Assembly (NCBI GenBank): GCA_003214235.1
Contig: QCLW01000001.1
Location: 1-64,000, forward strand
DNA from: Prochlorococcus sp. AG-418-F16
Lineage (GTDB): Bacteria; Cyanobacteriota; Cyanobacteriia; PCC-6307; Cyanobiaceae
Direction: 5' to 3'
DNA: 64,000 bases
Below are positions 1 through 64,000 of this stretch, piece by piece. Position 1 is the first letter of the stretch. Each line of letters begins with the position of its first letter. The notes under the pieces were generated by a model. The model was not told the DNA's origin. It saw only the letters and a list, made by a program, of their open reading frames with translations, and did no database searches. Made by a program: the position numbers and the translations under genes.

Positions 1-54
1 ATTATTTATTTTTAACATCTTCTTACGAAAAATACTTTTGCATCTGAGTTAAAT

Positions 55-225
55 ATGGTCTACAAAATAATTAGAATTGACGGAAAAAATGACAAATTAA
101 CTGCTCAAAGTTTTGATAAGTATTCAGATGCATACGATTTATTAGAGGAATTATATGGTGATATATGTTGTTCAGATGCTGATTATGAAGATATAACCTA
201 TTACGATATTGTGGAAAATAATTAA
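55..225 (+). CDS. small acidic hypothetical protein (56 aa)
   Basis: An ATG-started frame of 56 codons reads as a compact soluble protein beginning MVYKIIRIDG, with a strongly acidic second half (several Asp, Glu and Tyr) and a Cys-Cys pair near residue 38. Codon use matches the neighbours. It ends 10 bases before the next small gene on the same strand, so the two could be co-transcribed. I do not recognise a family and infer no function. It is supported only by ORF quality and packing. Confidence 0.55.
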   Translation: MVYKIIRIDGKNDKLTAQSFDKYSDAYDLLEELYGDICCSDADYEDITYYDIVENN

Positions 226-235
226 AACCCTAACA

Positions 236-445
236 ATGGAGAATAAAAAATGGGCTCCCTCTCAAGAAGAAAATTTGGAAGTAATAACGAGTGTATATGA
301 ATCCATTACAGAAGAGCTTTCAAAACTTCAAAAAAAAACTGGATGTCCCGATTCATTTATTTATAACTTCATTGGGAATATTCAGAATGAATGGCATCCA
401 GAATCTTGCCATTCCATAGTTAGAAATAAAAAAAGGAATAATTAA
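236..445 (+). CDS. small hypothetical protein (69 aa)
   Basis: I chose the ATG at 236 (MENKKWAPSQ) over an earlier in-frame ATG at 209, because the earlier start would overlap the preceding gene. The product is soluble, with an amphipathic helix (ENLEVITSVYESITEEL) and a basic C-terminus. It follows the 55-225 gene after 10 bases. No known domain was recognised; it is one of the micro-genes typical of Prochlorococcus accessory stretches. Confidence 0.5.
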   Translation: MENKKWAPSQEENLEVITSVYESITEELSKLQKKTGCPDSFIYNFIGNIQNEWHPESCHSIVRNKKRNN

Positions 446-541
446 AACTTTTAAATCTTAAAATCAAATATATAAAAATTTGAAGAATTTTTTTTTAAAT
501 ACTAATTCTTGAATATAATTTGAAATTAAAATATTTAAAAT

Positions 542-628
542 ATGATTATTAGAATACTAGGTATAGTACTAATTATTGGTACGATTGCTTATTATGGCTT
601 AGTTTTAACTGGGCAAAGCAACCTTTAG
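542..628 (+). CDS. 28-residue single-pass membrane peptide
   Basis: A 29-codon ATG frame encodes a peptide that is almost entirely one hydrophobic helix (IIRILGIVLIIGTIAYYGL) followed by a short polar tail. Such tiny membrane proteins are common in picocyanobacteria. There is no detectable family. Support is limited to the clean transmembrane pattern in an AT-rich region, so it could be a chance frame. Confidence 0.35.
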   Translation: MIIRILGIVLIIGTIAYYGLVLTGQSNL

Positions 629-654
629 TTTTTTTATAAATTTTTATAATTTTC

Positions 655-867
655 ATGAAATGGCCTCCCACTCTTTGTTGGACAGCACCAAAGACCATAA
701 ATGGTAATAGGCATTTCCAAGTTAAAACTTATGGTGGTAAAAATACAAAAAGATGGGTTGATATTTTTCCTACCAAAAATAAAAAAGATATTAAAAGAAT
801 TTCATGGGCGAAACTAAAATCCGAATGGAATACAGGTTGGTTAAGGCTCCAAAAAGACAAAGATTAA
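655..867 (+). CDS. TIGR02450-type tryptophan-rich small protein
   Basis: This 70-residue basic protein has six Trp, including an N-terminal KWPPTLCWTAP and a C-terminal W-x6-W-x3-GW-x-R-L pattern. That spacing fits the small Trp-rich TIGR02450 family, which is frequent in marine cyanobacteria and proteobacteria and whose function is unknown. The length is normal for the family. The assignment rests on the Trp spacing and the central 'FQVKTYGG' type strand. It stands alone on the plus strand. Confidence 0.6.
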   Translation: MKWPPTLCWTAPKTINGNRHFQVKTYGGKNTKRWVDIFPTKNKKDIKRISWAKLKSEWNTGWLRLQKDKD

Positions 868-965
868 TTTATTTTTGTAAACAAATATTATTAACCATAA
901 AACTGTAAAAAATCATACGTAATACAAAAAAAATATCTTCTAATATCTAAAAAAATCAATTAAAT

Positions 966-1139
966 ATGAAGTCAGAACCGAAGAAAAAACTTCCTAATAA
1001 AAAAGTTATAAGTTCTCCAAAATTTGAGGCTAAAGAGCAATTCACAAAATCTGCATTAGAAAATTTAAAAACAGAAAATGAAAGACTATTTAATTCACTA
1101 AAAAAATCTGGTGAGATTAAAGAATCAAAAAAAAGATAA
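966..1139 (+). CDS. small basic hypothetical protein (57 aa)
   Basis: An ATG frame of 57 codons encodes a highly charged, Lys-rich protein (MKSEPKKKLPNKKVISSPKF) with a probable C-terminal helix rich in Glu, Lys and Leu. There is no membrane segment, Cys or recognised domain. The Lys bias partly reflects the A-rich composition, so confidence is modest. Confidence 0.4.
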   Translation: MKSEPKKKLPNKKVISSPKFEAKEQFTKSALENLKTENERLFNSLKKSGEIKESKKR

Positions 1140-1178
1140 GTTTACGGAATTATAAAAAATTTACTATTATACGTTTTT

Positions 1179-1310
1179 ATGGATCGAGAAATGATTGAAA
1201 AAATTATTATTGCAAATTCTCATTTACCACAACTTATTGGTTTTGTTCTTATGTCAATAGGCTATACAATAGGGTCTAAATTTTATCTTCCCGAAATTAA
1301 ACAAAAATAA
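1179..1310 (+). CDS. 43-residue membrane microprotein
   Basis: An ATG frame encodes one hydrophobic helix (LPQLIGFVLMSIGYTIG) flanked by an N-terminal acidic/basic stretch and a basic tail ending EIKQK, consistent with a single-pass protein with a cytoplasmic C-terminus. It follows the 966-1139 gene by about 40 bases. No family was recognised. Confidence 0.4.
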   Translation: MDREMIEKIIIANSHLPQLIGFVLMSIGYTIGSKFYLPEIKQK

Positions 1311-1669
1311 TTTTAATTAGTTATTAAAGATTTTTAGTTTTAATCAATACTCTTTGAATATATTCTTACAAAAATTATCTTTTCAATAGCCTCTTCATTT
1401 AGAGCTATGTGATTATAAACCAAATTTTTTAATCCTATTAGAGACGCTCCTTCTATAAAGGTGATATATAAACCCTACCTTTAAGTCACTTAATAATTAG
1501 AAATCAAAAAAAAGTAAGAATTCATCCATACTTCTTTAAATATGTTAAATTTGTTAATAATTCTAATTATGATTTACTTTATCTAAAGAGCAGATACAAG
1601 GAATTATTTAAAAAATACAAATTTAGTTTACTCTTTGGCTGATTAATTTATTACAGGTGAAATATAAAA
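1311..1669. other. intergenic stretch without an intact gene
   Basis: These 359 bases between a microprotein and the hli gene hold no complete coding frame that I can support. The only suggestive content is a minus-strand open frame at 1340-1474 (listed separately) and, near the right edge, probable hli promoter and leader sequence. Confidence 0.5.
1340..1474 (-). pseudogene. possible 3' fragment of a decayed gene
   Basis: The minus strand is open for 45 codons and reads like real protein (for example LVYNHIALNEEAIEKI, then RIYSKSID and a stop). It has no usable start codon and is closed by a stop immediately upstream. The balanced amino-acid composition suggests the tail of a former gene. 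It may equally be chance; no family was identified. Confidence 0.2.
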
Positions 1670-1924
1670 ATGGATGCTCTTACTAGTTTTATAATTGTAA
1701 TCATTGCAATTACAATACAATTCTCTTTATACACAATTAAAAGGTTACAGGAACCTTTAGAACCAAATTATTTGATAGACAAAAAATCAAAAAATATTAA
1801 AAACTTTATGGGTAAATATTGGGAAAATGCCGAAATAACCAATGGAAGGTTAGCTATGATTGGTTTATTAGCTTTAATAATAAATTACGGCATTTTTGGA
1901 TGGATAATTCCTGGGTTTATTTAA
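1670..1924 (+). CDS. hli: high-light-inducible protein (Hli, chlorophyll a/b-binding-like)
   Basis: This 84-residue thylakoid protein carries the Hli signature ENAEITNGRLAMIG, matching the ExxNGRxAMxG pigment-binding motif of the one-helix Lhc-like family, within a C-terminal transmembrane helix. Hli proteins bind chlorophyll and carotenoid and protect photosystem assembly intermediates under stress. A second hydrophobic helix at residues 6-22 makes it longer than the shortest Hlips. It is monocistronic, preceded by about 350 bases without a gene. High-light, cold or nutrient-stress induction is typical of the family but is not shown here. Confidence 0.88.
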   Translation: MDALTSFIIVIIAITIQFSLYTIKRLQEPLEPNYLIDKKSKNIKNFMGKYWENAEITNGRLAMIGLLALIINYGIFGWIIPGFI

Positions 1925-2024
1925 AAAATAAATATATTTATATTTATGGAAAATTAAATCTCTCGCTCAACAAAACAAAACTCTCCTTTTAAAAAAAAAT
2001 TTTTTATTATAAATAATAAATCTT

Positions 2025-2222
2025 TTGAGTAATTCTGATTTCGATAAAAATGGATTAGACAGCTTTGGTATACATTGGCTGCAATATGCTGCTTTTGCTT
2101 TTGCTTGTTTTGCTATATTTACGACTTGGGCATTTTTTTATGATGAAAAATTCCATAATTTCATAATGAATATCATCAGGATTATTAACTGCAGTGGATT
2201 TAACTGTAACGGCGCTTTTTAA
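2025..2222 (+). CDS. small membrane protein (65 aa), TTG start
   Basis: The frame starts at TTG (2025) and contains one aromatic-rich transmembrane helix (LQYAAFAFACFAIFTTWAFF) after an acidic N-terminus, then a tail with two Cys. There is no ATG in frame upstream before a stop. It is followed after 6 bases by the next small gene, suggesting a pair. No family was recognised. Confidence 0.45.
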   Translation: MSNSDFDKNGLDSFGIHWLQYAAFAFACFAIFTTWAFFYDEKFHNFIMNIIRIINCSGFNCNGAF

Positions 2223-2228
2223 AATTCT

Positions 2229-2411
2229 ATGGCTAATCCAGATCAAAAAACAATATCTATTGATAATGCCTATAAGGAAATAAAAAATATATGCATAAAC
2301 CTTCAAATAGATACTTGTGCTTCGAATTTAGAAGTTAAAAGCTTATTAAAGCTAATCATAAATGAATGGGAAGAAAAGAAAGAACGAAAAACTGGTTTTG
2401 GATTCAGGTAA
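2229..2411 (+). CDS. small hypothetical protein (60 aa)
   Basis: An ATG-started soluble protein (MANPDQKTIS) with amphipathic helices, two Cys (ICINLQIDTCAS) and a charged C-terminus ending TGFGFR. It starts 6 bases after the preceding membrane microprotein and is probably co-expressed with it. An alternative overlapping frame (2366-2569) is judged spurious. Function unknown. Confidence 0.45.
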   Translation: MANPDQKTISIDNAYKEIKNICINLQIDTCASNLEVKSLLKLIINEWEEKKERKTGFGFR

Positions 2412-2531
2412 ATAAAATTCAAGAACTCCTCAGAAATCCTTGCAAAGTCTCATTTCTTAGAAAGAATAATATATTTTTCTTTAAAGATTTAATATTCATA
2501 CTTTCAAAGTTTTTTTTGAAAAAATTACAAA

Positions 2532-2561
2532 GGAATGAATCTCAAATAAGAGAGACATTCC
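2532..2561. other. stem-loop after the 2.2-kb small genes
   Basis: GGAATG and CATTCC arms enclose a second TCTC/GAGA stem with a six-base loop. It lacks a clear T-run on either side, so it may be an RNA-stabilising 3' hairpin rather than an intrinsic terminator. Confidence 0.35.
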
Positions 2562-2798
2562 ATACTTAGCATTAGTTTTATTTAGATTTAAATTTTATAA
2601 TTTAACTCCTCTGGTGGACTATCAATCATTAGATCCCTCCTATTCAACAAATTAAACTTAGGACTTACTAATACATAAAGTAAATCAGTAAAAATGCTGA
2701 TTTTATTATTTATCAAAAATCCAAATTTTTAGTTATTGATATTAAATAAAGAAGATATTGGTGATTGGAAAAATTATTTTTAACTAATTTATTGCTTC

Positions 2799-2900
2799 CT
2801 AAAAAGTTTGAATTAATGAAGCCAATTCTGGTGCATCCAACAAAAGTGCAAAAAAAGTAAGTACAACTAATAGAAATATTGAAAAGTAAAATTGAATCAT
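2799..2900 (-). CDS. 33-residue single-pass membrane peptide
   Basis: A minus-strand ATG frame begins MIQFYFSIFLLVVLTFF, a clean hydrophobic helix, and ends in a short acidic amphipathic tail (DAPELASLIQTF). The layout resembles the small photosynthetic-membrane subunits of cyanobacteria, but it matches none that I recognise (not PetM, PsaJ or PsbN). It lies in an otherwise empty 440-base gap. Confidence 0.4.
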   Translation of the reverse strand: MIQFYFSIFLLVVLTFFALLLDAPELASLIQTF

Positions 2901-3010
2901 AATTATAAAAATACTTGAAAAGATTTTTTGAAGTTGTATAAAATAATGCTTTGTTTACATAATTAAATATCTCTACCTAGAAAAATATAATTGAAGAATA
3001 ATTACGCAGC

Positions 3011-3235
3011 TTAACGAGAAAATATAGTCCTATTTTTTTGCCAATACTCACAACCTTTAAGTAAATGATCACCCTGTGGTATAAGTTTTTCGTATCTTGG
3101 ACAGATCAAGACAGTAGCAAAAGTTTCTGTAGTGCTGTAGCGAAAGTGATTGCAAGTAATACAAATCTTTGTACGTTTTCGTTTTAGGATAGATTCTTTT
3201 ATGTATTCCCATTTTGACGGATTTAACTTAATCAT
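3011..3235 (-). CDS. Cys-rich small protein (possible zinc-binding)
   Basis: A 74-residue protein with four ordered Cys: a CxxC (ICITCNHF) followed about 20 residues later by a single Cys in LICPRYE and another in LKGCEYW. That layout could bind zinc or an Fe-S cluster. The N-terminus is basic. It starts 2 bases after the end of the DUF1651 gene upstream, so the two form one minus-strand transcription unit driven by the promoter at 3552-3580. No established family name is claimed. Confidence 0.55.
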   Translation of the reverse strand: MIKLNPSKWEYIKESILKRKRTKICITCNHFRYSTTETFATVLICPRYEKLIPQGDHLLKGCEYWQKNRTIFSR

Positions 3236-3237
3236 GA

Positions 3238-3528
3238 TTACTGGAATTTATTAGTAACAATTTGCCAACCTCCTGAAATTAATTCATTCCATGTTTCATA
3301 AGCACACTCAATAGAATGAAGTCTTGAATTTTTGAGCTGGGCTGGTTCACCTAATTCATTTGAATAGAAAAGGTGAGTATATACTTTTAAGTTATTAGAT
3401 ACAGATTTCTTATAACTTTCAAAAAAAATCAATAAACCACTTTTTTGGTTAAACAACCAGCCAGTTGGGGGGTCAATAAGGCTGCTACGATAAAAATAAG
3501 TCCGAACATTAGCGACTCCTGGTGACAT
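3238..3528 (-). CDS. DUF1651 family protein, paralogue A
   Basis: This 96-residue protein contains the 'PPTGWLF...GLLIFFESYKK' core typical of DUF1651, a family of unknown function nearly confined to Prochlorococcus and marine Synechococcus. It is clearly paralogous to the gene at 5689-5988: both start with an 'ANV.T' segment, share GWL, a YTHLFY/FAHTYY strand, an LGEP/FGEP turn and a C-terminal 'W...GW' motif. It is preceded by a consensus-like promoter also shared with that paralogue and is followed immediately by the Cys-rich gene. Confidence 0.7.
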   Translation of the reverse strand: MSPGVANVRTYFYRSSLIDPPTGWLFNQKSGLLIFFESYKKSVSNNLKVYTHLFYSNELGEPAQLKNSRLHSIECAYETWNELISGGWQIVTNKFQ

Positions 3529-3551
3529 TTAGATAATACGCTTGTACTATT

Positions 3552-3580
3552 AATATAAATGTACTACTTATTAACGTCAA
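3552..3580 (-). promoter_or_regulatory. sigma-70-type promoter of DUF1651-A
   Basis: On the minus strand a TTGACG -35 element is followed after 17 bases by a TATATT -10 element. Transcription would start about 17 bases before the ATG at 3528. The whole block, including the downstream 'AATAGTACA' segment, is nearly duplicated ahead of the second DUF1651 gene. Confidence 0.6.
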
Positions 3581-3718
3581 GTGTCCTTCTTAGGAATTAT
3601 TTAATTACAAAAATTATTTTCAGAAATAAACAGCTTAAACTTCTTATTTGGTAATAGTGTATACAAGTAAGTCCTCCAAATGGCAAATATGATTATGTAG
3701 AAAGTCAAAAAAAATAAA

Positions 3719-3946
3719 ATGTATAGAAATCCCTTCTATTTAGGTTGGAATAAAGGTTGGTCTTTTCTATTTTTTTTAGAGGGTGGCATACCAAAAATTG
3801 AAGCAAAAGGTTTTGGTATATCTATTACATCAAAAATAAAAAAAGGAGAATCACCCTCAGAAACTGCAGATAGATTAGTCTCTAAAGAACAAAGGATTAG
3901 AAAATCAAGATATTATTCTTGGATTAGATCCATAAATGAAAAATAA
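3719..3946 (+). CDS. hypothetical protein (75 aa)
   Basis: An ATG-started basic protein (MYRNPFYLGWNKGWSFLFFL) with an aromatic N-terminal half and a Lys/Arg-rich helical C-terminus. It has no Cys and no clear membrane helix, although residues 10-22 are hydrophobic. No known domain was recognised. It stands alone between the divergent DUF1651 promoter and the next plus-strand gene. Confidence 0.45.
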   Translation: MYRNPFYLGWNKGWSFLFFLEGGIPKIEAKGFGISITSKIKKGESPSETADRLVSKEQRIRKSRYYSWIRSINEK

Positions 3947-4024
3947 TAAATTAAGCAGCCTTTTCATAATTAAAGTTTTATGTTGACAGTGGATTTAAAA
4001 TAGAAGTTAGTAATTTAATTTATC

Positions 4025-4282
4025 GTGTCTAATAAATTTTATGAATGGTGGAAAAACCATAGAAAAGTTTTAACCTACGGAGCTTTTATAGTCTTATTCA
4101 GTTATTATTTATCTCCTGTTGTCAAAGAAGCGAAATATAAAAACCAATGCATTAAGCACTCTACTAAGGGAGCATTAACTAAATTTAATAAAGACGATAT
4201 AGGAGCAACCTTATTAGAAGAAACAGGTTTGAACATTGATGAATTAGCGAAGATTGAAGGTTATAAGAATTGCATTAATTAA
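4025..4282 (+). CDS. single-pass small protein with two Cys (85 aa)
   Basis: GTG start (MSNKFYEWWKNH). A basic N-terminus precedes one transmembrane helix (VLTYGAFIVLFSYYLSP). The mature part is hydrophilic with Cys in 'KNQCIKHS' and 'GYKNCIN'. It shares its architecture (helix, 'V/LKE', then two Cys in a short soluble domain) with the small genes at 51820-52086, 55129-55359 and 55356-55622, which may be distant relatives. It heads a run of plus-strand small genes leading into the ligase-like gene. Confidence 0.5.
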   Translation: MSNKFYEWWKNHRKVLTYGAFIVLFSYYLSPVVKEAKYKNQCIKHSTKGALTKFNKDDIGATLLEETGLNIDELAKIEGYKNCIN

Positions 4283-4313
4283 AAAGTTTTAAAAAATCAC
4301 ACTGAGTTTTTAA

Positions 4314-4511
4314 ATGATTAAGGGTGTTTTTAAACTAATCTTATTAATATTTTTACTTGGATTTATATCAATAAGCCCAAAAACAAGATATGTGTTTGGC
4401 ATATCTCTAAAACAAATTTCTTCGTTTCTTTTATGGACTGTTAAATATGAAGATAAGGAAAAATGGATTATAGATAAACCAAGTTGGATTCCTAGCCAAA
4501 AACTTAATTAA
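4314..4511 (+). CDS. small membrane-anchored protein (65 aa)
   Basis: The ATG start is followed by a strong hydrophobic helix (GVFKLILLIFLLGFISI) and then a Lys- and Trp-containing soluble tail ending PSWIPSQKLN. It lies 31 bases after the preceding gene and 10 bases before the ligase-like gene, so co-transcription is likely. Function unknown. Confidence 0.5.
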   Translation: MIKGVFKLILLIFLLGFISISPKTRYVFGISLKQISSFLLWTVKYEDKEKWIIDKPSWIPSQKLN

Positions 4512-4521
4512 TCGTATTAAA

Positions 4522-5271
4522 ATGAAGACTTATTTAGAAGAACGAATTGAATGGTATGACGATAATTATAGAAATGGTAATGCTTTAATTTCTGATAAGC
4601 AGTTCGATCAACTTGAAAAGAATTTATTAAGAACAAACCCTAATTGTGATTACTTTAAAAAGAAAAATAAACTAGTTTTACCTTCATTAGAAAAGGATTC
4701 AATAGATGAATTTTTGAAAGGATTATTAACAGGTACCAGATTAATAATTGAGCCTAAAATTGATGGTTGTGCTGTTGCTTTGCAATATAGGAGTGGAATC
4801 TTGGAGAAGGCAATTTCAAGAAAAGGTTCAGACGTAACAAGTAAAATTATAAAAGTTCAAGATATTCCCAATCATCTCCCTATTCGAGGAGTTCTTCAAG
4901 TTAGAGGGGAACTATATGCACCCAACCAAACCCCAAATATCTCCCAAAGAATCGCTTCTGGATTTCTCAGAGCTAAAGAAGGATTTCCTGAAAGTCTCTG
5001 CTTTTGCGCATATCAAATAATTAATTCAACACTTAACCAATATGAGTCCAAAAAGAGTCTTTCTAAGCTAGGTTTCACGATCCCTCAGGATATTTCATGC
5101 AACTTTACGAGCCAAGTTAAAGTATTTAGAAAACAATGGCTAGAAGGGAAGCTTTTTAGGAAATATCCTACTGATGGAATAGTAGTAAAGATCAATTCCA
5201 GAAAATTACAATTAATTAGAGAAAAATCAAATTTAGATTATCCTTATTGGCAGGTAGCAATAAAAAGTTAA
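4522..5271 (+). CDS. NAD-dependent DNA ligase-like protein, adenylation module only
   Basis: This 249-residue protein matches the N-terminal part of bacterial LigA. A domain-Ia-like segment (YDDNYRNGNALISDKQFDQL) is followed by nucleotidyltransferase motif I (EPKIDG, with the Lys that would carry AMP), a motif III RGELY, motif IV DGIVVKIN and motif V 'WQVAIK', where the protein stops. LigA is normally about 650-700 residues; the OB-fold, zinc finger, HhH and BRCT domains are absent. All adenylation motifs look intact, so it may still form enzyme-AMP, but nick sealing without an OB-fold is doubtful. The full-length ligase is presumably elsewhere. The stop overlaps the next ATG. Confidence 0.8.
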   Translation: MKTYLEERIEWYDDNYRNGNALISDKQFDQLEKNLLRTNPNCDYFKKKNKLVLPSLEKDSIDEFLKGLLTGTRLIIEPKIDGCAVALQYRSGILEKAISRKGSDVTSKIIKVQDIPNHLPIRGVLQVRGELYAPNQTPNISQRIASGFLRAKEGFPESLCFCAYQIINSTLNQYESKKSLSKLGFTIPQDISCNFTSQVKVFRKQWLEGKLFRKYPTDGIVVKINSRKLQLIREKSNLDYPYWQVAIKS

Positions 5272-5384
5272 TGGAATTAATACACCAGATTTTTCCTACT
5301 TGGCATATTTACTTGGACATGTTTTTGGTTGGTTTTGGAACTTACGGTTTTCTAAGAATTAAGAAAAGAATAAAAACCAAATAA
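5271..5384 (+). CDS. 37-residue membrane peptide coupled to the ligase-like gene
   Basis: The ATG overlaps the ligase-like stop codon (TAATG), a classic translational-coupling arrangement. The peptide (MELIHQIFPTWHIYLDMFLV) has one weak transmembrane helix and a strongly basic tail (RIKKRIKTK). The coupling is the main reason to believe it. No family recognised. Confidence 0.4.
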   Translation: MELIHQIFPTWHIYLDMFLVGFGTYGFLRIKKRIKTK

Positions 5385-5409
5385 ATAATTCATAAATAAA
5401 GTTTATAAA

Positions 5410-5562
5410 TCATCCATATTCCTTAAGCATGGATTTAAGTTGTTCGCTATCTAATTGTTCGAGATAATTTCTCATTGCCAACCAAGATCTTCTACTTTCT
5501 AACTTTCCACTTTGTTTAAATAAATTTGCGGAAACTTGATCTATCAATTCTTTATGAGTCAT
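5410..5562 (-). CDS. small helical hypothetical protein (50 aa)
   Basis: I start this at the ATG giving MTHKELIDQVSANLF; earlier in-frame ATGs at 5577 and 5598 lie deeper inside the upstream micro-gene. It is a helical, soluble protein ending LKSMLKEYG. Its start lies 11 bases inside the preceding micro-gene, and it is the last member of the DUF1651-B minus-strand operon. Confidence 0.5.
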   Translation of the reverse strand: MTHKELIDQVSANLFKQSGKLESRRSWLAMRNYLEQLDSEQLKSMLKEYG

Positions 5563-5692
5563 ATTTATATTCTTCATCAAGTTCAATGACAACACCATTA
5601 AAAAATTCTGCTAATAATTTTGATGGGTCTTGGACAGATACCTTTCTATCCACTTTTAATAGTTTTTTTTTGATTGGATTTAAGTTAGTCAT
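5552..5692 (-). CDS. 46-residue micro-protein translationally coupled to DUF1651-B
   Basis: A minus-strand ATG at 5692 overlaps the DUF1651-B stop as ATGA, and the frame (MTNLNPIKKKLL ... FFNGVVIELDEEYKYDS) runs 46 codons into the start of the next gene. The overlaps on both sides make a tightly coupled three-gene cistron. It has a basic N-terminal and an acidic C-terminal half. No family recognised. Confidence 0.5.
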   Translation of the reverse strand: MTNLNPIKKKLLKVDRKVSVQDPSKLLAEFFNGVVIELDEEYKYDS

Positions 5693-5988
5693 ACTGATTC
5701 AGGTAATTCAAGTTCTTCAAAAGTCCAACCTTCTAATTGAAGGTCATGCCATTTATCCCAGGCATTATCCAAATACATTTGAGTTGATGATTTAATTGCC
5801 ATTGGCTCACCAAAATCATTTACATAATATGTATGAGCAAAAATTCTCATACTTTTTCTTGGAGATTTTTTATTCCGTGTAAATAAAATTAATCTGTTGC
5901 GGCCTGGGCTAAGCAACCAACCACTTGGGGACTCATTACGATAACCGTAAGAAAAATTAGTCCAAACATTAGCTCCTCCTAAAGTCAT
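5689..5988 (-). CDS. DUF1651 family protein, paralogue B
   Basis: A 99-residue relative of the gene at 3238-3528, with the same order of motifs: an N-terminal 'GGANVWTNF', the 'SPSGWLLSPGRNRLILF' DUF1651 core, FAHTYY, FGEPMAIKS, and a 'W..LQLEGW' C-terminus. DUF1651 function is unknown. It is the first gene of a minus-strand operon with two overlapping micro-genes. A promoter nearly identical to that of paralogue A lies just upstream, so both are probably regulated alike. Confidence 0.7.
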   Translation of the reverse strand: MTLGGANVWTNFSYGYRNESPSGWLLSPGRNRLILFTRNKKSPRKSMRIFAHTYYVNDFGEPMAIKSSTQMYLDNAWDKWHDLQLEGWTFEELELPESV

Positions 5989-6013
5989 TACTTAATAATA
6001 CATGTGTACTATT

Positions 6014-6043
6014 ACTATAAATGCATTTGAAATTGATCGTCAA
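6014..6043 (-). promoter_or_regulatory. sigma-70-type promoter of DUF1651-B
   Basis: Minus-strand TTGACG (-35), 18-base spacer, TATAGT (-10). It matches the DUF1651-A promoter in both boxes and in the following 'AATAGTACA' segment. Confidence 0.6.
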
Positions 6044-6100
6044 GTATTTTGCAACCAAATTATTTACACTCATAAAGTATAAAAACACCTAAGCTAATTC

Positions 6101-6154
6101 CTAAAAAATAAAATACCTACCAAAAGCCTGTAATAACAAGCGATTTGATAGGTA
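6101..6154 (-). terminator. intrinsic terminator of the 6S RNA / purK unit
   Basis: On the minus strand TACCTATCAAA pairs with TTTTGGTAGGTA around a loop of about 20 bases and is followed by a T-rich run (TTTTATTTTTT). It lies at the 3' edge of the 6S RNA and ends the purK-side transcript. Confidence 0.55.
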
Positions 6155-6325
6155 ACACCGGATCCCCGTCAGTTCTCTGCTGCATCGACCTGGAAATACC
6201 AGAAGAGGATTCAAAGTGGGCTTTCGTTTCCGATTACAAGATCGGTTTACTACCGCTTCACGACAGTCTCCTCATGTCGAAAGAGAGTCAGATCAGAGCA
6301 CATAAAGAAGAACTTAACCAAAGAT
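6140..6325 (-). ncRNA. ssrS: 6S RNA (cyanobacterial 6Sa/Yfr7)
   Basis: A GC-richer block of about 185 bases stands out from its AT-rich surroundings. On the minus strand the two ends pair (TTTGGT with ATCAAA). Inner arms also pair (ATCTGACTCTC side with GAGAACTGA and GATC), giving the long interrupted rod expected of 6S RNA, which mimics an open promoter and sequesters RNA polymerase. A -10-like TAAAAT lies just upstream, 20 bases past the purK stop. Known cyanobacterial 6S genes sit next to purK, which matches this position. The ends are approximate. A covariance-model search would settle it. A coding reading on the opposite strand was rejected. Confidence 0.65.
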
Positions 6326-6352
6326 CCAGCATTTTAACTCTAACTTATTTTT

Positions 6353-7543
6353 TTATGCATTTGGAGATGGCCAAATGTCTCTTACCATAGTTAATAAAAC
6401 TTGAGTTTCATCATATCTTTCTGAATGCGTTTTACCATTTAATAAAAATGTGATATGGGCCATTTTTCTTCCCAGAATTTCTCGAGATTTGCCATAACAA
6501 TGAATATTAGAACCCTCAATTTCAGATAACATTTGAAATCTTGTTTCCATTGAAATTGGGAAATCCTTTTTTAATCCCAGAAGATTTATCATAATTGCTC
6601 CCTCACAATTCATTTTAATTTCAGGTGGCATAATTCCAGAAGAAATACAAACATATTGATCAAATTGACTTGAAGAACAAGCTTCAATAGAAAAATGAGC
6701 AGAGTTATGTGTTCTAGGAGCTATTTCATTAATTAAAAGACCATTAACTCCATAGAAGAATTCAATACCTAATACTCCAACATAATTTAATTCATTTACT
6801 ATTGAAGAGAAAATATTTATTGCAAATAAGTTCAAATCATATTCAGTTGCTGCAGGTGCAAGAACCCAATCACAAACATGGTTTGATTGGAATGTTTCAA
6901 CTATTGGAAAGAATCTTATCTTGCCAGTTTGATCCCTTGAACCCACAAGAGCCAATTCTTTTTCATAATCAATCCATTCTTCAATTAACCAATCATCAGA
7001 TTCATTCTCGGTTAAAAAAGAATTTAAATCTTCTTTAGTCTTTATTTTTTTATTCCCTTTACCGTCATATCCACCTTTATTTGATTTTGCCATTAAAGGT
7101 AAGCTCCAATTATTAATTTCCTCATCAGAGAGATTTTTAAAATCTTTAATGCTTATCCATTTTGGACAGGGGGAATTCATCCTATCTATTAATTTTTTTT
7201 GAGAGAACCTATCTACTAAGGGCTTAATTGACTCAAGACTTGGGATAAAAATATCATTATTATCAATTAAATTTAATTTATCAATTTTTATCCATTCATT
7301 TTCAAAAATTATTTTTTCACACTCATTAATTAATGACTTATTACCCCTTATCTTTAAAGGATCGGCTTCTATAACATGATCTGCCTTTAAACCAGCAGGA
7401 TCCCCACAAGATTTTGTCTGAACGCATACTCCTAAATCTCTTTTTTTAGCTGCCTCTGTAAGCATTAAAGCTAATTGGCCGCCTCCAATTATTCCTATAG
7501 AATAATTTTTCTTAATAATGCTTATATTTTTTTTTGAACTCAT
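6353..7543 (-). CDS. purK: 5-(carboxyamino)imidazole ribonucleotide synthase PurK
   Basis: This 396-residue ATP-grasp enzyme of de novo purine synthesis carboxylates AIR to N5-CAIR using ATP and bicarbonate. It has the N-terminal 'IGIIGGGQLALMLTEAA' nucleotide-fold motif typical of PurK, a central ATP-grasp domain ('LMAKSNKGGYDGKGN', then the 'EEWIDYEKELALV' segment) and the C-terminal 'NEIAPRTHNSAHFSIEAC' motif. Length is normal for the family. The start at 7543 leaves a short Lys-rich leader before the fold; a later start is possible. The 6S RNA lies just downstream on the same strand. Confidence 0.95.
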   Translation of the reverse strand: MSSKKNISIIKKNYSIGIIGGGQLALMLTEAAKKRDLGVCVQTKSCGDPAGLKADHVIEADPLKIRGNKSLINECEKIIFENEWIKIDKLNLIDNNDIFIPSLESIKPLVDRFSQKKLIDRMNSPCPKWISIKDFKNLSDEEINNWSLPLMAKSNKGGYDGKGNKKIKTKEDLNSFLTENESDDWLIEEWIDYEKELALVGSRDQTGKIRFFPIVETFQSNHVCDWVLAPAATEYDLNLFAINIFSSIVNELNYVGVLGIEFFYGVNGLLINEIAPRTHNSAHFSIEACSSSQFDQYVCISSGIMPPEIKMNCEGAIMINLLGLKKDFPISMETRFQMLSEIEGSNIHCYGKSREILGRKMAHITFLLNGKTHSERYDETQVLLTMVRDIWPSPNA

Positions 7544-7668
7544 AGGATGATTTTATTACGATTTCTAATTCTTAACAACTGATTTTTTAAGTATCTAGAG
7601 CTTAGATTTTGCTATTATAGAAATTATTTAATACTAAATATTTATAAATTTAAGCTAGGTAATTAATT

Positions 7669-8760
7669 GTGAATAAGAGAAAAATATTAGTCCCATTAGG
7701 TGATAAGTCATATGAAGTAACTTTAGAAGCAGGAATACTCAATAATATCTGCGAAGAACTTTTAAAAATTGGCATAACAAAAAATAGAAAAATACTTGTA
7801 ATTTCAAATGAAGAGATATCAAATTTGTATGGAGAAAAATTCTTAAATAGTTTAAAAAACAATAATTTTAAAGCCCAAATGTTCCTTATTAAGGCTGGAG
7901 AATCACATAAAAACTTGAAAACTTTAAGTAAAATATATGACGTTGCATTTGAATTTGGTTTAGATAGAAATTCAATAATTATTGCCCTTGGAGGAGGAAT
8001 TGTTGGAGATGTAAGTGGTTTTGCAGCTGCGACTTGGCTAAGAGGTATCGAATATATTCAGATTCCGACAACACTATTATCGATGGTTGATTCATCCGTG
8101 GGAGGAAAAACAGGCGTAAATCATCCTAAAGGTAAAAATTTAATTGGAGCTTTCAATCAACCCAAAGCAGTTTTTATTGATCCAGAGACTCTAAAAAGTT
8201 TGCCCAAAAGAGAATTCAGTGCAGGCATGGCCGAAGTAATAAAATACGGAGTAATAAAAGATAAAGAACTTTTCGAATACTTAGAAATTGAAAAAAACAA
8301 GAATGAACTTATAAATCTCAAGAATGAATGCCTAATTAAAATAATTAATAGTTCAATTAAAACAAAGTCTCATATTGTTTCTCAAGACGAACATGAAAAT
8401 GGTGTTAGAGCAATATTGAATTATGGTCATTCTTTTGGTCACGTTATTGAAAATTTATGTGGATACGGCCAATTCTTACATGGTGAGGCAATATCAATTG
8501 GTATGAATATTGCAGGGAAGATAGCAATTAAGAAAGGGTTATGGTCTAAAGAAGAATTAGATAGACAGAATAATCTTTTGAAGAGTTACGATCTACCTAC
8601 CGAGATCCCCAAAATAAATAAAGAAGATGTTCTATCAATACTCATGGGCGACAAAAAAGTTCGTGATGGCAAAATGAGATTTATCTTACCGAAAGAAATT
8701 GGTGAAGTAGATATATATGATGACGTAGAGGATTCATTATTTTTAAAGTTTTTTTCTTAA
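7669..8760 (+). CDS. aroB: 3-dehydroquinate synthase
   Basis: A 363-residue NAD- and metal-dependent enzyme of the shikimate pathway, converting DAHP to 3-dehydroquinate. It shows '[20 protein letters not shown]', '[20 protein letters not shown]' and the metal-binding 'HGEAISIGM', all diagnostic of AroB. The start is GTG ([11 protein letters not shown]). It is divergent from purK, and its stop overlaps the convergent MidA-type gene by 4 bases. Confidence 0.96.
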
Positions 8761-9947
8761 CGCAAGCAGGTTGAATTTATATTCATTTTTTTCTCCTTAA
8801 ACTTATTAAAAACAAACCACTTAAAATCACCTAGACATACAGGATCAACCAGTCTCAGTAATGCCTCTCTTCTTAAAAGGGCATTTGATAAATCCTCCTT
8901 AAATTCTTTCTGAATTCCATAAAGTCTCTCTGCCAATCCAAGTGCCAACAAGGCCTCTCCTTGTTTAGTTATTCCAATAGTATTAAATCCAAGAGTCTCA
9001 GCATCATTAATTAAAGTTTCTATGCAAACATGAGATGTTAAATCGCAATTTCCTGGAGAATCTAGGAAATTATTCATCATTTTTTGATTTTCGTAAGAAA
9101 CTATCGTCCCATCAGAATTCTTAGAGGTGTAGTATTTTTTAGCTTCTTTAGCGTAATCAATTATCAATAAAATACCATTATTGATTTTTCCATAAATAGC
9201 TTTTAACCATTTTGAGTTATCTACATGCCATTCTGTAGTCCATCCTTCAAGGGCATCTTCAGGCGGAATAGTAATTCCCAATTCACTTTTAGCAAGTCCG
9301 ATACTTTTTTCCAATTCACCTGTAATTGGCATTTTATCAAAAAATAATTTATAAGATTTTTTATCTATAGATACTGCTTGTCGAAGTAATTTTTCTTTTG
9401 AAAAGGTTATTCTTTCTACCGGCAAAGCATCTAAAACCTCATTTGCTAGAACTATTCCATTGATATTATTTTCCTCTACTTCTTCCAAGCCTTTCCATAA
9501 AATATCAATACCTAAGTTTAGAAATTCTTCCAATTTATTTTTTTGTTTTTCTACCATCCCTTCATTAGGTTCAATAATTACAAAAGTAACTACTTCCAAA
9601 AAATTCTTGCTGCTTTCTAAAAAATATTTAATTAATCCACTCATAAAGCTCCCATCTCCAGCTCCAAATTCAATAACAGTTAATTTCTGATTAGATAAAA
9701 AACTACTTTTGAACTGAATTAACCAATCTTCTATTTGTTTCCCTACCAAAAAAGCAAAATCATCTGATAAAGAGGATGATGTGACAAAATCCCCTCGAAC
9801 GCCTAACTCAGCTTTACCGCTGCCGTAATAACCATTAATAGGATCATTTAAAACAATATTCATAAAGTCATAAAAACTTATAGTCCCACCCATTTTTATT
9901 ATTTTTTTTACTAACCAATCTGGATTTTTCGCGGGTAAGCTTTTCAT
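8757..9947 (-). CDS. MidA/NDUFAF7-type SAM-dependent methyltransferase (DUF185)
   Basis: A 396-residue protein with the class I methyltransferase glycine motif in '[16 protein letters not shown]', followed by '[10 protein letters not shown]' and '[17 protein letters not shown]', as in the DUF185/MidA family. The N-terminus ('[20 protein letters not shown]') is the standard family opening. The mitochondrial homologue methylates an Arg of a complex I subunit. In cyanobacteria a role in NDH-1 assembly can be guessed but is not shown by the sequence. It is convergent with aroB and divergent from psb32. Confidence 0.88.
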
Positions 9948-9978
9948 AGGCGAAAATATAAAAAGACAAAACTTATTT

Positions 9979-10776
9979 ATGCCTTCAAAGATTAACTATT
10001 TATTGGGAATATTTCTATCTATATTAGTTTTAATTTCACATAAACCCGTTTTTGCTATAAATAATCCAGATCTCTTACCAGAAGAAAAAACACCAGTAAT
10101 TGATTTAGCTAAAACATTAAGCCCGATTCAGAAAAAATCTTTAGAGGATAAGCTCAACAATCTAGAAATTGAAAGTGGGTGGAAAATTAAATATTTATCT
10201 CAGTTTGAGAGTTCTCCTGGTAGCGCAATAAAGGACTATTGGGATTTAGATGAGACAAGTTTGTTGATAGTTGCAGATCCTAGAGGAGGAAATTTACTTA
10301 ACTTTAACGTCGGAGAGGCTTATTTCAATTTTATGCCAAGGTTATTTTGGGTTGAACTTCAAACAAGATTTGGTAATCAATATTATGTGAAAGATCACGG
10401 TGAGGATGGCGCAGTATTAGATGCAATTGATTCAGTAAAGATTTGCCTTGAAAGAGGAGGGTGTCAAGTTGTCCCTGGGCTACCAAAAGAGCAATATATA
10501 TGGACTTTATGTACATCTATTCTTGGAGGTTTAGTAGCAGGTTTCGCATCTGCTCCAAGAAAAGAAGATCAAGTCATATCAATTGGATTTTTAGCTCTTC
10601 TTTCTCCTTTATGGGGAATGTTATTTGGGGTTTTTGGTTTGGCACCGATAATATCCAGAACAAATGACTTATTACCTTTATTTAAAAATGGTTTAGCTTT
10701 TATAGCCGCAGGAATTGCAGGTTACATCTTATCTCAAACATTATTTTCAAAATATGAAAAGCCCAAAAATAATTAA
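9979..10776 (+). CDS. psb32: Psb32-like TPM-domain thylakoid protein
   Basis: A 265-residue protein with an N-terminal signal peptide (INYLLGIFLSILVLI ... VFA), a TPM domain (TLP18.3/Psb32/MOLO-1; 'VIDLAKTLSPIQKKSLEDKL' and 'LLIVADPRGGNLLNFNVG') over residues 35-150, and two or three C-terminal transmembrane helices. Cyanobacterial Psb32 protects and repairs photosystem II under high light. The two Cys in 'KICLERGGCQVV' are a familiar feature of this group. It is a single gene divergent from the MidA-type gene. Confidence 0.85.
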   Translation: MPSKINYLLGIFLSILVLISHKPVFAINNPDLLPEEKTPVIDLAKTLSPIQKKSLEDKLNNLEIESGWKIKYLSQFESSPGSAIKDYWDLDETSLLIVADPRGGNLLNFNVGEAYFNFMPRLFWVELQTRFGNQYYVKDHGEDGAVLDAIDSVKICLERGGCQVVPGLPKEQYIWTLCTSILGGLVAGFASAPRKEDQVISIGFLALLSPLWGMLFGVFGLAPIISRTNDLLPLFKNGLAFIAAGIAGYILSQTLFSKYEKPKNN

Positions 10777-10799
10777 AATATGATCAGAAATATCTAATT

Positions 10800-11633
10800 C
10801 TAAAAAAATTTATCTTCTTCACAAATTTCACCAGACTCTGAATACCATCGATGAGAAACATGTCTTAATTCCTTTTTTTTAAACTCAATCCATGAAAAAT
10901 TAATTAGTAATTTACCATCTTCATCAGTTTTATATCTTGGCACGATAGCAGTATTGAAATAGATTGTTCCTTTGCTGTCAATTTTAAACATCTCTCTTAA
11001 ACCAAGATTTCTTTTAAGCCGATTGTGCATATGACCGAAAATCACAAGATCAACTTTTCTTCTCTTTTGTATTTGAGAAATAGCCACAGACAAATCTCTA
11101 TCTCCCCAATCTAAAGATGGTAATTTCCAGTCTTTCCCACAAATGCTTTTAGGTTCTGAGCCTAAACCCGAAGGGCCAGCATGAGACATAATTATTAAAG
11201 GTATATCTTCGACACTCTCTTCTGCACATTTGATAATTTTATTTATTGAATCTTGTTCGGTAATAGGTCCATAAACTCCTTTAACTTCTTTTGAAAGATA
11301 ATAGCCTCCGCCAGAACTACATGGTCTTGCAGATAGTAAATTCATTTGATTATTAAAAACTTTCAAATCCCATGCACAATATTTCCCACCAAGAACACGT
11401 ATCTGCTTTGAGAGAGTTTCGCCGGTAGAATCTTTCCCTCTATCATGATTTCCTAAAATCACAAAAGTAGGAATTTTGATCTCATTGATTTTCTTAATTA
11501 TTTTGACACTCCCATCAGAAATATCACCAACAAATAAAACAATATTTGGTTTGATAATCGATAAAACTTTCAAGTCTAATTCAGACCATTGACCATGACA
11601 GTCACCAACAATAGCAATTTTTAAATTTGTCAG
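10800..11633 (-). CDS. calcineurin-like metallophosphoesterase (TIGR04168-type), non-standard start
   Basis: A cyanobacterial metallophosphoesterase with all metal-ligand motifs: GDCHG near the N-terminus, 'FVGDISDG', 'LGNHDRG', 'SHAGPSG' and 'GHMHNRL'. The first conventional start in frame (TTG at 11573) would cut off GDCHG, which carries the Asp and His of the first metal site. I therefore extend to a CTG at 11633, giving an N-terminus that begins TNLKIAIVGDCHG; ATT at 11636 is another candidate. Either the gene uses a rare start codon or a single-base indel separates it from an upstream ATG in another frame. The substrate is unknown. It is divergent from nadA. Confidence 0.82.
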   Translation of the reverse strand: MTNLKIAIVGDCHGQWSELDLKVLSIIKPNIVLFVGDISDGSVKIIKKINEIKIPTFVILGNHDRGKDSTGETLSKQIRVLGGKYCAWDLKVFNNQMNLLSARPCSSGGGYYLSKEVKGVYGPITEQDSINKIIKCAEESVEDIPLIIMSHAGPSGLGSEPKSICGKDWKLPSLDWGDRDLSVAISQIQKRRKVDLVIFGHMHNRLKRNLGLREMFKIDSKGTIYFNTAIVPRYKTDEDGKLLINFSWIEFKKKELRHVSHRWYSESGEICEEDKFF

Positions 11634-11736
11634 AATTTTTTCTGTTTAAAGGCATATAATCTATTTAGAGATATTCTAAATCCTGACCAGTATAACTTCT
11701 ACTGCAAAACAGAAATCCGTTCAAAACGAAAAGGAT

Positions 11737-12651
11737 TTGATTTCTGAAATAAAAGAGCGTTGCAAAAAAGCTAATGCCATTATTCTTGCGCACTATTATC
11801 AAGCTCCAGAGATTCAAGAAATTGCAGATTTTATTGGAGATTCATTAGATCTATCTAGAAAAGCAGCAAATAATGATGCAGATATAATAATTTTTTGCGG
11901 GGTACATTTTATGGCCGAAACCGCAAAAATACTTAGCCCAAATAAAACAGTCCTATTACCAGATATTGACGCAGGATGCTCATTAGCAGACGATTGTCCC
12001 TCAGATAAATTTCAGAACTTTAAGGAAGAAAATCCAGATCACTATGTCGTAAGTTATATAAATTGTACTGCAGAAGTAAAAGCGCAAAGTGATCTGATAT
12101 GTACAAGTAGTAATGCAGTCGCATTAGTTAACAAGATACCTGAAGATAAAAAGATAATCTTTGCACCCGATCAGAATCTCGGGAGATGGGTACAAAAAAA
12201 TTCAGGAAGAAATCTCAAATTATGGCCTGGCAGCTGCATTGTTCATGAATCATTTAGTGAAGAAGCTCTATTAAAATTAAAATACCAAAATCCTGGAGCA
12301 AAAGTTATTGCTCATCCTGAATGTAGTCAAAATTTACTACTTCTCTCGGACTTTATTGGATCAACCAGTAAATTGCTTGATTTCGTCACCAAAGATCCAT
12401 CTAAAACTTACATGGTATTAACTGAACCTGGAATAATACATCAAATGAAGAAGAAAGAACCTAATAAAATCTTTATTGAAGTTCCAGACATAGAAGGTTG
12501 TAAATGTAACGAGTGTCCATATATGAAATTAAATACTTTAGAAAAGATTCTTGATTGTTTGAAAAACAATTCCCCATCTATCGAACTTGACCCAGAATTA
12601 ATAAGAAAAGCCTATGTACCAATAAAGAGAATGTTGGATATGAGTAATTAA
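11737..12651 (+). CDS. nadA: quinolinate synthase A
   Basis: A 304-residue [4Fe-4S] enzyme that condenses iminoaspartate with dihydroxyacetone phosphate in NAD synthesis. Evidence: 'AIILAHYYQAPEIQEIADFIGDSL', the three cluster cysteines in 'DAGCSLAD', 'WPGSCIVHE' and 'CKCNECPYM', and 'MVLTEPGIIHQM'. The TTG at 11737 (MISEIKERCKK) is the only ordinary start. The frame is open about 45 bases further upstream with plausible N-terminal sequence (TSTAKQKSVQNEKDL), so a rare start (ATA/CTG) is possible. The stop overlaps the convergent protease gene by 4 bases. Confidence 0.95.
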   Translation: MISEIKERCKKANAIILAHYYQAPEIQEIADFIGDSLDLSRKAANNDADIIIFCGVHFMAETAKILSPNKTVLLPDIDAGCSLADDCPSDKFQNFKEENPDHYVVSYINCTAEVKAQSDLICTSSNAVALVNKIPEDKKIIFAPDQNLGRWVQKNSGRNLKLWPGSCIVHESFSEEALLKLKYQNPGAKVIAHPECSQNLLLLSDFIGSTSKLLDFVTKDPSKTYMVLTEPGIIHQMKKKEPNKIFIEVPDIEGCKCNECPYMKLNTLEKILDCLKNNSPSIELDPELIRKAYVPIKRMLDMSN

Positions 12652-13982
12652 TTTAATGAAAATAATATATTTTCCTTATTAATTTTTAGGAACGCATTAA
12701 GGTTTTTAGTGGAAGGGTTAAACTGATTTATCTGGTTTTTCATTTTAATTATATTTATCAGCTCTTTTTCACCTGCCTTATATTGTTTATCTTTTCTAGT
12801 CCCAATATCTCTTTGAAGAATAGGGTTTATATTCATTTTTACTTCTATGTCTGGAACAATTCCAGATTTATTTATATCAATACCGTTCGGGGTTAAATAC
12901 TTAGCGACTGTAACAGTTAGCCCTGAACCATCAACTAAAGTTCTCATAGATTGGACTAGACCTTTCCCAAAAGTTTTCTTCCCAACTAATTTTCCTCTTT
13001 TGTTATCTTTTATTGCACCAGAGACTATTTCACTAGCACTGGCAGAACCCTCATTAACTAAGACAACTAAGGGCTTTTTTGTTAAAGCTTGACCGTTTCC
13101 TCTTTTTGTTTCTTTTAAACCTTCTTTACTTAAGGTACTTACTATTACTCCTTTGTTAATGAAATGCCTAGAAATATCAATGCTTGATTCTAATAAACCT
13201 CCAGGATTACTTCTTAAGTCAAGAACATATCCTGCGACTTTTTTTGCTTCTAAATCCTTAATAGCATCTCTAGTCTCTCTTGATGCATTTGCATTAAATT
13301 GTTTAATTCTTACATAGCCAATTAACAAGTCGTTTTTAGTTTTATTGACTTTACTTGAAACAGATTTTATTTCAATCTTTTCTCTTGATAAAATCTTAAA
13401 AAAGGATTTAGAACCTCTAAGAATTTCAAGCTTAACTTTAGTACCTCTTTGTCCTCTTATTAATTTCACGGCATCCTCTATATTCATCCCTTGAGTAGAA
13501 ATATCATCTATAGATAATATTTTATCTCTAGCTTTAATTCCAGAATTAAAAGCAGGTGTTCCCTCTATAGGAGAAATAATTATTAAATCATCAGATTCTT
13601 TATCTTTAACTATTTGGATACCAACTCCAGTTAATTCGCCAGAGGTATCAATCCTCATTTGATTAAATTCCTTAGGCTCTAAAAATCTTGTATAAGAATC
13701 ATCTAAGTTCGACAGCATATCTCTAATCGCATCATATGCTTCATTGCTGTCTGAGTATGTTTTTGATAAAAATTCTTTTCTTAGCTTAATCCAATTAGAC
13801 TTTTGAAATTTCCCACTTGAATCAAGAAAATCTCTATATACAATTTGCCAAACATGATCAATTACTTCTTTATAACTATTATTTAAAACTGTTGCTTCTG
13901 CAAAATTATTAAAAAATATCCCAGAAAAGGTTGTCGCAAATAAAATTATAAAAATTTTTCTTGGCAATTTTCTTATCTTCAA
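12648..13982 (-). CDS. ctp: carboxyl-terminal processing protease (S41, CtpA/B type)
   Basis: A 444-residue periplasmic/lumenal serine protease with an N-terminal signal segment (IFIILFATTFSGIFF), a PDZ domain at about residues 100-180 ('GVGIQIV', 'GIKARDKILSIDD'), and the S41 core 'YVLDLRSNPGGLLESS', 'VNEGSASASEIVSGA' (catalytic Ser) and 'VGKKTFGKGLVQ' (catalytic Lys). Cyanobacterial Ctp enzymes include CtpA, which matures the D1 protein of photosystem II. The sequence alone does not tell me which paralogue this is. It is convergent with nadA. Confidence 0.9.
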   Translation of the reverse strand: MKIRKLPRKIFIILFATTFSGIFFNNFAEATVLNNSYKEVIDHVWQIVYRDFLDSSGKFQKSNWIKLRKEFLSKTYSDSNEAYDAIRDMLSNLDDSYTRFLEPKEFNQMRIDTSGELTGVGIQIVKDKESDDLIIISPIEGTPAFNSGIKARDKILSIDDISTQGMNIEDAVKLIRGQRGTKVKLEILRGSKSFFKILSREKIEIKSVSSKVNKTKNDLLIGYVRIKQFNANASRETRDAIKDLEAKKVAGYVLDLRSNPGGLLESSIDISRHFINKGVIVSTLSKEGLKETKRGNGQALTKKPLVVLVNEGSASASEIVSGAIKDNKRGKLVGKKTFGKGLVQSMRTLVDGSGLTVTVAKYLTPNGIDINKSGIVPDIEVKMNINPILQRDIGTRKDKQYKAGEKELINIIKMKNQINQFNPSTKNLNAFLKINKENILFSLN

Positions 13983-14042
13983 AGAATCAATATTTTTATA
14001 TTATAAAAAGATTTATTTATAATTTCAAAATTTGATAAATCC

Positions 14043-15260
14043 TTAAGGATCTATCCACTTTCCATCATCCTTAATAAGTTGGATTAAAGCATTAACTCCC
14101 TCATCTTCAGGTACTCTCTTTATCTCATCTTTCCTTCTATATAAGGCAATAGTTCCTTTACCTTTTCCAACATAACCATAATCAGCGTCTGCCATTTCTC
14201 CAGGCCCATTTACTATACAACCCATTATTGCTATATCTAAACCAGTCAAATGTGAAGTAGCGTTCCTAACTTTGTCTACGACTTCTTCTAGATTGAAAAG
14301 TGTTCTCCCACAACTAGGGCAACTGATATATTCAACCATCGTTTTTCTTAATCCTAAAGATTGCAAAATTGAATAGCAAACTGGAATTTCCTTCTCTGGG
14401 GCTTCTGTTAAAGAAACCCTAATGGTATCTCCCAATCCCTCTGCTAGAAGCGTTCCGATTCCAGCAGTACTTTTAATCCTTCCATAATCACCATCTCCAG
14501 CTTCCGTCACTCCTAAATGCAATGGATAATTATATCCTTCTGAGTCAAGCCTATCTGCAATCATCCTATAAGCTGCCATCATGACTGGGGCCCTGGAAGC
14601 TTTCATAGAAATAATTATGTTATGAAAATCAAGCTCATCACAAATTTTGACGAACTCCATAGCAGATTCTGTCATTCCCAATGGAGTATCTCCATAAGTA
14701 AAAAGCATTCTCTCAGATAGCGACCCATGATTAACTCCAATCCTTAGAGCTTTGTTTTCAGCCTTTAAAACCTCTACTAGTGGAGTAAATCTTTTAAGTA
14801 TTGTTTGTTTAATAGTTTCAAATTCCTCATCTGTATATTCAGTTCTGGAAGGGTCTGATTTTTCAAAGACAAACAATCCTGGATTAATTCTTACTTTATC
14901 AACATGTTTTGCAACCTCCATTGCAATTTTCATACCATTATGGTGAACATCAGCTACCAAGGGAGTATTGATATTATTTTCTAATAATTTTGCTTTTATA
15001 TCTCCTACTGCTTTTGCATGCGCTAACGAAGGGACAGTTAATCTTACTATTTCACAACCTACATCATGAAGTCTTTTAATAGCTAAGAAAGCATTTTCGA
15101 CATCCATAGTGTCTTCATTTATCATGGACTGAACTCTTACTGGATAATCACTTCCAATAGCTATATCACCAACCATTACTGTTCTAGTAATCCTCCTCTC
15201 AATATGAGTTGAATATCTTTTGGAGAGACTATTAACCTCTTTTGATTGAGTTAATGACAT
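14043..15260 (-). CDS. ispG: 4-hydroxy-3-methylbut-2-enyl-diphosphate synthase
   Basis: A 405-residue [4Fe-4S] enzyme of the MEP isoprenoid pathway (also gcpE), reducing MEcPP to HMBPP. It has the N-terminal '[16 protein letters not shown]', '[17 protein letters not shown]' and 'RINPGLF' barrel motifs and the C-terminal cluster motifs '[13 protein letters not shown]' and '[11 protein letters not shown]'. In cyanobacteria electrons come from ferredoxin. The length is typical of the cyanobacterial/plastid form. It lies between the Ctp gene and the UDG-like gene on the same strand. Confidence 0.96.
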
Positions 15261-15294
15261 TAAAATTCTTGATATTCAAAAAGGATTCACTAAA

Positions 15295-15801
15295 TTATAA
15301 GGCATATAGTTTACCACTTACATTCTCAAGGTCTTTTAAAGTTAGATGGTACGGTTTATTGATTTCTTTTGAAGGAAATCTCAACAAATAAGATGGATGA
15401 AAAATTACCATAATTTCTCTCCCATCTTTTTTAATCCATTGACCTCTTAAATTACTTATAGGATCTTTAACTTCTAAAATAGTTCTCATAGCAGTCGAAC
15501 CAGTAAGTAATATAAATTTTGGATCAACTAGTTTTATTTGCTGTAACAACCAAGGTTTATGAATATTAATTTCTTTGATAGTGGGTTTTCTATTGTTTGG
15601 TGGTCGACATTTAATTACATTACAAAAATAAACATCATCCTTGTAATCAATCCCTGCTTTTATCAATAATTCATTTAATAATTTACCAGATTTACCGACA
15701 TAAGGTTTTCCCTCTGAGTCTTCTTGAGCTCCAGGCGCTTCACCAATTATTAATAAATCTGCAAATACACTTCCTCTTCCAATAACTAACCTTTTCACCA
15801 A
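15295..15801 (-). CDS. family-4-like uracil-DNA glycosylase lacking Fe-S cysteines
   Basis: A 168-residue protein with the family-4 UDG motifs 'GEAPGAQEDSEGKPYVGKSG' and 'HPSYLLR' and the 'NVIKCRPPNNRKP' segment, so it should excise uracil from DNA. Family-4 enzymes are usually about 190-220 residues, with an N-terminal CxxC and two later Cys binding [4Fe-4S]. Here the N-terminal pair is missing (it starts right at the 'RLVIGRGS' strand) and the fourth Cys position reads 'HKPWL'. Only the KC-RPP Cys remains. A TTG or the adjacent GTG is the start. The cluster appears lost, although the catalytic motifs are intact. Confidence 0.82.
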   Translation of the reverse strand: MVKRLVIGRGSVFADLLIIGEAPGAQEDSEGKPYVGKSGKLLNELLIKAGIDYKDDVYFCNVIKCRPPNNRKPTIKEINIHKPWLLQQIKLVDPKFILLTGSTAMRTILEVKDPISNLRGQWIKKDGREIMVIFHPSYLLRFPSKEINKPYHLTLKDLENVSGKLYAL

Positions 15802-15960
15802 AAATAAAACTTAAATATTTTTTTATCTTAAGAAGTTAAAACATGAAAATAAAATAAATTAAGAAAATAAACTAAATCAAACCATTCTGTGATACTTTTA
15901 ATTATTCTTAATTTATGCATTTGTCATTATTAAAAGTCATATTTGAAAAGCTATAAATCA

Positions 15961-17139
15961 ATGAGTAAATTAAATCTATCTAAACGGGCGCTATCTATTG
16001 AGCCTTCACTTACACTGCAGATAAGTGCCAAAGCAAATCAATTAGCTGCAGAAGGAGTAGATATTTGCAATTTAAGTGCTGGAGAACCTGACTTTAATGC
16101 CCCAAAAGAAGTTATAGAGGCTACAAGTAAAGCTATATTTGATGGATTTACCAAGTATGGACCTGCAGCAGGAAATTTAGATCTCCGAAAAGCAATTGCA
16201 AGTAAGCTTCAAATTCAAAACAATTTAGATATTGAATTTGAAAATGTAATGGTCACAAATGGAGCCAAACAAGCAATATATAATCTTTTTCAAGTTTTAT
16301 TAAATGAAGGAGACGAAGTTATCATCCCTGCTCCTTACTGGCTAAGTTATCCCCAGATGGTTAGGTTGGCTAGTGGAAAGCCAATTTTTACAAATTCCTC
16401 TGCTGAAGATGGATTTAAAATTAATATAAAAGATTTGAAGTCTAAAATCTCTTCAAAAACTAAATTTATAATTATCAATTCTCCTAATAACCCGACTGGG
16501 AGAGTAATGTCAAAGGAAGAGTTATTGCAAATTGCTGATATAGCCAGAGAAAATCCAAATATCAATATTCTTTCTGATGAGATTTACGAACTAATCCTTA
16601 AAAAAGAATTTAAACACTACAGTTTATCTTCATTAGCAAATGACTTAAAAGATAGAATTTTTATAATAAATGGGTTTGCGAAAGGTTGGGCTATGACTGG
16701 CTGGAGGATAGGTTATTTAGTAGGTCCTAAAGATGTGATCAAAGCATCCTCAGCATTACAAAGTCAAAGTACAAGTAATGTTTGCTCTTTTGTTCAAAAA
16801 GGTGCTTTAGAGGCTTTAAAAATTAATAATGAGTATTTTTCAATGATAAATAGCCATTATGATCAAAGACGAAGACTTCTCTATGAGGGCCTTAATAATA
16901 TAAATGGGATTTATATTGAAGAACCTAACGGAGCATTTTACACATTTCCAAAATTACCCAACTCCTCAATTACTTCTGTTGATTTCTGCAATAAAGCTCT
17001 TCAAGATTACGGATTAGTTGTTGTACCTGGAAAAGCTTTTGGAGCTGATCAATGTATAAGAATATCTTGTGCAGCTTCAGAAATTAAAATAAAAGATGGA
17101 CTAAAGAGGTTTGAAAAGGCAATCTCTGAATACTATTAA
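15961..17139 (+). CDS. aspC: class I aspartate aminotransferase
   Basis: A 392-residue PLP enzyme: 'NLSAGEPDFNAPKEV', 'VMVTNGAKQAIYNLFQ', 'INSPNNPTGRVMSKEEL', and the PLP-lysine region 'GFAKGWAMTGWRIGYLVG', characteristic of bacterial subgroup I-gamma AspATs (aspartate/prephenate type). I prefer the ATG at 15961 (MSKLNLSKRA) over the in-frame TTG six codons earlier. It probably interconverts aspartate and oxaloacetate, and may also act on prephenate. It is followed after 12 bases by the phnD-like gene but is likely functionally separate. Confidence 0.9.
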   Translation: MSKLNLSKRALSIEPSLTLQISAKANQLAAEGVDICNLSAGEPDFNAPKEVIEATSKAIFDGFTKYGPAAGNLDLRKAIASKLQIQNNLDIEFENVMVTNGAKQAIYNLFQVLLNEGDEVIIPAPYWLSYPQMVRLASGKPIFTNSSAEDGFKINIKDLKSKISSKTKFIIINSPNNPTGRVMSKEELLQIADIARENPNINILSDEIYELILKKEFKHYSLSSLANDLKDRIFIINGFAKGWAMTGWRIGYLVGPKDVIKASSALQSQSTSNVCSFVQKGALEALKINNEYFSMINSHYDQRRRLLYEGLNNINGIYIEEPNGAFYTFPKLPNSSITSVDFCNKALQDYGLVVVPGKAFGADQCIRISCAASEIKIKDGLKRFEKAISEYY

Positions 17140-17151
17140 ATTAACTAAGTT

Positions 17152-18045
17152 ATGTTTAATTTAAAGAGTTTCCTAGTAAGTGCATCTCTATTATTTTCTG
17201 TTTTTTCATCACCTGTATTTTCAAATCCCAAAGTTTTAAAAGTTGGAGCAATACCTGATCAAAACCAAGATGTTTTGGACAAAAGATTTAATTTATTTTC
17301 AAAAGAATTATCCAAACAACTTGATGTAGAAGTTAAATACATTCCTGTTATTAATTATGTTGCAGCAGTAACTGGATTTAGAACTAAAGATTTAGATTTA
17401 GTTTGGTTTGGAGGTTTATCAGGAGTTCAAGCAAGATTACAAACACCTAATTCAATTGTCATAGCTCAAAGAGATATCGATAAGGAATTTAAAAGTGTTT
17501 TTATAGTAAATAAAAATTTAGAACTTAACTCAATTTCAAACATTAAAGGACTTAAAAAACTTAAGAATTTAAGATTTACTTTTGGCTCTGAAAACTCAAC
17601 TTCTGGAAGATTAATGCCAGAATATTTTTTAAATCAAGCAGGGGTAGAAATTAAACATTTTAAAGGAAAAAAAGCAGGTTTTAGTGGGAGTCATGATGCC
17701 ACTATAGCTTTAGTTAATAGTGGGGCATTTGATGCTGGAGCTTTAAATAAACTGGTTTGGGAAAACAATCTTAAAAATAATCCCAAAAGAACAAGTAATT
17801 CAGAATTATTCTGGATCACACCAGAATATGTTGACTATCATTGGGTAGCTCAAGGTGATCTTGAAAATAGATTCGGGGAAGGGTTTACAAAAGAACTTAC
17901 ATCAGTAATTCTAAATTTAGATACAAAGCAAAAATCACATAAACAGATATTAGATATGTTCAATGCAAAAAGATTTATAAAGGCAGAATCAAAACAATAT
18001 AAAAATATAGAGGAAATCGGGAGGAAATTAAATAAAATTAGATGA
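17152..18045 (+). CDS. phnD: phosphonate/phosphite ABC transporter substrate-binding protein
   Basis: A 297-residue periplasmic protein with a signal peptide (FLVSASLLFSVFSSPVFS) and the PhnD fold: 'LKVGAIPDQNQDVLDKRF', 'FGSENSTSGRLMPEYFL' (the STSG oxyanion-binding turn) and 'GSHDATIALVNSGAFDAG'. Homologues in Prochlorococcus have been studied as binders of phosphite and methylphosphonate, so an uptake role for reduced phosphorus is likely. It overlaps phnC by ATGA and heads phnD-phnC-phnE. No C-P lyase or phosphite dehydrogenase gene is visible nearby. Confidence 0.9.
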   Translation: MFNLKSFLVSASLLFSVFSSPVFSNPKVLKVGAIPDQNQDVLDKRFNLFSKELSKQLDVEVKYIPVINYVAAVTGFRTKDLDLVWFGGLSGVQARLQTPNSIVIAQRDIDKEFKSVFIVNKNLELNSISNIKGLKKLKNLRFTFGSENSTSGRLMPEYFLNQAGVEIKHFKGKKAGFSGSHDATIALVNSGAFDAGALNKLVWENNLKNNPKRTSNSELFWITPEYVDYHWVAQGDLENRFGEGFTKELTSVILNLDTKQKSHKQILDMFNAKRFIKAESKQYKNIEEIGRKLNKIR

Positions 18046-18785
18046 ATAATAATACTGTCTTAGAATTAGAAAATATTTCTTATAAATACAAAAATGATCT
18101 GATTCTTAATAAAGTAAATCTACAAATAAATTCTGGGGAAAAAATTGCACTTTTAGGTAAAAGCGGTTCAGGAAAAACTACACTTATATCAATACTTAAT
18201 GGCACTATCAAGCCAACTCAAGGTGAGGTTAAATTATTCAATAAAAGTTTCGAGGAATTAGATAGAAAGCAGAAAAGTAAAATAACAACTATATGGCAAG
18301 ATTTAAGATTAATAGAAGATCTCTCTGCAGAACAAAATGTTAATTGTGGACTACTAGCGGAAAACAATTTTTATTTCGCTTTTAAAAATTTACTAAATAT
18401 AAGTTCTTTTAAGAAGGCGCATAAATATATGAAATTATGTAGACTTCATACCTCTATTTACGATAAAAAAATCAGAAAACTATCTGGGGGGCAAAAACAA
18501 AGGGTGGCTATAGCTAGATCATTAATTCAAGAATCAAATATATTACTTGCAGATGAGCCTTTTAATAATCTAGATCCCAAATTGATAACAACAATTAAAA
18601 ACCTTCTGCTAGAAAATGTATATAAAAATAATACAAAAAAATCCCCAAAGACAGCATTAGTTGCATTACATAGATTAGATTTACTGAACGATTTCGATAA
18701 AGTTATTGGAATAAGGGATGGTAAAATTTTTTTCAATATCAAAAGAAATAACTTAAAGAAGATTCATTTAGAGGAAATATTTTAA
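18042..18785 (+). CDS. phnC: phosphonate-type ABC transporter ATP-binding protein
   Basis: A 247-residue ABC ATPase with Walker A 'LLGKSGSGKTTLISIL', signature 'LSGGQKQRVAIARSL', Walker B 'ILLADEPFNNLDPKL' and a switch His in 'VALHRLDLL'. It starts inside the phnD stop codon (ATGA overlap) and is followed after 4 bases by the permease, so the three form one importer operon. The family assignment beyond ABC ATPase rests on this context. Confidence 0.9.
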   Translation: MNNNTVLELENISYKYKNDLILNKVNLQINSGEKIALLGKSGSGKTTLISILNGTIKPTQGEVKLFNKSFEELDRKQKSKITTIWQDLRLIEDLSAEQNVNCGLLAENNFYFAFKNLLNISSFKKAHKYMKLCRLHTSIYDKKIRKLSGGQKQRVAIARSLIQESNILLADEPFNNLDPKLITTIKNLLLENVYKNNTKKSPKTALVALHRLDLLNDFDKVIGIRDGKIFFNIKRNNLKKIHLEEIF

Positions 18786-18789
18786 TTAG

Positions 18790-20292
18790 TTGAACAAATT
18801 AAAATTAAACTATACCTCATTATCTTTTCTTCCAATTTTGGTATGCATACCTCTAGGGTATCAATTAATAAACAATATTCATTTTGGAGGATTTAAATTA
18901 TTCCAAGATTTCTTAATTTCTGCATTTAATCCCAAGATCGATAATGAAATTATTATTACCGTAATTAAGCGATTAAATGAAACTATTTTAATTGGTTTTT
19001 TTAGTTGGTTAGTAAGTATTATTTTTGGAGCAATTTTTGGAATAATTTCCTCAAATATTTTTTATAAAATCTTTAATATTCCAAATTTTTTCTACCTCAT
19101 TATAAGGTTTTTTCTAACAATAATTAGATCTATACACGAAGTGGTTTGGGGAATACTATTAATGCAAATATATGGAATAAATTTTTCGATAGGAATAATA
19201 GCTATATGTATACCTTATATTGCTGTAAATTCAAAAGTTTTTGCTGAACAATTAGAAACTATTGACTACAAAAGTTTTGAATCTATAAATCAAATAAATG
19301 CACCTAAATTTTCTTCTTTACTAACTTTAATATGGAATCCAATAATAAATACATTTAAAAACTTTGGTTTATATCGATTAGAGTGTTCAATAAGAAGTAC
19401 TGTGATTCTAGGACTTTTTGGGATTGGAGGAATAGGTACCAGTATTTTTTTATCTTTCCAAACTTTAAATTTTAGAGAGTTATGGACTTATTTATGGTCC
19501 TTAGCAATTTTGATAATTCTTTCAGGATTAATATTCAAAAAAATAAAATTTAACACTACAAATAAAATCCTATCTATTTTTTTTATTTCAGTTTTTTTCA
19601 TAACAATTTTATTTTCTTTTTCATATTTTCTTTATTTTATTTTTAACAATAATTTTGAAAATTTTAATTCCGTTAGTTCTCTATTTAAATCAAGCTCAGA
19701 TTTAGGATTATTTGATTTCTTAAAACTTATATTAGAAACAATAATTTTAAGTCTTTTATCAACAGGAATCGCAATTAGTTTACCTCCATTAGTAATAGGA
19801 ATTTTTAACAAAAATACTTCTAAAATTTTTATAAAAATTTTTGCATTTTTATTACGTTTAATACCCACCCCTGTAATACTTCTAACTCTATTAACTTTTA
19901 ATAATCCTTCTGTATCTTTAGCAGCTTTAACATTAGGTCTCCACAACGCTGGTATTACTAGCAAATTACTTTTTACAAATCTAGATAGCCAAGACAAGAG
20001 AAATTATATTGCAATGAAATCTCTAGGAATCTCAAAAAAGACTAGTTGGCTATTAGGTTTATTTTCTCAACAAGCAAAAAGTTACTTAGCATATTGCGCT
20101 TATAGATCTGACATTATTATTAGAGAAACTGCAATTGTTGGAGTTATTGGAAGTGTTGGTCTAGGTTGGCAATTACAAGAATCACTAAGTTCCTTCGCAT
20201 GGCAAGAAGTTACATTAGTTTTGATAGCTTATAGCTCCATCGCAATAGTTGGCGAATTAATAAATGGTAAAATCAAAAATAGTTTAACTTGA
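18790..20292 (+). CDS. phnE: double-domain phosphonate-type ABC permease
   Basis: A 500-residue inner-membrane protein with about 12 transmembrane helices, built from two tandem binding-protein-dependent permease domains. Each half has an EAA-like/GIGG segment ('LGLFGIGGIGTSIFLSFQ' around residue 210; 'VGVIGSVGLGWQLQESL' near residue 455). A typical PhnE is a single domain of about 260-280 residues acting as a dimer, so this is a fused version. TTG start, 4 bases after phnC. It works with phnD and phnC in uptake of phosphonate or phosphite. Confidence 0.88.
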   Translation: MNKLKLNYTSLSFLPILVCIPLGYQLINNIHFGGFKLFQDFLISAFNPKIDNEIIITVIKRLNETILIGFFSWLVSIIFGAIFGIISSNIFYKIFNIPNFFYLIIRFFLTIIRSIHEVVWGILLMQIYGINFSIGIIAICIPYIAVNSKVFAEQLETIDYKSFESINQINAPKFSSLLTLIWNPIINTFKNFGLYRLECSIRSTVILGLFGIGGIGTSIFLSFQTLNFRELWTYLWSLAILIILSGLIFKKIKFNTTNKILSIFFISVFFITILFSFSYFLYFIFNNNFENFNSVSSLFKSSSDLGLFDFLKLILETIILSLLSTGIAISLPPLVIGIFNKNTSKIFIKIFAFLLRLIPTPVILLTLLTFNNPSVSLAALTLGLHNAGITSKLLFTNLDSQDKRNYIAMKSLGISKKTSWLLGLFSQQAKSYLAYCAYRSDIIIRETAIVGVIGSVGLGWQLQESLSSFAWQEVTLVLIAYSSIAIVGELINGKIKNSLT

Positions 20293-20341
20293 TTTGTAAG
20301 AATAATTTGTTAGATCAAGTAATTATTTTTTTCCGGTTATA

Positions 20342-20986
20342 GTGATTAGTTTACCAAAACAGCTTGTTGTAATTGGAGATAGCTCGGTTTATGGATGGGG
20401 AGATAATGAGGGTGGTGGATGGTGTGAGAGGCTTAGAAAAGATTGGTGCAATAACCACAATGGGCCAGTTATTTATCAACTTGGCGTTAGGGGGGATGGG
20501 ATAGAAAAAGTTTCATCTAGATGGGAAAAAGAATGGTCATCTAGAGGAGAAACGAGAAGAAATAAACCTAAAGCAATCCTACTAAATGTAGGTCTTAACG
20601 ACACAGCAGCAATTGGTCAGAAAAATGGAAGACATCAATTAGATATAGATGGATTTGAATATGGATTAGAGAGGCTAATTAATGAAATGAACTCTCAAAC
20701 AAATGTATTTGTTATTGGTCTTACACCAGTTGACGAAAGCAAAATGCCGTTCGCAGGATGTCTATGGTACTCAAATGATTTTTGTAATTCTTATGAAAGG
20801 AGAATGGAGGAAGTATGCCTCAATCAGAATGTCCCATTTCTTCCTACTTTTAGAGAAATGTATTCTGATAAAAGGAGTAAAAATTGGATTACGCATGATG
20901 GAATTCATCTAAATTCCGAAGGTCATTTCTGGCTTTTCCAAAGACTTAAAAGCTGGGAGATTCTTACAAAATGGAAGGAATCCTAG
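20342..20986 (+). CDS. SGNH/GDSL-family hydrolase
   Basis: A 214-residue predicted esterase/lipase with block I 'VVIGDSSVYGWGDNEGGGW' (catalytic Ser in GDS), block III 'LNVGLND', and block V 'THDGIHLNSEGH' (Asp and His of the triad). There is no signal peptide. The GTG start follows a short gap after phnE. The substrate is unknown. An overlapping second frame inside it is a shadow. Confidence 0.85.
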   Translation: MISLPKQLVVIGDSSVYGWGDNEGGGWCERLRKDWCNNHNGPVIYQLGVRGDGIEKVSSRWEKEWSSRGETRRNKPKAILLNVGLNDTAAIGQKNGRHQLDIDGFEYGLERLINEMNSQTNVFVIGLTPVDESKMPFAGCLWYSNDFCNSYERRMEEVCLNQNVPFLPTFREMYSDKRSKNWITHDGIHLNSEGHFWLFQRLKSWEILTKWKES

Positions 20987-21002
20987 GTCTTTTCAAATAT
21001 TA

Positions 21003-21746
21003 TTAATTTAAAAAATATGAATATAAAATAAGAGCAAAGATAGCAAAAACAGAAGCAATACTTGTCTGAATAGCATTTACCAATTCATTACTTAATTTAT
21101 ATTTATTTTGAAATTTAGCACCAATAATACTTTCAGAAAGTGTTGCCAAAAACCCCGAGACTGCAACAATTGTAAAGTGAGATTTGGTAGAAATAATTGA
21201 TAGACGAAGCATTATAAAAGTCATAAATATTGATCCCAAGATACTAGCTAATGTTCCTTCTAAACTTATTCCTCCTTCAGTTCCCCTCTCAACCTTTTTA
21301 AGTGAAGTAATTAAATATGTATCTTTCCCAAACCTTTTCCCAATTTCACTACCAAAAGTATCCGCTAACTTTGCAGCAAAACTTGCTGCAAAACCTATTT
21401 TAAACAAAAGTACGTTGGCTGCATTGAATTTGGTCATCATAGCAAGAAATAATCCTGTAGCTGCAGAGCCCCAAACATTTTCGGAGCCTCTTCTCCCACC
21501 TCTTTTTTCGGCTATTCCTTGTTCTTTTTTAAATTTAAAACCTATTTTGGTTACGAGAGAGCCAAATAATAAATAAATTACAACTGACATCCATCCCTGC
21601 CAGGACAAACATCCCCATAAAATTGTGCCTAAAATACCTGCACTTATCCATCCACCTTCTGTCATTAAAGGGATCTTGCAGAATACATAAATCAAAATAA
21701 AATTAATGCAAAAACCTATAAAAAATTGATTTGTAATGAAATCCAT
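21003..21746 (-). CDS. DUF92 integral membrane protein (VTE6-like)
   Basis: A 247-residue polytopic membrane protein of the DUF92/TIGR00297 family: repeated Gly/Ser-rich helices, 'KKEQGIAEKRGGRRGSENVWG' and 'AAKLADTFGSEIGKRFG' are hallmarks. The plant homologue VTE6 is a phytyl-phosphate kinase that recycles chlorophyll phytol into tocopherol, so a prenol-phosphate kinase role is a reasonable inference. It ends the three-gene unit DUF3531-rsmE-DUF92, 5 bases after rsmE. Confidence 0.85.
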   Translation of the reverse strand: MDFITNQFFIGFCINFILIYVFCKIPLMTEGGWISAGILGTILWGCLSWQGWMSVVIYLLFGSLVTKIGFKFKKEQGIAEKRGGRRGSENVWGSAATGLFLAMMTKFNAANVLLFKIGFAASFAAKLADTFGSEIGKRFGKDTYLITSLKKVERGTEGGISLEGTLASILGSIFMTFIMLRLSIISTKSHFTIVAVSGFLATLSESIIGAKFQNKYKLSNELVNAIQTSIASVFAIFALILYSYFLN

Positions 21747-21751
21747 TTTAT

Positions 21752-22525
21752 CTAATTCCTTAATTTCAAATCATTTCTCCATTGGTTTAGAATTGATGTT
21801 GCATTAATACTAGCTGTTGAAGTTCTTAAAATAGTGTCAGAGAGTTTAACAAAGGTATTATTATTTTTATTAAAAAAATTAATTTCTCTTGAAGACCAAC
21901 CTCCTTCAGGGCCAATTACATTCCAGAAAATAACTCCTTTTTTATCTATAAATTCTTGCTGTTTTTTTAACCATTGATTTAAGTCATAACAATTATCTTC
22001 TCTAGTTATAGAAATTGAAATTCTTTCTTGATTATCTCTACTTTTAATCCATTCAATAATATCCATACCATTTAAAATAGATGGTTTCCATAATCTTTCA
22101 CTTTGCTCAACTGCTTCTTTGATAATTGAATTCCATCTCAAAATTTTTCTCGTAAAGTTTAAATTTTTGTTGACCTGTCTTTCTGAAAATAATGGTTGTA
22201 TAAAATCAATTCCTATTTCAGTACACATTTTCAAAATGTCCTCAAAACCGCTTTTTGGTATAACAACAGCTATTCCCAACAAGTGAATTTCTTGTTCTTT
22301 AAATAAGTAAGGTTTTTGGAATTGACTAATTTTTAAACAATCATTTTTAACTTTTATAGCTTTCCATAATGAACCCTCCCCATTAGTTATGAATATTTCT
22401 TTACCTGTTTTTATCCTCATTACTTTATTTATGTAATGAGCTTCATCATTAGTAAGTTCTATATTATTGTTGTTTATATTTAAAATTCTTTCATCTGAAA
22501 TAATTAATCTTGTTAAGTCTTCCAT
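21752..22525 (-). CDS. rsmE: 16S rRNA (uracil1498-N3)-methyltransferase
   Basis: A 257-residue SPOUT methyltransferase. The N-terminal PUA-like region ('DEAHYINKVMRIKTGKEIFITNG') and C-terminal knot motifs 'VIGPEGGWSSREINFF' and 'LSDTILRTSTASINATS' are diagnostic of RsmE, which methylates U1498 of 16S rRNA. Length is normal. It lies between DUF3531 and DUF92 in one minus-strand unit with gaps under 10 bases. Confidence 0.92.
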   Translation of the reverse strand: MEDLTRLIISDERILNINNNNIELTNDEAHYINKVMRIKTGKEIFITNGEGSLWKAIKVKNDCLKISQFQKPYLFKEQEIHLLGIAVVIPKSGFEDILKMCTEIGIDFIQPLFSERQVNKNLNFTRKILRWNSIIKEAVEQSERLWKPSILNGMDIIEWIKSRDNQERISISITREDNCYDLNQWLKKQQEFIDKKGVIFWNVIGPEGGWSSREINFFNKNNNTFVKLSDTILRTSTASINATSILNQWRNDLKLRN

Positions 22526-22534
22526 CTAAAACGA

Positions 22535-22978
22535 TTAATCCTTGAAAACTAAATCTTCATGTTCCTTAATAGCCCAATCATTATTTTCACCGCCAATAAT
22601 TAACTCTTCAATTTTTACGTATTTATTAGATATCTCATTCAAAGAATTAATTAAGATATCTATTGAAATTGAATCTGAACCTCCAAAATCAACCCAAAAT
22701 CTACCCCAAATGTTTTGATATTCCATCTCCCCTACATTATGCATTAATGCAGGGGAAGCTGAATCTTTTTGGTTGTTATCATATGACATCCAACTTAAAT
22801 CAGAACCTTCTTCGTGAGTTTGTAAATTCTCGGAGTTAAATCCACCTAAAGTTCCTAGTGTGTACCAACTATCAAATAATTGATCTAAATATTTCTTTTC
22901 TGCTTCAGTGGGTATCTCAGAAAACTTCATCCAAATCCAACAGTTAAAAGGATCAACTTCTCTAAAAACAATTTTCAT
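22535..22978 (-). CDS. DUF3531 family protein
   Basis: A 147-residue cyanobacterial/plastid family protein beginning 'MKIVFREVDPFNCWIWMKF', with a conserved 'DSWYTLGTLGGFNS' and an acidic C-terminus. DUF3531 members are conserved in oxygenic phototrophs; their function is not established. It is the first gene of the unit with rsmE and DUF92. Confidence 0.8.
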   Translation of the reverse strand: MKIVFREVDPFNCWIWMKFSEIPTEAEKKYLDQLFDSWYTLGTLGGFNSENLQTHEEGSDLSWMSYDNNQKDSASPALMHNVGEMEYQNIWGRFWVDFGGSDSISIDILINSLNEISNKYVKIEELIIGGENNDWAIKEHEDLVFKD

Positions 22979-23061
22979 ATTGACTAATAGCTTTTAAAAT
23001 CTATAACTATTATAAGTAAGTTATTACTAGATTAAAATTCATACCTAAAACTTAATTAATA

Positions 23062-23688
23062 ATGCTTGATTTAAAAGGAATATCTTATCAACCTCAAACA
23101 GGTGAAAAAAAAATAATAGATAACCTTAATTTAAAAGTTCATGAGAATGAAATCATTTTAATTTGCGGCAATAGTGGTTCAGGTAAAACAACCTTAATCG
23201 AAATAATAAGTGGATTAACAAATCCCCAAAAAGGAAAAATTTCTTGGAAGAATAAAATTTTATCTTCTAGCCAAAGAAGATGGTTTTGTGGAGTAGTATT
23301 CCAATTTCCCGAAAGATACTTTATAGGTACAACTATTGGGAAAGAATTAAAAATAGGGCATAAATCTTTAAGAGAAAAAAATATAGAAATAGTTTTAAAT
23401 AAGGTCGGTTTGAAAAATTTAAATCTTACCCAACCACCAGAACAGCTTAGTGGCGGACAACAAAGAAGATTGGCCGTAGCAGTTCAGCTACTTAGAAACC
23501 CCTCAATTCTTTTACTTGATGAACCAACTGCTGGATTAGACTGGTCAATGAGAAATGATGTGAAGAATTTAATTCTTGATCTAAAAAATAAAAATACAAT
23601 TATTATTGTTACTCATGAACCTGCCTTATTTGAGGGAATTCCGTCTAGAATGTTAATTCTGGAAAAAGGGAAAATCAAAAACTTTTGA
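23062..23688 (+). CDS. ABC transporter ATP-binding protein (CbiO/EcfA-like)
   Basis: A 208-residue ABC ATPase: Walker A 'ICGNSGSGKTTLIEII', Q-loop 'VFQFPERYF', signature 'LSGGQQRRLAVAVQLL', Walker B 'ILLLDEPTAGLDW' and switch His 'VTHEPALF'. The 'FQFPERYF' Q-loop resembles the energy-coupling-factor subgroup. No permease lies next to it, so the substrate and partners are unknown. It is followed after 9 bases by hslO. Confidence 0.85.
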   Translation: MLDLKGISYQPQTGEKKIIDNLNLKVHENEIILICGNSGSGKTTLIEIISGLTNPQKGKISWKNKILSSSQRRWFCGVVFQFPERYFIGTTIGKELKIGHKSLREKNIEIVLNKVGLKNLNLTQPPEQLSGGQQRRLAVAVQLLRNPSILLLDEPTAGLDWSMRNDVKNLILDLKNKNTIIIVTHEPALFEGIPSRMLILEKGKIKNF

Positions 23689-23697
23689 AAGAAAATC

Positions 23698-24600
23698 ATG
23701 AAGGATAGGATAGTTCGGGCTACTGCAGCAAATGGAGGGATAAGATTAGTTGCGGTCTTATCAACAGAATCTTCTTTAGAAGCAAAAAAAAGACACGGTC
23801 TTTCATATCTAACCACCTGCATCTTAGGAAGAGCATTTAGTGCCTCACTGCTTTTAGCAAGTTCTATGAAGATAATGCATGGGAGAGTTACTTTAAGAGT
23901 TAGATCCGACGGACCTTTAAATGGATTGCTAGTTGATGCAGGAAGAGACGGAAAAGTTAGGGGTTATGTAGGTAATCCTGATTTAGAATTGGATCTTTTC
24001 AAAACAGATGATAATAAATATTCTTTTGATTTCACAAAAGCATTAGGTACAGGATATTTAAACGTCATAAGAGATAGTGGAATTGGAGAGCCCTTCACAA
24101 GTACTGTTGAATTAGTGAATGGGAATATTGCAGAAGACTTAGCTTCATATTTATATCATTCGGAACAAACGCCTTCTGCTGTATTTATTGGAGAAAAAAT
24201 TCAAAAAAAAAGTGTTATTTGCAGTGGTGGCCTATTAGCTCAAGTTTTACCTAAAAAAGACACTGACCCTTTACTTGTCGCACTACTTGAAGAAAGATGT
24301 AAAGAAATTAATTCTTTCAGCGAAGACCTATTTCAGTCAAAAGATAATCTCCTTTCATTAATAAAAAATATATTCCCCGATATTGACGATAAATCGATAA
24401 CTGAAAAAGCTCGTTCCCAAGAAGTTAGTTTTAAATGTAAGTGTTCTAAACAAAGAAGTTTAAATGCAATGAAAATGCTCGACAAGAGTGAGTTGGAGGA
24501 TATTCTCAAGAAAGAGGGTAAAGCGGAATTGGTTTGTGAATTTTGTAAGAATAAATATTTGATAAATTATGAAGAAATTAGATCGATGATAGAAAATTAA
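23698..24600 (+). CDS. hslO: Hsp33 redox-regulated chaperone
   Basis: A 300-residue holdase activated by oxidation. The N-terminal domain begins '[18 protein letters not shown]', and '[13 protein letters not shown]' is the usual family segment. The C-terminal zinc/redox switch is 'KCKCS' followed about 30 residues later by 'CEFC', the CxC...CxxC pattern of Hsp33. All four Cys are present. It lies 9 bases after the ABC ATPase and abuts the convergent CPP1-like gene. Confidence 0.95.
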
Positions 24601-25275
24601 TCATAAGAAGATTACTCCCAGCCATAAAATAAGCATGGCGGGAATACTTTGAATTTTTTGTATTGATAAAGAATTGTTTGATATTTCTTCGATAAAAGAA
24701 TTAGTTTCAAGTAATCCACCGAATATTAATCCTATTGAAAGGAAGGTAACACTCCATCCTAAAGAAGCTATAAATCTTTTCCCAGATTTAATTTGAGTAT
24801 AAGTAAGTATTAATGTTGAAATAGAGAGTAAAAGTCTATTATTCGAATCAGGACTGATAAATAGCAAAACTAAAAATAATAGTCCAACAGCTAATTTTAT
24901 TGAAAGGTTATCAAAGGAGGGGGGCGTTATTTTAGGAAGACTATATTGAATCGAGTTCTTAGAGTTATTATTTAAATTTTTCATCTTAGATAGTAGTGGA
25001 AAATTATTATTGGCAAATTGATTAATTTGTTTTTCTTTTTTTGAAGCACTCACAGCTTCATAACTTACATTTCCTGATTGTCTTGATTTCAAACTCCCCA
25101 TAAGTAATTGATCAAAGGAGGATTCTATTTTTGCTTTTAAAATTAAATCTTCACCAGCCTCTTTAACTTTAAGATCTCTAGCCTTTTGAATATCCTCAAA
25201 AGCAGCACCTTCTTTTACACCTAAAATTTCATAAGGTGATTTTTCACTATTGTTTTTACTACTGTTTGAATCCAA
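24601..25275 (-). CDS. CPP1-like chaperone (DUF3353)
   Basis: A 224-residue protein with an N-terminal J-like segment ('SPYEILGVKEGAAFEDIQKA'), lacking the HPD motif of true DnaJ, and three or four C-terminal membrane helices. This is the layout of cyanobacterial/plastid CPP1, a holdase that stabilises light-dependent protochlorophyllide oxidoreductase. Function is inferred from the family. It abuts hslO tail to tail. Confidence 0.8.
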   Translation of the reverse strand: MDSNSSKNNSEKSPYEILGVKEGAAFEDIQKARDLKVKEAGEDLILKAKIESSFDQLLMGSLKSRQSGNVSYEAVSASKKEKQINQFANNNFPLLSKMKNLNNNSKNSIQYSLPKITPPSFDNLSIKLAVGLLFLVLLFISPDSNNRLLLSISTLILTYTQIKSGKRFIASLGWSVTFLSIGLIFGGLLETNSFIEEISNNSLSIQKIQSIPAMLILWLGVIFL

Positions 25276-25326
25276 GATTTTTAACCAATACTAACAGATT
25301 AACCAATTTTATAATCCATTAAGACT

Positions 25327-26964
25327 TTATAAAACAATTGGTTCGACTCCACTAACAACAGGTGCAACTTTGTTTAAATTTAAATGATTATTATCTTCAA
25401 CAAATTGATTTAGATTCCACTCGTTTTTAAAAAGAATAACTGGTCTATTCCAGCAATCTTTAACTATTTTACAATTAAAGACTCTACCAAGTTTTTCAAT
25501 AGCTGGCCATCCATCAGAAACCCATCTAGCCAATTTATATGGCATTGATTCCAGATTTGCATCTACACCATATTCACTTTTCAACCTGTGAGTTACTACT
25601 TCCAACTGTAATTGACCAACAGCTGCAAGTATTGGATCTCTTTTGCTCTCATCAAAGTCATAAAGAATCTGAACTGCACCTTCTTCACGAAGTTCATTCA
25701 CACCCTTTCTAAAGTTTTTAAATGCTGAAGGGTTTGGATTTCTTAGCCAGCTGAAGATTTCAGGACTAAAGGATGGTATACCCTCGTACTCTAGATGAGT
25801 ACCTGTGTAAAGAGTATCTCCAATAGAAAACATTCCTGGATTATTTAATCCAATAACATCCCCAGGATAGGCATCATCAACTACTTCTCTGTCTTGTCCA
25901 AATATTTTTTGTGGTCTTGACAATCTGATTGTTTTCCCAGTTCTAGAATGTTTTACTGACATATCCTTTTCAAATTTTCCACTGCAAACTCTTATAAAAG
26001 CGACCCTATCTCTGTGCTTTGGATCCATGTTTGCTTGCAGCTTAAAAACAAACCCACTAAATTCATCGCTTGCAGGTTCAATATCCCCTTTATTACTATT
26101 CCTTGAGGATGGTTTTTGAGCCATTTTCAGAAAACTATCTAAAAATGGTCTTACACCAAAATTAGTCATTGCCGATCCAAAGAAAACTGGAGTTAAAGAG
26201 CCCTTAAAAACGTTTTCCTTTTCAAATTTCGATCCTGCTTCATCAAGAACCTCCAATTCTTCAAGAGAGATCTCAAGTAACTCTCTCTCTACATATTTTG
26301 AAAGCTCTTTATCTTCCAGACTTAATCTCTTCTCATTAGACTGTTTCCCTCTTACGGCTTTATCAAATAAAATCACCTCTCTTGAAAATCTATCAATAAC
26401 TCCCCTGAATTCCTCGCCACTCCCAATTGGCCAGTTAATAGGTAAAGTATTTAATCCAAGTTCTGATTCGATTTCATCAAGTAAAGAGAAAGGCTCTCTT
26501 CCCGGTCTATCCATTTTATTTATGAAAGTAAATATTGGTATTTTCCGCATCTTACAAACTTCAAACAATTTTCTAGTTTGGGGTTCTAGTCCTTTAGCAG
26601 CATCTTCCAACATAACTGCATTATCAGCAGCAGCTAATGTTCTATAAGTATCTTCAGAGAAATCTTGGTGTCCTGGAGTATCTAATAGATTAATTACTGA
26701 TTTTTCATATTCAAATTGCAATACAGTTGATGTAATTGAAATACCTCTTTGTTTCTCCAGCTCCATCCAGTCTGACGTAGCTTTTCTCTGATTACCCCTA
26801 GCCTTTACCGCTCCTGCTTGTTGAATGGCACCTCCATATAAAAGAAGCTTTTCAGTAAGAGTCGTTTTCCCTGCATCTGGATGTGAAATAATGGCAAAAT
26901 TTCTTCTTTTATTTACTGCATCCAGTATGTCTTTATTATTTATAAATTTAGTACCTAAGCTCAT
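25327..26964 (-). CDS. prfC: peptide chain release factor 3
   Basis: A 545-residue translational GTPase that recycles RF1/RF2 from the ribosome. G1 '[20 protein letters not shown]', G3 '[14 protein letters not shown]' and G4 '[12 protein letters not shown]' are present, together with the RF3-specific '[16 protein letters not shown]'. Length is slightly above the E. coli form. It stands apart from its neighbours by short gaps on the same strand. Confidence 0.96.
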
Positions 26965-26996
26965 TTATCTAATATTAAGGCCCTACAACTTTGTAC

Positions 26997-27692
26997 TTAA
27001 ACATTACCATAGACTATTAAATATTTATCTCCGTCTTCAAACACATCTAAAGAAGATAGATCATTCTCCAAAGTGAAATTTTTCAACTCTTTAAAAGTAT
27101 AAGAAGCTCTTAAAGACGCATAATAATCATTGGTCAAAATCTCATTATATTTTTTTGAACATTGTGCTTTGAGTTCTAGAGCAGACTTTTCATCTAATGG
27201 CCTTTTTAAGTCCTTGTGAAAATTTACAGTGATATTACTAGACAAACTTCTTATGGTATTGAAGAAATCTTCAAGACGGGTAATATGATGGATTAAACTG
27301 TTACTAACAAGTAAACTGACTTTTTTTTTAAGTAAAAAATTAGTTAATTTAATGTCTTTGATGTCAGAACAAATGTAACGTAAATTTTTTAAATTTTTTT
27401 GATTAGTAGAAATCTCTTTGTTATGTTCTGCTCTCAAAATCATCTCTTTTGAACCATCTATTCCAACTACTTCTGTATTAGGCCATTTTATTGCTAACTT
27501 CTCAGAAATATTTCCTGGGCCGCATCCTAAATCAACTATTAAATCTTCTTCATTTAAAGAAATATTTTTTCTCAAAAGATAATGATTAATTTGATTAATT
27601 AAATTAACTTCCCCTTCTGAAAAATCAGCTTCGTCATAAGAAATGACCTGCTCTTTTTTTTTCATTAATTCAGGTTCAGGGATTCTTTCCAT
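26997..27692 (-). CDS. class I SAM-dependent methyltransferase
   Basis: A 231-residue protein with motif I 'LIVDLGCGPGNISEKLA', followed by 'VVGIDGSKEMILRAE' and 'RYICSDIKDI', typical of class I methyltransferases. 'VSNSLIHHITRLEDFF' matches the post-II region of small-molecule enzymes. The substrate cannot be read from the sequence. It is divergent from nrdJ, with about 130 bases between them. Confidence 0.82.
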   Translation of the reverse strand: MERIPEPELMKKKEQVISYDEADFSEGEVNLINQINHYLLRKNISLNEEDLIVDLGCGPGNISEKLAIKWPNTEVVGIDGSKEMILRAEHNKEISTNQKNLKNLRYICSDIKDIKLTNFLLKKKVSLLVSNSLIHHITRLEDFFNTIRSLSSNITVNFHKDLKRPLDEKSALELKAQCSKKYNEILTNDYYASLRASYTFKELKNFTLENDLSSLDVFEDGDKYLIVYGNV

Positions 27693-27825
27693 ATCCTTTC
27701 TTAAACAAAGATTTCATATTAAACATAATTCTACACAAACCGTTAAATAGTGGTAAGAATGGTTGCAGACGCCACAGGTAGAGTTATTCTTCCAATACGG
27801 GTATTTACATACAATTTTTCTTATC

Positions 27826-30159
27826 GTGACTGTTGCACCAAATAAAGCTTCTTCAGAGAGCAATTCCAATAATCTTAAAAAAGATGATTTTCCAAAGACT
27901 GCGCCAGCTGCTTATCCTGTTTTTTTTAGATCATACAGTAGGAAAACTTCCTCTGGTAAAAGGGAGAACTGGAGCGAAGTAGGTGAAAGAAATTTATCGG
28001 GCTTAAAAGAATTAGGGAAACTTTCTGATGAAGAATTGATCCTAATGAGAGAGATGCAAAGTAACCAAAAAGCCCAACCTTCAGGGAGATGGCTATGGAT
28101 TGGTGGAACTCCTTGGATTAATAAGAACCAAAATTTCTCAGGAGCATACAACTGTACTTCAACAAACTTAATTGATTGGGAAGCCTTCGCTTTGATGATG
28201 GACTTAGCAATGATGGGATGTGGAACAGGAGCAATAATTGAACCTCATTTTATAAATAAGCTACCTACGGTAATAAATAAAATAAAGATTAAATCAGTTA
28301 GTGAAGTTGGAATAACTCCTAAAGATCAGAGAGAAGAGAAGTCATCATTAGAAATTAAAGGAAAAGATCTTCATATCAAAGTTGGAGATAGCAGAAGAGG
28401 CTGGGTAGATAGCTATAAATATCTTCTTGAGGCATCAAGTAACGAAAGTCTTGAAAGAGAAATTGATGTTTATATTAACCTGGAAGATATTAGACCTGCT
28501 GGAGAATCATTAAAAGGTTTTGGTGGCATGGCAAATCCTATTAAATTGAAAGATCTCTACTCTAGAGTCGCATTACTTCTTGGAAAGGCAATTGGGCGGA
28601 AATTAAGTACAGTAGAGTGTTGTTTATTAATTGATGAAGCTGCAGTAACCATCGTTGCTGGGAATATAAGAAGAAGTGCTGGAATGAGACAATTTGCTTC
28701 AGATGACAAGGAGGCCGCATCGGCTAAAGAAAATCTATGGAGTCAAGATGAGAACGGCAATTGGAGAATAGATCCTGAAAAAGATGCCCTCAGGATGGCT
28801 AATCATACGAGGGTGTACCATACAAAACCCACTTACCAAACTGTTTTGGATGCTGTCACGAAACAATTCCATTCAGGTGAGGGGGCTATTCAATTTGCTC
28901 CAGAAGCAATCGCAAGGTCAAATGCAGATATTCTCAACGACGATGAATTGAGAAAGGAATTTATTGAAATCTACTCAGAACAAGGTAAGGATGAAGCTAG
29001 AAATTGGATAAATAGTAGTTATGGTCCATTCTCTGAAGAAGAGCTAGATCACAGGATGAGTAGATATGGACTTAACCCTTGTGGAGAGATCTTGGGAAAT
29101 GATTTTCACTGCAATTTGGCTGAAGTTCATTTAAATCAAATTGATCCCGAAAATTTTGAAGAGCAAAAAAAGGCTTTTAAAGCAGCAGCTCTTTCAGTAG
29201 CATGCTTACTTAATCATCAATTTGAAGTTGAGCGATATAGAAAAAGTAGAGAATATGATCCTATTGTAGGTGTAAGTTTTACTGGATTATTTGATTTTTG
29301 TGTACATGCCTTTGGTACACCTTGGTTGAAGTGGTGGGAAGCAGGAAGGCCCGATAGCGAAGAAGGGAAGGCTTTCAAAAAGAAGGAAGCTAAATTCTTA
29401 GATTCGTGGAGAAAAATAGTAAAAGAAACTGTCTGGGAATATTGTGATAACCATAATCTAAGAAGACCAAATCGATGTACAACTGTTCAGCCAGCTGGGA
29501 CTAAAAGTCTTCTTACTGGGGCAGCTCCAGGATGGCATCCGCCAAAGGCTCAAAGATTCATAAGAAGAATAACTTTCAGGAAAAATGATCCAATCGCCTT
29601 AGCTTGCATGGATTATGGTTACTCTGTTGTCCCATCTCAATCTGATAAAGATGAGAATGGCTGCTTACTTGACAATCCATTTGATCCAAGATGCACAGAA
29701 TGGTTAGTTGAAATCCCAACAGAAGTTAGCTGGGCAAATATAGACGGTGCAGATCAGATAGATATTAATAATTTCTCAGCATTAGCTCAATTTGATTTTT
29801 ATATGCAAGTGCAGAAATTCTACACAGAGCATAATACCTCTGCAACCGTAGAATTTACAGAAAATGAAATCGAGGATTTATCAAAGGCTATTCATAATGC
29901 GATAGAAAATAATGAAGGATATATTTCTGCTGCACTACTAGCTAGATTTAGTGCCAACGCAACATTCCCGAGATTACCTTTTGAACCAATAAGTAAAGAG
30001 GAATATATATCATTGCAAAATAAAGTTTTAGAGAGAAAAGTTAATAACGATTTCTTTGACGCTCTGAATAAATATGATATTGGAGAACTTTCTGAAGCAG
30101 GTCCAGCAGGTTGTGATTCAGATAAGTGTCTGCTTCCTCTAGCTAAACCAAAAAATTAA
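27826..30159 (+). CDS. nrdJ: adenosylcobalamin-dependent (class II) ribonucleotide reductase
   Basis: A large monomeric class II RNR (777 residues from the GTG start, giving MTVAPNKASSES). It makes deoxyribonucleotides using B12. It shows the first active-site Cys in 'AYNCTSTNL', the finger-loop region 'GLNPCGEILGNDFHCNL', 'TVQPAGTKSLLTGAAPGWH' and a C-terminal redox pair 'CDSDKC'. I reject an upstream TTG at 27763, whose extension (FFQYGYLHTIFLIV) looks like leader sequence. Marine picocyanobacteria typically rely on this class, which ties DNA synthesis to cobalamin. No cobalamin riboswitch was recognised, though a GTGG/CCAC stem lies in the leader. Confidence 0.95.
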   Translation: MTVAPNKASSESNSNNLKKDDFPKTAPAAYPVFFRSYSRKTSSGKRENWSEVGERNLSGLKELGKLSDEELILMREMQSNQKAQPSGRWLWIGGTPWINKNQNFSGAYNCTSTNLIDWEAFALMMDLAMMGCGTGAIIEPHFINKLPTVINKIKIKSVSEVGITPKDQREEKSSLEIKGKDLHIKVGDSRRGWVDSYKYLLEASSNESLEREIDVYINLEDIRPAGESLKGFGGMANPIKLKDLYSRVALLLGKAIGRKLSTVECCLLIDEAAVTIVAGNIRRSAGMRQFASDDKEAASAKENLWSQDENGNWRIDPEKDALRMANHTRVYHTKPTYQTVLDAVTKQFHSGEGAIQFAPEAIARSNADILNDDELRKEFIEIYSEQGKDEARNWINSSYGPFSEEELDHRMSRYGLNPCGEILGNDFHCNLAEVHLNQIDPENFEEQKKAFKAAALSVACLLNHQFEVERYRKSREYDPIVGVSFTGLFDFCVHAFGTPWLKWWEAGRPDSEEGKAFKKKEAKFLDSWRKIVKETVWEYCDNHNLRRPNRCTTVQPAGTKSLLTGAAPGWHPPKAQRFIRRITFRKNDPIALACMDYGYSVVPSQSDKDENGCLLDNPFDPRCTEWLVEIPTEVSWANIDGADQIDINNFSALAQFDFYMQVQKFYTEHNTSATVEFTENEIEDLSKAIHNAIENNEGYISAALLARFSANATFPRLPFEPISKEEYISLQNKVLERKVNNDFFDALNKYDIGELSEAGPAGCDSDKCLLPLAKPKN

Positions 30160-30246
30160 GTTTTAAATTATTTGTAAATAAAAAGATAAATTAGTTTTTT
30201 AAAATTTAATTTATGGCTACTTCTTAAATAGGTACATAAATTATTT

Positions 30247-30513
30247 ATGACATTAAGCTTAAATATTGGGAATTTTTTTAATGATTCCTCTAATCACGCT
30301 TTAGTGGATGAGTTAAGAAAAAGAACCTCTGAAGAGGAAATATTAGACTTTGAAGAAAAATTCAACTCCAAAAATGAAAAAAATCTACATATATACATAT
30401 GTAGATTTCTAAAAAATAGATCAATATCTAGGGGACTAGCCTCTAAATGGTTAATAACAATAATTAAAAATAAAGAATCAAAAATTGATGCTTTACTAAA
30501 ATTAAATAATTAG
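30247..30513 (+). CDS. hypothetical soluble protein (88 aa)
   Basis: The ATG start gives MTLSLNIGNFFNDSS, a helical acidic middle ('ELRKRTSEEEILDFEEKF') and a basic C-terminus. There is no Cys-rich, membrane or known motif. It follows nrdJ by about 90 bases and overlaps the stop of the convergent membrane protein by 4 bases. No family recognised. Confidence 0.55.
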   Translation: MTLSLNIGNFFNDSSNHALVDELRKRTSEEEILDFEEKFNSKNEKNLHIYICRFLKNRSISRGLASKWLITIIKNKESKIDALLKLNN

Positions 30514-30704
30514 GTCAGCGCTGATAGCCTCCATAGAGCAAGTCCAAAAATTGAGAACCCCATAATAAAAGTAAAAGCCAAGGCATTTACCAATTGAACC
30601 TTATCATTCATTCTGTTAGCGAATGGTAGTAATTGAGCAAATAATGGAGTTTCTTCAACTATTGCAGATTTTTTTACTGTAGGTTTTTTGCTTCTAGAAA
30701 ACAT
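30510..30704 (-). CDS. small membrane protein (64 aa)
   Basis: A basic N-terminus (MFSRSKKPTVKKSA), a Pro/Leu-rich linker 'ETPLFAQLLPFANRMNDKV' and one C-terminal transmembrane helix. The 'P-F---P-ANRMN-K' layout before the helix faintly recalls Psb34/Hli-type thylakoid microproteins, but the NGR pigment motif is absent, so I assign no function. Confidence 0.6.
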   Translation of the reverse strand: MFSRSKKPTVKKSAIVEETPLFAQLLPFANRMNDKVQLVNALAFTFIMGFSIFGLALWRLSALT

Positions 30705-30913
30705 AAAACAAATTTTATAATCCTATGAATTTTACATTTAAAAGTTCATTAAATAAAAAATACTTCCCAAAAACGAACAAAATGTAACCTGTAAGAAATT
30801 GAAAAAGCATACACATAAATATTTTGAAGGAATAGACTAATCTCATCATTAAGATATTAAGTTTATTTATTAAATACCTAGACAAATAATTTTCTTGGAT
30901 GTTATTATAAATT

Positions 30914-31010
30914 TGTAGCAACCGCTACCAAAACGTTCAACTTGCGTTTAGCAAGCCGCAAATCGACTTAAGCCAGGGAACGGGGACTTAAGCGAAACCG
31001 GAGCTTAAAA
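30914..31010 (+). promoter_or_regulatory. glutamine-II (downstream-peptide) riboswitch candidate
   Basis: A GC-richer leader lies directly before a micro-ORF. It contains GTAGC/GCTAC and CTTGC/GCAAG hairpins and a CGTTC (30934-30938) able to pseudoknot with GAACG (30978-30982). TTAAGC occurs twice (30968, 30988), and both copies could pair with GCTTAA (31003) next to the GGAG ribosome-binding site, a natural on/off switch. The cyanobacterial downstream-peptide motif, shown to bind glutamine, has a CGUUCA start, a pseudoknot and a short downstream ORF. The assignment is by pattern and context; a covariance search would decide. Confidence 0.6.
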
Positions 31011-31011
31011 A

Positions 31012-31113
31012 ATGACTCTAATTTACAGAGGACAAAAGTACGTCCAGAACAAAGAAGTTGCTAAAAAGCAGCATAACCAATTTACCTACAGAGGAAAAGC
31101 TTATACAAGCTAG
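31012..31113 (+). CDS. 33-residue DUF4278-like peptide under the riboswitch
   Basis: The micro-ORF starts MTLIYRGQKYVQNKE and ends 'FTYRGKAYTS', containing the 'L-x-YRG-x-x-Y' motif twice, as in the small DUF4278 proteins of cyanobacteria. Translation is preceded by GGAG 10 bases upstream, inside a structured leader, and followed by a strong terminator, so it is a self-contained regulated unit. In related bacteria peptides after this leader class are linked to nitrogen status. The function of this peptide is unknown. Confidence 0.72.
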   Translation: MTLIYRGQKYVQNKEVAKKQHNQFTYRGKAYTS

Positions 31114-31130
31114 AACTTTTATTTTTTCAA

Positions 31131-31166
31131 AAAAAAAACTCCCATATATTAGGGGAGTTTTTTTTT
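31131..31166 (+). terminator. intrinsic terminator after the DUF4278-like peptide
   Basis: An A-run plus CTCCC pairs with GGGAG plus a run of nine T, with a short AT loop. The flanking A and T runs extend the stem, so it could work in both directions. Confidence 0.85.
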
Positions 31167-31511
31167 GTCAAATCCCTATGAATCCTCATTGAAAAATTTA
31201 ATTAAAATCATGGGGTACTTAACTTATTTATTTAAATTCAATAGAGAAAGATTCCAAATTCAAGGGTTTACTAGAATAAAATTTTAATTCAATTAAAGAA
31301 TTAGTTGCTTTTATTAAATCTATAACTTTTTTATATCTAGAATTTATTCAAAAGTTTATTGGAACTTCATAAATAACAAAGCAGATAAAAGAAAAATATC
31401 TTTAAAAAGGCCAATATTCATATCAAAAGGGCTCAATTACATAATGGTTCTAAATAACATATTGCAAAATCAAAATATTATTTATCATTATATTTAAGTA
31501 ATCATTTAAAA
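31167..31511. other. intergenic stretch, nothing supported
   Basis: About 345 very AT-rich bases between the terminator and the moxR gene. I see no coding frame beyond a 25-codon run and no stable structure. The right end presumably holds the moxR promoter. Confidence 0.5.
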
Positions 31512-32408
31512 ATGAATAATAGACTTAATAAGTTGATCTCTGAACTAGAGAAGGTAATTATAGGGAATAAAAATCAGATAATATTAGCTATAATTTGCTT
31601 ATTGTCTAATGGGAATTTGTTAATAGAAGATTTGCCTGGTACAGGTAAATCAACATTGTCAAAAGCTCTAGCTAAATGTATTGGCTTAGAGTATAAAAAT
31701 GTACATTTCACGAATGACCTTTTACCTTCTGATCTTATAGGAATAAATATATTCAATTCCCGTAATTCTGAATTTAAGTTTGAACCAGGACCGATTTTTA
31801 CTAACGTCTTACTAGCAGATGAAATAAATAGAGCCAGTCCTAGAACTCAAAGTGCTTTACTAGAAGCAATGAATAATAAACTAATTAATGTCGATGGAGA
31901 AATCAAAAACTTACCATCCCCTTTTTTTGTTATTGCATCACAAAATCCAATTAATCAAATTGGGACTTCACCGTTACCTGAATCTCAATTAGATCGTTTT
32001 TTGATGAGAATCTCATTAGGTAATCCAAATAGAGAATCAGAAATAAGGATCTTAAAAGGTGAAAATATAAACCCTGATGAAATAAGTGAAATCATTTCAC
32101 TTGAAGATCTCAATTTAATTCAATCTAATGTTAAAGATATTTTCGTTGCCGATGAAATATATGAATATATTCTAGATTTAATCTCAGAAAGTAGAAAAAC
32201 CAAGAATGGGGGATTAAGCACAAGAGCGGCAATTGGGATAATTAGTGCTGCTAAATCTTGTGCTTATTTAAGAGGGGAAGATTCGGTTTTCCCTGAGCAT
32301 GTAAAGTTTGTGTTCAATGCAGTAACAGAACATCGATTGGATAATGGTTTTAAAGAAAATGAATCCATATCGGAAAGAATATTAAAAGAAGTAGATGCAA
32401 TTCGTTAA
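31512..32408 (+). CDS. MoxR-family AAA+ ATPase
   Basis: A 298-residue AAA+ protein: Walker A 'IEDLPGTGKSTLSKALA', Walker B 'VLLADEINRASPRTQSALLEAM', sensor 'FFVIASQNPINQIGTSPLPESQLDRF' and a C-terminal AAA lid. MoxR ATPases act as chaperones, usually with VWA-domain or DUF58 partners. It overlaps the DUF58 gene by 14 bases and leads a four-gene operon with a transglutaminase and a lipoprotein, a common bacterial arrangement. Confidence 0.93.
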   Translation: MNNRLNKLISELEKVIIGNKNQIILAIICLLSNGNLLIEDLPGTGKSTLSKALAKCIGLEYKNVHFTNDLLPSDLIGINIFNSRNSEFKFEPGPIFTNVLLADEINRASPRTQSALLEAMNNKLINVDGEIKNLPSPFFVIASQNPINQIGTSPLPESQLDRFLMRISLGNPNRESEIRILKGENINPDEISEIISLEDLNLIQSNVKDIFVADEIYEYILDLISESRKTKNGGLSTRAAIGIISAAKSCAYLRGEDSVFPEHVKFVFNAVTEHRLDNGFKENESISERILKEVDAIR

Positions 32409-33333
32409 ACAAAAGTGGTTTTATAAAAAATTCACTAAAAGATCTAAGATTATAAAACTAGGATTGAATAATCTATATATTTTCCCAAATATCTATGGGC
32501 TTTATTGGATCCTTACAATTATCGTTTTATATATTTTAGGGACAAATTTAGAAGTTAATTTCACAATATTTATATCATATTTAATGCTGGCAGTATTTTT
32601 AACAAGCATATTTCTTACGCATTTCAATCTTCATGGTCTTGAGTTATCAACTACTGATCAAAATATAAACTTTGCAAATATAGATATTAATTACAAAATA
32701 ATAATTAACTCTAAAAAAGATAGAAGTAACATTCGTTTAAAATTCCTGAATTATTCAAATAATTACAAGTCATTTAAAAATATTAATGGTTATAAGAAAA
32801 TCACTATTACCTGTCAAAAGAGGGGAAGAGGAATCCACTATCCAGATGTAATTTACGGTGAATCATCTGCCCCACTATCACTCTTGAATTGTTGGTTTTA
32901 CTGGCAACCATCTACAAAAATAATAGTGGCTCCTGAAAGGAAAAAAGGGAAAGTCAATTTTCAATACTTATCTCTTAATTCATATTCCAATTTTTCAAAT
33001 CCTGAAAGTATTATAGGTGAAGAATTAGAAGATCTTAAAGCATATGAAAAAGGAGACAAGAAATCATTAATCTTTTGGAAATTACTTGCCAAATCAAAGA
33101 AAATGCAAACTAAAGTGTATGAAGATAAAACTAAGAAAATAAAAATTCTTCAATTAGATCAATCATTACCATTAGAAATAGGATTAAAAAATTTATGCTT
33201 CGAAGTAAATAATGAATATATTAAAAATAACTTGTACGGTATAAATTTAGAGAATGAGGTCAACATTCTGCCGAACATAGGTTATTCCCATTACTTTAAA
33301 AGTTTATATCTTTTAGCAACCTATAAAAAATGA
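32395..33333 (+). CDS. DUF58 membrane protein
   Basis: A 312-residue protein with two N-terminal transmembrane helices (residues 30-75), an extracytoplasmic or linker beta region and the DUF58 signature 'EELEDLKAYEKGDKKSLIFWKLLAKSKKMQTKVYED'-type block near residues 215-245 (key residues Y, GD, I-W). DUF58 proteins are standard partners of MoxR ATPases. It overlaps both neighbours (14 and 4 bases). Confidence 0.88.
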   Translation: MQFVKQKWFYKKFTKRSKIIKLGLNNLYIFPNIYGLYWILTIIVLYILGTNLEVNFTIFISYLMLAVFLTSIFLTHFNLHGLELSTTDQNINFANIDINYKIIINSKKDRSNIRLKFLNYSNNYKSFKNINGYKKITITCQKRGRGIHYPDVIYGESSAPLSLLNCWFYWQPSTKIIVAPERKKGKVNFQYLSLNSYSNFSNPESIIGEELEDLKAYEKGDKKSLIFWKLLAKSKKMQTKVYEDKTKKIKILQLDQSLPLEIGLKNLCFEVNNEYIKNNLYGINLENEVNILPNIGYSHYFKSLYLLATYKK

Positions 33334-35306
33334 ATAGTTTTAAGATTATATTTTTTGTATATATAATTAATTTTTTAAGTTTACTATTTTCACAAAATTT
33401 ATTTACTGTTGTCATAATCTTTTCAATAATAAATATTTATTTAATAACTAGATCTAAAACAAATCAAAAACAAATTAATAGATTAGCAGCAGTTGAACTA
33501 TTTGGATGGATAATTAATACTTATTTAGTTTTAATAAATAATTTTAATCTTTGGTTTTTAGCATTAAATAATTTACTTTGGCTATTAACATCAATCAAGT
33601 TAATAGAATCTAAAAATAATATCAAATCCAAAAATATTATTATACTATTGTTCTTAAGCTTCGGAACAAATGCATTATTTAATATTAATTATATTAGTAA
33701 TTTTATAAATCTATTTTGTATTTCTCTATTGATATACAGTTTATTGATACTTAATAATTATAAAAGTGAAAATTTTATTAAGCAAATATTAGTTTTATTA
33801 TTATTTATTCCATTAACTTTATTTTCATATAATTTCATCCCGAAAGCAAAACCTTGGTTAAATATAAATTCGCAAAAAATAGCAACAACAGGAATCAATA
33901 ATGAACTAAAACCAGGAGATATAAGTAATCTAGCTAAAAGTAATGATTTAGTAGGAAGAGTTTTCTTTGATAATAAATTACCAAATCAAGAGGAAAGATA
34001 TTGGAGAGTATTTGTGTTAGATCAATTTACAGACAATACTTGGAGTAGCAGCTCTGAAAAAGATATTAGATATAATTTAGATAATAATTCAGTTGCATCT
34101 ATTCAAAATAATTTAAATAAAGACAAATCAGAAAATTGGATTTTAGAACCAAATAATATAAGAGAAAGACCATGGAGCGGATATGGAATACCTGTTGAAG
34201 AAAACCTCCTAATCACAAAAAATGGTGGCCTAATAGGCTTAGATAAACTTAAAAAGAGAGAAAAATATCAAATAAGTCAAAATAAGAATTCCTGGAGGTT
34301 AATTTCTCCTATGAATAAAAAATTTAATATTGATGAAAACAATAATAAAAAAATTTACAAATTAGGAAAGAAATGGGAAAAAGAATCAACTACCCAAGAA
34401 GAAATCCTATTAAAAGCAGAAATTTTTTTTAAACAAGGAGGATATAAATATTCAATAAATCCTGGATTAATGAATAAAAAATCACCATATGATGATTTTC
34501 TTTTTAATAAAAAATCAGGTTTCTGTGAGCATTTTGCTGGTAGTTTTACTTTATTAATGAACCATGCAAATATTCCAGCAAGAGTTGTTGTTGGTTATCA
34601 AGGAGGAGAACCTTTAAAGAGTTTTGAAGGTAAGAACTATTTGTTAATAGATAGTTCATATGCACATGCTTGGAGTGAAATATGGATAAAAGAAAAGGGT
34701 TGGATAAGAATTGACCCAACCTTATGGATTGCACCTGAAAGAATCCAAGACTCATTGTTATTAACAAATAATAAATTCATTCTTCAAAAATTTACACAAA
34801 ATTTTAGGTTGAACTTAATTGATAATTTATCTAGATTCGAGATAAGATTTAAAGGCTTTATAAGAACTATAGACTTTAATAAAAAATTAATTAATTTTTC
34901 AGAAAATTCAATTATAAATAGAATAATTTCAATAATTATATATTTTTTAATATTATCTATTACTGTTATACTTTTTTTATCTTTAAATAGAAAATCAAGC
35001 TTTAATTTTAAAAAGATAAACATAAGTATTTATTTATATTTTTTAAACAAATATGAATTCAAGAGATATAGAGGTGAACCACTCTCTTCCATATCAAATA
35101 GATTAGCCAGACAATATCCCGAAATTTCGAATCAAGTTAATAATATTCATTTGCTGTATAATAATTATAAATTTAAAAAGAATTATTCAAACCAAACTAA
35201 ATTTTTCTCATTATTCTTTAGACTTTTATACTTAGAAGTAATAGTTATAATTCATATTGGATTAAAGAAAATAAAAAATTACAATAATAAAAATTTGGAA
35301 AAATAA
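33330..35306 (+). CDS. TgpA-type membrane transglutaminase-like protein
   Basis: A 658-residue protein: about six N-terminal transmembrane helices (to residue 175), a large periplasmic part with a transglutaminase core at residues 385-470, and a final helix near 540 followed by a cytoplasmic tail. The catalytic triad is visible as 'SGFCEHFAGSF' (Cys about 398), 'YAHAWSEIW' (His about 445) and 'IDPTLW' (Asp about 460). The DUF3488-transglut_core-DUF4129 layout is that of TgpA, which always travels with moxR and DUF58. The substrate is unknown; a cell-envelope role is inferred. Confidence 0.9.
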   Translation: MNSFKIIFFVYIINFLSLLFSQNLFTVVIIFSIINIYLITRSKTNQKQINRLAAVELFGWIINTYLVLINNFNLWFLALNNLLWLLTSIKLIESKNNIKSKNIIILLFLSFGTNALFNINYISNFINLFCISLLIYSLLILNNYKSENFIKQILVLLLFIPLTLFSYNFIPKAKPWLNINSQKIATTGINNELKPGDISNLAKSNDLVGRVFFDNKLPNQEERYWRVFVLDQFTDNTWSSSSEKDIRYNLDNNSVASIQNNLNKDKSENWILEPNNIRERPWSGYGIPVEENLLITKNGGLIGLDKLKKREKYQISQNKNSWRLISPMNKKFNIDENNNKKIYKLGKKWEKESTTQEEILLKAEIFFKQGGYKYSINPGLMNKKSPYDDFLFNKKSGFCEHFAGSFTLLMNHANIPARVVVGYQGGEPLKSFEGKNYLLIDSSYAHAWSEIWIKEKGWIRIDPTLWIAPERIQDSLLLTNNKFILQKFTQNFRLNLIDNLSRFEIRFKGFIRTIDFNKKLINFSENSIINRIISIIIYFLILSITVILFLSLNRKSSFNFKKINISIYLYFLNKYEFKRYRGEPLSSISNRLARQYPEISNQVNNIHLLYNNYKFKKNYSNQTKFFSLFFRLLYLEVIVIIHIGLKKIKNYNNKNLEK

Positions 35307-35311
35307 CATTA

Positions 35312-36031
35312 ATGAATTTTTTATGTAGGAGCTTAAAATATGTATCAATTATATTTTTTTCTTTGTTGTTGAATTCTTGTAATGCATCAAAGTGGCATAA
35401 TTCATTAGAAGATTCTCAAGACAAAAGTCAAAATCGCAACTCTTATGAATCAATTAATATAAATAATTTAATCTTTGAGCTAACTGAAGCTGATAAGGCA
35501 TTAACCCCTCAATTAAAATATACAAATGATGGAGGTTCATATTACAACTATAAAAAGAAACCAGGGGAAGGAGATTTATCATTAAGTGAAATCAGAAGAA
35601 GGATAAGTTTAGGTAGTAATTTTTATGAAGAGGATAGACAAAATATAATGTCCCTTCTTAAAGAAATTAACAGCTTAAAAATAAGTAATAAATTATCTAA
35701 CATAGATTCTGGAGCATTGGGTCTTTGGATACCAAGTAGAAATCTTTTAGTTATTGACTTTAAAGTTATAAAAATGGGTTCTCCATCATTTCTTGATGTA
35801 TTAAGACATGAATCAATTCATGTTGCTCAAAGCTGTTTTAATAATTCGAAAAATAATTTCCCTAAAAGAATAGGATTACCTCTTGAGTTTTCCAAGGTAA
35901 TAAATTTAAATTTATCTCATAATGTTTATAGTCAAAATTCTAAAGAGGTAATGTATATTGAGCGAGAGGCATTTTCTTATTCTAAAATTGATGGAGCAGC
36001 TATTAAACTTCTAAATAAATTTTGTAAATAA
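35312..36031 (+). CDS. putative lipoprotein with HExxH metallopeptidase motif
   Basis: A 239-residue protein with a lipoprotein signal: hydrophobic helix then 'SLLLNSC' (Cys 23). Near residue 167 'LRHESIHVAQSCF' contains HExxH, and 'IEREAFSYS' about 50 residues later could give a third Glu ligand, so a gluzincin-like zinc peptidase anchored in the envelope is plausible. It starts 5 bases after the transglutaminase and is probably in the same operon. The family is not recognised by name; catalytic function is inferred only from the motif. Confidence 0.7.
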   Translation: MNFLCRSLKYVSIIFFSLLLNSCNASKWHNSLEDSQDKSQNRNSYESININNLIFELTEADKALTPQLKYTNDGGSYYNYKKKPGEGDLSLSEIRRRISLGSNFYEEDRQNIMSLLKEINSLKISNKLSNIDSGALGLWIPSRNLLVIDFKVIKMGSPSFLDVLRHESIHVAQSCFNNSKNNFPKRIGLPLEFSKVINLNLSHNVYSQNSKEVMYIEREAFSYSKIDGAAIKLLNKFCK

Positions 36032-36037
36032 TCAATG

Positions 36038-36850
36038 TTATTGTCTATAAATAACCCTTAACAAAGTTTCATTGCCAAAATACCAAACAATTAACCCTCC
36101 AGCAGATAAGAAAGGGGCAAATGGGATTAATTGTCCTTTCTTTATTTTTTTAAATTTATACCCTATCAATAAGTAGATTGAAGCTATTACATAAGAGATT
36201 CCAATTCCTAATAGATTCCCTAATGGTCCTAGCCAAAGTCCTAAAATTGCTACTAACTTAGAATCTCCTTTACCCAATGCATCTTTTTTAAAGATAAATC
36301 TTGAACAAAGTCTTAATACTTCAAATAATAAATACGAAAAAGCAGCTCCAAGAATACCTTTTAAAAAAATATTCTCTTGATAAGAATCAATTTCATATAA
36401 TCCGATAAATAATAGATTTAATATGCCAATTAGAAATCCAAAATTAATTAAAGATTGAGGGATCCAAAAATGTTCAAAATCGATAAAGCTTACTGCCAAG
36501 AGAATTGATAAAATTACCCAACTAAATATTTTTTCAAATGGATTGTTTAAATTAAAAGAATAAAAATAAGGACTTGCATTACTAAAAATTATGAATAAAA
36601 TCCCAGTAATTACCTCTACGAGAGGATATTTAAAACTTATTTTACTAGCACAATAATTACATTTAGCTTTAAGGATAATCCAACTTAAGATTGGAATATT
36701 AAAATACCATTTTATTTTATTCTTACATTTTGGACAGAAACTTCTAGGACTTAATACGGACATCTCAATTGGCAATCTGTAGATAACCACATTAAGAAAA
36801 CTTCCTACACATATACCAATCAAAAAATCATTTAAAGTATTAAATGGCAT
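36038..36850 (-). CDS. pilD: prepilin peptidase / N-methyltransferase
   Basis: A 270-residue polytopic aspartic peptidase that cleaves and methylates type IV prepilins. It has the cytoplasmic zinc tetra-Cys motif (CPKC ... CNYC), the first catalytic Asp in 'FIDFEHFWIPQ' and the second in 'LGKGDSKLVAILGLWLG' (GxGD). I use the ATG at 36850 (MPFNTLNDFL) rather than a TTG two codons earlier. It is divergent from the pilin gene it serves and opens the pilus locus. Confidence 0.93.
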   Translation of the reverse strand: MPFNTLNDFLIGICVGSFLNVVIYRLPIEMSVLSPRSFCPKCKNKIKWYFNIPILSWIILKAKCNYCASKISFKYPLVEVITGILFIIFSNASPYFYSFNLNNPFEKIFSWVILSILLAVSFIDFEHFWIPQSLINFGFLIGILNLLFIGLYEIDSYQENIFLKGILGAAFSYLLFEVLRLCSRFIFKKDALGKGDSKLVAILGLWLGPLGNLLGIGISYVIASIYLLIGYKFKKIKKGQLIPFAPFLSAGGLIVWYFGNETLLRVIYRQ

Positions 36851-36937
36851 AATCAAATACTTAATTAGTTGTACTTTTTTTGCAAAAAGTATATAATTTT
36901 TAATATAAATTTTGAGTTTTATTTTACTCTATTAATT

Positions 36938-37420
36938 ATGACTATTGTTCAGAATTTTTTAAAATCAAAAAAAGTACAAAAAACCCTGACAACTAAACCA
37001 GGAGAAGAAGGCTTCTCACTCGTAGAATTAGTTGTTGTTATTGCTGTTTTAGCAATTTTATCAGCAGTTGCTGTACCAGCATTTGTTGGAGTTCAAGCTA
37101 ACGCTAGAGCATCAGCGGTAAAAAATGGACTAGTAAATGGAGTAAAAGAATGTGTTGTTAGAGATGCCGACAATCAAACTACTACCTATTCAGATGTTCA
37201 ATCATTCGCAGGTTCTTATAGTGGGTATACACTTGCTCAAGATGCTGCAGCATATGGAGACAGTTGTTACTCTGCTAAAGCAACACCAGACACTTCAAAA
37301 GCTAAGACAGAAGCTTCTTTTTCTATCGCACTAAATAGTAGTACAGGTGTAGTTACAAAGACATGTGTAAACCCAACAGGTGTAATCGCCCCTGGTTGCA
37401 ACAAGGCACAAACTTGGTAA
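36938..37420 (+). CDS. pilA: type IV major pilin candidate
   Basis: A 160-residue prepilin. The start at 36938 gives MTIVQNFLKSKK, a long leader, then the class III cleavage motif 'EEGFSLVELVVVIAVLAIL' (cleavage after Gly, Phe at +1, Glu at +5). The C-terminal domain has four Cys ('ECVVRDA', 'DSCYSAK', 'TCVNPTG', 'GCNKAQTW') able to form two disulfides, as in cyanobacterial PilA. It has its own terminator 20 bases downstream, consistent with high independent expression. It is the best candidate for the main pilus subunit. Confidence 0.9.
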   Translation: MTIVQNFLKSKKVQKTLTTKPGEEGFSLVELVVVIAVLAILSAVAVPAFVGVQANARASAVKNGLVNGVKECVVRDADNQTTTYSDVQSFAGSYSGYTLAQDAAAYGDSCYSAKATPDTSKAKTEASFSIALNSSTGVVTKTCVNPTGVIAPGCNKAQTW

Positions 37421-37433
37421 TTCGAATCTTTGC

Positions 37434-37477
37434 AAATAAAAAAACAGATATCACTTAGGTGTTATCTGTTTTTTTTG
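37434..37477 (+). terminator. intrinsic terminator of the pilin gene
   Basis: AACAGATA...CAC and GTG...TATCTGTT form a 12-bp stem with a four-base loop, followed by eight T. It isolates the pilin transcript from the downstream PilP-like gene. Confidence 0.88.
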
Positions 37478-37488
37478 ATAAATAAAAG

Positions 37489-37977
37489 ATGTTTTTAATA
37501 AAAATTAGTCTGATTTCTTTAACTTTAATTATTTCCTCATGTTCAGGAAATAAAGTACAAGATAACTTTGACTTTTCCGATTTTAAAATTACACCTAAAC
37601 CCAAAGATAATAAAAGTCTAACTATAAAAAAAACAACAACTTCATCAAAAATAAAATCAAATCTAATTAATCTAGATAAAAAGGACAAAATTTTTAAATC
37701 TATTGGATATGGGAAAAAAGATCCCTTTTCTTATTCCAGCGATATTGATGGAAGCTTTCTATCAAACCTAAGTTTTAAAGGATTCATCTTAACTGCAAAT
37801 GAGAAATATGCCGTCATCAATTATCTAGGAGAAGAAGGAATAATTACGAAGAATTCAGTTGGAGGAATAAACACTAAATTTTTACCTAATGGAGCTAAAG
37901 TGCAAAATTTTAATTTGTCTGATTCTCAAATTACAATTTTGTTTGACGACAAAGAATTTATTATTTCAATAAAATAA
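37489..37977 (+). CDS. PilP-like pilus lipoprotein
   Basis: A 162-residue protein with a lipobox ('LTLIISSCSG'), a Lys/Ser/Thr-rich linker and a C-terminal beta domain opening 'YGKKDPFSYSSDI', matching the 'R/K-DPF' hallmark of PilP, then 'LSFKGFILTANEKYAVINYLGEEGII' and 'LPNGAKVQNFNLSDSQITILF'. PilP couples the PilN-PilO complex to the PilQ secretin. Its presence fits, since no other PilP is seen in the locus. Cyanobacterial pili often lack an obvious PilP, so this remains an inference from motif order. Confidence 0.62.
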   Translation: MFLIKISLISLTLIISSCSGNKVQDNFDFSDFKITPKPKDNKSLTIKKTTTSSKIKSNLINLDKKDKIFKSIGYGKKDPFSYSSDIDGSFLSNLSFKGFILTANEKYAVINYLGEEGIITKNSVGGINTKFLPNGAKVQNFNLSDSQITILFDDKEFIISIK

Positions 37978-38059
37978 TAATTTAAGTAAGGGTAAAATAA
38001 GTTAGAAATTTCATTAATTTGCTAGAAAATACGAAAAAATATATAATAGCTTACATATA

Positions 38060-39280
38060 TTGATATTAAGGATAAAAAAATTGATCCCGTATATTAATGA
38101 AAATAGATATAAGAATGACGAGGGTTTTACAATAGTAGAATTAGTTGTAGTTATTGGTGCACTTGCTACGCTCGCATCATTTGCCATTCCAGGTGTATTA
38201 AATAGTATCAAATTATCTAGAGCAGAAGAGGCTAAAGCACTTATGAATGGATATGCTGCTGATTGCTTAGGTAAATATAGAGTTTCTACAGATCCAGTAA
38301 AGTTTATAAATGAATCTGTTCCAGACGATATAGATAATGAGAAGCTTGGCCAACTTGGTTACAAAATTGATGGAAATAAGAGTAAATGTAGCCATGTAGC
38401 TATTAAACCTTTGAACGAGAAGGAGAAATTTTTATATGCATTTGACTTTAGAATTTCTAGTGAAGGAAAAGTTTTAAAAACAGCAAATCCCTCAGATAGC
38501 CCAAGCTCTCTAAATTCTTGTAAAGGATGGGCTGGGAAAAATTGCGGTTTGTCTGAAGCTCAAAAAGCAGAATTCGCAAGATTAGCTGCAATAGCTAAAG
38601 CTAAATCAACATGTCTATCTAATTATCAATCATGGCTTGCCAAGGGCAGCAGTGGAGAATCTGTAAGCTGGGATAAGGAAAAAGAAACATGTACAAAAAA
38701 AGTTTGGGCATTCGAAGGTACCCCTGTTAGTAGTGCCGCAGCAGTAGAGGCTGCATTAAAAGCAAAATATGGACAGGCTTGTGCTGACTGGAGAAAAGAT
38801 AAATTAACTAAAAACAATAAGAGTTATAAGAGCCCAAACGGTAATGGAGAAACAAAAAACCCTGAATGTGGAGGAGTAAAATATTGGTTCCATTCTGGAA
38901 ATGAATTTACGAATAAAACGGATTGGACGGCCTATGACAACAAAGTAAAAAAAGAAGCTTGTGAATTAGATGTGAGTAATGCCAAGAAAAACAAAAAAGG
39001 TAGATATGTAATACAGCCAGCTGATGGTCCTATCCCATGTGGAAATGTTTATTATTTCTGTAATGGTGAACAAATGTCTACACCTGAGGCATATAAAGAG
39101 ACTTCCTGCGGAACTCCTCCTCCTCCTCCTCCTCCCCCAGATCCCCCCAAACCAAAACTGCCCGAAGTCCCTGGATTAAAACCTGGAGACCCTCCTGTTA
39201 AATGCCCAGGTAAGCAGCCAAGATTATGTAGGAGTCCAAAGTACAGAAGATTATTACCTGAATGTAAGTGTTGGAGATAA
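38060..39280 (+). CDS. long modular type IV pilin-like protein
   Basis: A 406-residue prepilin: leader ending 'NDEGFTIVELVVVIGALATL' (cleavage after Gly, Glu +5), then a large Cys-rich ectodomain. After about residue 190 there are three degenerate Cys-bounded modules built on an aromatic-x-F-x-G pattern ('KVWAFEGTPVSSAAAVEAA', 'VKYWFHSGNEFTNKTDWTA', 'VYYFCNGEQMSTPEAY'), a run of eight Pro and a basic Cys tail. Minor pilins are normally under 200 residues. It could be an adhesive or tip pilin. The start is TTG at 38060 or 38081. It precedes pilB by 7 bases. Confidence 0.85.
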   Translation: MILRIKKLIPYINENRYKNDEGFTIVELVVVIGALATLASFAIPGVLNSIKLSRAEEAKALMNGYAADCLGKYRVSTDPVKFINESVPDDIDNEKLGQLGYKIDGNKSKCSHVAIKPLNEKEKFLYAFDFRISSEGKVLKTANPSDSPSSLNSCKGWAGKNCGLSEAQKAEFARLAAIAKAKSTCLSNYQSWLAKGSSGESVSWDKEKETCTKKVWAFEGTPVSSAAAVEAALKAKYGQACADWRKDKLTKNNKSYKSPNGNGETKNPECGGVKYWFHSGNEFTNKTDWTAYDNKVKKEACELDVSNAKKNKKGRYVIQPADGPIPCGNVYYFCNGEQMSTPEAYKETSCGTPPPPPPPPDPPKPKLPEVPGLKPGDPPVKCPGKQPRLCRSPKYRRLLPECKCWR

Positions 39281-39287
39281 TTTAAAA

Positions 39288-40940
39288 ATGGACAGCAAGA
39301 TTACAGCTACAAGTGTAAGGAAATTAGTAGATAAATATTTTTCTCTCCAGTGGTGTAGAGATAATCTTGTTGTCCCTTTATATACAGAAACATCTCTTCC
39401 AATGGAAGCAGGAATAATTAAAATTGCTATCGCTAATTATTCTTATCTTGGAACTATTGCAGAACCAATAAAGGCGAGATTAAGCCAATCGGGTCAAAAA
39501 TGCGAATTTGTAGAAAGATCGCAAGAAGAGATACAGGAAATATTAGATCTTGCTTCGGAAGAAAGGTTTATTAGCGGAGACAGTATAGAGCTATCTCAAT
39601 TTGATGAAGATGCAGTATTAGAGGCTATAAAAGCCACTACAGATGTTGATGGAGAAAAGTTTGACTTTGAATTTGATGATGATGAAGGAGTAGTTGCAGT
39701 TGAAGAGGAAGATCTTGATTTAGCAACTGAAATGTTAGAAAGTAAAATTCAAAATGCGGCAGGAGCAATACTTATTAACTCAAAAAAAGACAATGTTTCA
39801 GATATACATATTGAACCTAAAGAAGATAAATATAAAATTAGGGTTAGGAAAGATGGAGTAATGCAGAACTTTATGGTAATGCCAAGGAGGCCAGGAGTTC
39901 AGTTAGTAGCTTGTTTAAAAAATATGGCAAATATGGATATTGCTGAAAAAAGGGCTAGTCAAGATGGAAAAATCTTAAGGAAATTTGAAGGCAACAGGAT
40001 GGAATTTCGTTGTTCAACAGTACGCATAAAAGATGGTGAAAAGATGGTTTTGAGAATATTAAATAGTGATGCATCTGTATTGAATTTAGATACATTGATT
40101 CATATTGATAAAGTTAGGGATGAATTTAGAAAAATAATGAATACCACAAATGGCATAATAATAGTTTCTGGACCAACTGGATCTGGGAAATCAACTACAT
40201 TGGCGGCAGCTCTAAGAGAGAAAGATAATGGAGAGGTCAATATCGTTACAGCTGAAGATCCTGTTGAATATAATCTTGGGGGGGATATAAGCCAAGTTCA
40301 AGTTAATAAAGCCAAGGGAGAAACTTTTGCTAAGTTATTAAGAACCTTTTTAAGACAGGATCCAGATATTATTTTAATAGGAGAAACACGAGATCCGGAA
40401 ACAGCAGAATCATCTCTTGATGCAGCTGAGACTGGGCATTTAGTTTTTACTACCTTACACGCAAATTCTTCATGTACATCTTTGACAAGACTTTTGGATA
40501 TGGAGGTTCCTAAATATAAATTAAATTCTAGTGTAAGAGGAGTATTAGCCCAAAGGCTAGTTAGGAAAGTATGCACTGGGTGTGGAATAAAAAGGCCTAT
40601 TCAAGATAACGAAGCAAGAGAATTTAATATAAATATCAATACGCCTATTATGTATGCAAATAATTTAACCTCAGAGGAAAAAGCTAGTAGAAAAAAAGAA
40701 GGCACTCTTTGTGCTAAATGTAACGGCACAGGTTACAAAGGAAGGATAGGTACGTACGAATTGTTAGTTCTTGACAGAAGGATACAAAAGGCAATATCCG
40801 ACGGGAAAACTACTAGAGAGGTAGAAAACTTAGCAGTTCAAGAAAACTCAATGTTAACATTAACTCAATATGGGATAGAGTTAGTTAAGGATCATTTAAC
40901 TACTATTTCAGAAGTTAAAAGAGTTTGCACATCAGATTAA
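39288..40940 (+). CDS. pilB: type IV pilus extension ATPase PilB (copy 1)
   Basis: A 550-residue GspE/PilB motor. It has an N-terminal domain with an acidic linker ('FEFDDDEGVVAVEEEDLD'), then 'DIHIEPKEDKYKIRVRKDG', Walker A 'VSGPTGSGKSTTLAAAL', Asp box 'TAEDPVEYNL', Walker B 'LRQDPDIILIGETRDPETAE', His box 'HLVFTTLHANSS' and the zinc tetra-Cys pair 'CTGCG' and 'CAKCNGTG' typical of extension motors. It powers pilin polymerisation at the inner membrane. It is the first motor gene of pilB-pilT-pilC. A second copy lies at 56289-58013. Confidence 0.95.
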   Translation: MDSKITATSVRKLVDKYFSLQWCRDNLVVPLYTETSLPMEAGIIKIAIANYSYLGTIAEPIKARLSQSGQKCEFVERSQEEIQEILDLASEERFISGDSIELSQFDEDAVLEAIKATTDVDGEKFDFEFDDDEGVVAVEEEDLDLATEMLESKIQNAAGAILINSKKDNVSDIHIEPKEDKYKIRVRKDGVMQNFMVMPRRPGVQLVACLKNMANMDIAEKRASQDGKILRKFEGNRMEFRCSTVRIKDGEKMVLRILNSDASVLNLDTLIHIDKVRDEFRKIMNTTNGIIIVSGPTGSGKSTTLAAALREKDNGEVNIVTAEDPVEYNLGGDISQVQVNKAKGETFAKLLRTFLRQDPDIILIGETRDPETAESSLDAAETGHLVFTTLHANSSCTSLTRLLDMEVPKYKLNSSVRGVLAQRLVRKVCTGCGIKRPIQDNEAREFNININTPIMYANNLTSEEKASRKKEGTLCAKCNGTGYKGRIGTYELLVLDRRIQKAISDGKTTREVENLAVQENSMLTLTQYGIELVKDHLTTISEVKRVCTSD

Positions 40941-40950
40941 AAATTAATTT

Positions 40951-41994
40951 ATGTCCATTGCAAGAGAAATTGTAGGTTTTGCTGTAAAAGCTGGTTCCTC
41001 AGATATTCATTTAGAAGAAAATTCCCCAATTGCAGTTAGAGTTAACTCTGACATTAAAATAAGTCCTCAAGAGTTAAAGTCTGAAGATATGGACAGATTA
41101 CTTTTGGAATTATTGGGTGAAGAAAAATTAAAAGAATTCAATCAATCTGGAGATCTGGATACATCTATTGGTCTTGAAGGTTTATCTAGATTAAGAATTA
41201 ATGCTTATGTTGCTAATGAAAAAAGATGTTTAACTTTAAGACTTCTACCAAATGATCTTCCAAAGTGGCAAGATTTAGGCCTCCCAGATTCTTTCATTAA
41301 TCTAGCTAAGCTCCATAGAGGACTAGTATTATGCACAGGGCCAACGGGTTCTGGAAAGTCTACAACCTTAGCAGCATTTATTAATTGCATGCTTGAAACT
41401 CAATGCAGACATGTATTAACTATTGAAGATCCTATTGAATTTATTTTTAATCATTCAGAAAACTCCATTATTCATCAAAGGGAAGTTAAAAGAGATACCA
41501 ATTCTTTCTCTACTGCATTGAGAGCAGCCTTAAGAGAAGATCCAGATGTTATTTATATTGGAGAAATGAGAGATCTGGAGACAATTCAACTTGCCATAAC
41601 TGCAGCTGAAACTGGTCATTTGGTTCTAGGAACTCTTCACACTTCATCAGCAGCTAAAACTGTTGAAAGAATCGTTGATGTATTCCCTGCTGACCAGCAA
41701 GAACAAGCAAGACTTCAAGTATCCACATCATTAGCAGGAATAATGTCTCAAACATTATGTAAGAATACAAAAGGAAAAAGATCATTGGCATATGAACTAA
41801 TGGTAAATACCCCAGCTATTGGTAATTTAATAAGAGAAAAAAAAGTAAGTCAGATATACTCGCAACTTCAAACAGGAAGTCAGGATGGGATGAATACCTT
41901 AGAGCAATGTCTTAATAAATTATATGAAGATGGATTAATAACTAAGGAAGAAGCCTTAGGAAAAGCCTCCAATAAAAAAGCTATAAACGACTAA
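40951..41994 (+). CDS. pilT: type IV pilus retraction ATPase PilT
   Basis: A 347-residue motor: 'AGSSDIHLEENSPIAVRVN', Walker A 'CTGPTGSGKSTTLAAFI', Asp box 'LTIEDPIEFIF', Walker B 'REDPDVIYIGEMRDLETIQ', 'AAETGHLVLGTLHTSSAAKTVERIVDVFP' region and 'MNTLEQCLNKLYEDG' tail, with no zinc tetra-Cys. These are PilT rather than PilB traits, so the pilus should be retractile. It lies 10 bases after pilB and 2 before pilC. Confidence 0.95.
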   Translation: MSIAREIVGFAVKAGSSDIHLEENSPIAVRVNSDIKISPQELKSEDMDRLLLELLGEEKLKEFNQSGDLDTSIGLEGLSRLRINAYVANEKRCLTLRLLPNDLPKWQDLGLPDSFINLAKLHRGLVLCTGPTGSGKSTTLAAFINCMLETQCRHVLTIEDPIEFIFNHSENSIIHQREVKRDTNSFSTALRAALREDPDVIYIGEMRDLETIQLAITAAETGHLVLGTLHTSSAAKTVERIVDVFPADQQEQARLQVSTSLAGIMSQTLCKNTKGKRSLAYELMVNTPAIGNLIREKKVSQIYSQLQTGSQDGMNTLEQCLNKLYEDGLITKEEALGKASNKKAIND

Positions 41995-41996
41995 TT

Positions 41997-43160
41997 ATGG
42001 CTGAATACGGTGTCCCAACGGTTGACAAGAAATCACCTAAAAAATCTCCTCCTGTTACTGTTTTTGGAATAACTTTTGGAGAATCATCTTATTTAGACTA
42101 CGAGCCAAATACAAAATTAAAGGTCCCTCAAGCAGATCTTTTAGTCTTTTTCAGACAAATGTCAGTAATGCTTACAAGTGGCGTCCCTTTAGCTCAAGGG
42201 CTTGAATTGTTAGCTGAGAATATGACAAACAAACCATTTGGGGCTTGTATTTTTGATATATCTAAGAAACTGGCAGGTGGAGAGGAATTATCTTCATGTC
42301 TTAATTCATACTCCAGGATATTTACTCCCATAACCGTAGGTTTAATAGAAGCAGGTGAAGCAGGAGGAATATTATCTGAAGTACTAGAAAGATTAGCTTT
42401 ACTATTAGAAGCCAGAAGCAAGATTAAAGGGCAAATAACGGGCGCCTTAATTTATCCTGTTGCAGTATTAGTTTTGGCAGTAACTATAAGTCTTGCTCTA
42501 TTGATTTTTATAGTTCCAACTTTTGATGAAATGTTTAAAAGCATGGGTGCAGAATTACCAGCACTAACTGGATTTATGTTGACACTTTCCAAGATTGTTA
42601 CATCTGTAGGGTTTGCATTAGGTGGTCCTATTTCTATCTTTATAATTTTATATCTCTACAATACAACTTATAAAACCCAATCAGGCCGAGAGTTTTTTGA
42701 TGGCCTATTTTTAAAGATTCCTCTATTTGGAGATTTATTATTAAAATCAGAGCTTGTTTCCATAGCTGATACTTTAAGTACACTTATCAACTCAGGTGTT
42801 CCTCTTGTTGAAGGCATACAAAGATGTATCAATGCCTCTAACAATGAAATAATTAAAATAGCACTAAGAAAATCAATTACATTAGTAACTCAAGGACAAG
42901 AACTTAGTTACTCATTGATTTCATCCAAGGTTATTCCAAGACTATTAGTCTCAATGATTAAAATTGGAGAAGAAACGGGGGCCTTATCATTTATGCTCGA
43001 AAATCTTTCAAAATTCTATAAAAGAGAAGTTGAAGAAGCCGTAACAGTTTTAACAAAAGCAATGGAACCAACAGTAATATTTGTTGTAGCGGCAATAGTC
43101 GGTACTATAGTAATTGCTCTTTATTTACCAATGTTTGATCTTATAAATCAAATGGGTTAA
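41997..43160 (+). CDS. pilC: type IV pilus platform protein PilC
   Basis: A 387-residue inner-membrane platform protein with two GspF/T2SF domains. The first begins 'LLVFFRQMSVMLTSGVPLAQGLELL' and the second 'LKSELVSIADTLSTLINSGVPLVEGIQ'. Transmembrane helices follow each domain, and the C-terminal helix ends 'ALYLPMFDLINQMG', the usual PilC end. It converts motor rotation into pilin insertion. It starts 2 bases after pilT, and its stop overlaps the convergent pilM stop by 4 bases. Confidence 0.95.
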   Translation: MAEYGVPTVDKKSPKKSPPVTVFGITFGESSYLDYEPNTKLKVPQADLLVFFRQMSVMLTSGVPLAQGLELLAENMTNKPFGACIFDISKKLAGGEELSSCLNSYSRIFTPITVGLIEAGEAGGILSEVLERLALLLEARSKIKGQITGALIYPVAVLVLAVTISLALLIFIVPTFDEMFKSMGAELPALTGFMLTLSKIVTSVGFALGGPISIFIILYLYNTTYKTQSGREFFDGLFLKIPLFGDLLLKSELVSIADTLSTLINSGVPLVEGIQRCINASNNEIIKIALRKSITLVTQGQELSYSLISSKVIPRLLVSMIKIGEETGALSFMLENLSKFYKREVEEAVTVLTKAMEPTVIFVVAAIVGTIVIALYLPMFDLINQMG

Positions 43161-44845
43161 TCAACATCTAGAAATGTTGTATCCATTTTAAAACTATCTT
43201 TATTTTTCTCCCCATCCCCAATTACTGAAGTATTTTTAGTTTTTCCCTTTCCTTCTACTTTCTTTTCTTCTAATTTCTTCTCTTCTACTTTCTTTTTATC
43301 TGATCCTATTTTTAAATCTGGTAACGGTGGGAGTTCATTAGTTTTTCCCTTTCCTTCTACTTTCTTTTCTTCTAATTTCTTCTCTTCTACTTTCTTTTTA
43401 TCTGATCCTATTTTTAAATCTGGTAACGGTGGGAGTTCATTAGTTTTTCCCTTTCCTTCTACTTTCTTTTCTTCTAATTTCTTCTCTTCTACTTTCTTTT
43501 TATCTGATCCTATTTTTAAATCTGGTAACGGTGGGAGTTCATTAGTTTTTCCCTTTCCTTCTACTTTCTTTTCTTCTAATTTCTTCTCTTCTACTTTCTT
43601 TTCTTCTAATTTAATTGGTTGTGCTTTATTATGTTCTTGATTTTTAAAGTCAACTTTTGGTGTCTTATTTTTTGATTCTACTTTTACATATTTATCAATA
43701 ACAAAATTATCTTTATCATTTAAATTTTCAATATATGCTTCTCTTAATAAACTTATGCCTAAGCCAATAATTCTTGACATAGAAAATTGATCAATCTTAT
43801 CAGGATCGTAATCAAATTCTCTCAATCTTGGATTCCCAACTGGTGAAACCAAAGAGACATTCATATTCAACGACTCTCCTAAAACTTCTACAAGATTTTT
43901 GTGTTGACTATTCCTTCCACTCAAAAAGATGTTACCTTCCATATCTAAATCATTATCATGCAAGAAATTTGTAAAGGCGCCTTTTATTTCTCTTGTTAAT
44001 ACTTTTACATCTAGCTTAGAAATTGGTAAGTAGTTATTTGTTTTTTTCTTATTATTTTCACTCTCCTTATTAATTGATAGCCTTTCTTCAATAGTTGGAT
44101 AATTACGAATAGATCCAAATCTTTTTAATAAAATCGGCCCAGAAGTATCAAAAATTATGAACTGACTAAATTCATCCAATAACTCCACAGAAATAAGTAG
44201 TTGATTATTTTTTAAATTTTTTATTTCGGTTTCTAATAAATTTGCCAAACATATATGACTCATTTGGAGAGAACATAATTCTAGATCTGCATTTTTTAAA
44301 GTATTTAGAATTAAATTGACATTTTTTTTGGGAATTGAAGTTAAAAAATATTTATTAAATGCTTTATTTTCAAATTTAATTTTTGTCAAAGACGTTGGAT
44401 TTATATCAAAGTCAGAATTATTTATTGAAATTGGAATCTGAATGCCTGAACTAGGATCCTCTAAAAATTCTTTTGCATTATCTTGATCAATATTTTCAGG
44501 TATTTCTATCAATCTGGTATAACAACTATCAGAGGGTAATAAAATCGCGACTCTTTGCCCAGGTATTTTATTTTCTTGCAAAACTCCTAAAATCATACTT
44601 CCAAAAGCTACTGGATCTTTAGGTATGAATTTTTCTAATGCCTCAGTTGGCAATTTTTGACTAGTAACCTTTTTTATAAATAACTGTTTATTTTGACATT
44701 TGGCTACGGCTATATTTAAAAAATCATTTCCGATTTCAATCAAAATAATTTTACTGCTTATTTTTCTAGTTAAGTTATAAAAGAAATTTTTTAAATCCTC
44801 AAAGGTGTAGTCACCAATTTTCTTTTTTGGAGTAGATAAAGTCAT
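43157..44845 (-). CDS. pilM: PilM-like actin-fold protein with a repeat tail
   Basis: A 562-residue protein. The first 390 or so residues resemble PilM (actin-like ATPase fold; 'IILIEIGNDFLNIAVAKCQ', 'QRVAILLPSDSCYTRLIEIP', 'GNIFLSGRNSQHKNLVEVLG'), which binds PilN in the cytoplasm. PilM is usually about 350 residues. Here a Lys/Glu tail of four closely similar 34-residue repeats is added, each with KKVEEKKLEEKKVEGKGKT and mostly ELPPLPDLKIGSD. The gene is last in the pilQ-N-O-minor pilin operon, overlapping the preceding gene by ATGA. Confidence 0.8.
   Translation of the reverse strand: MTLSTPKKKIGDYTFEDLKNFFYNLTRKISSKIILIEIGNDFLNIAVAKCQNKQLFIKKVTSQKLPTEALEKFIPKDPVAFGSMILGVLQENKIPGQRVAILLPSDSCYTRLIEIPENIDQDNAKEFLEDPSSGIQIPISINNSDFDINPTSLTKIKFENKAFNKYFLTSIPKKNVNLILNTLKNADLELCSLQMSHICLANLLETEIKNLKNNQLLISVELLDEFSQFIIFDTSGPILLKRFGSIRNYPTIEERLSINKESENNKKKTNNYLPISKLDVKVLTREIKGAFTNFLHDNDLDMEGNIFLSGRNSQHKNLVEVLGESLNMNVSLVSPVGNPRLREFDYDPDKIDQFSMSRIIGLGISLLREAYIENLNDKDNFVIDKYVKVESKNKTPKVDFKNQEHNKAQPIKLEEKKVEEKKLEEKKVEGKGKTNELPPLPDLKIGSDKKKVEEKKLEEKKVEGKGKTNELPPLPDLKIGSDKKKVEEKKLEEKKVEGKGKTNELPPLPDLKIGSDKKKVEEKKLEEKKVEGKGKTKNTSVIGDGEKNKDSFKMDTTFLDVD
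43228..43612. repeat. 102-bp tandem repeats in the pilM tail
   Basis: Nearly identical units with a 102-base period (equivalent C residues at 43325, 43427 and 43529) encode the 34-residue Lys/Glu + PPLPDL module. There are three full copies plus partial copies at each end. Because 102 is divisible by three, gain or loss of a unit keeps the frame. Confidence 0.95.
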
Positions 44846-45384
44846 AATTTACAGAAAGGCTTAGGTCTACAAAAAACTCTTCTAAGAGGAATTGAATTAT
44901 ATGATATCCCATTATTAGGTTTTGCATAAATTATGTAAATACCAGGTTTGCCAATAGAATTATTCAAATCTAGATAAGAACTTTCAGAAAGTTGCGTAGG
45001 TTTTATACAAATTTTATAAGTATTTGGTACTGCATTATTAGTAATACCTGGTATATCCCATTCTAATTTTGGAAGAGATGTACATTTTAGATTTAAAATA
45101 TAATTTCTATCAATTCCTGGTTCAGATAAAAAGCTTACAATTGAATCAAAAGTCTGATTAATTTGAATCTGATCATTAAGTATGTCACTTAAATCTATTT
45201 CAGAAGAATCAGAGTTATCAGTCGATATAGGATTAAGAGGTTGAAAAAATTTTGCAGTAAACTGAGTTACAACAGCAAAAACTGCTGTAAAGGCTGAAAG
45301 CATTAAAACAGATAAAATTAATTCTGGTAATGTCATCCCTTCATTTTTTAATCTTTTTTTATTCATGAGAAAGATTCTATTCAA
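44842..45384 (-). CDS. minor pilin (prepilin-type N-terminus)
   Basis: A 180-residue protein with leader 'KKRLKNEGMTLPELILSVLML': cleavage after Gly, Met at +1 and Glu at +5, the class III prepilin signal. Substitution of Met for Phe at +1 is tolerated in minor pilins. The ectodomain has four Cys, including a 'RRVFCRPKPFCKL' end resembling PilW/GspJ-like pseudopilins in size. An ATG seven codons downstream (MNKKRL) is an alternative start. It overlaps its neighbours on both sides by 8 and 4 bases. Confidence 0.82.
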   Translation of the reverse strand: MNRIFLMNKKRLKNEGMTLPELILSVLMLSAFTAVFAVVTQFTAKFFQPLNPISTDNSDSSEIDLSDILNDQIQINQTFDSIVSFLSEPGIDRNYILNLKCTSLPKLEWDIPGITNNAVPNTYKICIKPTQLSESSYLDLNNSIGKPGIYIIYAKPNNGISYNSIPLRRVFCRPKPFCKL

Positions 45385-45583
45385 AATTTAAAATTTCAAT
45401 ATCTTGATTCACTAAATCAATTTCTCTTGATGAAAATCCTGCATTTAAAAGAATTTCTTTTTCTTGTTCAGTTATCGGATGCTTCCCAACTGTTTTAAGG
45501 GCCTGATTACTTATATTTAATGCCACTAACATTGCAACAGTAGCTGCGGACATTATCACTGCACCAACTAGTGAAGAAATCAT
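45377..45583 (-). CDS. short pilin-like membrane protein (68 aa)
   Basis: The N-terminal helix 'MISSLVGAVIMSAATVAMLVAL' resembles the hydrophobic alpha-1 of pilins but lacks a clear GFTLxE cleavage site. A short acidic domain follows ('EILLNAGFSSREIDLVNQD'). Its placement between two pilin-like genes, with overlaps of 4 and 8 bases, argues that it is a real minor component. Function is inferred from position only. Confidence 0.6.
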   Translation of the reverse strand: MISSLVGAVIMSAATVAMLVALNISNQALKTVGKHPITEQEKEILLNAGFSSREIDLVNQDIEILNFE

Positions 45584-46017
45584 TTATTTATTTCAAAACT
45601 ACAAAAAGGTTCACTTTCTATGTAACAGGAAAACATTTTATATTTATAAGTGTGGTTCGATGAATTAGTAATAACAACTCTATGTTTATTTGATTTATTT
45701 AGTAAAGCACAATTTTCTGAAAAGATTTTATGTGTTGATGGAGATTGGGTACCTGTAGATACAAAGGTTTCACTATCCTCATATACCGGAGATGAGATTC
45801 TATTTTTTAGATAACTACAAATATCATTATCAGGTACTGTTTGACTATATAAAATCTTCATAATTTGTCTGTCATGTCCTGCTAAAGATGAATTACTATA
45901 ATTATCTAATTTTAAAACACTTATAGGAATTAAATTATTAATATTATTTCCAACTTGCATCATTGCAGCAATTCCTGAAAGCATAGCAATCCCTAATCCA
46001 GCATAAAGATAAGTCAT
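45580..46017 (-). CDS. pilin-like membrane-anchored protein (145 aa)
   Basis: It starts with a hydrophobic helix right at the N-terminus ('MTYLYAGLGIAMLSGIAAMM') without a typical prepilin leader, followed by an ectodomain with four Cys ('NDICSYL', 'SENCALL', 'MFSCYIES', 'FCSFEINK'). The size and disulfide potential fit a minor pilin. It overlaps the next gene by ATGA and lies 36 bases after pilO. Confidence 0.6.
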   Translation of the reverse strand: MTYLYAGLGIAMLSGIAAMMQVGNNINNLIPISVLKLDNYSNSSLAGHDRQIMKILYSQTVPDNDICSYLKNRISSPVYEDSETFVSTGTQSPSTHKIFSENCALLNKSNKHRVVITNSSNHTYKYKMFSCYIESEPFCSFEINK

Positions 46018-46053
46018 TTCAAAATTCTAATAAGTTTATCTGACAGGAGTGAT

Positions 46054-46707
46054 TCAAATTTTTCCATAGACATTCATTTTTAGAGATATTTCAAGTAATT
46101 TAGCCGAAGTATTTTTCTTTTTTTCATCATTATTTTCCTCCTCAGAAGTAACATTGATATCTTTAAATAAAATTATATTTTCTTGAAATTCTAAATCTCT
46201 AAAAAATGATAAGAGGTCCTCGAATTTTGCTTTAAATTTAAAATCTATGTTGTATTTTTTTACTCCCTCTACAAGTAAAGGATCTGGATTTAAATTTATT
46301 TGATTTTGTAAATCACTATTTTGTGATTCAACATACATTATTGATGATTTAGGACTAATAGAAGAAACATTGATATTATTTTTTACTGCTAATTCACCTA
46401 ATCTAGAAAGGAATGTTTCCAGATTAGAAGTACCTGAAATTAAATTTATTATCTGATATTTTTCTTTATTTAATTTTTCAAGTTTTTCATTGATTATTTT
46501 ATATTGAGCCTTTAAATTTGGAAGATCATTTTTCTTTCTTAAATATTCATTATATTCATTATTTATTTTATTTGATTTTATATATTTAGGAATAACAAAT
46601 GCACTTACTATTATTAAAGAAATAAAGGATGATATTAATACTGGTAATAATACAGCTGATTTTTCAGGCGTAATAAATCTTTTATTTTTGATATTAGAGT
46701 TAGTCAT
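46054..46707 (-). CDS. pilO: PilO-like alignment protein
   Basis: A 217-residue bitopic protein: a short cytoplasmic N-terminus, one transmembrane helix ('LLPVLISSFISLIIVSAFVIP'), a coiled coil ('YLRKKNDLPNLKAQYKIINEKLEKL') and a ferredoxin-like domain with 'LETFLSRLGELAVKNNINVSSISP'. This is the PilO layout. PilO dimerises with PilN in the periplasm. It overlaps pilN by 4 bases. Confidence 0.85.
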   Translation of the reverse strand: MTNSNIKNKRFITPEKSAVLLPVLISSFISLIIVSAFVIPKYIKSNKINNEYNEYLRKKNDLPNLKAQYKIINEKLEKLNKEKYQIINLISGTSNLETFLSRLGELAVKNNINVSSISPKSSIMYVESQNSDLQNQINLNPDPLLVEGVKKYNIDFKFKAKFEDLLSFFRDLEFQENIILFKDINVTSEEENNDEKKKNTSAKLLEISLKMNVYGKI

Positions 46708-47384
46708 TTTATCTCTTCAAGATTTCTTAAAAGTTCAATTCTGTTAGAAAGTCCATAAGAGCCAAGTTTTTTTAAATACTTTTGATTAATATCTTTATAT
46801 TCATTAGTAATTCTTGTTTTTATAGTTGCATCATAAGTACCACTATTTTCCTCATCCGATTTAATATCTGTTAAATCAATTTGATTAAAATTAATAAATT
46901 CTGAATTATCAAGGCTTATTAAAAATCCATTTATATAACTTAAATATTCTTTCCCAGTTTGTTTACTTTTCAGACTTAAATTATTACCTTGAGTACTTAA
47001 AAAAGTTAAATTAATATTATTAGGTATTAGTAAAGAAATTTCTTTAAGAAGAGCTGAACTTGAACTAATATTAACTATTGAATTTTTAAGTTTAGTATTA
47101 AAACCTGCTACATTTTTGAGATCTTTAGATTCTTTGTCTAATTTAATTTGTAGAGAGTCATATTCATCAGAATAGTTCTTAATTTGAAATTTCTTGTTTT
47201 CTAATATCTGAGATCTTAAGATAAATGCGAATCCAGAAATTAAAGTTATTGAAATAATACTAATTCCAATATAAATTCCTTTTTTAATAAACTTTCTATT
47301 ATCTATAAAATAAGGGTCTAATAAATATTCTTCCTTCCTCCTTTGTCGAAGTAAGTCGTTTTGTTTGAAATTTAAATTATTCAT
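46704..47384 (-). CDS. pilN: PilN-like alignment protein
   Basis: A 226-residue bitopic protein with a basic cytoplasmic N-terminus, a transmembrane helix near residues 35-55 ('GIYIGISIISITLISGFAFIL'), a coiled coil and a periplasmic domain ('ISLLIPNNINLTFLSTQGNNLSL'), matching PilN. A canonical PilM-binding 'INLLP' peptide is not obvious; 'NNLNFKQNDLLRQRR' occupies that place. It lies between pilQ and pilO in the same operon. Confidence 0.82.
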   Translation of the reverse strand: MNNLNFKQNDLLRQRRKEEYLLDPYFIDNRKFIKKGIYIGISIISITLISGFAFILRSQILENKKFQIKNYSDEYDSLQIKLDKESKDLKNVAGFNTKLKNSIVNISSSSALLKEISLLIPNNINLTFLSTQGNNLSLKSKQTGKEYLSYINGFLISLDNSEFINFNQIDLTDIKSDEENSGTYDATIKTRITNEYKDINQKYLKKLGSYGLSNRIELLRNLEEIK

Positions 47385-47416
47385 TGAAAATAAAATATCT
47401 TAATCTGAAAAAAAAA

Positions 47417-49345
47417 TTAATCATTTAATATTTTAGGAGTAACAAGAATTATTAGTTCACTTTTTCTTTTAACTTTTGTGTCGCTTCGGAATAATCTCCC
47501 CAATATTGGTACATCTCCAATTAGTGGAACTTTAGAAGTAGTTACATTATCTTCATCCTTAAGAACTCCTGTAAGAATTAATGTATTACCATTCTTAACT
47601 CTTATAGAACCAGTATCTAACTTTCTAACACTCAAAGTACTTGCTGTTCCGCAACTGCCTACAGTTTCAGTTCTTGTTACAGCTGAAATGGCGGGGCTCA
47701 AAGAGAAAGTTACATACCCATTATCATCAATTTTTTCAACCTTTGCACCAAATGTTATTCCAGCAGTTCCAGGAGTAGCAGTACATGTTGTCACACCATC
47801 TTCTGTCGTAACATCAAAAGATGTTGTAACAGTCTCTCCAACTTTAACAAAACCTTCATTTGCAAATGGTCTGCCTATTCCTGCAGAATCCAAACCTCCA
47901 GCAGCTGATGCGATACCAGAAACCATAGCATCAGAATTCTCACCTAATATAAGTGTTGGGGAAGCCATAATTTTTGCATTTTCATTAGTAAGTTTGGTTT
48001 GTATCCAATTTAAGAATTGATTATTTGTTAAAGGAGTTCCACTATTGAAAGTATTTACTGTTGAACCAGCAGCTGGTTCCTTTGGAGTATTATTTCCTGT
48101 AATTATAGACATCCCTGAATTTACTATTAATGTTGAACCTCCCTTAGTAACATCAAAAGCATTATTTGCTATATCATTTTTTGTTAGAGAAACATCAATA
48201 ATTTTTATAGATAAAGCTACCTGTCTATGCCTCGCATCCATAGATTTTATATATTTTTCAGCAGTAATTATAAGCTGTTCTGTTCCAACTAAAGTTATAG
48301 TTTGCAACCTTAAATCGACTGTCCCTATAAGGCCTTGCAAAGGTCCTCCCTGAGAACCATATGAGTTAATGAAATTTTCATTTAGTTCAGCCTTATTTAC
48401 GAAAGAATCTCCAATTTCTTCTCCATCAACTGAGGATCCTCTTACAAGAACTTTTGAAATCTTTGCTCCTAATGTTGCTAAATAATCTCCAACAGATGCC
48501 GCATTTGCTTGATTTAATCGATAAGTTTTTGATAATTTTGGAATCAAGCTTTTGTTGAAAATATTTTTACCCACGAAGATGATATTTTTTTCAATTTTTG
48601 CTTGCAAGCCAGATGCCATAAGAATACTATTAAAAACATCTGAAATATCTTTATTATTAAAATTTGCTGTAATCAAAGGAAGAATATTTTTTTTACTTTC
48701 ATTATTTTCGTCTTCTACAGGATCCTCAATCAGAACCGTTCCATAACCTGAAATCTTTGAAATCAATTTCAATGTTTCTAGGGCATCTGCTTTAACAAGA
48801 TTCAATGTGAGTTTCTCATCTTTTAGTTGAACATAACCTCTCGTTGGGATTTCAAATTCCCCAACTGATATATCTCCTACAATTGGAGTGGGTAAATAAT
48901 TTTCTTTTAATTCTCTGTTTTCAATAGTTTTTTTATTTATATTTATCCTTATTTTTTTTCTATTAATTGAATTTTTTTTTGGATTGGATAAATCTATACC
49001 AATATTATCTAAATTATCATTTTTAAAAGAATCATCCTCTTTATCAATTTTCTTTAATTCTTCATTATCCTTTAAATTTTTATAAATTTTAATTTTTTCA
49101 CCGCTTCCATTTTCTTCTAAATTATCAATATTAGGAATAAGTTCATTTGCTTCATTTATTGCTTCTTGTATTGATTTAGAATCAATATTTAGTTTTTCAT
49201 TTAATTCAATTAGTTTTTTATTAATTTCACTGTTATCTGTATATTTTGTATTCGCAATAGAATTAATCAGTAAAGGATTAAATAATATTAGAAAAACAAA
49301 AATTAATTTTTTTATTTTTAATTGCTTTTTATAAATTAAATTCAT
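47417..49345 (-). CDS. pilQ: type IV pilus secretin PilQ
   Basis: A 642-residue outer-membrane secretin with an N-terminal signal segment ('KKLIFVFLILFNPLLINSI'), an acidic low-complexity region (residues 60-150), a secretin-N/STN domain from about 170 ('YVQLKDEKLTLNLVKADALETL'-type block) and the C-terminal secretin domain with the hallmark 'VPLIGDVPILGRLFRSDTKV' and 'SELIILVTPKIL'. An AMIN domain is not evident. It forms the exit channel for the pilus. It lies 4 bases after the small secreted protein and 32 bases before pilN. Confidence 0.93.
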   Translation of the reverse strand: MNLIYKKQLKIKKLIFVFLILFNPLLINSIANTKYTDNSEINKKLIELNEKLNIDSKSIQEAINEANELIPNIDNLEENGSGEKIKIYKNLKDNEELKKIDKEDDSFKNDNLDNIGIDLSNPKKNSINRKKIRININKKTIENRELKENYLPTPIVGDISVGEFEIPTRGYVQLKDEKLTLNLVKADALETLKLISKISGYGTVLIEDPVEDENNESKKNILPLITANFNNKDISDVFNSILMASGLQAKIEKNIIFVGKNIFNKSLIPKLSKTYRLNQANAASVGDYLATLGAKISKVLVRGSSVDGEEIGDSFVNKAELNENFINSYGSQGGPLQGLIGTVDLRLQTITLVGTEQLIITAEKYIKSMDARHRQVALSIKIIDVSLTKNDIANNAFDVTKGGSTLIVNSGMSIITGNNTPKEPAAGSTVNTFNSGTPLTNNQFLNWIQTKLTNENAKIMASPTLILGENSDAMVSGIASAAGGLDSAGIGRPFANEGFVKVGETVTTSFDVTTEDGVTTCTATPGTAGITFGAKVEKIDDNGYVTFSLSPAISAVTRTETVGSCGTASTLSVRKLDTGSIRVKNGNTLILTGVLKDEDNVTTSKVPLIGDVPILGRLFRSDTKVKRKSELIILVTPKILND

Positions 49346-49348
49346 TAC

Positions 49349-49729
49349 TTAAATCTTTTTTTTAAAGAAAGGTTCTATGTCTTGTTTGACTTTTTCATGA
49401 ATTGTGAGGCCTTCGAACATATCCTCATACAAATCTCTTATGTTTTTGGAGTCAATAGATATGGATAAATCTTGGAAATTTCTTTTATTTTCTGTTTCTA
49501 AATAATTCATTCCAAAAAAATTATCAAATTGATTCGAATAAGAATCATAATTTTCAAATGAATAGGAGTATTTATAAAAAATATTTTCGAAATCTTTTGC
49601 TGTTTTCTTTTCACCTCTAGAAAACTGCTTAATATCAGAACTATTGACTACTCCTGTATTGCATATAATTAAAGTACCTAAAAGAAAAAGTGAATATTTT
49701 AAATACCTTGAAGATTTATGTAATTCCAT
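49349..49729 (-). CDS. secreted hypothetical protein heading the pilQ operon
   Basis: A 126-residue protein with a signal peptide ('YSLFLLGTLIICNTGVVNS') and a Tyr/Asp/Phe-rich soluble region ('YKYSYSFENYDSYSNQFDNFFG'). It is the first gene of the pilQ-N-O-minor pilin-pilM operon, ending 3 bases before pilQ. The position suggests a secretin-associated periplasmic factor (pilotin-like or PilW/TsaP-like role), but no domain confirms it and it lacks a lipobox. Confidence 0.6.
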   Translation of the reverse strand: MELHKSSRYLKYSLFLLGTLIICNTGVVNSSDIKQFSRGEKKTAKDFENIFYKYSYSFENYDSYSNQFDNFFGMNYLETENKRNFQDLSISIDSKNIRDLYEDMFEGLTIHEKVKQDIEPFFKKKI

Positions 49730-50069
49730 GTTATTTATGAGATTTTACTCATCTAATCCTTAATTTATAATATAAATTTAAAAAATAGAAATCAAATTTT
49801 TTCAACATTTTACAACATCAACAATTAAAAACACATCACTATAAAGATTATTAATCCAAACTCAAAATTTTCAATAAAGACAAATTTTATTTTTTTTGTG
49901 GTTTTCCTGATAAAAAATGAGCATTTTATTTCTTTAATAATTAATTAATTAAAAAGGAGAGATAGGGAGACAGTTAAGAAATTTACACATAATGGTCACT
50001 AAATTGATTGACTTTAAAAGGAAAACGTTAAATAATAGGAAATCATTCAAAATGTGTGAGGACACTTTA
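49730..50069. other. divergent promoter region and long porin leader
   Basis: These 340 bases separate the pilus operon (minus) from the porin (plus). The plus strand includes a purine-rich stretch (GGAGAGATAGGGAGACAG) near 49956 and a leader that ends in the Yfr1-complementary segment. I see no gene here. Confidence 0.6.
50054..50061 (+). promoter_or_regulatory. Yfr1 sRNA target site over the porin RBS
   Basis: GTGTGAGG, the perfect complement of the CCUCACAC core of the cyanobacterial sRNA Yfr1, lies 8-16 bases upstream of the porin ATG and overlaps the GAGGA ribosome-binding sequence. Yfr1 was reported to repress porin translation in Prochlorococcus MED4 by this kind of pairing. The match here is direct; regulation is inferred. 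Confidence 0.75.
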
Positions 50070-51284
50070 ATGAAACTTTTCCACAAATTATTAGTGGCAC
50101 CTGCAACATTGGGTCTTTTAGCCCCATTTTCTGCACTAGCCAATGAAATCAACGTAAATCAAATTACTCAATACGGTATTGATACAGAGGAAATAATTGA
50201 AGAAGAATTTAGTTCAAATACTTTTTCTAGAGAATTAGCTTCAAGTAACTCCGTAATTAAAGATTCAACATCAATTACAAATTTTGAAGCTGGTAGTTTC
50301 TCTGAAACAACATCAGCCTCATTCACAGCTGATTTTCTAATTGGTGCAACTGATGGAGATGCTGATACTCAATTGGATTCAGAAGCATTAACTGCTAACT
50401 ATTCCTTTGAAACAGCTCTTAACACTTCATTTACAGGAGAAGATGATCTACTTGTAGTTCTTGGATCTGGTAATACAGCTGCTGGAAACGCTCTTACAGG
50501 AATGCTTGACTTCGGCAACGCAAACGCTGATGCATTGAAAGTTAAAGATCTACACTACACAAGACCTCTTGGAGAAAAACTGACATTTTCTGTCGGCGAC
50601 AGCATGGATCTTAGTAAGCAATTTACTGGAGCTTGTGCTTATAGTGGCTTTACAGACTCTCTTGCCGACTGTGGTACAGGCAACTCTGCTGGTGCAGGAG
50701 GTGATGTATCCCTTTCTGCATCTTATGATATTGGGAATGGATTTACATTAGGGGCTGGACTTTCAGGTACTGAAGGTAGTACAACTGATGGTCTTTTCAC
50801 AAATGAATCTGCTGATATGTACGGAGTTCAGCTTGCCTATGCTGCAGACAGCTATGGAGCAGCACTTTCATATTCATCAAACGAACTTATTGATGCTAAC
50901 GGCGACTTAACTGGTACAGATGTAACTTACTGGGGTGTAAATGGTTTTTACTCATTTGACAATACATTTTTAGATTCAGTAAGTGTCGGTTATGAAACAG
51001 CAAACCCAACTGCTGGCAAAGATTCACAAGGCTTCTTTGTTGGTTTAACTACACAGGAAGTTGGGCCAGGAACTATCTCACTTGGAATGGGAACTAACGA
51101 TGATGTTGGTGGTACTTCATTAATTGTTGACGATGCAGATACTACTTACCTATATGAAGTTTCATATGGATGGAGTATTAATGACGCAACAACAGCAACA
51201 ATAGGTGGATTCATTCAGGAAAGGACCGCAGCTGAAGGGGATGACCTAACTGGTATTGCCTTATCAACCAGTTTTGCTTTCTAA
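50070..51284 (+). CDS. outer-membrane porin (SOM-like, without an evident SLH domain)
   Basis: A 404-residue beta-barrel protein. The ATG at 50070 gives a typical picocyanobacterial porin signal peptide (MKLFHKLLVAPATLGLLAPF ... ALA). I reject the open frame back to 49992. The mature part is acidic, Gly/Thr/Ser-rich and full of alternating strands, ending 'IALSTSFAF' with a terminal Phe as required for BAM recognition. Four Cys-poor loops and two Cys ('GACAYSG', 'ADCGTG') are present. Most cyanobacterial SOM porins carry an N-terminal SLH domain; none is evident here. It should admit small solutes. Translation is probably controlled by Yfr1. Confidence 0.88.
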   Translation: MKLFHKLLVAPATLGLLAPFSALANEINVNQITQYGIDTEEIIEEEFSSNTFSRELASSNSVIKDSTSITNFEAGSFSETTSASFTADFLIGATDGDADTQLDSEALTANYSFETALNTSFTGEDDLLVVLGSGNTAAGNALTGMLDFGNANADALKVKDLHYTRPLGEKLTFSVGDSMDLSKQFTGACAYSGFTDSLADCGTGNSAGAGGDVSLSASYDIGNGFTLGAGLSGTEGSTTDGLFTNESADMYGVQLAYAADSYGAALSYSSNELIDANGDLTGTDVTYWGVNGFYSFDNTFLDSVSVGYETANPTAGKDSQGFFVGLTTQEVGPGTISLGMGTNDDVGGTSLIVDDADTTYLYEVSYGWSINDATTATIGGFIQERTAAEGDDLTGIALSTSFAF

Positions 51285-51297
51285 GTAAACTCCTAAC

Positions 51298-51334
51298 TCA
51301 AAAAAAACATCCCTAAATGGGATGTTTTTTTTTG
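51298..51334 (+). terminator. intrinsic terminator of the porin gene
   Basis: AAAAAACATCCC and GGGATGTTTTTT form a perfect stem with a five-base loop and a T-run. Confidence 0.92.
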
Positions 51335-51597
51335 CTTTATAATAAATTTAATTTTCCAATTTAAGTTAATTAGATATTTTATAATTTATTAATACTATGA
51401 TTTTATTTTAAAGTTTAACTTATATAAATCATTAAACCTTTTTTAATTCTCAATTACATGGGAATTTTTATATAATTTTTGAATCTTGGATAAATGTTTA
51501 TGCCAAGTTGAAAATACCAAAAAGATTTTAGTAAGGTAAAACTCATTAATTACTTCCTTAAAAACAATATTAGATTTCAATCATATAGAATCATAAG
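51335..51597. other. intergenic AT-rich stretch, nothing supported
   Basis: About 260 bases after the porin terminator with no coding frame or stable structure that I can support. It marks the left edge of the accessory microprotein region. Confidence 0.5.
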
Positions 51598-51753
51598 ATG
51601 AAAAATTCTAAACCTATTTTTAAATCTCCCTATGATCTTAAGGATGTAAGCCTTCTTTTCATAATAGTTGCGTTTGTTTTAATATTTAGTGCAATCATTG
51701 GAAATAATTTATTTGGAATTTTCCAAGATAATATTAACTTTGGAATAATTTAG
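51598..51753 (+). CDS. 51-residue single-pass membrane protein
   Basis: The ATG frame reads MKNSKPIFKSPYDLKDVSLL, then a strong transmembrane helix ('FIIVAFVLIFSAIIGNNLFG') and a short tail. The charged N-terminus and clean helix argue for a real small membrane protein. No family recognised. Confidence 0.5.
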   Translation: MKNSKPIFKSPYDLKDVSLLFIIVAFVLIFSAIIGNNLFGIFQDNINFGII

Positions 51754-51819
51754 TAAAAAAATCTTTAAAAAAATAATTTATCTGACTTTCTCAAAAATTA
51801 TAAAATCTTTTTGCCATTT

Positions 51820-52086
51820 CTAGAAGAAATTTTGAAGTGTTAGTTTTTTACAATATTCTCCTACAAACTTAACCTTTACTCCAGTTACAGATGCTGCTTC
51901 TTGTTCAAATAACTTAGAAGATTCTTTATCATTCATAAAAGCTTTCATTTTTGCACAAGCTCTTAAATCAGAATTATATCTTGATGACTCTTTTAAACTG
52001 CTTGAAATTGAAAATAAAAAATAACCAATAATAGACAAAAGGACAATAATCAAGTTCTTTTCGAAAAATTTACCCATAATCTTCAA
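51820..52086 (-). CDS. single-pass two-Cys small protein, copy A
   Basis: An 88-residue protein: basic N-terminus, transmembrane helix ('LIIVLLSIIGYFLFSISSSL'), then a soluble domain with 'LRACAKMKAFM' and 'GEYCKKL'. The motif order (helix, S-L-K, then two Cys about 35-45 residues apart) is shared with the genes at 55129-55359 and 55356-55622. Its upstream region matches that of the 55356 gene over about 40 bases. A disulfide-stabilised extracytoplasmic domain is possible. Function unknown. Confidence 0.6.
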   Translation of the reverse strand: MKIMGKFFEKNLIIVLLSIIGYFLFSISSSLKESSRYNSDLRACAKMKAFMNDKESSKLFEQEAASVTGVKVKFVGEYCKKLTLQNFF

Positions 52087-52330
52087 ATCTTAAATGATTA
52101 ATGATAAGTACTAACTAAGCTAAAATAGCACTTTAATAATTGATAGTCGATCTAAATAAAAAGATTTTCCAAAATTATATCTTCTAGTCTTTTTATGGTA
52201 TTAATTTATTAGTTATAAAATTTATTCATAATGCTTTATGTTCAGCATTGGTCATTCAAGTCTGGGTATCATCAAAAATAAGTTTATTCTCCTACTCCTT
52301 TAGTCGTGTAGTAACTGTAGTCAGGTGTAG

Positions 52331-52501
52331 TCAGTAATGAAAAAAGGGAACCTCCTCAACTTGTCTTGGAGTATAATCACAAATACCGAATTGCATACAT
52401 TCTATTTGATCATCAGATAGTTTTTTTTCAACTGAAAACATATCAAGCCAATTATCAAATACTTTTTGAAGTTTATGTTTAATAGGATTTCCGTAAGTCA
52501 T
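52331..52501 (-). CDS. 56-residue hypothetical protein
   Basis: A minus-strand ATG frame beginning MTYGNPIKHKLQKVFDNWLD, with an acidic middle, two Cys in 'ECMQFGICDY' and the end 'EEVPFFHY'. A GAGG lies 8 bases upstream of the start. The balanced composition and ribosome-binding site support it. No known family. Confidence 0.5.
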   Translation of the reverse strand: MTYGNPIKHKLQKVFDNWLDMFSVEKKLSDDQIECMQFGICDYTPRQVEEVPFFHY

Positions 52502-52569
52502 AATTAACCTCTTTGATCTAGTAGTTATCTAGTATCAGTAACATATAAAAATCAAGAGTGCTAATACTT

Positions 52570-52663
52570 AAAAAATAAGAGGGCAATTAATTTGCCCTCT
52601 TCGAGTCGTATGCACCTCGCTGTCAACAAAGTCGATGAAGCGCTTTTGACTCCTGTATTATTT
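52570..52663 (-). ncRNA. candidate small RNA with intrinsic terminator
   Basis: The minus strand has TTGTCA (52694-52699), an 18-base spacer and TATATG (52670-52675), then about 95 bases of GC-richer sequence with a GTCAA/TTGAC stem and a CGAG/CTCG hairpin. It ends in a perfect 10-bp stem (AAGAGGGCAA / TTGCCCTCTT, 52577-52601) followed by ATTTTTT. It has no coding frame of note. Promoter, structure and terminator together suggest an independent sRNA. I do not recognise it as a named Yfr RNA. Confidence 0.45.
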
Positions 52664-52785
52664 TTACTTCATATAAATTCGAAAAGATATTCGTGACAAC
52701 CACAAAGCACTTTTACTCGGGTAATAATACTCTATGAATTTCAAGTAAAAGGGAGGACAATATAGATATAGATCTAGGAGGTCTT

Positions 52786-52968
52786 ATGAAACTATTCAAT
52801 CAATTTAACATTCTTCCAAGATACTTAACGGCGTTTAATTATGCAGGATTAAACCTTAACGAAACTCCAAAAGAACTTGAGAAATTTACTCCTGAGTTTC
52901 AAAACTTTTGGAAGAAAGAATGCAGAGAACATCCAACAAATCAAAATTGTTTAATTTACTGTGACTGA
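52786..52968 (+). CDS. 60-residue protein with a CP12-like C-terminus
   Basis: A strong ribosome-binding site (AGGAGG, 7 bases before the ATG) precedes MKLFNQFNILPRYLTAFNYA. The C-terminus 'FWKKECREHPTNQNCLIYCD' has the Cys-x(n)-Pro-x(n)-Cys-x2-Tyr spacing reminiscent of the C-terminal redox loop of CP12, the GAPDH/PRK regulator, but the rest differs. It is first of three closely spaced micro-genes. The CP12 link is only a resemblance. Confidence 0.6.
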   Translation: MKLFNQFNILPRYLTAFNYAGLNLNETPKELEKFTPEFQNFWKKECREHPTNQNCLIYCD

Positions 52969-53006
52969 GTTATTAATTTTTAGTCTTTATTAAATAAGGA
53001 GGTTTT

Positions 53007-53156
53007 ATGAAACTAACTACCCCATTCACTATTCTCAATCGAAAATTCAACGAGCTCGATTTAATTAGAGATGCAATGAAGAGAAGAATATTAGCAACTG
53101 AAAGATTGCATGAAGACTATAGAAAAATGTATAGAAACCACCAACTTGCTTATTAA
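53007..53156 (+). CDS. 49-residue basic helical protein
   Basis: It begins MKLTTPFTILNRKFNELDLI behind an AGGAGG ribosome-binding site 6 bases upstream, and continues as an Arg/Lys-rich helix ('MKRRILATERLHEDYRKMYR'). Both the strong RBS and the MKL start echo the gene before it. A nucleic-acid-binding role is conceivable from charge alone. No family recognised. Confidence 0.55.
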   Translation: MKLTTPFTILNRKFNELDLIRDAMKRRILATERLHEDYRKMYRNHQLAY

Positions 53157-53162
53157 CCTTTA

Positions 53163-53282
53163 ATGGAATTTTTTAAGGAGCTTTTGCAGAATCATCATGA
53201 CCCATCCCATGCAATTTATGGGATAGGTGGAGTAATAGTATTGTTTATAATTTATAATCGATTACTCAATAAATATCAGTAA
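53163..53282 (+). CDS. 39-residue single-pass membrane peptide
   Basis: It starts 6 bases after the previous stop: MEFFKELLQNHHDPSHAIYG, then one hydrophobic helix ('GIGGVIVLFIIYN') and a basic end. The His-rich segment before the helix is distinctive. It is probably co-translated with its two upstream neighbours. Confidence 0.5.
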   Translation: MEFFKELLQNHHDPSHAIYGIGGVIVLFIIYNRLLNKYQ

Positions 53283-53553
53283 CCCAATAGACATATTGAA
53301 AAGGTGTTTACTTGACTTATTTCTTCAATAATTATAGAAGGAACTAATAAAAAAAAAGAACTACAAAAAATAAAACGCTTACTACTTACACGAATAGAAG
53401 TCCTCGCTTTACCTAATACTGGCTTTATAGCCATTAGCATCTAAGACTTTATTTAATTTAAGGACATTTTCGGAGGATATTTAAAAGGAAAAAATTCCCC
53501 ATATGTTCCCCTCTTTTAGTACAAAGTCAACGACCAATCACAAATTAGTAACA

Positions 53554-53634
53554 ATGGATGAGATTGCATATTTATTTTTTCTAATACTTCTACAGCCTGT
53601 AATAGTTGAGTTCTACTGGGGGGGAATGGGTTGA
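53554..53634 (+). CDS. 26-residue membrane peptide next to the tRNA fragment
   Basis: The ATG frame MDEIAYLFFLILLQPVIVEF ends just where the duplicated tRNA promoter region begins. One hydrophobic helix. It is very short and could be chance. The 270 bases before it hold nothing that I can support. Confidence 0.25.
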   Translation: MDEIAYLFFLILLQPVIVEFYWGGMG

Positions 53635-53714
53635 TGTATAAAAGTTTTTAGGACAATTTAATGTCACCCTTGGAGGGGTGGTCGAGTGGTTTAAGGCTCT
53701 AGTCTTGAAAACTA
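53633..53714 (+). repeat. duplicate of the tRNA-Ser promoter and 5' half
   Basis: This 82-base segment repeats 55771-55853: the upstream block (gatgtata ... ggacaattta) with a few changes, then the first 43 bases of tRNA-Ser(UGA) without change. Identity stops in the 3' side of the anticodon stem, and the remaining half is replaced by unrelated AT-rich DNA. A shorter echo of the anticodon arm (20 bases, 2 differences) lies at 53854-53873. It is a truncated, non-functional tRNA remnant and a likely old recombination junction. Confidence 0.9.
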
Positions 53715-54025
53715 TAAGGTATTTTGAAAGAATAAAATAAGTATTACTTGAAACTCGTTAATATAACCTACATCTTACTAACACTCAAAAGTTCAATAAA
53801 ATTCTAGTTAACTGTGGTGTAGCCAATCTGTAGCTACTTTCTATTTTTGGAACGGCTCTAGTCTTAAAATCTAAAGTTGACCTCATTATATGGAAGTGTT
53901 ATCAGCAATATTTAAAAATTTTACTACTTTTATCTTATAGTAAGATATTGATGTCACTTAATTAAAAATAAAAAATTAAACAGTCTCAAAAAAACAGAGT
54001 AGAATCTAATCAACAATTTTAAAAA
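53635..54025. other. gene-free stretch holding tRNA-Ser fragments
   Basis: Apart from the 5' tRNA-Ser half-copy (53672-53714) and the small anticodon-arm echo (53854-53873), these 390 bases hold no coding frame. The end leads into the signal-peptide gene at 54026. Confidence 0.6.
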
Positions 54026-54358
54026 ATGAAAAAATCAAACTTAATCTTACCTTTACTTTTAGGCTCATTTTTTTTTAACACAAATGTATTTTCATCAGTC
54101 ATTGATATTGATGGGAATAACAGTAATAACATTCAAAACAATAGTTTTCTAATTGCGAGTAGCTGTGGAGGTGGTAGTTCTCCTGGCGGCAAGAACTCAA
54201 AAAAAGCAAAAGCTCATAGAAAGAAACGAAAGGCTGCCGCTCAATTGAATTACTATAAAAGAGCGTTGACTAAAGCTGCTGCTGCAGGATCAAAAAATAC
54301 AAGCGATATTCAAGTTAGGATACAAGAATTAGAAGTTATTATTAATGGTCATGAATGA
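54026..54358 (+). CDS. secreted basic protein (110 aa)
   Basis: A 110-residue protein with a signal peptide ('LILPLLLGSFFFNTNVFSS'), a short 'SCGGGSSPGGKNS' Gly/Ser linker and a very basic Lys/Ala-rich helical part ('KKAKAHRKKRKAAAQL'), ending in an acidic helix. It has one Cys. It would be exported to the periplasm. It lies between tRNA-Ser fragments and has no relative that I recognise. Confidence 0.6.
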   Translation: MKKSNLILPLLLGSFFFNTNVFSSVIDIDGNNSNNIQNNSFLIASSCGGGSSPGGKNSKKAKAHRKKRKAAAQLNYYKRALTKAAAAGSKNTSDIQVRIQELEVIINGHE

Positions 54359-54614
54359 AAAGGTAAATAAAATAGAACTAGAACTTCACTTCTGTTTTCA
54401 TGACAGTACGCCCACTAATTAATGAGACTGGCCAACCTATTCCCAATGCTTTAAGCGTCTTAGATTGAGACCTGATTTTAGAAAATAACCAATATTGTTC
54501 TTAGGATTAGTAATAAAAATAATCAGATTTAAAACAAGGTTTGCAGGTAAATTCAAAGGCTTCAAAAGTAGTAAAGCCATGCCCTGAGTTACATTAAAAC
54601 CTTTGTTTTCCAAT

Positions 54615-54760
54615 TAACTAGGTAGTTGATGGGTAGGCGGTGCATGGAATTTTCTTTTCTTTCTTTTTGATCTCTTATAAACAACAAATACCCCTAGTCC
54701 TAATAAAGGCATCAATAAACCTTCTACAAAAATTGGAAAGTTAAGCAGCATTATATTCAT
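54615..54760 (-). CDS. probable membrane microprotein overlapping the 54741 gene
   Basis: The minus strand begins MNIMLLNFPIFVEGLLMPLL and continues with a hydrophobic helix and a very basic segment (VVYKRSKR...), a convincing single-pass pattern. It overlaps the end of the upstream gene by 20 bases. The frame beyond the basic A-rich run is uncertain in my reading, so the 3' end is approximate. Confidence 0.35.
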
Positions 54761-55019
54761 CCCTATCTTCAAGCTCTCTCATAAATCTTTTATCTAATAA
54801 ATAATTGTCTATAAGCTCTGCTGCCATCTGTATCTCAGCAGCAGGTTCTTGTAGATCTTTTTCTAATAAGTAATTATCTATAAGCTCTAAATTGTTATTT
54901 TCTTTAATTTGTTTATCGCTGTTTAATAATTCTCTTATGTAGTTATATACAAGCTCTTTGTCGTATCCGCTTTCTCTAATTTCTTTCAACATTTCCTCTG
55001 GAATTTGCATAATCTTCAA
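54741..55019 (-). CDS. acidic helical protein with internal repeats (92 aa)
   Basis: A 92-residue acidic protein containing a repeated helix: 'ELVYNYIRELLNSDK', 'ELIDNYLLEKDLQE' and 'ELIDNYLLDKRFMRE', the last two also near-identical in DNA. It has no membrane segment or Cys. Repeated amphipathic helices suggest a protein-binding or oligomerising surface. No family recognised. It lies in the accessory region upstream of tRNA-Ser. Confidence 0.55.
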   Translation of the reverse strand: MKIMQIPEEMLKEIRESGYDKELVYNYIRELLNSDKQIKENNNLELIDNYLLEKDLQEPAAEIQMAAELIDNYLLDKRFMRELEDRDEYNAA

Positions 55020-55099
55020 CTCCTATGTGAAAGCCATATACGCATACTCACGAAGATATAAGAAAAAAGCAAGGGAATCGCCAAAAAAACAGGGTTTAT

Positions 55100-55129
55100 A
55101 AAGGGAACTAAAGGGAACTAAAGGGAACT
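55100..55129. repeat. 10-bp tandem repeat, three copies
   Basis: AAAGGGAACT is repeated three times head to tail, ending at the stop codon of the minus-strand gene at 55129. The length is not a multiple of three and it lies in the 3' untranslated part, where slippage would be harmless to coding. Confidence 0.9.
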
Positions 55130-55359
55130 CAATAGGAAAGCATATTGCATTGTTTTGAATAATATTTAGAACCAAGTTTCTTTTGCATTTGTCTCTCTGT
55201 ATATCTGCCTTTTTCTAAACAAACTAATCTTTTGTAATCAAGTTTTGCTGTTGTCTTTAAACTCCCTGCAATAGACATCAAATTAAGAGCAATAATCGCT
55301 AATAAGATGCTCATTGGGTACTTTTTGATAAAAGGTAGAATTTTGTTTTTCATTTTCAA
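55129..55359 (-). CDS. single-pass two-Cys small protein, copy B
   Basis: A 76-residue protein: basic N-terminus, transmembrane helix ('MSILLAIIALNLMSIAGSL'), then 'LVCLEKGRYTERQ' and 'YYSKQCNMLSY'. It shares layout with the gene at 51820-52086 ('S-L-K' after the helix, two Cys about 35 residues apart). Its ATG overlaps the stop of the following paralogue-like gene (ATGA), so the two are co-translated. Confidence 0.6.
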   Translation of the reverse strand: MKMKNKILPFIKKYPMSILLAIIALNLMSIAGSLKTTAKLDYKRLVCLEKGRYTERQMQKKLGSKYYSKQCNMLSY

Positions 55360-55622
55360 TTAAATAAACGTTTTGTCCAACCTTTACTTTTCATACATTT
55401 TGTATACCCATTATCTTCGTCAAAAAAAGTTTTACAATTATCTCTATCCTTTTTAAATTTCTCATTTGCAGTTTTCTTTTTAATTTTTAATTGCATTTGT
55501 TCTACTCGCTCCTCTCTGAGACGCATCTTCTCACCTTCTTGTTGGAAATAAAAAACAGTCCCTAAAATAAGAGTTACCGCAATTGTTGAAGTAGCTATAG
55601 CAGTTATATCTTCTGATTTCAT
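55356..55622 (-). CDS. single-pass two-Cys small protein, copy C
   Basis: An 88-residue protein: N-terminal transmembrane helix ('ITAIATSTIAVTLILGTVFYF'), a highly charged coiled region ('EEGEKMRLREERVEQMQLKIKKK'-type, rich in Glu, Arg and Lys), then 'DNCKTFF' and 'TKCMKSKGW'. It is the first gene of the pair with 55129-55359. The region upstream (about 55665-55705) is alike to that upstream of copy A. Confidence 0.6.
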   Translation of the reverse strand: MKSEDITAIATSTIAVTLILGTVFYFQQEGEKMRLREERVEQMQLKIKKKTANEKFKKDRDNCKTFFDEDNGYTKCMKSKGWTKRLFN

Positions 55623-55663
55623 GAAATTCTTTAAATCCTTTTTGATATTTTTGATAGGAATTT

Positions 55664-55704
55664 TATTAAAGATAACACTTCAATTATTGTCAGTCGATCT
55701 AAAC
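55664..55704 (-). promoter_or_regulatory. promoter-like block shared by two two-Cys genes
   Basis: Minus strand: TTTAGATCGACT, then a closely similar run (..CAAT.ATT.AAGTG.TAT.TT). The same block occurs at about 52117-52158, upstream of the 51820-52086 gene, the same distance from the coding start. Conservation outside the genes indicates a duplicated promoter or operator. Confidence 0.5.
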
Positions 55705-55810
55705 TAATAAGAATTAGCTTTTCACTAAATGGAAGATAAAGAATATTCTCCTGAAGATTTAGATCAAGCGGATGTATAATAGTTTACGAGGACAATTTAA
55801 TCTCACCCTT

Positions 55811-55897
55811 GGAGGGGTGGTCGAGTGGTTTAAGGCTCTAGTCTTGAAAACTAGCGTGTCTGCAAGGGCACCGTGGGTTCGAATCCCACCCCCTCCG
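55811..55897 (+). tRNA. trnS-UGA: tRNA-Ser (anticodon UGA)
   Basis: An 87-base class II tRNA: acceptor arms GGAGGGG / CCCCTCC, D-arm GTCGAGTGGTTTAAGGC, anticodon stem CTAGT / ACTAG with loop CTTGAAA (anticodon TGA), a long variable arm (GTGTCTGCAAGGGCACC region) and T-arm GGGTTCGAATCCC. No CCA is encoded. All stems pair. It is flanked by a 5' half-copy upstream (53672) and a decayed 3' half-copy downstream (58174), which points to use as an integration site. Confidence 0.98.
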
Positions 55898-56007
55898 TAC
55901 TTTGAAGAAAATAGATTTATATAATATTTTTGCCTTTTAAGATGTTTTCGTAAAACTAATAGCCTTTTTTTAATAGTTTCAGTCTAAGTTAGTCTTTTAA
56001 AAATAAC

Positions 56008-56307
56008 TCATCTAATCTTCTTTTTTTTTTGTAAATTTGATTTCCCTTTTTTTATAGAATATTTCGCAAAATCTATTAACCCAGAGAATTTGTAATTTGG
56101 GTCAACATAATGCTGAATAACATAAAAGGCAAAATAGTAGGCTCGACAGAAACCCCATATTGCTAATAAAAGGAAAACTATAGTTTTAACATTAAAGTTT
56201 AATAAAACTAAGAGAATTGAAGATATAAAACCAGTTAAAAAAAGTAAAAAGGCTTTTAGATAAAGTAACCAAACTTTGTTTATATCTTTCAATAATCGCT
56301 CGAACAT
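56008..56307 (-). CDS. small membrane protein downstream of pilB2
   Basis: A 99-residue protein with two or three transmembrane helices ('LLYLKAFLLFLTGFISSILL', 'TIVFLLLAIWGFCRAYYFAF') and a very basic tail ('KKGKSNLQKKKKIR'). It overlaps the end of pilB2 by 19 bases and is presumably co-expressed. It has no recognised domain. It could be an accessory factor of the second motor, judged from linkage only. Confidence 0.6.
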   Translation of the reverse strand: MFERLLKDINKVWLLYLKAFLLFLTGFISSILLVLLNFNVKTIVFLLLAIWGFCRAYYFAFYVIQHYVDPNYKFSGLIDFAKYSIKKGKSNLQKKKKIR

Positions 56308-58013
56308 ACCCTTATTACTTCAGAAAGCGTAGTTAAATGATCTTTAACTAACTCTACGCCATATTGAGTAAGTGTAAGCATTGAATTTTCATTAACAGCC
56401 AACTCCTCAATTTCTTTATCATTAAGACCACTTGAAATTCCATTTTGAATATTTCTTTCAAGAAGAAGGAGTTCATATACCCCAACTCTACCTTTATATC
56501 CAGAACCCTGACATATGGGACAAAGAGTATTCTCTTTTTTACGATTTAATTTTTCTTCTGAAGATAGAGAGTTAGCATACATTATTGGAGTATTCTCTTG
56601 AATATTAAATTCAATCGCTTCATTTTCAGAAATCGGTTTTTTTATACCGCATCCTGAGCAGACTTTTCTAAGTAATCTTTGAGCTAATACACCCCTTATA
56701 CTTGCATTCAACTTATATATAGGTACTTGCATATCCAACAATCTAGTTAATGAAGTTGTAGATGAATTAGCGTGCATTGTAGTAAAAACTAAATGACCAG
56801 TATCAGCCGCATCAAGAGAGGCTTCTGCTGTTTCTGGATCTCTTGTCTCTCCAATAAGAATTACGTCGGGGTCGTGCCTTAAGAAGGCTCTTAAAACTAT
56901 GGCAAATGTTTGTCCTTTTGCCCTATTTATCTGAACTTGTTGGATATCTCCGCCCATATCATATTCAATAGGATCCTCAGCAGTAAATATATTCAAATCT
57001 CCCGTATCCTTTTCTCTTAATGCTGCAGCAAGAGTAGTTGACTTCCCAGATCCTGTAGGTCCTGAGACAATTACAACCCCATTTTTAGCATTCATTATCT
57101 TCCTGAAGTCTTTTCTTACACTTTCAATATGGATTAAGGTATCTAAATTTAAAGCTGATGGATCACTATTTAACATTCTTAGAACCATTTTCTCCCCATA
57201 TTTCCCAGGCAATGTCGAACAACGAAATTCAAGCCTATTGCCTTCTAAAAGCCTAAGAATTTTCCCATCTTGAATAGCTCTTCTTTCAGCAATATCCATC
57301 ATGGCCATATTTTTTAAGCACGCGACTAATTGAATACCTGGTTTTCTAGGCATGGACATGAATTTTTGCAAAACACCATCTTTTTTTACTCTTATTTTGT
57401 AACCTTCTTCTCTTGGCTCTATATGGATATCAGATAGTCCATTTTTTCTTGCATATATTAATACCTTTCCTGCAGCCTCTTGGATTTTACTAAAAGACAT
57501 CTCTGTCTCTAAATCTATAATTTGTTCCTCTAGATAGTCTTCATAAGTGTCTCTTCCGGAGTCTTCATCTTCATCTTCGTCTTCATCTTCATCTTCATCT
57601 TCGTCTTCTTCCTTATCTTTATCAAATTCGAATTTAAAAGCATCTTCAGATTCAGAAACATCCCTTATGGTCTCTAAAACGGAATCTTCATCAATTTGAG
57701 AGATTTCTAGTGAATCACCATTTATAAATCTTTCTTCAGAAGCAAGATCTAAAATTTCTTGTATTTCTTCTTGCGGATACTCTATGAAGATGCATTTTAA
57801 ATTATTTCCAGATTGGTTGATTCTTTGTTTTATTGGTTCAGCAATAGTTCCTAAGTAAGAATAATTTGCAATCGCTATATTTAATACTCCAGGTTGCATT
57901 GGCAACCCAGACTCAAGATTAAGTGGAACAACTAAATTATCTCTGCACCATTGAAGAGAAAAATATTTATCAACTAGTTTTCTTACGCTTTTATAATTAT
58001 ATTGTGTAGCCAT
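56289..58013 (-). CDS. pilB2: second PilB/GspE extension ATPase with an Asp/Glu run
   Basis: A 574-residue paralogue of the PilB at 39288-40940, aligning from the N-terminus ('LVDKYFSLQWCRDNLVVPL' in both) to the C-terminus ('LTQYGVELVKDHLTT'). Walker A 'GPTGSGKSTTLAA', Asp box 'TAEDPIEYDM', Walker B 'HDPDVILIGETRDPETAE', and zinc pairs 'CSGCG' and 'CPICQGSG' are intact, so it should be active. The difference is an alternating Glu/Asp run of about 16 residues in the linker near residue 130. It has no pilT, pilC or pilin beside it. It lies between tRNA-Ser and a tRNA 3' remnant. Confidence 0.9.
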   Translation of the reverse strand: MATQYNYKSVRKLVDKYFSLQWCRDNLVVPLNLESGLPMQPGVLNIAIANYSYLGTIAEPIKQRINQSGNNLKCIFIEYPQEEIQEILDLASEERFINGDSLEISQIDEDSVLETIRDVSESEDAFKFEFDKDKEEDEDEDEDEDEDEDEDSGRDTYEDYLEEQIIDLETEMSFSKIQEAAGKVLIYARKNGLSDIHIEPREEGYKIRVKKDGVLQKFMSMPRKPGIQLVACLKNMAMMDIAERRAIQDGKILRLLEGNRLEFRCSTLPGKYGEKMVLRMLNSDPSALNLDTLIHIESVRKDFRKIMNAKNGVVIVSGPTGSGKSTTLAAALREKDTGDLNIFTAEDPIEYDMGGDIQQVQINRAKGQTFAIVLRAFLRHDPDVILIGETRDPETAEASLDAADTGHLVFTTMHANSSTTSLTRLLDMQVPIYKLNASIRGVLAQRLLRKVCSGCGIKKPISENEAIEFNIQENTPIMYANSLSSEEKLNRKKENTLCPICQGSGYKGRVGVYELLLLERNIQNGISSGLNDKEIEELAVNENSMLTLTQYGVELVKDHLTTLSEVIRVCSSDY

Positions 58014-58400
58014 TGATTGCTTTTGTTCATAATAAATTTTAAATCAGTTTCTTATTTAAGTCACGATAGTCTAGGGTTTGTGGTCAAAACCGGGACATTA
58101 GTGGATCTAATACCCAATAAAATAAGGACCAGTCAACGATTAAACGTTAACTGATCCACATAAGCTATTCAGTTATGGTCAGGCTTGAAAACTAGAGTAT
58201 CTGCAAGGGTATTATTATAGGCTCAAATCATCTCCTCGTTCTTAGTAATTGTCGAGATTTACATGCTGTTTTAAAAATTCGAAAATTATAAATTAATACT
58301 TATATTTCAAAATCTATCGAAGAAAGATATTTTAATTGGCTTAATATCTAACCAGCTGATTAAAAAAGCAAAAAAGTGATAAAAAAATCTTATTAAAAAA
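58014..58400. other. gene-free stretch with inverted repeats and a tRNA remnant
   Basis: Upstream of pilB2, these 387 bases contain a large nested inverted repeat: GTGGATC (58101) with GATCCAC (58153), and between them CAGT-AACG / CGTT-ACTG around a short loop. The tRNA-Ser 3' remnant follows. No coding frame is supported. Confidence 0.6.
58174..58238 (+). pseudogene. decayed 3' half of tRNA-Ser(UGA)
   Basis: CTTGAAAACTAG then GT.TCTGCAAGGG match the anticodon loop, 3' anticodon strand and variable arm of the intact tRNA at 55811. The T-arm and acceptor part are recognisable but mutated (GGCTCAAATCAT-CTCCTCG). The 5' half is absent. With the intact tRNA in the same orientation upstream, this is what an old att direct repeat would look like after decay. 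Confidence 0.8.
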
Positions 58401-58676
58401 TTATTGAGTTTTTCTAAAACAAAAATCTCCTATTAATAGGACCTTATTATATTTATTTTTTTCATTACTAATTCTTAAAAGATAATTTGGAGATATAGAA
58501 AAAATAGTCCCAATAGAAACGTTCCCATCGCTGCCGTCTTGTATTATTTTAAAGAAACATTTTCTCCCATTTTCTGAAATTAATCCAGGCCAAATTGAGC
58601 CAATCCCTAGAAAAAATCCTATCAAGAAAAACATAAATGGTTGAAGAATTCTCACTTTAGATTTTCTCCGAGCCAT
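58401..58676 (-). CDS. membrane-anchored small protein (91 aa)
   Basis: A basic N-terminus (MARRKSKVRILQP), a transmembrane helix ('FMFFLIGFFLGIGSIWPGLI') and a beta-rich extracytoplasmic part with two Cys ('GRKCFFKII', 'IGDFCFRK'). Regular composition supports a real gene. No family recognised. Confidence 0.6.
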   Translation of the reverse strand: MARRKSKVRILQPFMFFLIGFFLGIGSIWPGLISENGRKCFFKIIQDGSDGNVSIGTIFSISPNYLLRISNEKNKYNKVLLIGDFCFRKTQ

Positions 58677-59065
58677 AATTGTATATATTAGATTCTTGTT
58701 CTATTTTAATTATAAATCAAATTATTTTTCAATTTATCCTAAGTACCTTATTACTCTTAACTTAATGTCGAATGAACCATTATTAATACTATTAAACAAG
58801 TAACTAAACCTATAGAAATAAAAATTTTTAAAGAATTTAAAATATGATAATTTTTTTTAAAATTTTTAAGCTTTTTTCAGATTTCTCATTATTCAATTAT
58901 CAACACCAAACTTTATAAGCTTATTAGTAGAGTTTTAATATTTAAAAATTCAAACCAATATGAAAAAAATAATATCTACAAATAAAATTAATCTATTTAG
59001 GACTAACATCAAAAACATTTATTTTATTTATTTATTGTTATCATTTATTTTTAATATATATTTTT
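58677..59065. other. intergenic AT-rich stretch, nothing supported
   Basis: About 390 bases between divergent genes, with no coding frame longer than a dozen codons and no convincing hairpin. It presumably holds promoters for both sides. Confidence 0.5.
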
Positions 59066-59266
59066 ATGAGTAAAGGATTTGCAACTGATATCTCAGGAAC
59101 CAAAAAGAGAAAGAAAGTTTCATCTCCTGTTGAGGATCAGGGAAGACTTATTTCATGGTCACCATGGCCACCTGCAAATTTTAAAACTCGTTATCCTGCC
59201 TTTCCTTTCGTTCTTACTTTATTAATTATAGTTGTTGGGCAATGGTATATTTCTCTCCTCAGATAA
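59066..59266 (+). CDS. 66-residue single-pass membrane protein
   Basis: A basic/polar N-terminal region (MSKGFATDISGTKKRKKVSS), a 'LISWSPWPPANFKTRYPAFP' Trp/Pro stretch and a C-terminal transmembrane helix ('FVLTLLIIVVGQWYISLL'). The pattern resembles small thylakoid or NDH-associated cyanobacterial proteins, but I cannot name it. Probably co-transcribed with the gene 49 bases downstream. Confidence 0.6.
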   Translation: MSKGFATDISGTKKRKKVSSPVEDQGRLISWSPWPPANFKTRYPAFPFVLTLLIIVVGQWYISLLR

Positions 59267-59315
59267 CTTAAAATGGTTTTTTGTATTTTAATTTAAGATG
59301 AATTTACTTTGAGAA

Positions 59316-59906
59316 TTGATTTTGTTTTTTTCAATTTTATTATTAGCCCATATTCAAGCAGCAGTAATTCCAATAATATTAGGAATTAAATCGATTAATA
59401 AATTCACGCAAATAAATAAGAGCAAAATGATACCTTTCGGTTTTATTTCTTTAGGACTAGCATCAATTTGTGAAATGATAGATCATACACAAACTTCTTG
59501 GATTTACGTTGATCATTCCTCTTTATTTAATTGGTTATTTTATTCATTCCTAACCTTAGGCCTAACATTTTTTTCAATATCAGTGATGAAAAATAAATTT
59601 TTTCTGATAACTAACATTTGTATTTCTTTTTGTTCAATAATCTCATATTTTTTATTTGATAAGCAGATTGCTCTTTTTTTTCAAGTTATTATAAGTATTT
59701 TTCTAATTATAAATTGGCAAAGAATTTTTAAAGATTGGCTTTTAATCCTTTACCCAATATTTGGTATTATTTTCACAACTTTCTTTGGAAGTAATCTTTC
59801 AATTAGTGGCGATCAATTTTGGCATATTTTAATTGGTCCCTCGGGAACAATTAGCGTTCTTACCTTTTATTTAGTGTTGAAGAGATCGAAAAAAAAATTT
59901 ATTTAA
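59316..59906 (+). CDS. polytopic membrane protein (196 aa)
   Basis: A TTG start is the first possible after a stop. The protein has about seven hydrophobic helices ('ILFFSILLLAHIQAAVIPII', 'FLITNICISFCSIISYFLF' and others) and short loops containing 'MIDHTQTSWIYVDHSS' and 'GDQFWHILIGPSG', with several conserved-looking His. The fold recalls haemolysin III/ceramidase-like membrane hydrolases by its His pattern, but this is not firm. It is followed after 7 bases by the secreted protein gene. Confidence 0.6.
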   Translation: MILFFSILLLAHIQAAVIPIILGIKSINKFTQINKSKMIPFGFISLGLASICEMIDHTQTSWIYVDHSSLFNWLFYSFLTLGLTFFSISVMKNKFFLITNICISFCSIISYFLFDKQIALFFQVIISIFLIINWQRIFKDWLLILYPIFGIIFTTFFGSNLSISGDQFWHILIGPSGTISVLTFYLVLKRSKKKFI

Positions 59907-59913
59907 GATAATT

Positions 59914-60243
59914 ATGAAAATATTTGTATTTACCATTTTTATAGTGTGCTTATTCACAATAATCTCTCCAGTTGAAATTTTTGCTGATACGGTACTTGAT
60001 GTTTATATGAATGATTTTTATTCTAAATCGAATGAAGCTAGCCAGATTCTTAAAGAAATCGAAATTAGTCTAAAAGAGGGATCAAGAAAAAAAGTATGCT
60101 CTAGGCAAAGAGAGGCGGCAAGACTAGGCTTATTAGCTAATAAATCATTAATTAAAGCGTTTAAAATAGAGGGGGTTAATCCACCAATGGAAGCAATAAT
60201 GGCAAGTCAACAAAGATGGGAATCTATTCTGAATGAGTGCTAA
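59914..60243 (+). CDS. secreted helical protein (109 aa)
   Basis: Signal peptide ('MKIFVFTIFIVCLFTIISPV ... FA'), then an all-helical soluble domain with two Cys ('KKVCSRQREAARLG', 'SILNEC') that could form a disulfide. The 'VCSRQREAARLGLLANKSL' helix is well ordered. It starts 7 bases after the membrane protein and is likely expressed with it. Periplasmic or lumenal; function unknown. Confidence 0.6.
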   Translation: MKIFVFTIFIVCLFTIISPVEIFADTVLDVYMNDFYSKSNEASQILKEIEISLKEGSRKKVCSRQREAARLGLLANKSLIKAFKIEGVNPPMEAIMASQQRWESILNEC

Positions 60244-60270
60244 AGAAAGTCATTAAATCTATAAATCTAT

Positions 60271-60705
60271 TTAAATTTGCATTCTTACGGATTTACTAAT
60301 TAAGGGTATTTCAGGTTCAACGCCATAAATACATTGCGAAATCGAATATATAAAAATACATAGTGTAAATATAAAAATAATTGAGCCTAATTCAACTATG
60401 GGAAATATTCTCAAGAGATATGAAATTATTATCAAAGCGATATCAATAAGTAATGCCTGGCATGCGTTATATCTAACGAAATAGGGAACTTTTGGATTTC
60501 TTGCTAATCCAGCAAACAAAATTATAAATAATAAGAAACTACCAAAAGGCAAAGATTTTTCAATTATCGCTATTGGGAAAGTTAGTAATAATAGTATTTT
60601 CAAAAAAGAATACTTATAGAACAAATAGTAACCAAAAGGTATTGCTGCCTTTAATGGCAAAGTATACAAAAATACTGATGAGAGTCTCTGGGATATCTGA
60701 TTCAA
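60271..60705 (-). CDS. Tic20-family membrane protein
   Basis: A 144-residue protein with four transmembrane helices and the Tic20 hallmark 'RNPKVPYFVRYNACQALLIDI', preceded by 'LKAAIPFGYYLF'. In chloroplasts Tic20 is a core of the inner-envelope translocon. The cyanobacterial homologue's role is not settled. The start is a TTG at 60705 because an in-frame stop lies just upstream. An ATG in another frame upstream hints at a possible old frameshift. Confidence 0.85.
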   Translation of the reverse strand: MNQISQRLSSVFLYTLPLKAAIPFGYYLFYKYSFLKILLLLTFPIAIIEKSLPFGSFLLFIILFAGLARNPKVPYFVRYNACQALLIDIALIIISYLLRIFPIVELGSIIFIFTLCIFIYSISQCIYGVEPEIPLISKSVRMQI

Positions 60706-60838
60706 TATATTGTTGAAGTTTAGTATTCATATTTTAACCTAATTTTTCTGAACTTAATTAAAGACTTAGCCTCTAAAATATCAACTTTGGCAGATGTTTA
60801 TTAAATATTAGATAATTGGTTAAGGTTCATAATTCAAA

Positions 60839-61228
60839 ATGCGTATCCTACATACAATGTTGAGAGTTGGAGATTTAGATAAATCCATTGATTTCTACGT
60901 CAATAGATTAGGTATGAATTTATTAAGAAAAAAGGATTACCCTCATGGAAAATTCACTTTGGCATTTGTTGGCTATGGTTCAGAAAAAGAAAACACAGTA
61001 ATTGAATTAACTTATAACTGGGACAAAAAGTCAGAAGACTATGAGCTTGGAGATAAATATGGTCATATAGCTATTGGAGTAAAAGATATTCATCTTATTT
61101 GCCAAGGATTAGAAAATGATGGTTGTAAAGTAACAACCAAGCCTAAAACTATGAAAAACAGTAAGACTGTCTTGGCTTTTGTTGAGGATCCTGATGGATA
61201 TAAAATTGAACTAATTGAAAGAGATTAA
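60839..61228 (+). CDS. gloA: lactoylglutathione lyase (glyoxalase I)
   Basis: A 129-residue VOC-fold metalloenzyme that detoxifies methylglyoxal-glutathione hemithioacetal. It begins 'MRILHTMLRVGDLDKSIDFY' (His metal ligand), continues with 'TVIELTYNWDKKSEDYELGDKYGHIAIGV' type motifs (Glu and His ligands) and ends 'AFVEDPDGYKIELIE' (second Glu). Length and motifs are those of bacterial GloA. A weak TTTGTTT/AAACAAA hairpin follows at 61243. Confidence 0.95.
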   Translation: MRILHTMLRVGDLDKSIDFYVNRLGMNLLRKKDYPHGKFTLAFVGYGSEKENTVIELTYNWDKKSEDYELGDKYGHIAIGVKDIHLICQGLENDGCKVTTKPKTMKNSKTVLAFVEDPDGYKIELIERD

Positions 61229-61442
61229 AAACTCGGAAACTTTTTTGTTTAATAAACAAATAACTGATTTTTTTTTAAACATTGAATTATCTAATAAATC
61301 TTGTGCAATTATCAGAAGAATAAGAATCAATTAACTATAAGAACATATTTTAATGATTTTTTTTAAATATTTTAATTGTTAACTAACATTATTTCTATCA
61401 TTAGAGATCCCAATAAATAAAACTAAATTTAAAATATTATGT

Positions 61443-61489
61443 AATCTATATAAATTCTATATAGATTTTATAGACAATCTATATAGATT
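61443..61489. promoter_or_regulatory. palindromic operator cluster ahead of the RHH-like gene
   Basis: AATCTATATA and TATATAGATT form a perfect 10-bp inverted repeat with a five-base spacer (61443-61467). Nine bases later the palindrome AATCTATATAGATT (61476-61489) repeats the same half-sites. The cluster lies 30 bases upstream of the start of a protein with a ribbon-helix-helix-like domain, ideal for autoregulation. Confidence 0.65.
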
Positions 61490-61519
61490 AAACTATTGTA
61501 GAGTTATCGCTTAAAGATT

Positions 61520-62017
61520 ATGCCCAGTAATTGGTCAAAAATAAGAGATGAATGGCTTGATAAAACCGCCATTGCGAAAGATGATGCTAAATGGGCATTA
61601 GAAGCTTTAATAAATTCTGAAGAAGAGTTATTTGAAATAGAACAAAAAATCAAGCATAAAGAAGACACTATAAGCCAAGTAAAATTTTTGAAGAAAAAGG
61701 TTAAAGAAAGTATTTCCTCGAAAGAAATTAGTCTCGATGATATTGCATTAAATAATTCAAATTCGAACAAAGTACAAATCTCAGTACCATCAAATCTTAC
61801 TTATCTTTTAAAGGTTTGGGCAGCAGCAGAGGGTCGAGATCTATCTAGTGTTGCTTTTCAGTGTTTAGAAACTGGGATAAGGGAAATGAAAAGCAAAGGT
61901 TCAATACCTTCAGTAGCAGTCAATAGATATGACTCGGCCTGTCAAAAGAGGATTGCATTAGCAGAAGTAAACAATCTATTGGAGAAATATGAAATAGCTC
62001 AGAATGAAATCAAATAA
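61520..62017 (+). CDS. coiled-coil protein with ribbon-helix-helix-like domain
   Basis: A 165-residue protein. Residues 20-65 form a charged coiled coil ('EEELFEIEQKIKHKEDTISQ'). Residues 84-125 read 'VQISVPSNLTYLLKVWAAAE' then 'GRDLSSVAFQCLETGIREMK', a short strand plus two helices as in CopG/MetJ-type DNA-binding dimers. The palindromic sites directly upstream support a DNA-binding regulator acting on its own operon. It is followed after 2 bases by the 62020 gene. Assignment is by pattern only. Confidence 0.6.
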   Translation: MPSNWSKIRDEWLDKTAIAKDDAKWALEALINSEEELFEIEQKIKHKEDTISQVKFLKKKVKESISSKEISLDDIALNNSNSNKVQISVPSNLTYLLKVWAAAEGRDLSSVAFQCLETGIREMKSKGSIPSVAVNRYDSACQKRIALAEVNNLLEKYEIAQNEIK

Positions 62018-62019
62018 TT

Positions 62020-62412
62020 ATGAATAACAGAAAAATCATAAAAGGATACAAAACATTAATATCATCAAGTTTTAATGTAGACACTTCTAAAGATAAATTT
62101 AAAGATGGAATAATTTATACTCTTTATTCTGATGAATTTAATTCTCTTAAAGTTGGTTTTGCTGAAAATGATAAGGTTCTAGAAAAAAAATTATCAAGTG
62201 AGGCATTAATATTATTGGATAGGAAAAAAGGCAATAAGAAAGATCTATTTTTATTGATAACCACTCTAAATGAACTTGGCATCAAATATTCAGACAATCT
62301 TTATTTCAAATACTCAGGTTCTTTAATGAGACATTTATCTACTTTAGGTTGGCCTGTTGGAAGATCACTTTATAAACAAAGAAAAATTAAAAAAGAACTT
62401 GTATGTGCATAA
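62020..62412 (+). CDS. GIY-YIG/T5orf172-like small protein (130 aa)
   Basis: The segment 'DGIIYTLYSDEFNSLKVGFA' (residues 29-48) followed by 'LIITTLNELGIKYSDNLYFKYSG'-like helices resembles the opening strands of the T5orf172/GIY-YIG fold, 'vYvL...g..KIG', though a clear catalytic Arg/Glu pair is not evident. The C-terminal part is basic ('LYKQRKIKKELVCA'). It is tightly linked (2 bases) to the RHH-like gene. The family link is tentative. DNA-associated function is inferred. Confidence 0.5.
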   Translation: MNNRKIIKGYKTLISSSFNVDTSKDKFKDGIIYTLYSDEFNSLKVGFAENDKVLEKKLSSEALILLDRKKGNKKDLFLLITTLNELGIKYSDNLYFKYSGSLMRHLSTLGWPVGRSLYKQRKIKKELVCA

Positions 62413-62414
62413 AT

Positions 62415-62888
62415 TCAAATATAATCACACTCTAAAGTTTCTCTGGTATCTCTATTTGTGATTGGATTAGTGCCAGAGGCAGTTTCACAAAATTTCCTAA
62501 CAATATCTTTTGGCAAAAAAACATTTGTGAAGTCTGCGCCTTGGATTTTTACATTTTCAAACTGTGTACTATAAGCAAAAGAATCCTCCAAGTTAGTATT
62601 TGATAAATCTGTTCCATCTAAAACAGCTGAGTCTAAAGTTACTTCTCTTAAATTGGAATTACTCAAATTAGTATCTTTCAATTTTGCTCCATAAAGAGTC
62701 GCATTTTGGAGCTCACAACCTGATAAATTTGCGTCTTGTAAATCAGTCAAATAGAAAGTTGCTTCTCTTAAATCAGACCCAGAGAAATCAGCTCCTACTA
62801 GGGATTGTTTACCATAATCCAACGCGGCGAAGCTTCTAGAAGGGAGAGTTAAAACAATTATTAAAAAAGTAAAAATTATAAATCTCAT
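62415..62888 (-). CDS. secreted pentapeptide-repeat protein
   Basis: A 157-residue protein with a signal peptide ('IIFTFLIIVLTLPSRSFA'), then about 15 A(D/N)LxX-type pentapeptides from residue 30 to 120 ('ADFSGSDLREATFYLTDLQD', 'ANLSGCELQNATLYGAKLKD'), which fold as a right-handed beta-helix, and a short Cys-containing tail. Such exported repeat proteins are common in cyanobacteria, with unknown roles in lumen or periplasm. It is convergent with the GIY-YIG-like gene. Confidence 0.9.
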   Translation of the reverse strand: MRFIIFTFLIIVLTLPSRSFAALDYGKQSLVGADFSGSDLREATFYLTDLQDANLSGCELQNATLYGAKLKDTNLSNSNLREVTLDSAVLDGTDLSNTNLEDSFAYSTQFENVKIQGADFTNVFLPKDIVRKFCETASGTNPITNRDTRETLECDYI

Positions 62889-62995
62889 TTTTTTGAGTAG
62901 TATTTCAATAAATTCTAACTTCTTTAGCTGAAATCTAAAAATTAATTATTTACTGAATGCTATATTTATTGAAATAATAAATCACAAACTAGGTT

Positions 62996-64000
62996 TTGGA
63001 TATAAGTCCTTATGATGCAATTGTTGTTGGTTCTGGGGCTACAGGAGGAATAGCAGCACTTACATTGGCAGAAAAGGGGATAAAAGTTTTAGTAATAGAA
63101 GCAGGGCCTCAATTAAAAAGGCATGAAGCTAGTAATCATGAGCCAAAAAGTACATTTAAAAGATTATCAGGAGTTTTAACAAAAAAACATGCCAATCAAT
63201 GCCAACATCCTGGTTATTGGAAAAATAATCCTGATTTATATTCAAATGAATTGAAGCATCCTTATGACTTCCCCAAGAAAAAGCCCTTCCTTTGGACTCA
63301 AGGTAATCAATATGGGGGCAGATCATTAACGTGGGGAGGAATAACATTAAGACTTTCCACAGAAGATTTTCATCCAGCTAAAAAAGACGGATTCGGAGTA
63401 AACTGGCCTATTTCATACGATGAACTATCCCCACACTATGATTTCATTGAAAGTTTCTGTGGAATCTATGGACAAAAAGATGATATTAAGGAAGTCCCAA
63501 ACGGTAAATATATTAGTGAAATCCCTCTTACAGAAAACGAAAATATTTTTGGCAGCAAAGTTAAATCAAAATTAAATTATCCATTTATCCAATCAAGAGG
63601 ATTTGACCGTAATTCATCAGTTAATGATAAAAATTGGCCCAAGTCCTCTAGTTTAGGAAGCACTTTAAAAAAAGCTTTAGATACTGGGAATGTACAAATA
63701 ATCTCAAATCACCTAGTGGAATCTTTTGAAATTAACAAGATAACACAGCTTGCATCAAAACTAACGATCGTAAACCTAGAAAATGGATGCAAAAAAGAAT
63801 TAAATTGTGATTTAATCCTTCTTTGCGCATCAACAATTTCAACTCTCAGAATACTACTAAACTCAGAATATAAATCAAATTCCTCAGGTTTTAAAGATAA
63901 TTCTGGGAAATTAGGTAAATACCTCATGGACCATATATCTATCTGTAGATTTTTTTCAGTCCCAAAAATAAAAAATTCAGAAAAACCATTAGATAATCCT
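62996..64000 (+). CDS. GMC-family oxidoreductase, partial (runs off the window)
   Basis: The frame starts at TTG (62996), MDISPYDAIVVGSGATGGIA, the FAD-binding GxGxxGG motif, and continues open to the window end. 'VLVIEAGP' closes the dinucleotide fold, and 'GNQYGGRSLTWGGITLRL' is the FAD-binding GMC region. 'GKLGKYLMDHISI' near the end belongs to the substrate side. Members oxidise alcohols or sugars using FAD. The C-terminal His-Asn active site lies beyond the window, so the substrate cannot be judged. Confidence 0.88.
   Translation, partial: MDISPYDAIVVGSGATGGIAALTLAEKGIKVLVIEAGPQLKRHEASNHEPKSTFKRLSGVLTKKHANQCQHPGYWKNNPDLYSNELKHPYDFPKKKPFLWTQGNQYGGRSLTWGGITLRLSTEDFHPAKKDGFGVNWPISYDELSPHYDFIESFCGIYGQKDDIKEVPNGKYISEIPLTENENIFGSKVKSKLNYPFIQSRGFDRNSSVNDKNWPKSSSLGSTLKKALDTGNVQIISNHLVESFEINKITQLASKLTIVNLENGCKKELNCDLILLCASTISTLRILLNSEYKSNSSGFKDNSGKLGKYLMDHISICRFFSVPKIKNSEKPLDNP

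Follow-up and report, generated by a model that had tools for sequence, protein, structure and literature searches.

Integration into tRNA genes is textbook behaviour of mobile DNA; in almost every case it is the 3′ end that is displaced, and as a rule the promoter stays with the gene. In Prochlorococcus islands, the tycheposons of Hackl et al. (2023) are reportedly tRNA-anchored elements with tyrosine recombinases. The ends of Islander-type tDNA islands are marked by an intact tDNA and a displaced fragment; within that set anticodon-centred sites are common (2083 islands), and a 5′ fragment is left by only 159 of 3919 islands (PMC4383910). Integrases that replace the promoter are represented by the archaeal pTN3 type and rare bacterial cases (PMC8371274). 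The attachment sites (attPs) reported for T7-like cyanopodoviruses (P-SSP7, S-TIP37) all match the first half of tRNA-Leu, and stable integration of these phages was not found (PMC8776855).

The locus described here lies in a 64,000-nucleotide stretch of Prochlorococcus sp. AG-418-F16 (the window). Like a tycheposon, it is an insertion at a tRNA gene in a Prochlorococcus island, and relatives carry tyrosine recombinases at the tRNA and, in L069 and L103, a helicase/primase-type gene (called phage-type on the L103 homologue). These recombinases are distant, and the likeness to tycheposons is one of description, not of reference sequences. In contrast to tycheposons, neither a functional recombinase gene nor a replication gene is present in the window (none of the hallmark replication or mobility genes was found at 53.4–58.2 kb), the 3′ scar matches a podovirus attP, and many units at the locus hold one gene or none. 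The intact tRNA, displaced fragment and anticodon-centred site recall Islander islands, but here 5′ fragments outnumber 3′ ones, the two kinds share a single core, and most units lack an integrase. As with pTN3-type integrases, the element would restore the 5′ half, and the tRNA would thus be expressed from the element's promoter; however, recombinases and host differ, and this attB receives insertions from the 3′ side as well. In the virus contig that matches the 3′ scar (L166; IMG/VR, 46.9 kb), the gene order around integrase, attP and RNA polymerase is that of T7-like cyanopodoviruses, and identity to P-SSP2/3/7 is 75–77% across much of an 8-kb comparison, but the attPs here match the 3′ half of tRNA-Ser(UGA) instead of tRNA-Leu, and att arms are fixed in host chromosomes. 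With integrons the locus shares only the habit of carrying single-gene cassettes in tandem; the arms here are linear repeats. We consider it very probable that the anticodon arm of this tRNA has been used as attB from both sides, and that the window records multiple insertions.

The tRNA-Ser(UGA) gene and its probable crossover core

tRNA-Ser(UGA) is the sole tRNA that ARAGORN detects in the window (Table 1). Its anticodon arm is a 17-bp sequence, CTAGT-CTTGAAA-ACTAG, in which 5-bp inverted repeats flank a 7-bp spacer, and it probably forms the core used by tyrosine recombinases. Several features accompany it. First, every tRNA-Ser copy in the window is oriented alike and starts or stops at this core, as do displaced halves in dozens of relatives, and chance similarity is therefore rejected. 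Second, an inverted-repeat core with a 6–8 bp spacer and arm-type repeats are both present at the locus; the arm repeats have an 11-bp period and are absent at other periods and in shuffles. Third, junction types A and D have a common inner motif beside the core, in mirror orientation (mean 9.7 versus -7.3 +/- 1.1 for shuffles), although it is missing from the D ends of the window and L074. Finally, 11 of the examined loci have tyrosine recombinases resembling XerC-like 4a8e (E 1.5e-6) at -1.4 to -0.2 kb relative to the tRNA.

Table 1. Features of the tRNA-Ser(UGA) locus, in window coordinates, with the basis of each assignment.
Feature	Position	Strand	Basis
Tyrosine recombinase gene stump, first 27 residues, stop inside	53400-53480	-	tblastn E 2e-4, 59% identity
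Arm-type repeat AATTCCCCATA TGTTCCCCTCT, 11-bp period	53493-53514	+	putative right end of lost integrase-bearing element
Displaced promoter and tRNA-Ser 5′ half	53633-53714	+	self match and L110 alignment
Arm B, putative element left end	53715-53850	+	profile match 53720-53847
Echo, probable third att junction, then arm C	53854-53892	+	G432 junction match
Cassette gene, 110-aa protein, N-terminal signal-like sequence	54026-54358	+	phmmer E 1e-11 to 1e-12
Promoter and 5′ half, probably element-delivered, now driving the intact tRNA	55771-55853	+	identity to L110
Intact tRNA-Ser(UGA)	55810-55898	+	ARAGORN; Rfam tRNA E 9e-11
Probable crossover core CTAGTCTTGAAAACTAG, anticodon arm	55838-55854	+	common break point of all displaced halves
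Stretch after tRNA resembling integrase side of podovirus attP	55926-55997	+	local alignment
Small membrane-type protein, 99 aa	56008-56307	-	same gene in G220 and G378
pilB/gspE-type ATPase (T2SSE)	56292-58013	-	Pfam PF00437 E 2e-100
Podovirus attP arm, RNA-polymerase side	58057-58180	+	L166 alignment
Displaced, decayed native 3′ half (core 58179-58195)	58181-58238	+	self match; intact orthologue in L074

An initial annotation had interpreted the tRNA-Ser(UGA) with displaced halves of itself as scars of site-specific integration, left by at least two events at a locus expected to vary among relatives. The halves are borne out by ARAGORN, the 94% identity of the 5′ copy, the 3′ half of L074 and a junction in G432; the shared core and the uniform orientation of the displaced halves agree with integration at the tRNA; and the events now counted number at least three or four. 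Relatives carry empty, one-sided, two-sided and integrase-bearing versions of the locus; one set of fragments common to every relative is not seen. Displaced 5′ halves are present in 39 of 87 sampled genus genomes (the 87 being those with a detectable 5′ half) and displaced 3′ halves in at least 16 genomes, and the gene appears to be a two-sided integration hotspot. The displaced 5′ half with its promoter, described at first as less usual, is the commonest type at this locus.

Empty sites were examined by comparing the flank of a displaced half with the flank of the intact tRNA in genomes without the insertion. Flanks of displaced 5′ halves match empty sites closely (L108/L128 0.96, L107/L125 0.95, L117/L125 0.93) and the intact promoter of their own genome less well (0.59–0.72), and flanks of displaced 3′ halves likewise match empty sites (L093/L069 0.97, L124/L090 0.97, L096/L108 0.96). 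At the level of sequence, these comparisons support insertion on both sides. The best empty-site matches of the window itself are 0.81 for the 5′ flank and only 0.72 for the 3′ flank, which suggests loss of the native sequence that once adjoined the scar on its right.

Half copies could in principle also arise without a recombinase, through segmental duplication or if tRNA-bearing fragments underwent homologous recombination, and tandem units with repeated ends (e.g. in G220) could arise by unequal crossing over. However, the break points at the core are identical in dozens of genomes, the core is abutted by non-homologous DNA with recombinase-type arms, integrase genes are present at the tRNA, and promoter and terminator are swapped, not copied. 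We regard this origin as very improbable and reject pure segmental duplication; the junctions were presumably made by recombinases and not by copying. Similarly rejected, and hardly conceivable, is that the fragments are decayed pseudogenes of an old tRNA cluster with no mobile DNA involved: the weakness of the 3′ fragment when taken alone would fit, but the complementary halves lie on their proper sides with sharp ends at one core, and both empty sites and identity to a phage attP are found.

Junctions upstream of the tRNA

Two element types are proposed. A type U element would consist of promoter, 5′ half, core and arm, and its integration would shift the previous promoter and 5′ half in the upstream direction while supplying fresh ones. 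A type D element would consist of arm, core and 3′ half, pushing the old 3′ half downstream and supplying a fresh one.

The displaced 5′ copy is 94% identical to its intact counterpart over 83 bp (E 7.8e-30 in the genome). It contains tRNA positions 1–44 (53671-53714, with the core at 53699-53714), stopping where the anticodon arm ends on its 3′ side. The region 53495-53714 aligns at 82% with positions -175 to +45 relative to the tRNA in L110, an integrase-bearing relative whose sequence is 100% identical to the window across 55771-55898; at the place of the window's arm-type repeat L110 has ATGTTCCCCATATGTTCCCCAC. Although no integrase was visible at first, a stump of one is present, of the same subfamily as the L110 and L105 integrases and at the exact gene start of the integrase in integrase-bearing relatives. 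The window appears to retain the right end of an integrase-bearing 5′-side element, with promoter, 11-bp arm repeats and 27-residue stump. An intact integrase is absent from the window's element, full genes being found in relatives; the assembly is 72% complete, and the one full-length tyrosine recombinase detected in it is a genus-wide enzyme of 389 aa. A search of genome contigs for an exact type-B junction pattern gave no match.

Arm B follows the displaced half, with 11-bp repeats TGTAGCCAATC TGTAGCTACTT at 53818-53839, and is matched at E 5.6e-8 by a profile trained without the window. Beyond it lies the echo, which as a tRNA match reaches only E 0.5. Over 39 bp, its core (53858-53874) and the arm directly behind are 90% identical to the corresponding G432 junction (E 1e-8, whole genome searched), 53876-53919 is the top match of an arm-C profile trained without the window (E 0.058), and in L091, L100 and L123 arm C is immediately followed by a homologue of the 110-aa protein. 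The echo might instead belong to the arm-B element as an accessory site for integrase binding, since a further core-like site lies within the left end of elements that carry an integrase, at 160 bp from the core in L117 and 101–104 bp in L069, L103 and L104 (159 bp in the window). But arm-C sequence and an arm-C cassette gene stand behind the window's echo and neither stands behind the L117 site; an accessory site is unlikely, and we take the echo as a probable third integration junction.

Virus contigs with an exact 5′ half all hold the whole tRNA gene, and hence no virus-borne type U attP was found. A search for the U-type integrase among viruses gave distant relatives only; three adjoin tRNA-Ser(UGA), on its 3′ side, and these three contigs contain no clear displaced half.

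The downstream unit and its podovirus arm

The 3′ fragment taken alone is weak (29 bp, 90%, E 1.4e-4) but is nonetheless real, since L074 (G220), alignable to the window over 55803-58209 at 82.5%, carries a perfect 3′ half in the corresponding position. The cargo of the 3′-side unit is the pilB/gspE-type ATPase gene, a 73% nucleotide paralogue of 39288-40940. The D arm of the window falls outside both the D profile family and the A family and is assigned through L166, G220 and G378; a profile built from D arms other than those of the window and G220 does not recognize it, which led to the separate podovirus match.

In L166, the attP is laid out as arm, core and tRNA-Ser(UGA) 3′ half, an arrangement that lies beside integrase and RNA polymerase genes in this and seven further contigs. 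The L166 attP matches the window at 93.5% identity over 153 bp, and the arms are identical at 119 of 126 positions; a second comparison gives 94% over 132 bp (E 1.4e-53). The stretch after the intact tRNA resembles the integrase side of the attP, with an alignment score of 57 (shuffles 27.9 +/- 4.6, maximum 48). The 3′ scar carries an attachment site of a T7-like cyanopodovirus; the initial reading of the 3′ repeat as a tyrosine-recombinase footprint missed this origin. Of 266 genus genomes, 3 contain the phage arm, and in each it lies on the downstream side of tRNA-Ser, right in front of pilB. The window's arm is 94% identical to the phage but only about 74–82% to G220, which a simple shared ancestral insertion would not predict.

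Both phage att arms are present in the correct order, the start of pilB lies 44 bp away from the arm, where the phage RNA polymerase gene would begin and in the same direction, and the 99-aa gene occupies the expected place of the phage integrase. T7-like cyanophages are known to integrate (PMC8776855), and the region could be a true prophage remnant, mostly deleted, with pilB and its neighbour in place of the phage genome. However, no phage protein remnants were found in the 3′-side DNA beyond the att arms, and no podovirus integrase was found in 266 genomes, a search of little weight as it had no positive control. The same pilB unit and arm also recur in G220 (in tandem) and G378, which fits a cassette better than repeated prophage replacement. 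A prophage remnant seems somewhat unlikely, and the pilB unit would have moved as a cassette via the phage attachment site without replacing a prophage.

Proposed history and implications

Read from left to right, the window would record four events, probably in this order. First, 53400-53714 would be the right end of an integrase-bearing U element (stump, arm repeats, promoter and 5′ half). Second, another U insertion would have brought arm B. Third, a nested or adjacent U cassette (53854-54358, beginning with the echo) would have brought arm C and the secreted-protein gene; the right ends of the second and third insertions would now be merged as the promoter and 5′ half at 55771-55853. Fourth, a D insertion with attP arms of the T7-like podovirus kind at its ends would have placed the pilB paralogue between them, with the decayed 3′ half (58181-58238) last. 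The tRNA would have been functional throughout, as every element restored the missing half.

We tentatively suggest, with somewhat less than even confidence, that tRNA-Ser(UGA) is a two-sided platform for small, non-autonomous cassettes that insert in tandem and are moved in trans, the pilB unit hijacking a podovirus attachment site. Units of 0.17–3.4 kb, many of them holding one gene for a secreted protein and some gene-free, would add upstream or downstream of the tRNA, exchanging its promoter or terminator, and integrases of larger elements and of T7-like cyanophages would act in trans. Such units may be mobile at present.

One essential tRNA here repeatedly exchanges its promoter or its downstream flank, and two unrelated integrase systems, those of the 5′-side elements and of T7-like cyanophages, appear to converge on one 17-bp site. 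The T7-like cyanophage attPs known so far all match tRNA-Leu, and these phages had no known stable integrant. The scar also bears on a question standing since P-SSP7 was sequenced, whether T7-like cyanophages leave lasting marks in their hosts; now that a tRNA-Ser attP has been identified in eight phage contigs, and the matching arm in three host genomes, PCR and read mapping can address it. If the pilB unit does move by a phage integrase, this would be a direct virus-borne route for shuffling pilus genes in the most abundant phototroph.

A common core of the displaced tRNA halves

A search of the tRNA-Ser(UGA) gene, the sole tRNA gene of the window, against the window's own genome (an assembly about 72% complete) recovers its promoter and 5′ half upstream, a 3′ fragment downstream, and the small anticodon-arm copy, or echo, seen in the initial annotation (see table). 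Halves parted from the intact gene in this way recur across the genus. Of 121 genomes drawn from the genus, Prochlorococcus, 87 have a detectable 5′ part of the gene; in hand counts from tables of listed places, 39 of these 87 carry a displaced 5′ half as well, and at least 16 a displaced 3′ half.

The 60 neighbourhoods read (the intact tRNA is absent from two) share several features. First, displaced 5′ halves lie upstream without exception and end at tRNA positions 36–52. Second, displaced 3′ halves lie downstream without exception and start mostly at positions 28–35. Third, the region common to both is CTAGTCTTGAAAACTAG, the anticodon arm, with a 7-bp loop between two 5-bp inverted repeats, a layout noted for tRNA genes as the canonical tyrosine-recombinase core (PMC8371274). 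Finally, this one core is used in two directions. We infer serial site-specific integration at the core, in which each integrating element would restore whichever tRNA half it displaced. One 18.4-kb contig (L105, G475:C15) has the tRNA-Ser locus twice in inverted orientation and is possibly a single-cell amplification chimera; genome G474 shows a similar pattern, and the inverted duplications in both genomes may be assembly artefacts.

Empty sites, element ends and integrases

At empty sites (L077, L087 and L108 among others) tRNA-Ser runs directly into a conserved flank, and a core gene lies at a distance of about 0.4 kb; where the site is occupied, this flank instead comes after the displaced 3′ half, with identities up to 0.97. 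Likewise, the sequence upstream of the displaced 5′ half corresponds to that before the intact tRNA in genomes without a displaced half (0.96 for L108/L128, 0.95 for L107/L125), and the promoter of the intact tRNA in an occupied genome differs from that of its displaced 5′ half. These two observations indicate that the displaced 5′ half retains the native promoter and that the element brings a new one. Bacterial cases of promoter replacement are reported to be uncommon (PMC8371274), and in Islander a 5′ fragment was left by 159 of 3919 islands (PMC4383910). A terminator-like feature, a GC-rich hairpin with a T run after it, comes with several 3′-side elements.

Conserved arms adjoin the core on the side facing away from the restored tRNA half, and were sorted into three families on the 5′ side (A, B and C) and one, D, on the 3′ side. 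Direct repeats with an 11-bp period are present in A, B and D – other periods being near the shuffled level – and an inner motif beside the core is common to A and D in mirror orientation. The smallest unit is 166 bp and has no gene; others of about 1 kb contain one or two small genes, and the largest reach 7–11 kb. Integrase-bearing relatives have a gene for a 381–405 aa tyrosine recombinase at about −0.2 to −1.4 kb, reading away from the tRNA (seen in 11 of the loci read and, as judged by position, in some 20 of the 121 genomes); this family, similar to solved XerC/XerD-like recombinases, retains the R, K, HxxR, H and Y columns. Among named elements, tycheposons would be the nearest to those of the 5′ side.

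Integrase-bearing elements have a second core-like palindrome 101–160 bp in from their left end, with a 7-bp spacer that sometimes differs. A near-identical N-terminal signal-like sequence (MKRFL-PLLA-LALPTAVNA) precedes unrelated bodies in cassette genes upstream and downstream of the tRNA. Distant relatives of the tRNA-Ser integrase are encoded directly 3′ of tRNA-Ser(UGA) in three IMG/VR contigs of 43–55% GC (L179, L180 and L183). Most genus genomes also encode, at a site other than tRNA-Ser and next to a cobO-like gene, a tyrosine recombinase homologue of near-constant length (389 aa) that might serve the cassettes in trans.

Features of the window and of related loci (tRNA-Ser(UGA) matches are from the search against the window's genome)
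Feature	Location	Match or content
Intact tRNA-Ser(UGA)	55810–55898	
Promoter and 5′ half	53633–53714	E 7.8e-30
3′ fragment	58181	E 1.4e-4
Echo	53854	E 0.5 as tRNA-Ser(UGA) match
Integrase stump	53400–53480	E 2e-4
11-bp arm repeats	53493–53514	
Match to L110/L105 right end	53495–53714	82% in alignment
Arm B	53720–53847	E 5.6e-8
Gene after echo	54026	
Match to virus contig L166	58057–58180	119/126 identical
Segment after 3′ scar	58239–59063	91-aa ORF, 58401–58676
Pilus/secretion-like cluster	31512–49345	two prepilin-like genes, pilB, pilT-like, pilC-like, secretin, prepilin peptidase-like; named by eye from ORFs
Island's own pilB	39288–40940	
Ligase-like gene	4522–5271	PHROG E 2e-31
Second core-like palindrome (relative to tRNA start)	L069 −8547; L103 −7979; L104 −6519; L117 −7574	
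Genes with common signal-like N-terminus	upstream L098, L112, L104; downstream L082, L092, L095	
389-aa recombinase homologue	G000:C27:6034–7095 (L129)	

Probable successive elements on the 5′ side of the tRNA in the window

The stretch 53495–53714 matches the right end that L110 and L105, both integrase-bearing elements, have in common, and the window retains arm repeats and the N-terminal 27 residues of the integrase of these elements, which argues that the displaced 5′ half was itself brought by an earlier integrase-bearing element. Arm B (profile trained without the window) directly follows the core of this half, and is followed by the echo, whose core and following sequence match the arm-C junction of genome G432 (90% over 39 bp, E 1e-8); the next gene has homologues that follow arm C in other loci. 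Within 55771–55898, the currently used promoter and 5′ half are 100% identical to L110. A homologue of the window's short NAD-dependent DNA ligase-like gene adjoins the tRNA-Ser integrase in L110 and L105.

A podovirus arm and a pilB unit on the 3′ side

The core sequence flanking the island stops near 31165 and continues from 59064, and a type IV pilus / type II secretion-like cluster fills the part of the island upstream of tRNA-Ser. A segment of about 0.8 kb, in which we found no separate scar, divides the 3′ scar from the conserved core flank.

The arm beside the 3′ scar matches a 46.9-kb virus contig (L166, IMGVR_UViG_3300030451_002253), a T7-like cyanopodovirus that resembles P-SSP2, P-SSP3 and P-SSP7 and in which the gene for a 297-aa integrase is followed by the tRNA-Ser(UGA) 3′ half, core, arm and RNA polymerase gene, a layout also found in seven further virus contigs. 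The sequence directly 3′ of the window's intact tRNA also resembles the integrase side of the L166 phage. For T7-like cyanophages all reported attPs match tRNA-Leu, integration is transient, and neither stable lysogens nor intact prophages were found (PMC8776855).

The phage arm is present in three of 266 genus genomes – the window's (E 1.4e-53), G220 (E 4e-17) and G378 (E 1.2e-9) – in each downstream of tRNA-Ser and just before a pilB gene reading away from the arm, with the same small gene behind. The window's copy is paralogous to the island's own pilB (73%), and G220 carries the unit twice in tandem, with the pilB-like gene of the second copy shortened. A search for phage protein remnants found none. 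Because the unit is present in three genomes, in tandem in one, and without phage genes, we prefer to regard it as a non-autonomous cassette that would use the podovirus attachment site; the main alternative is that it is a gutted prophage.
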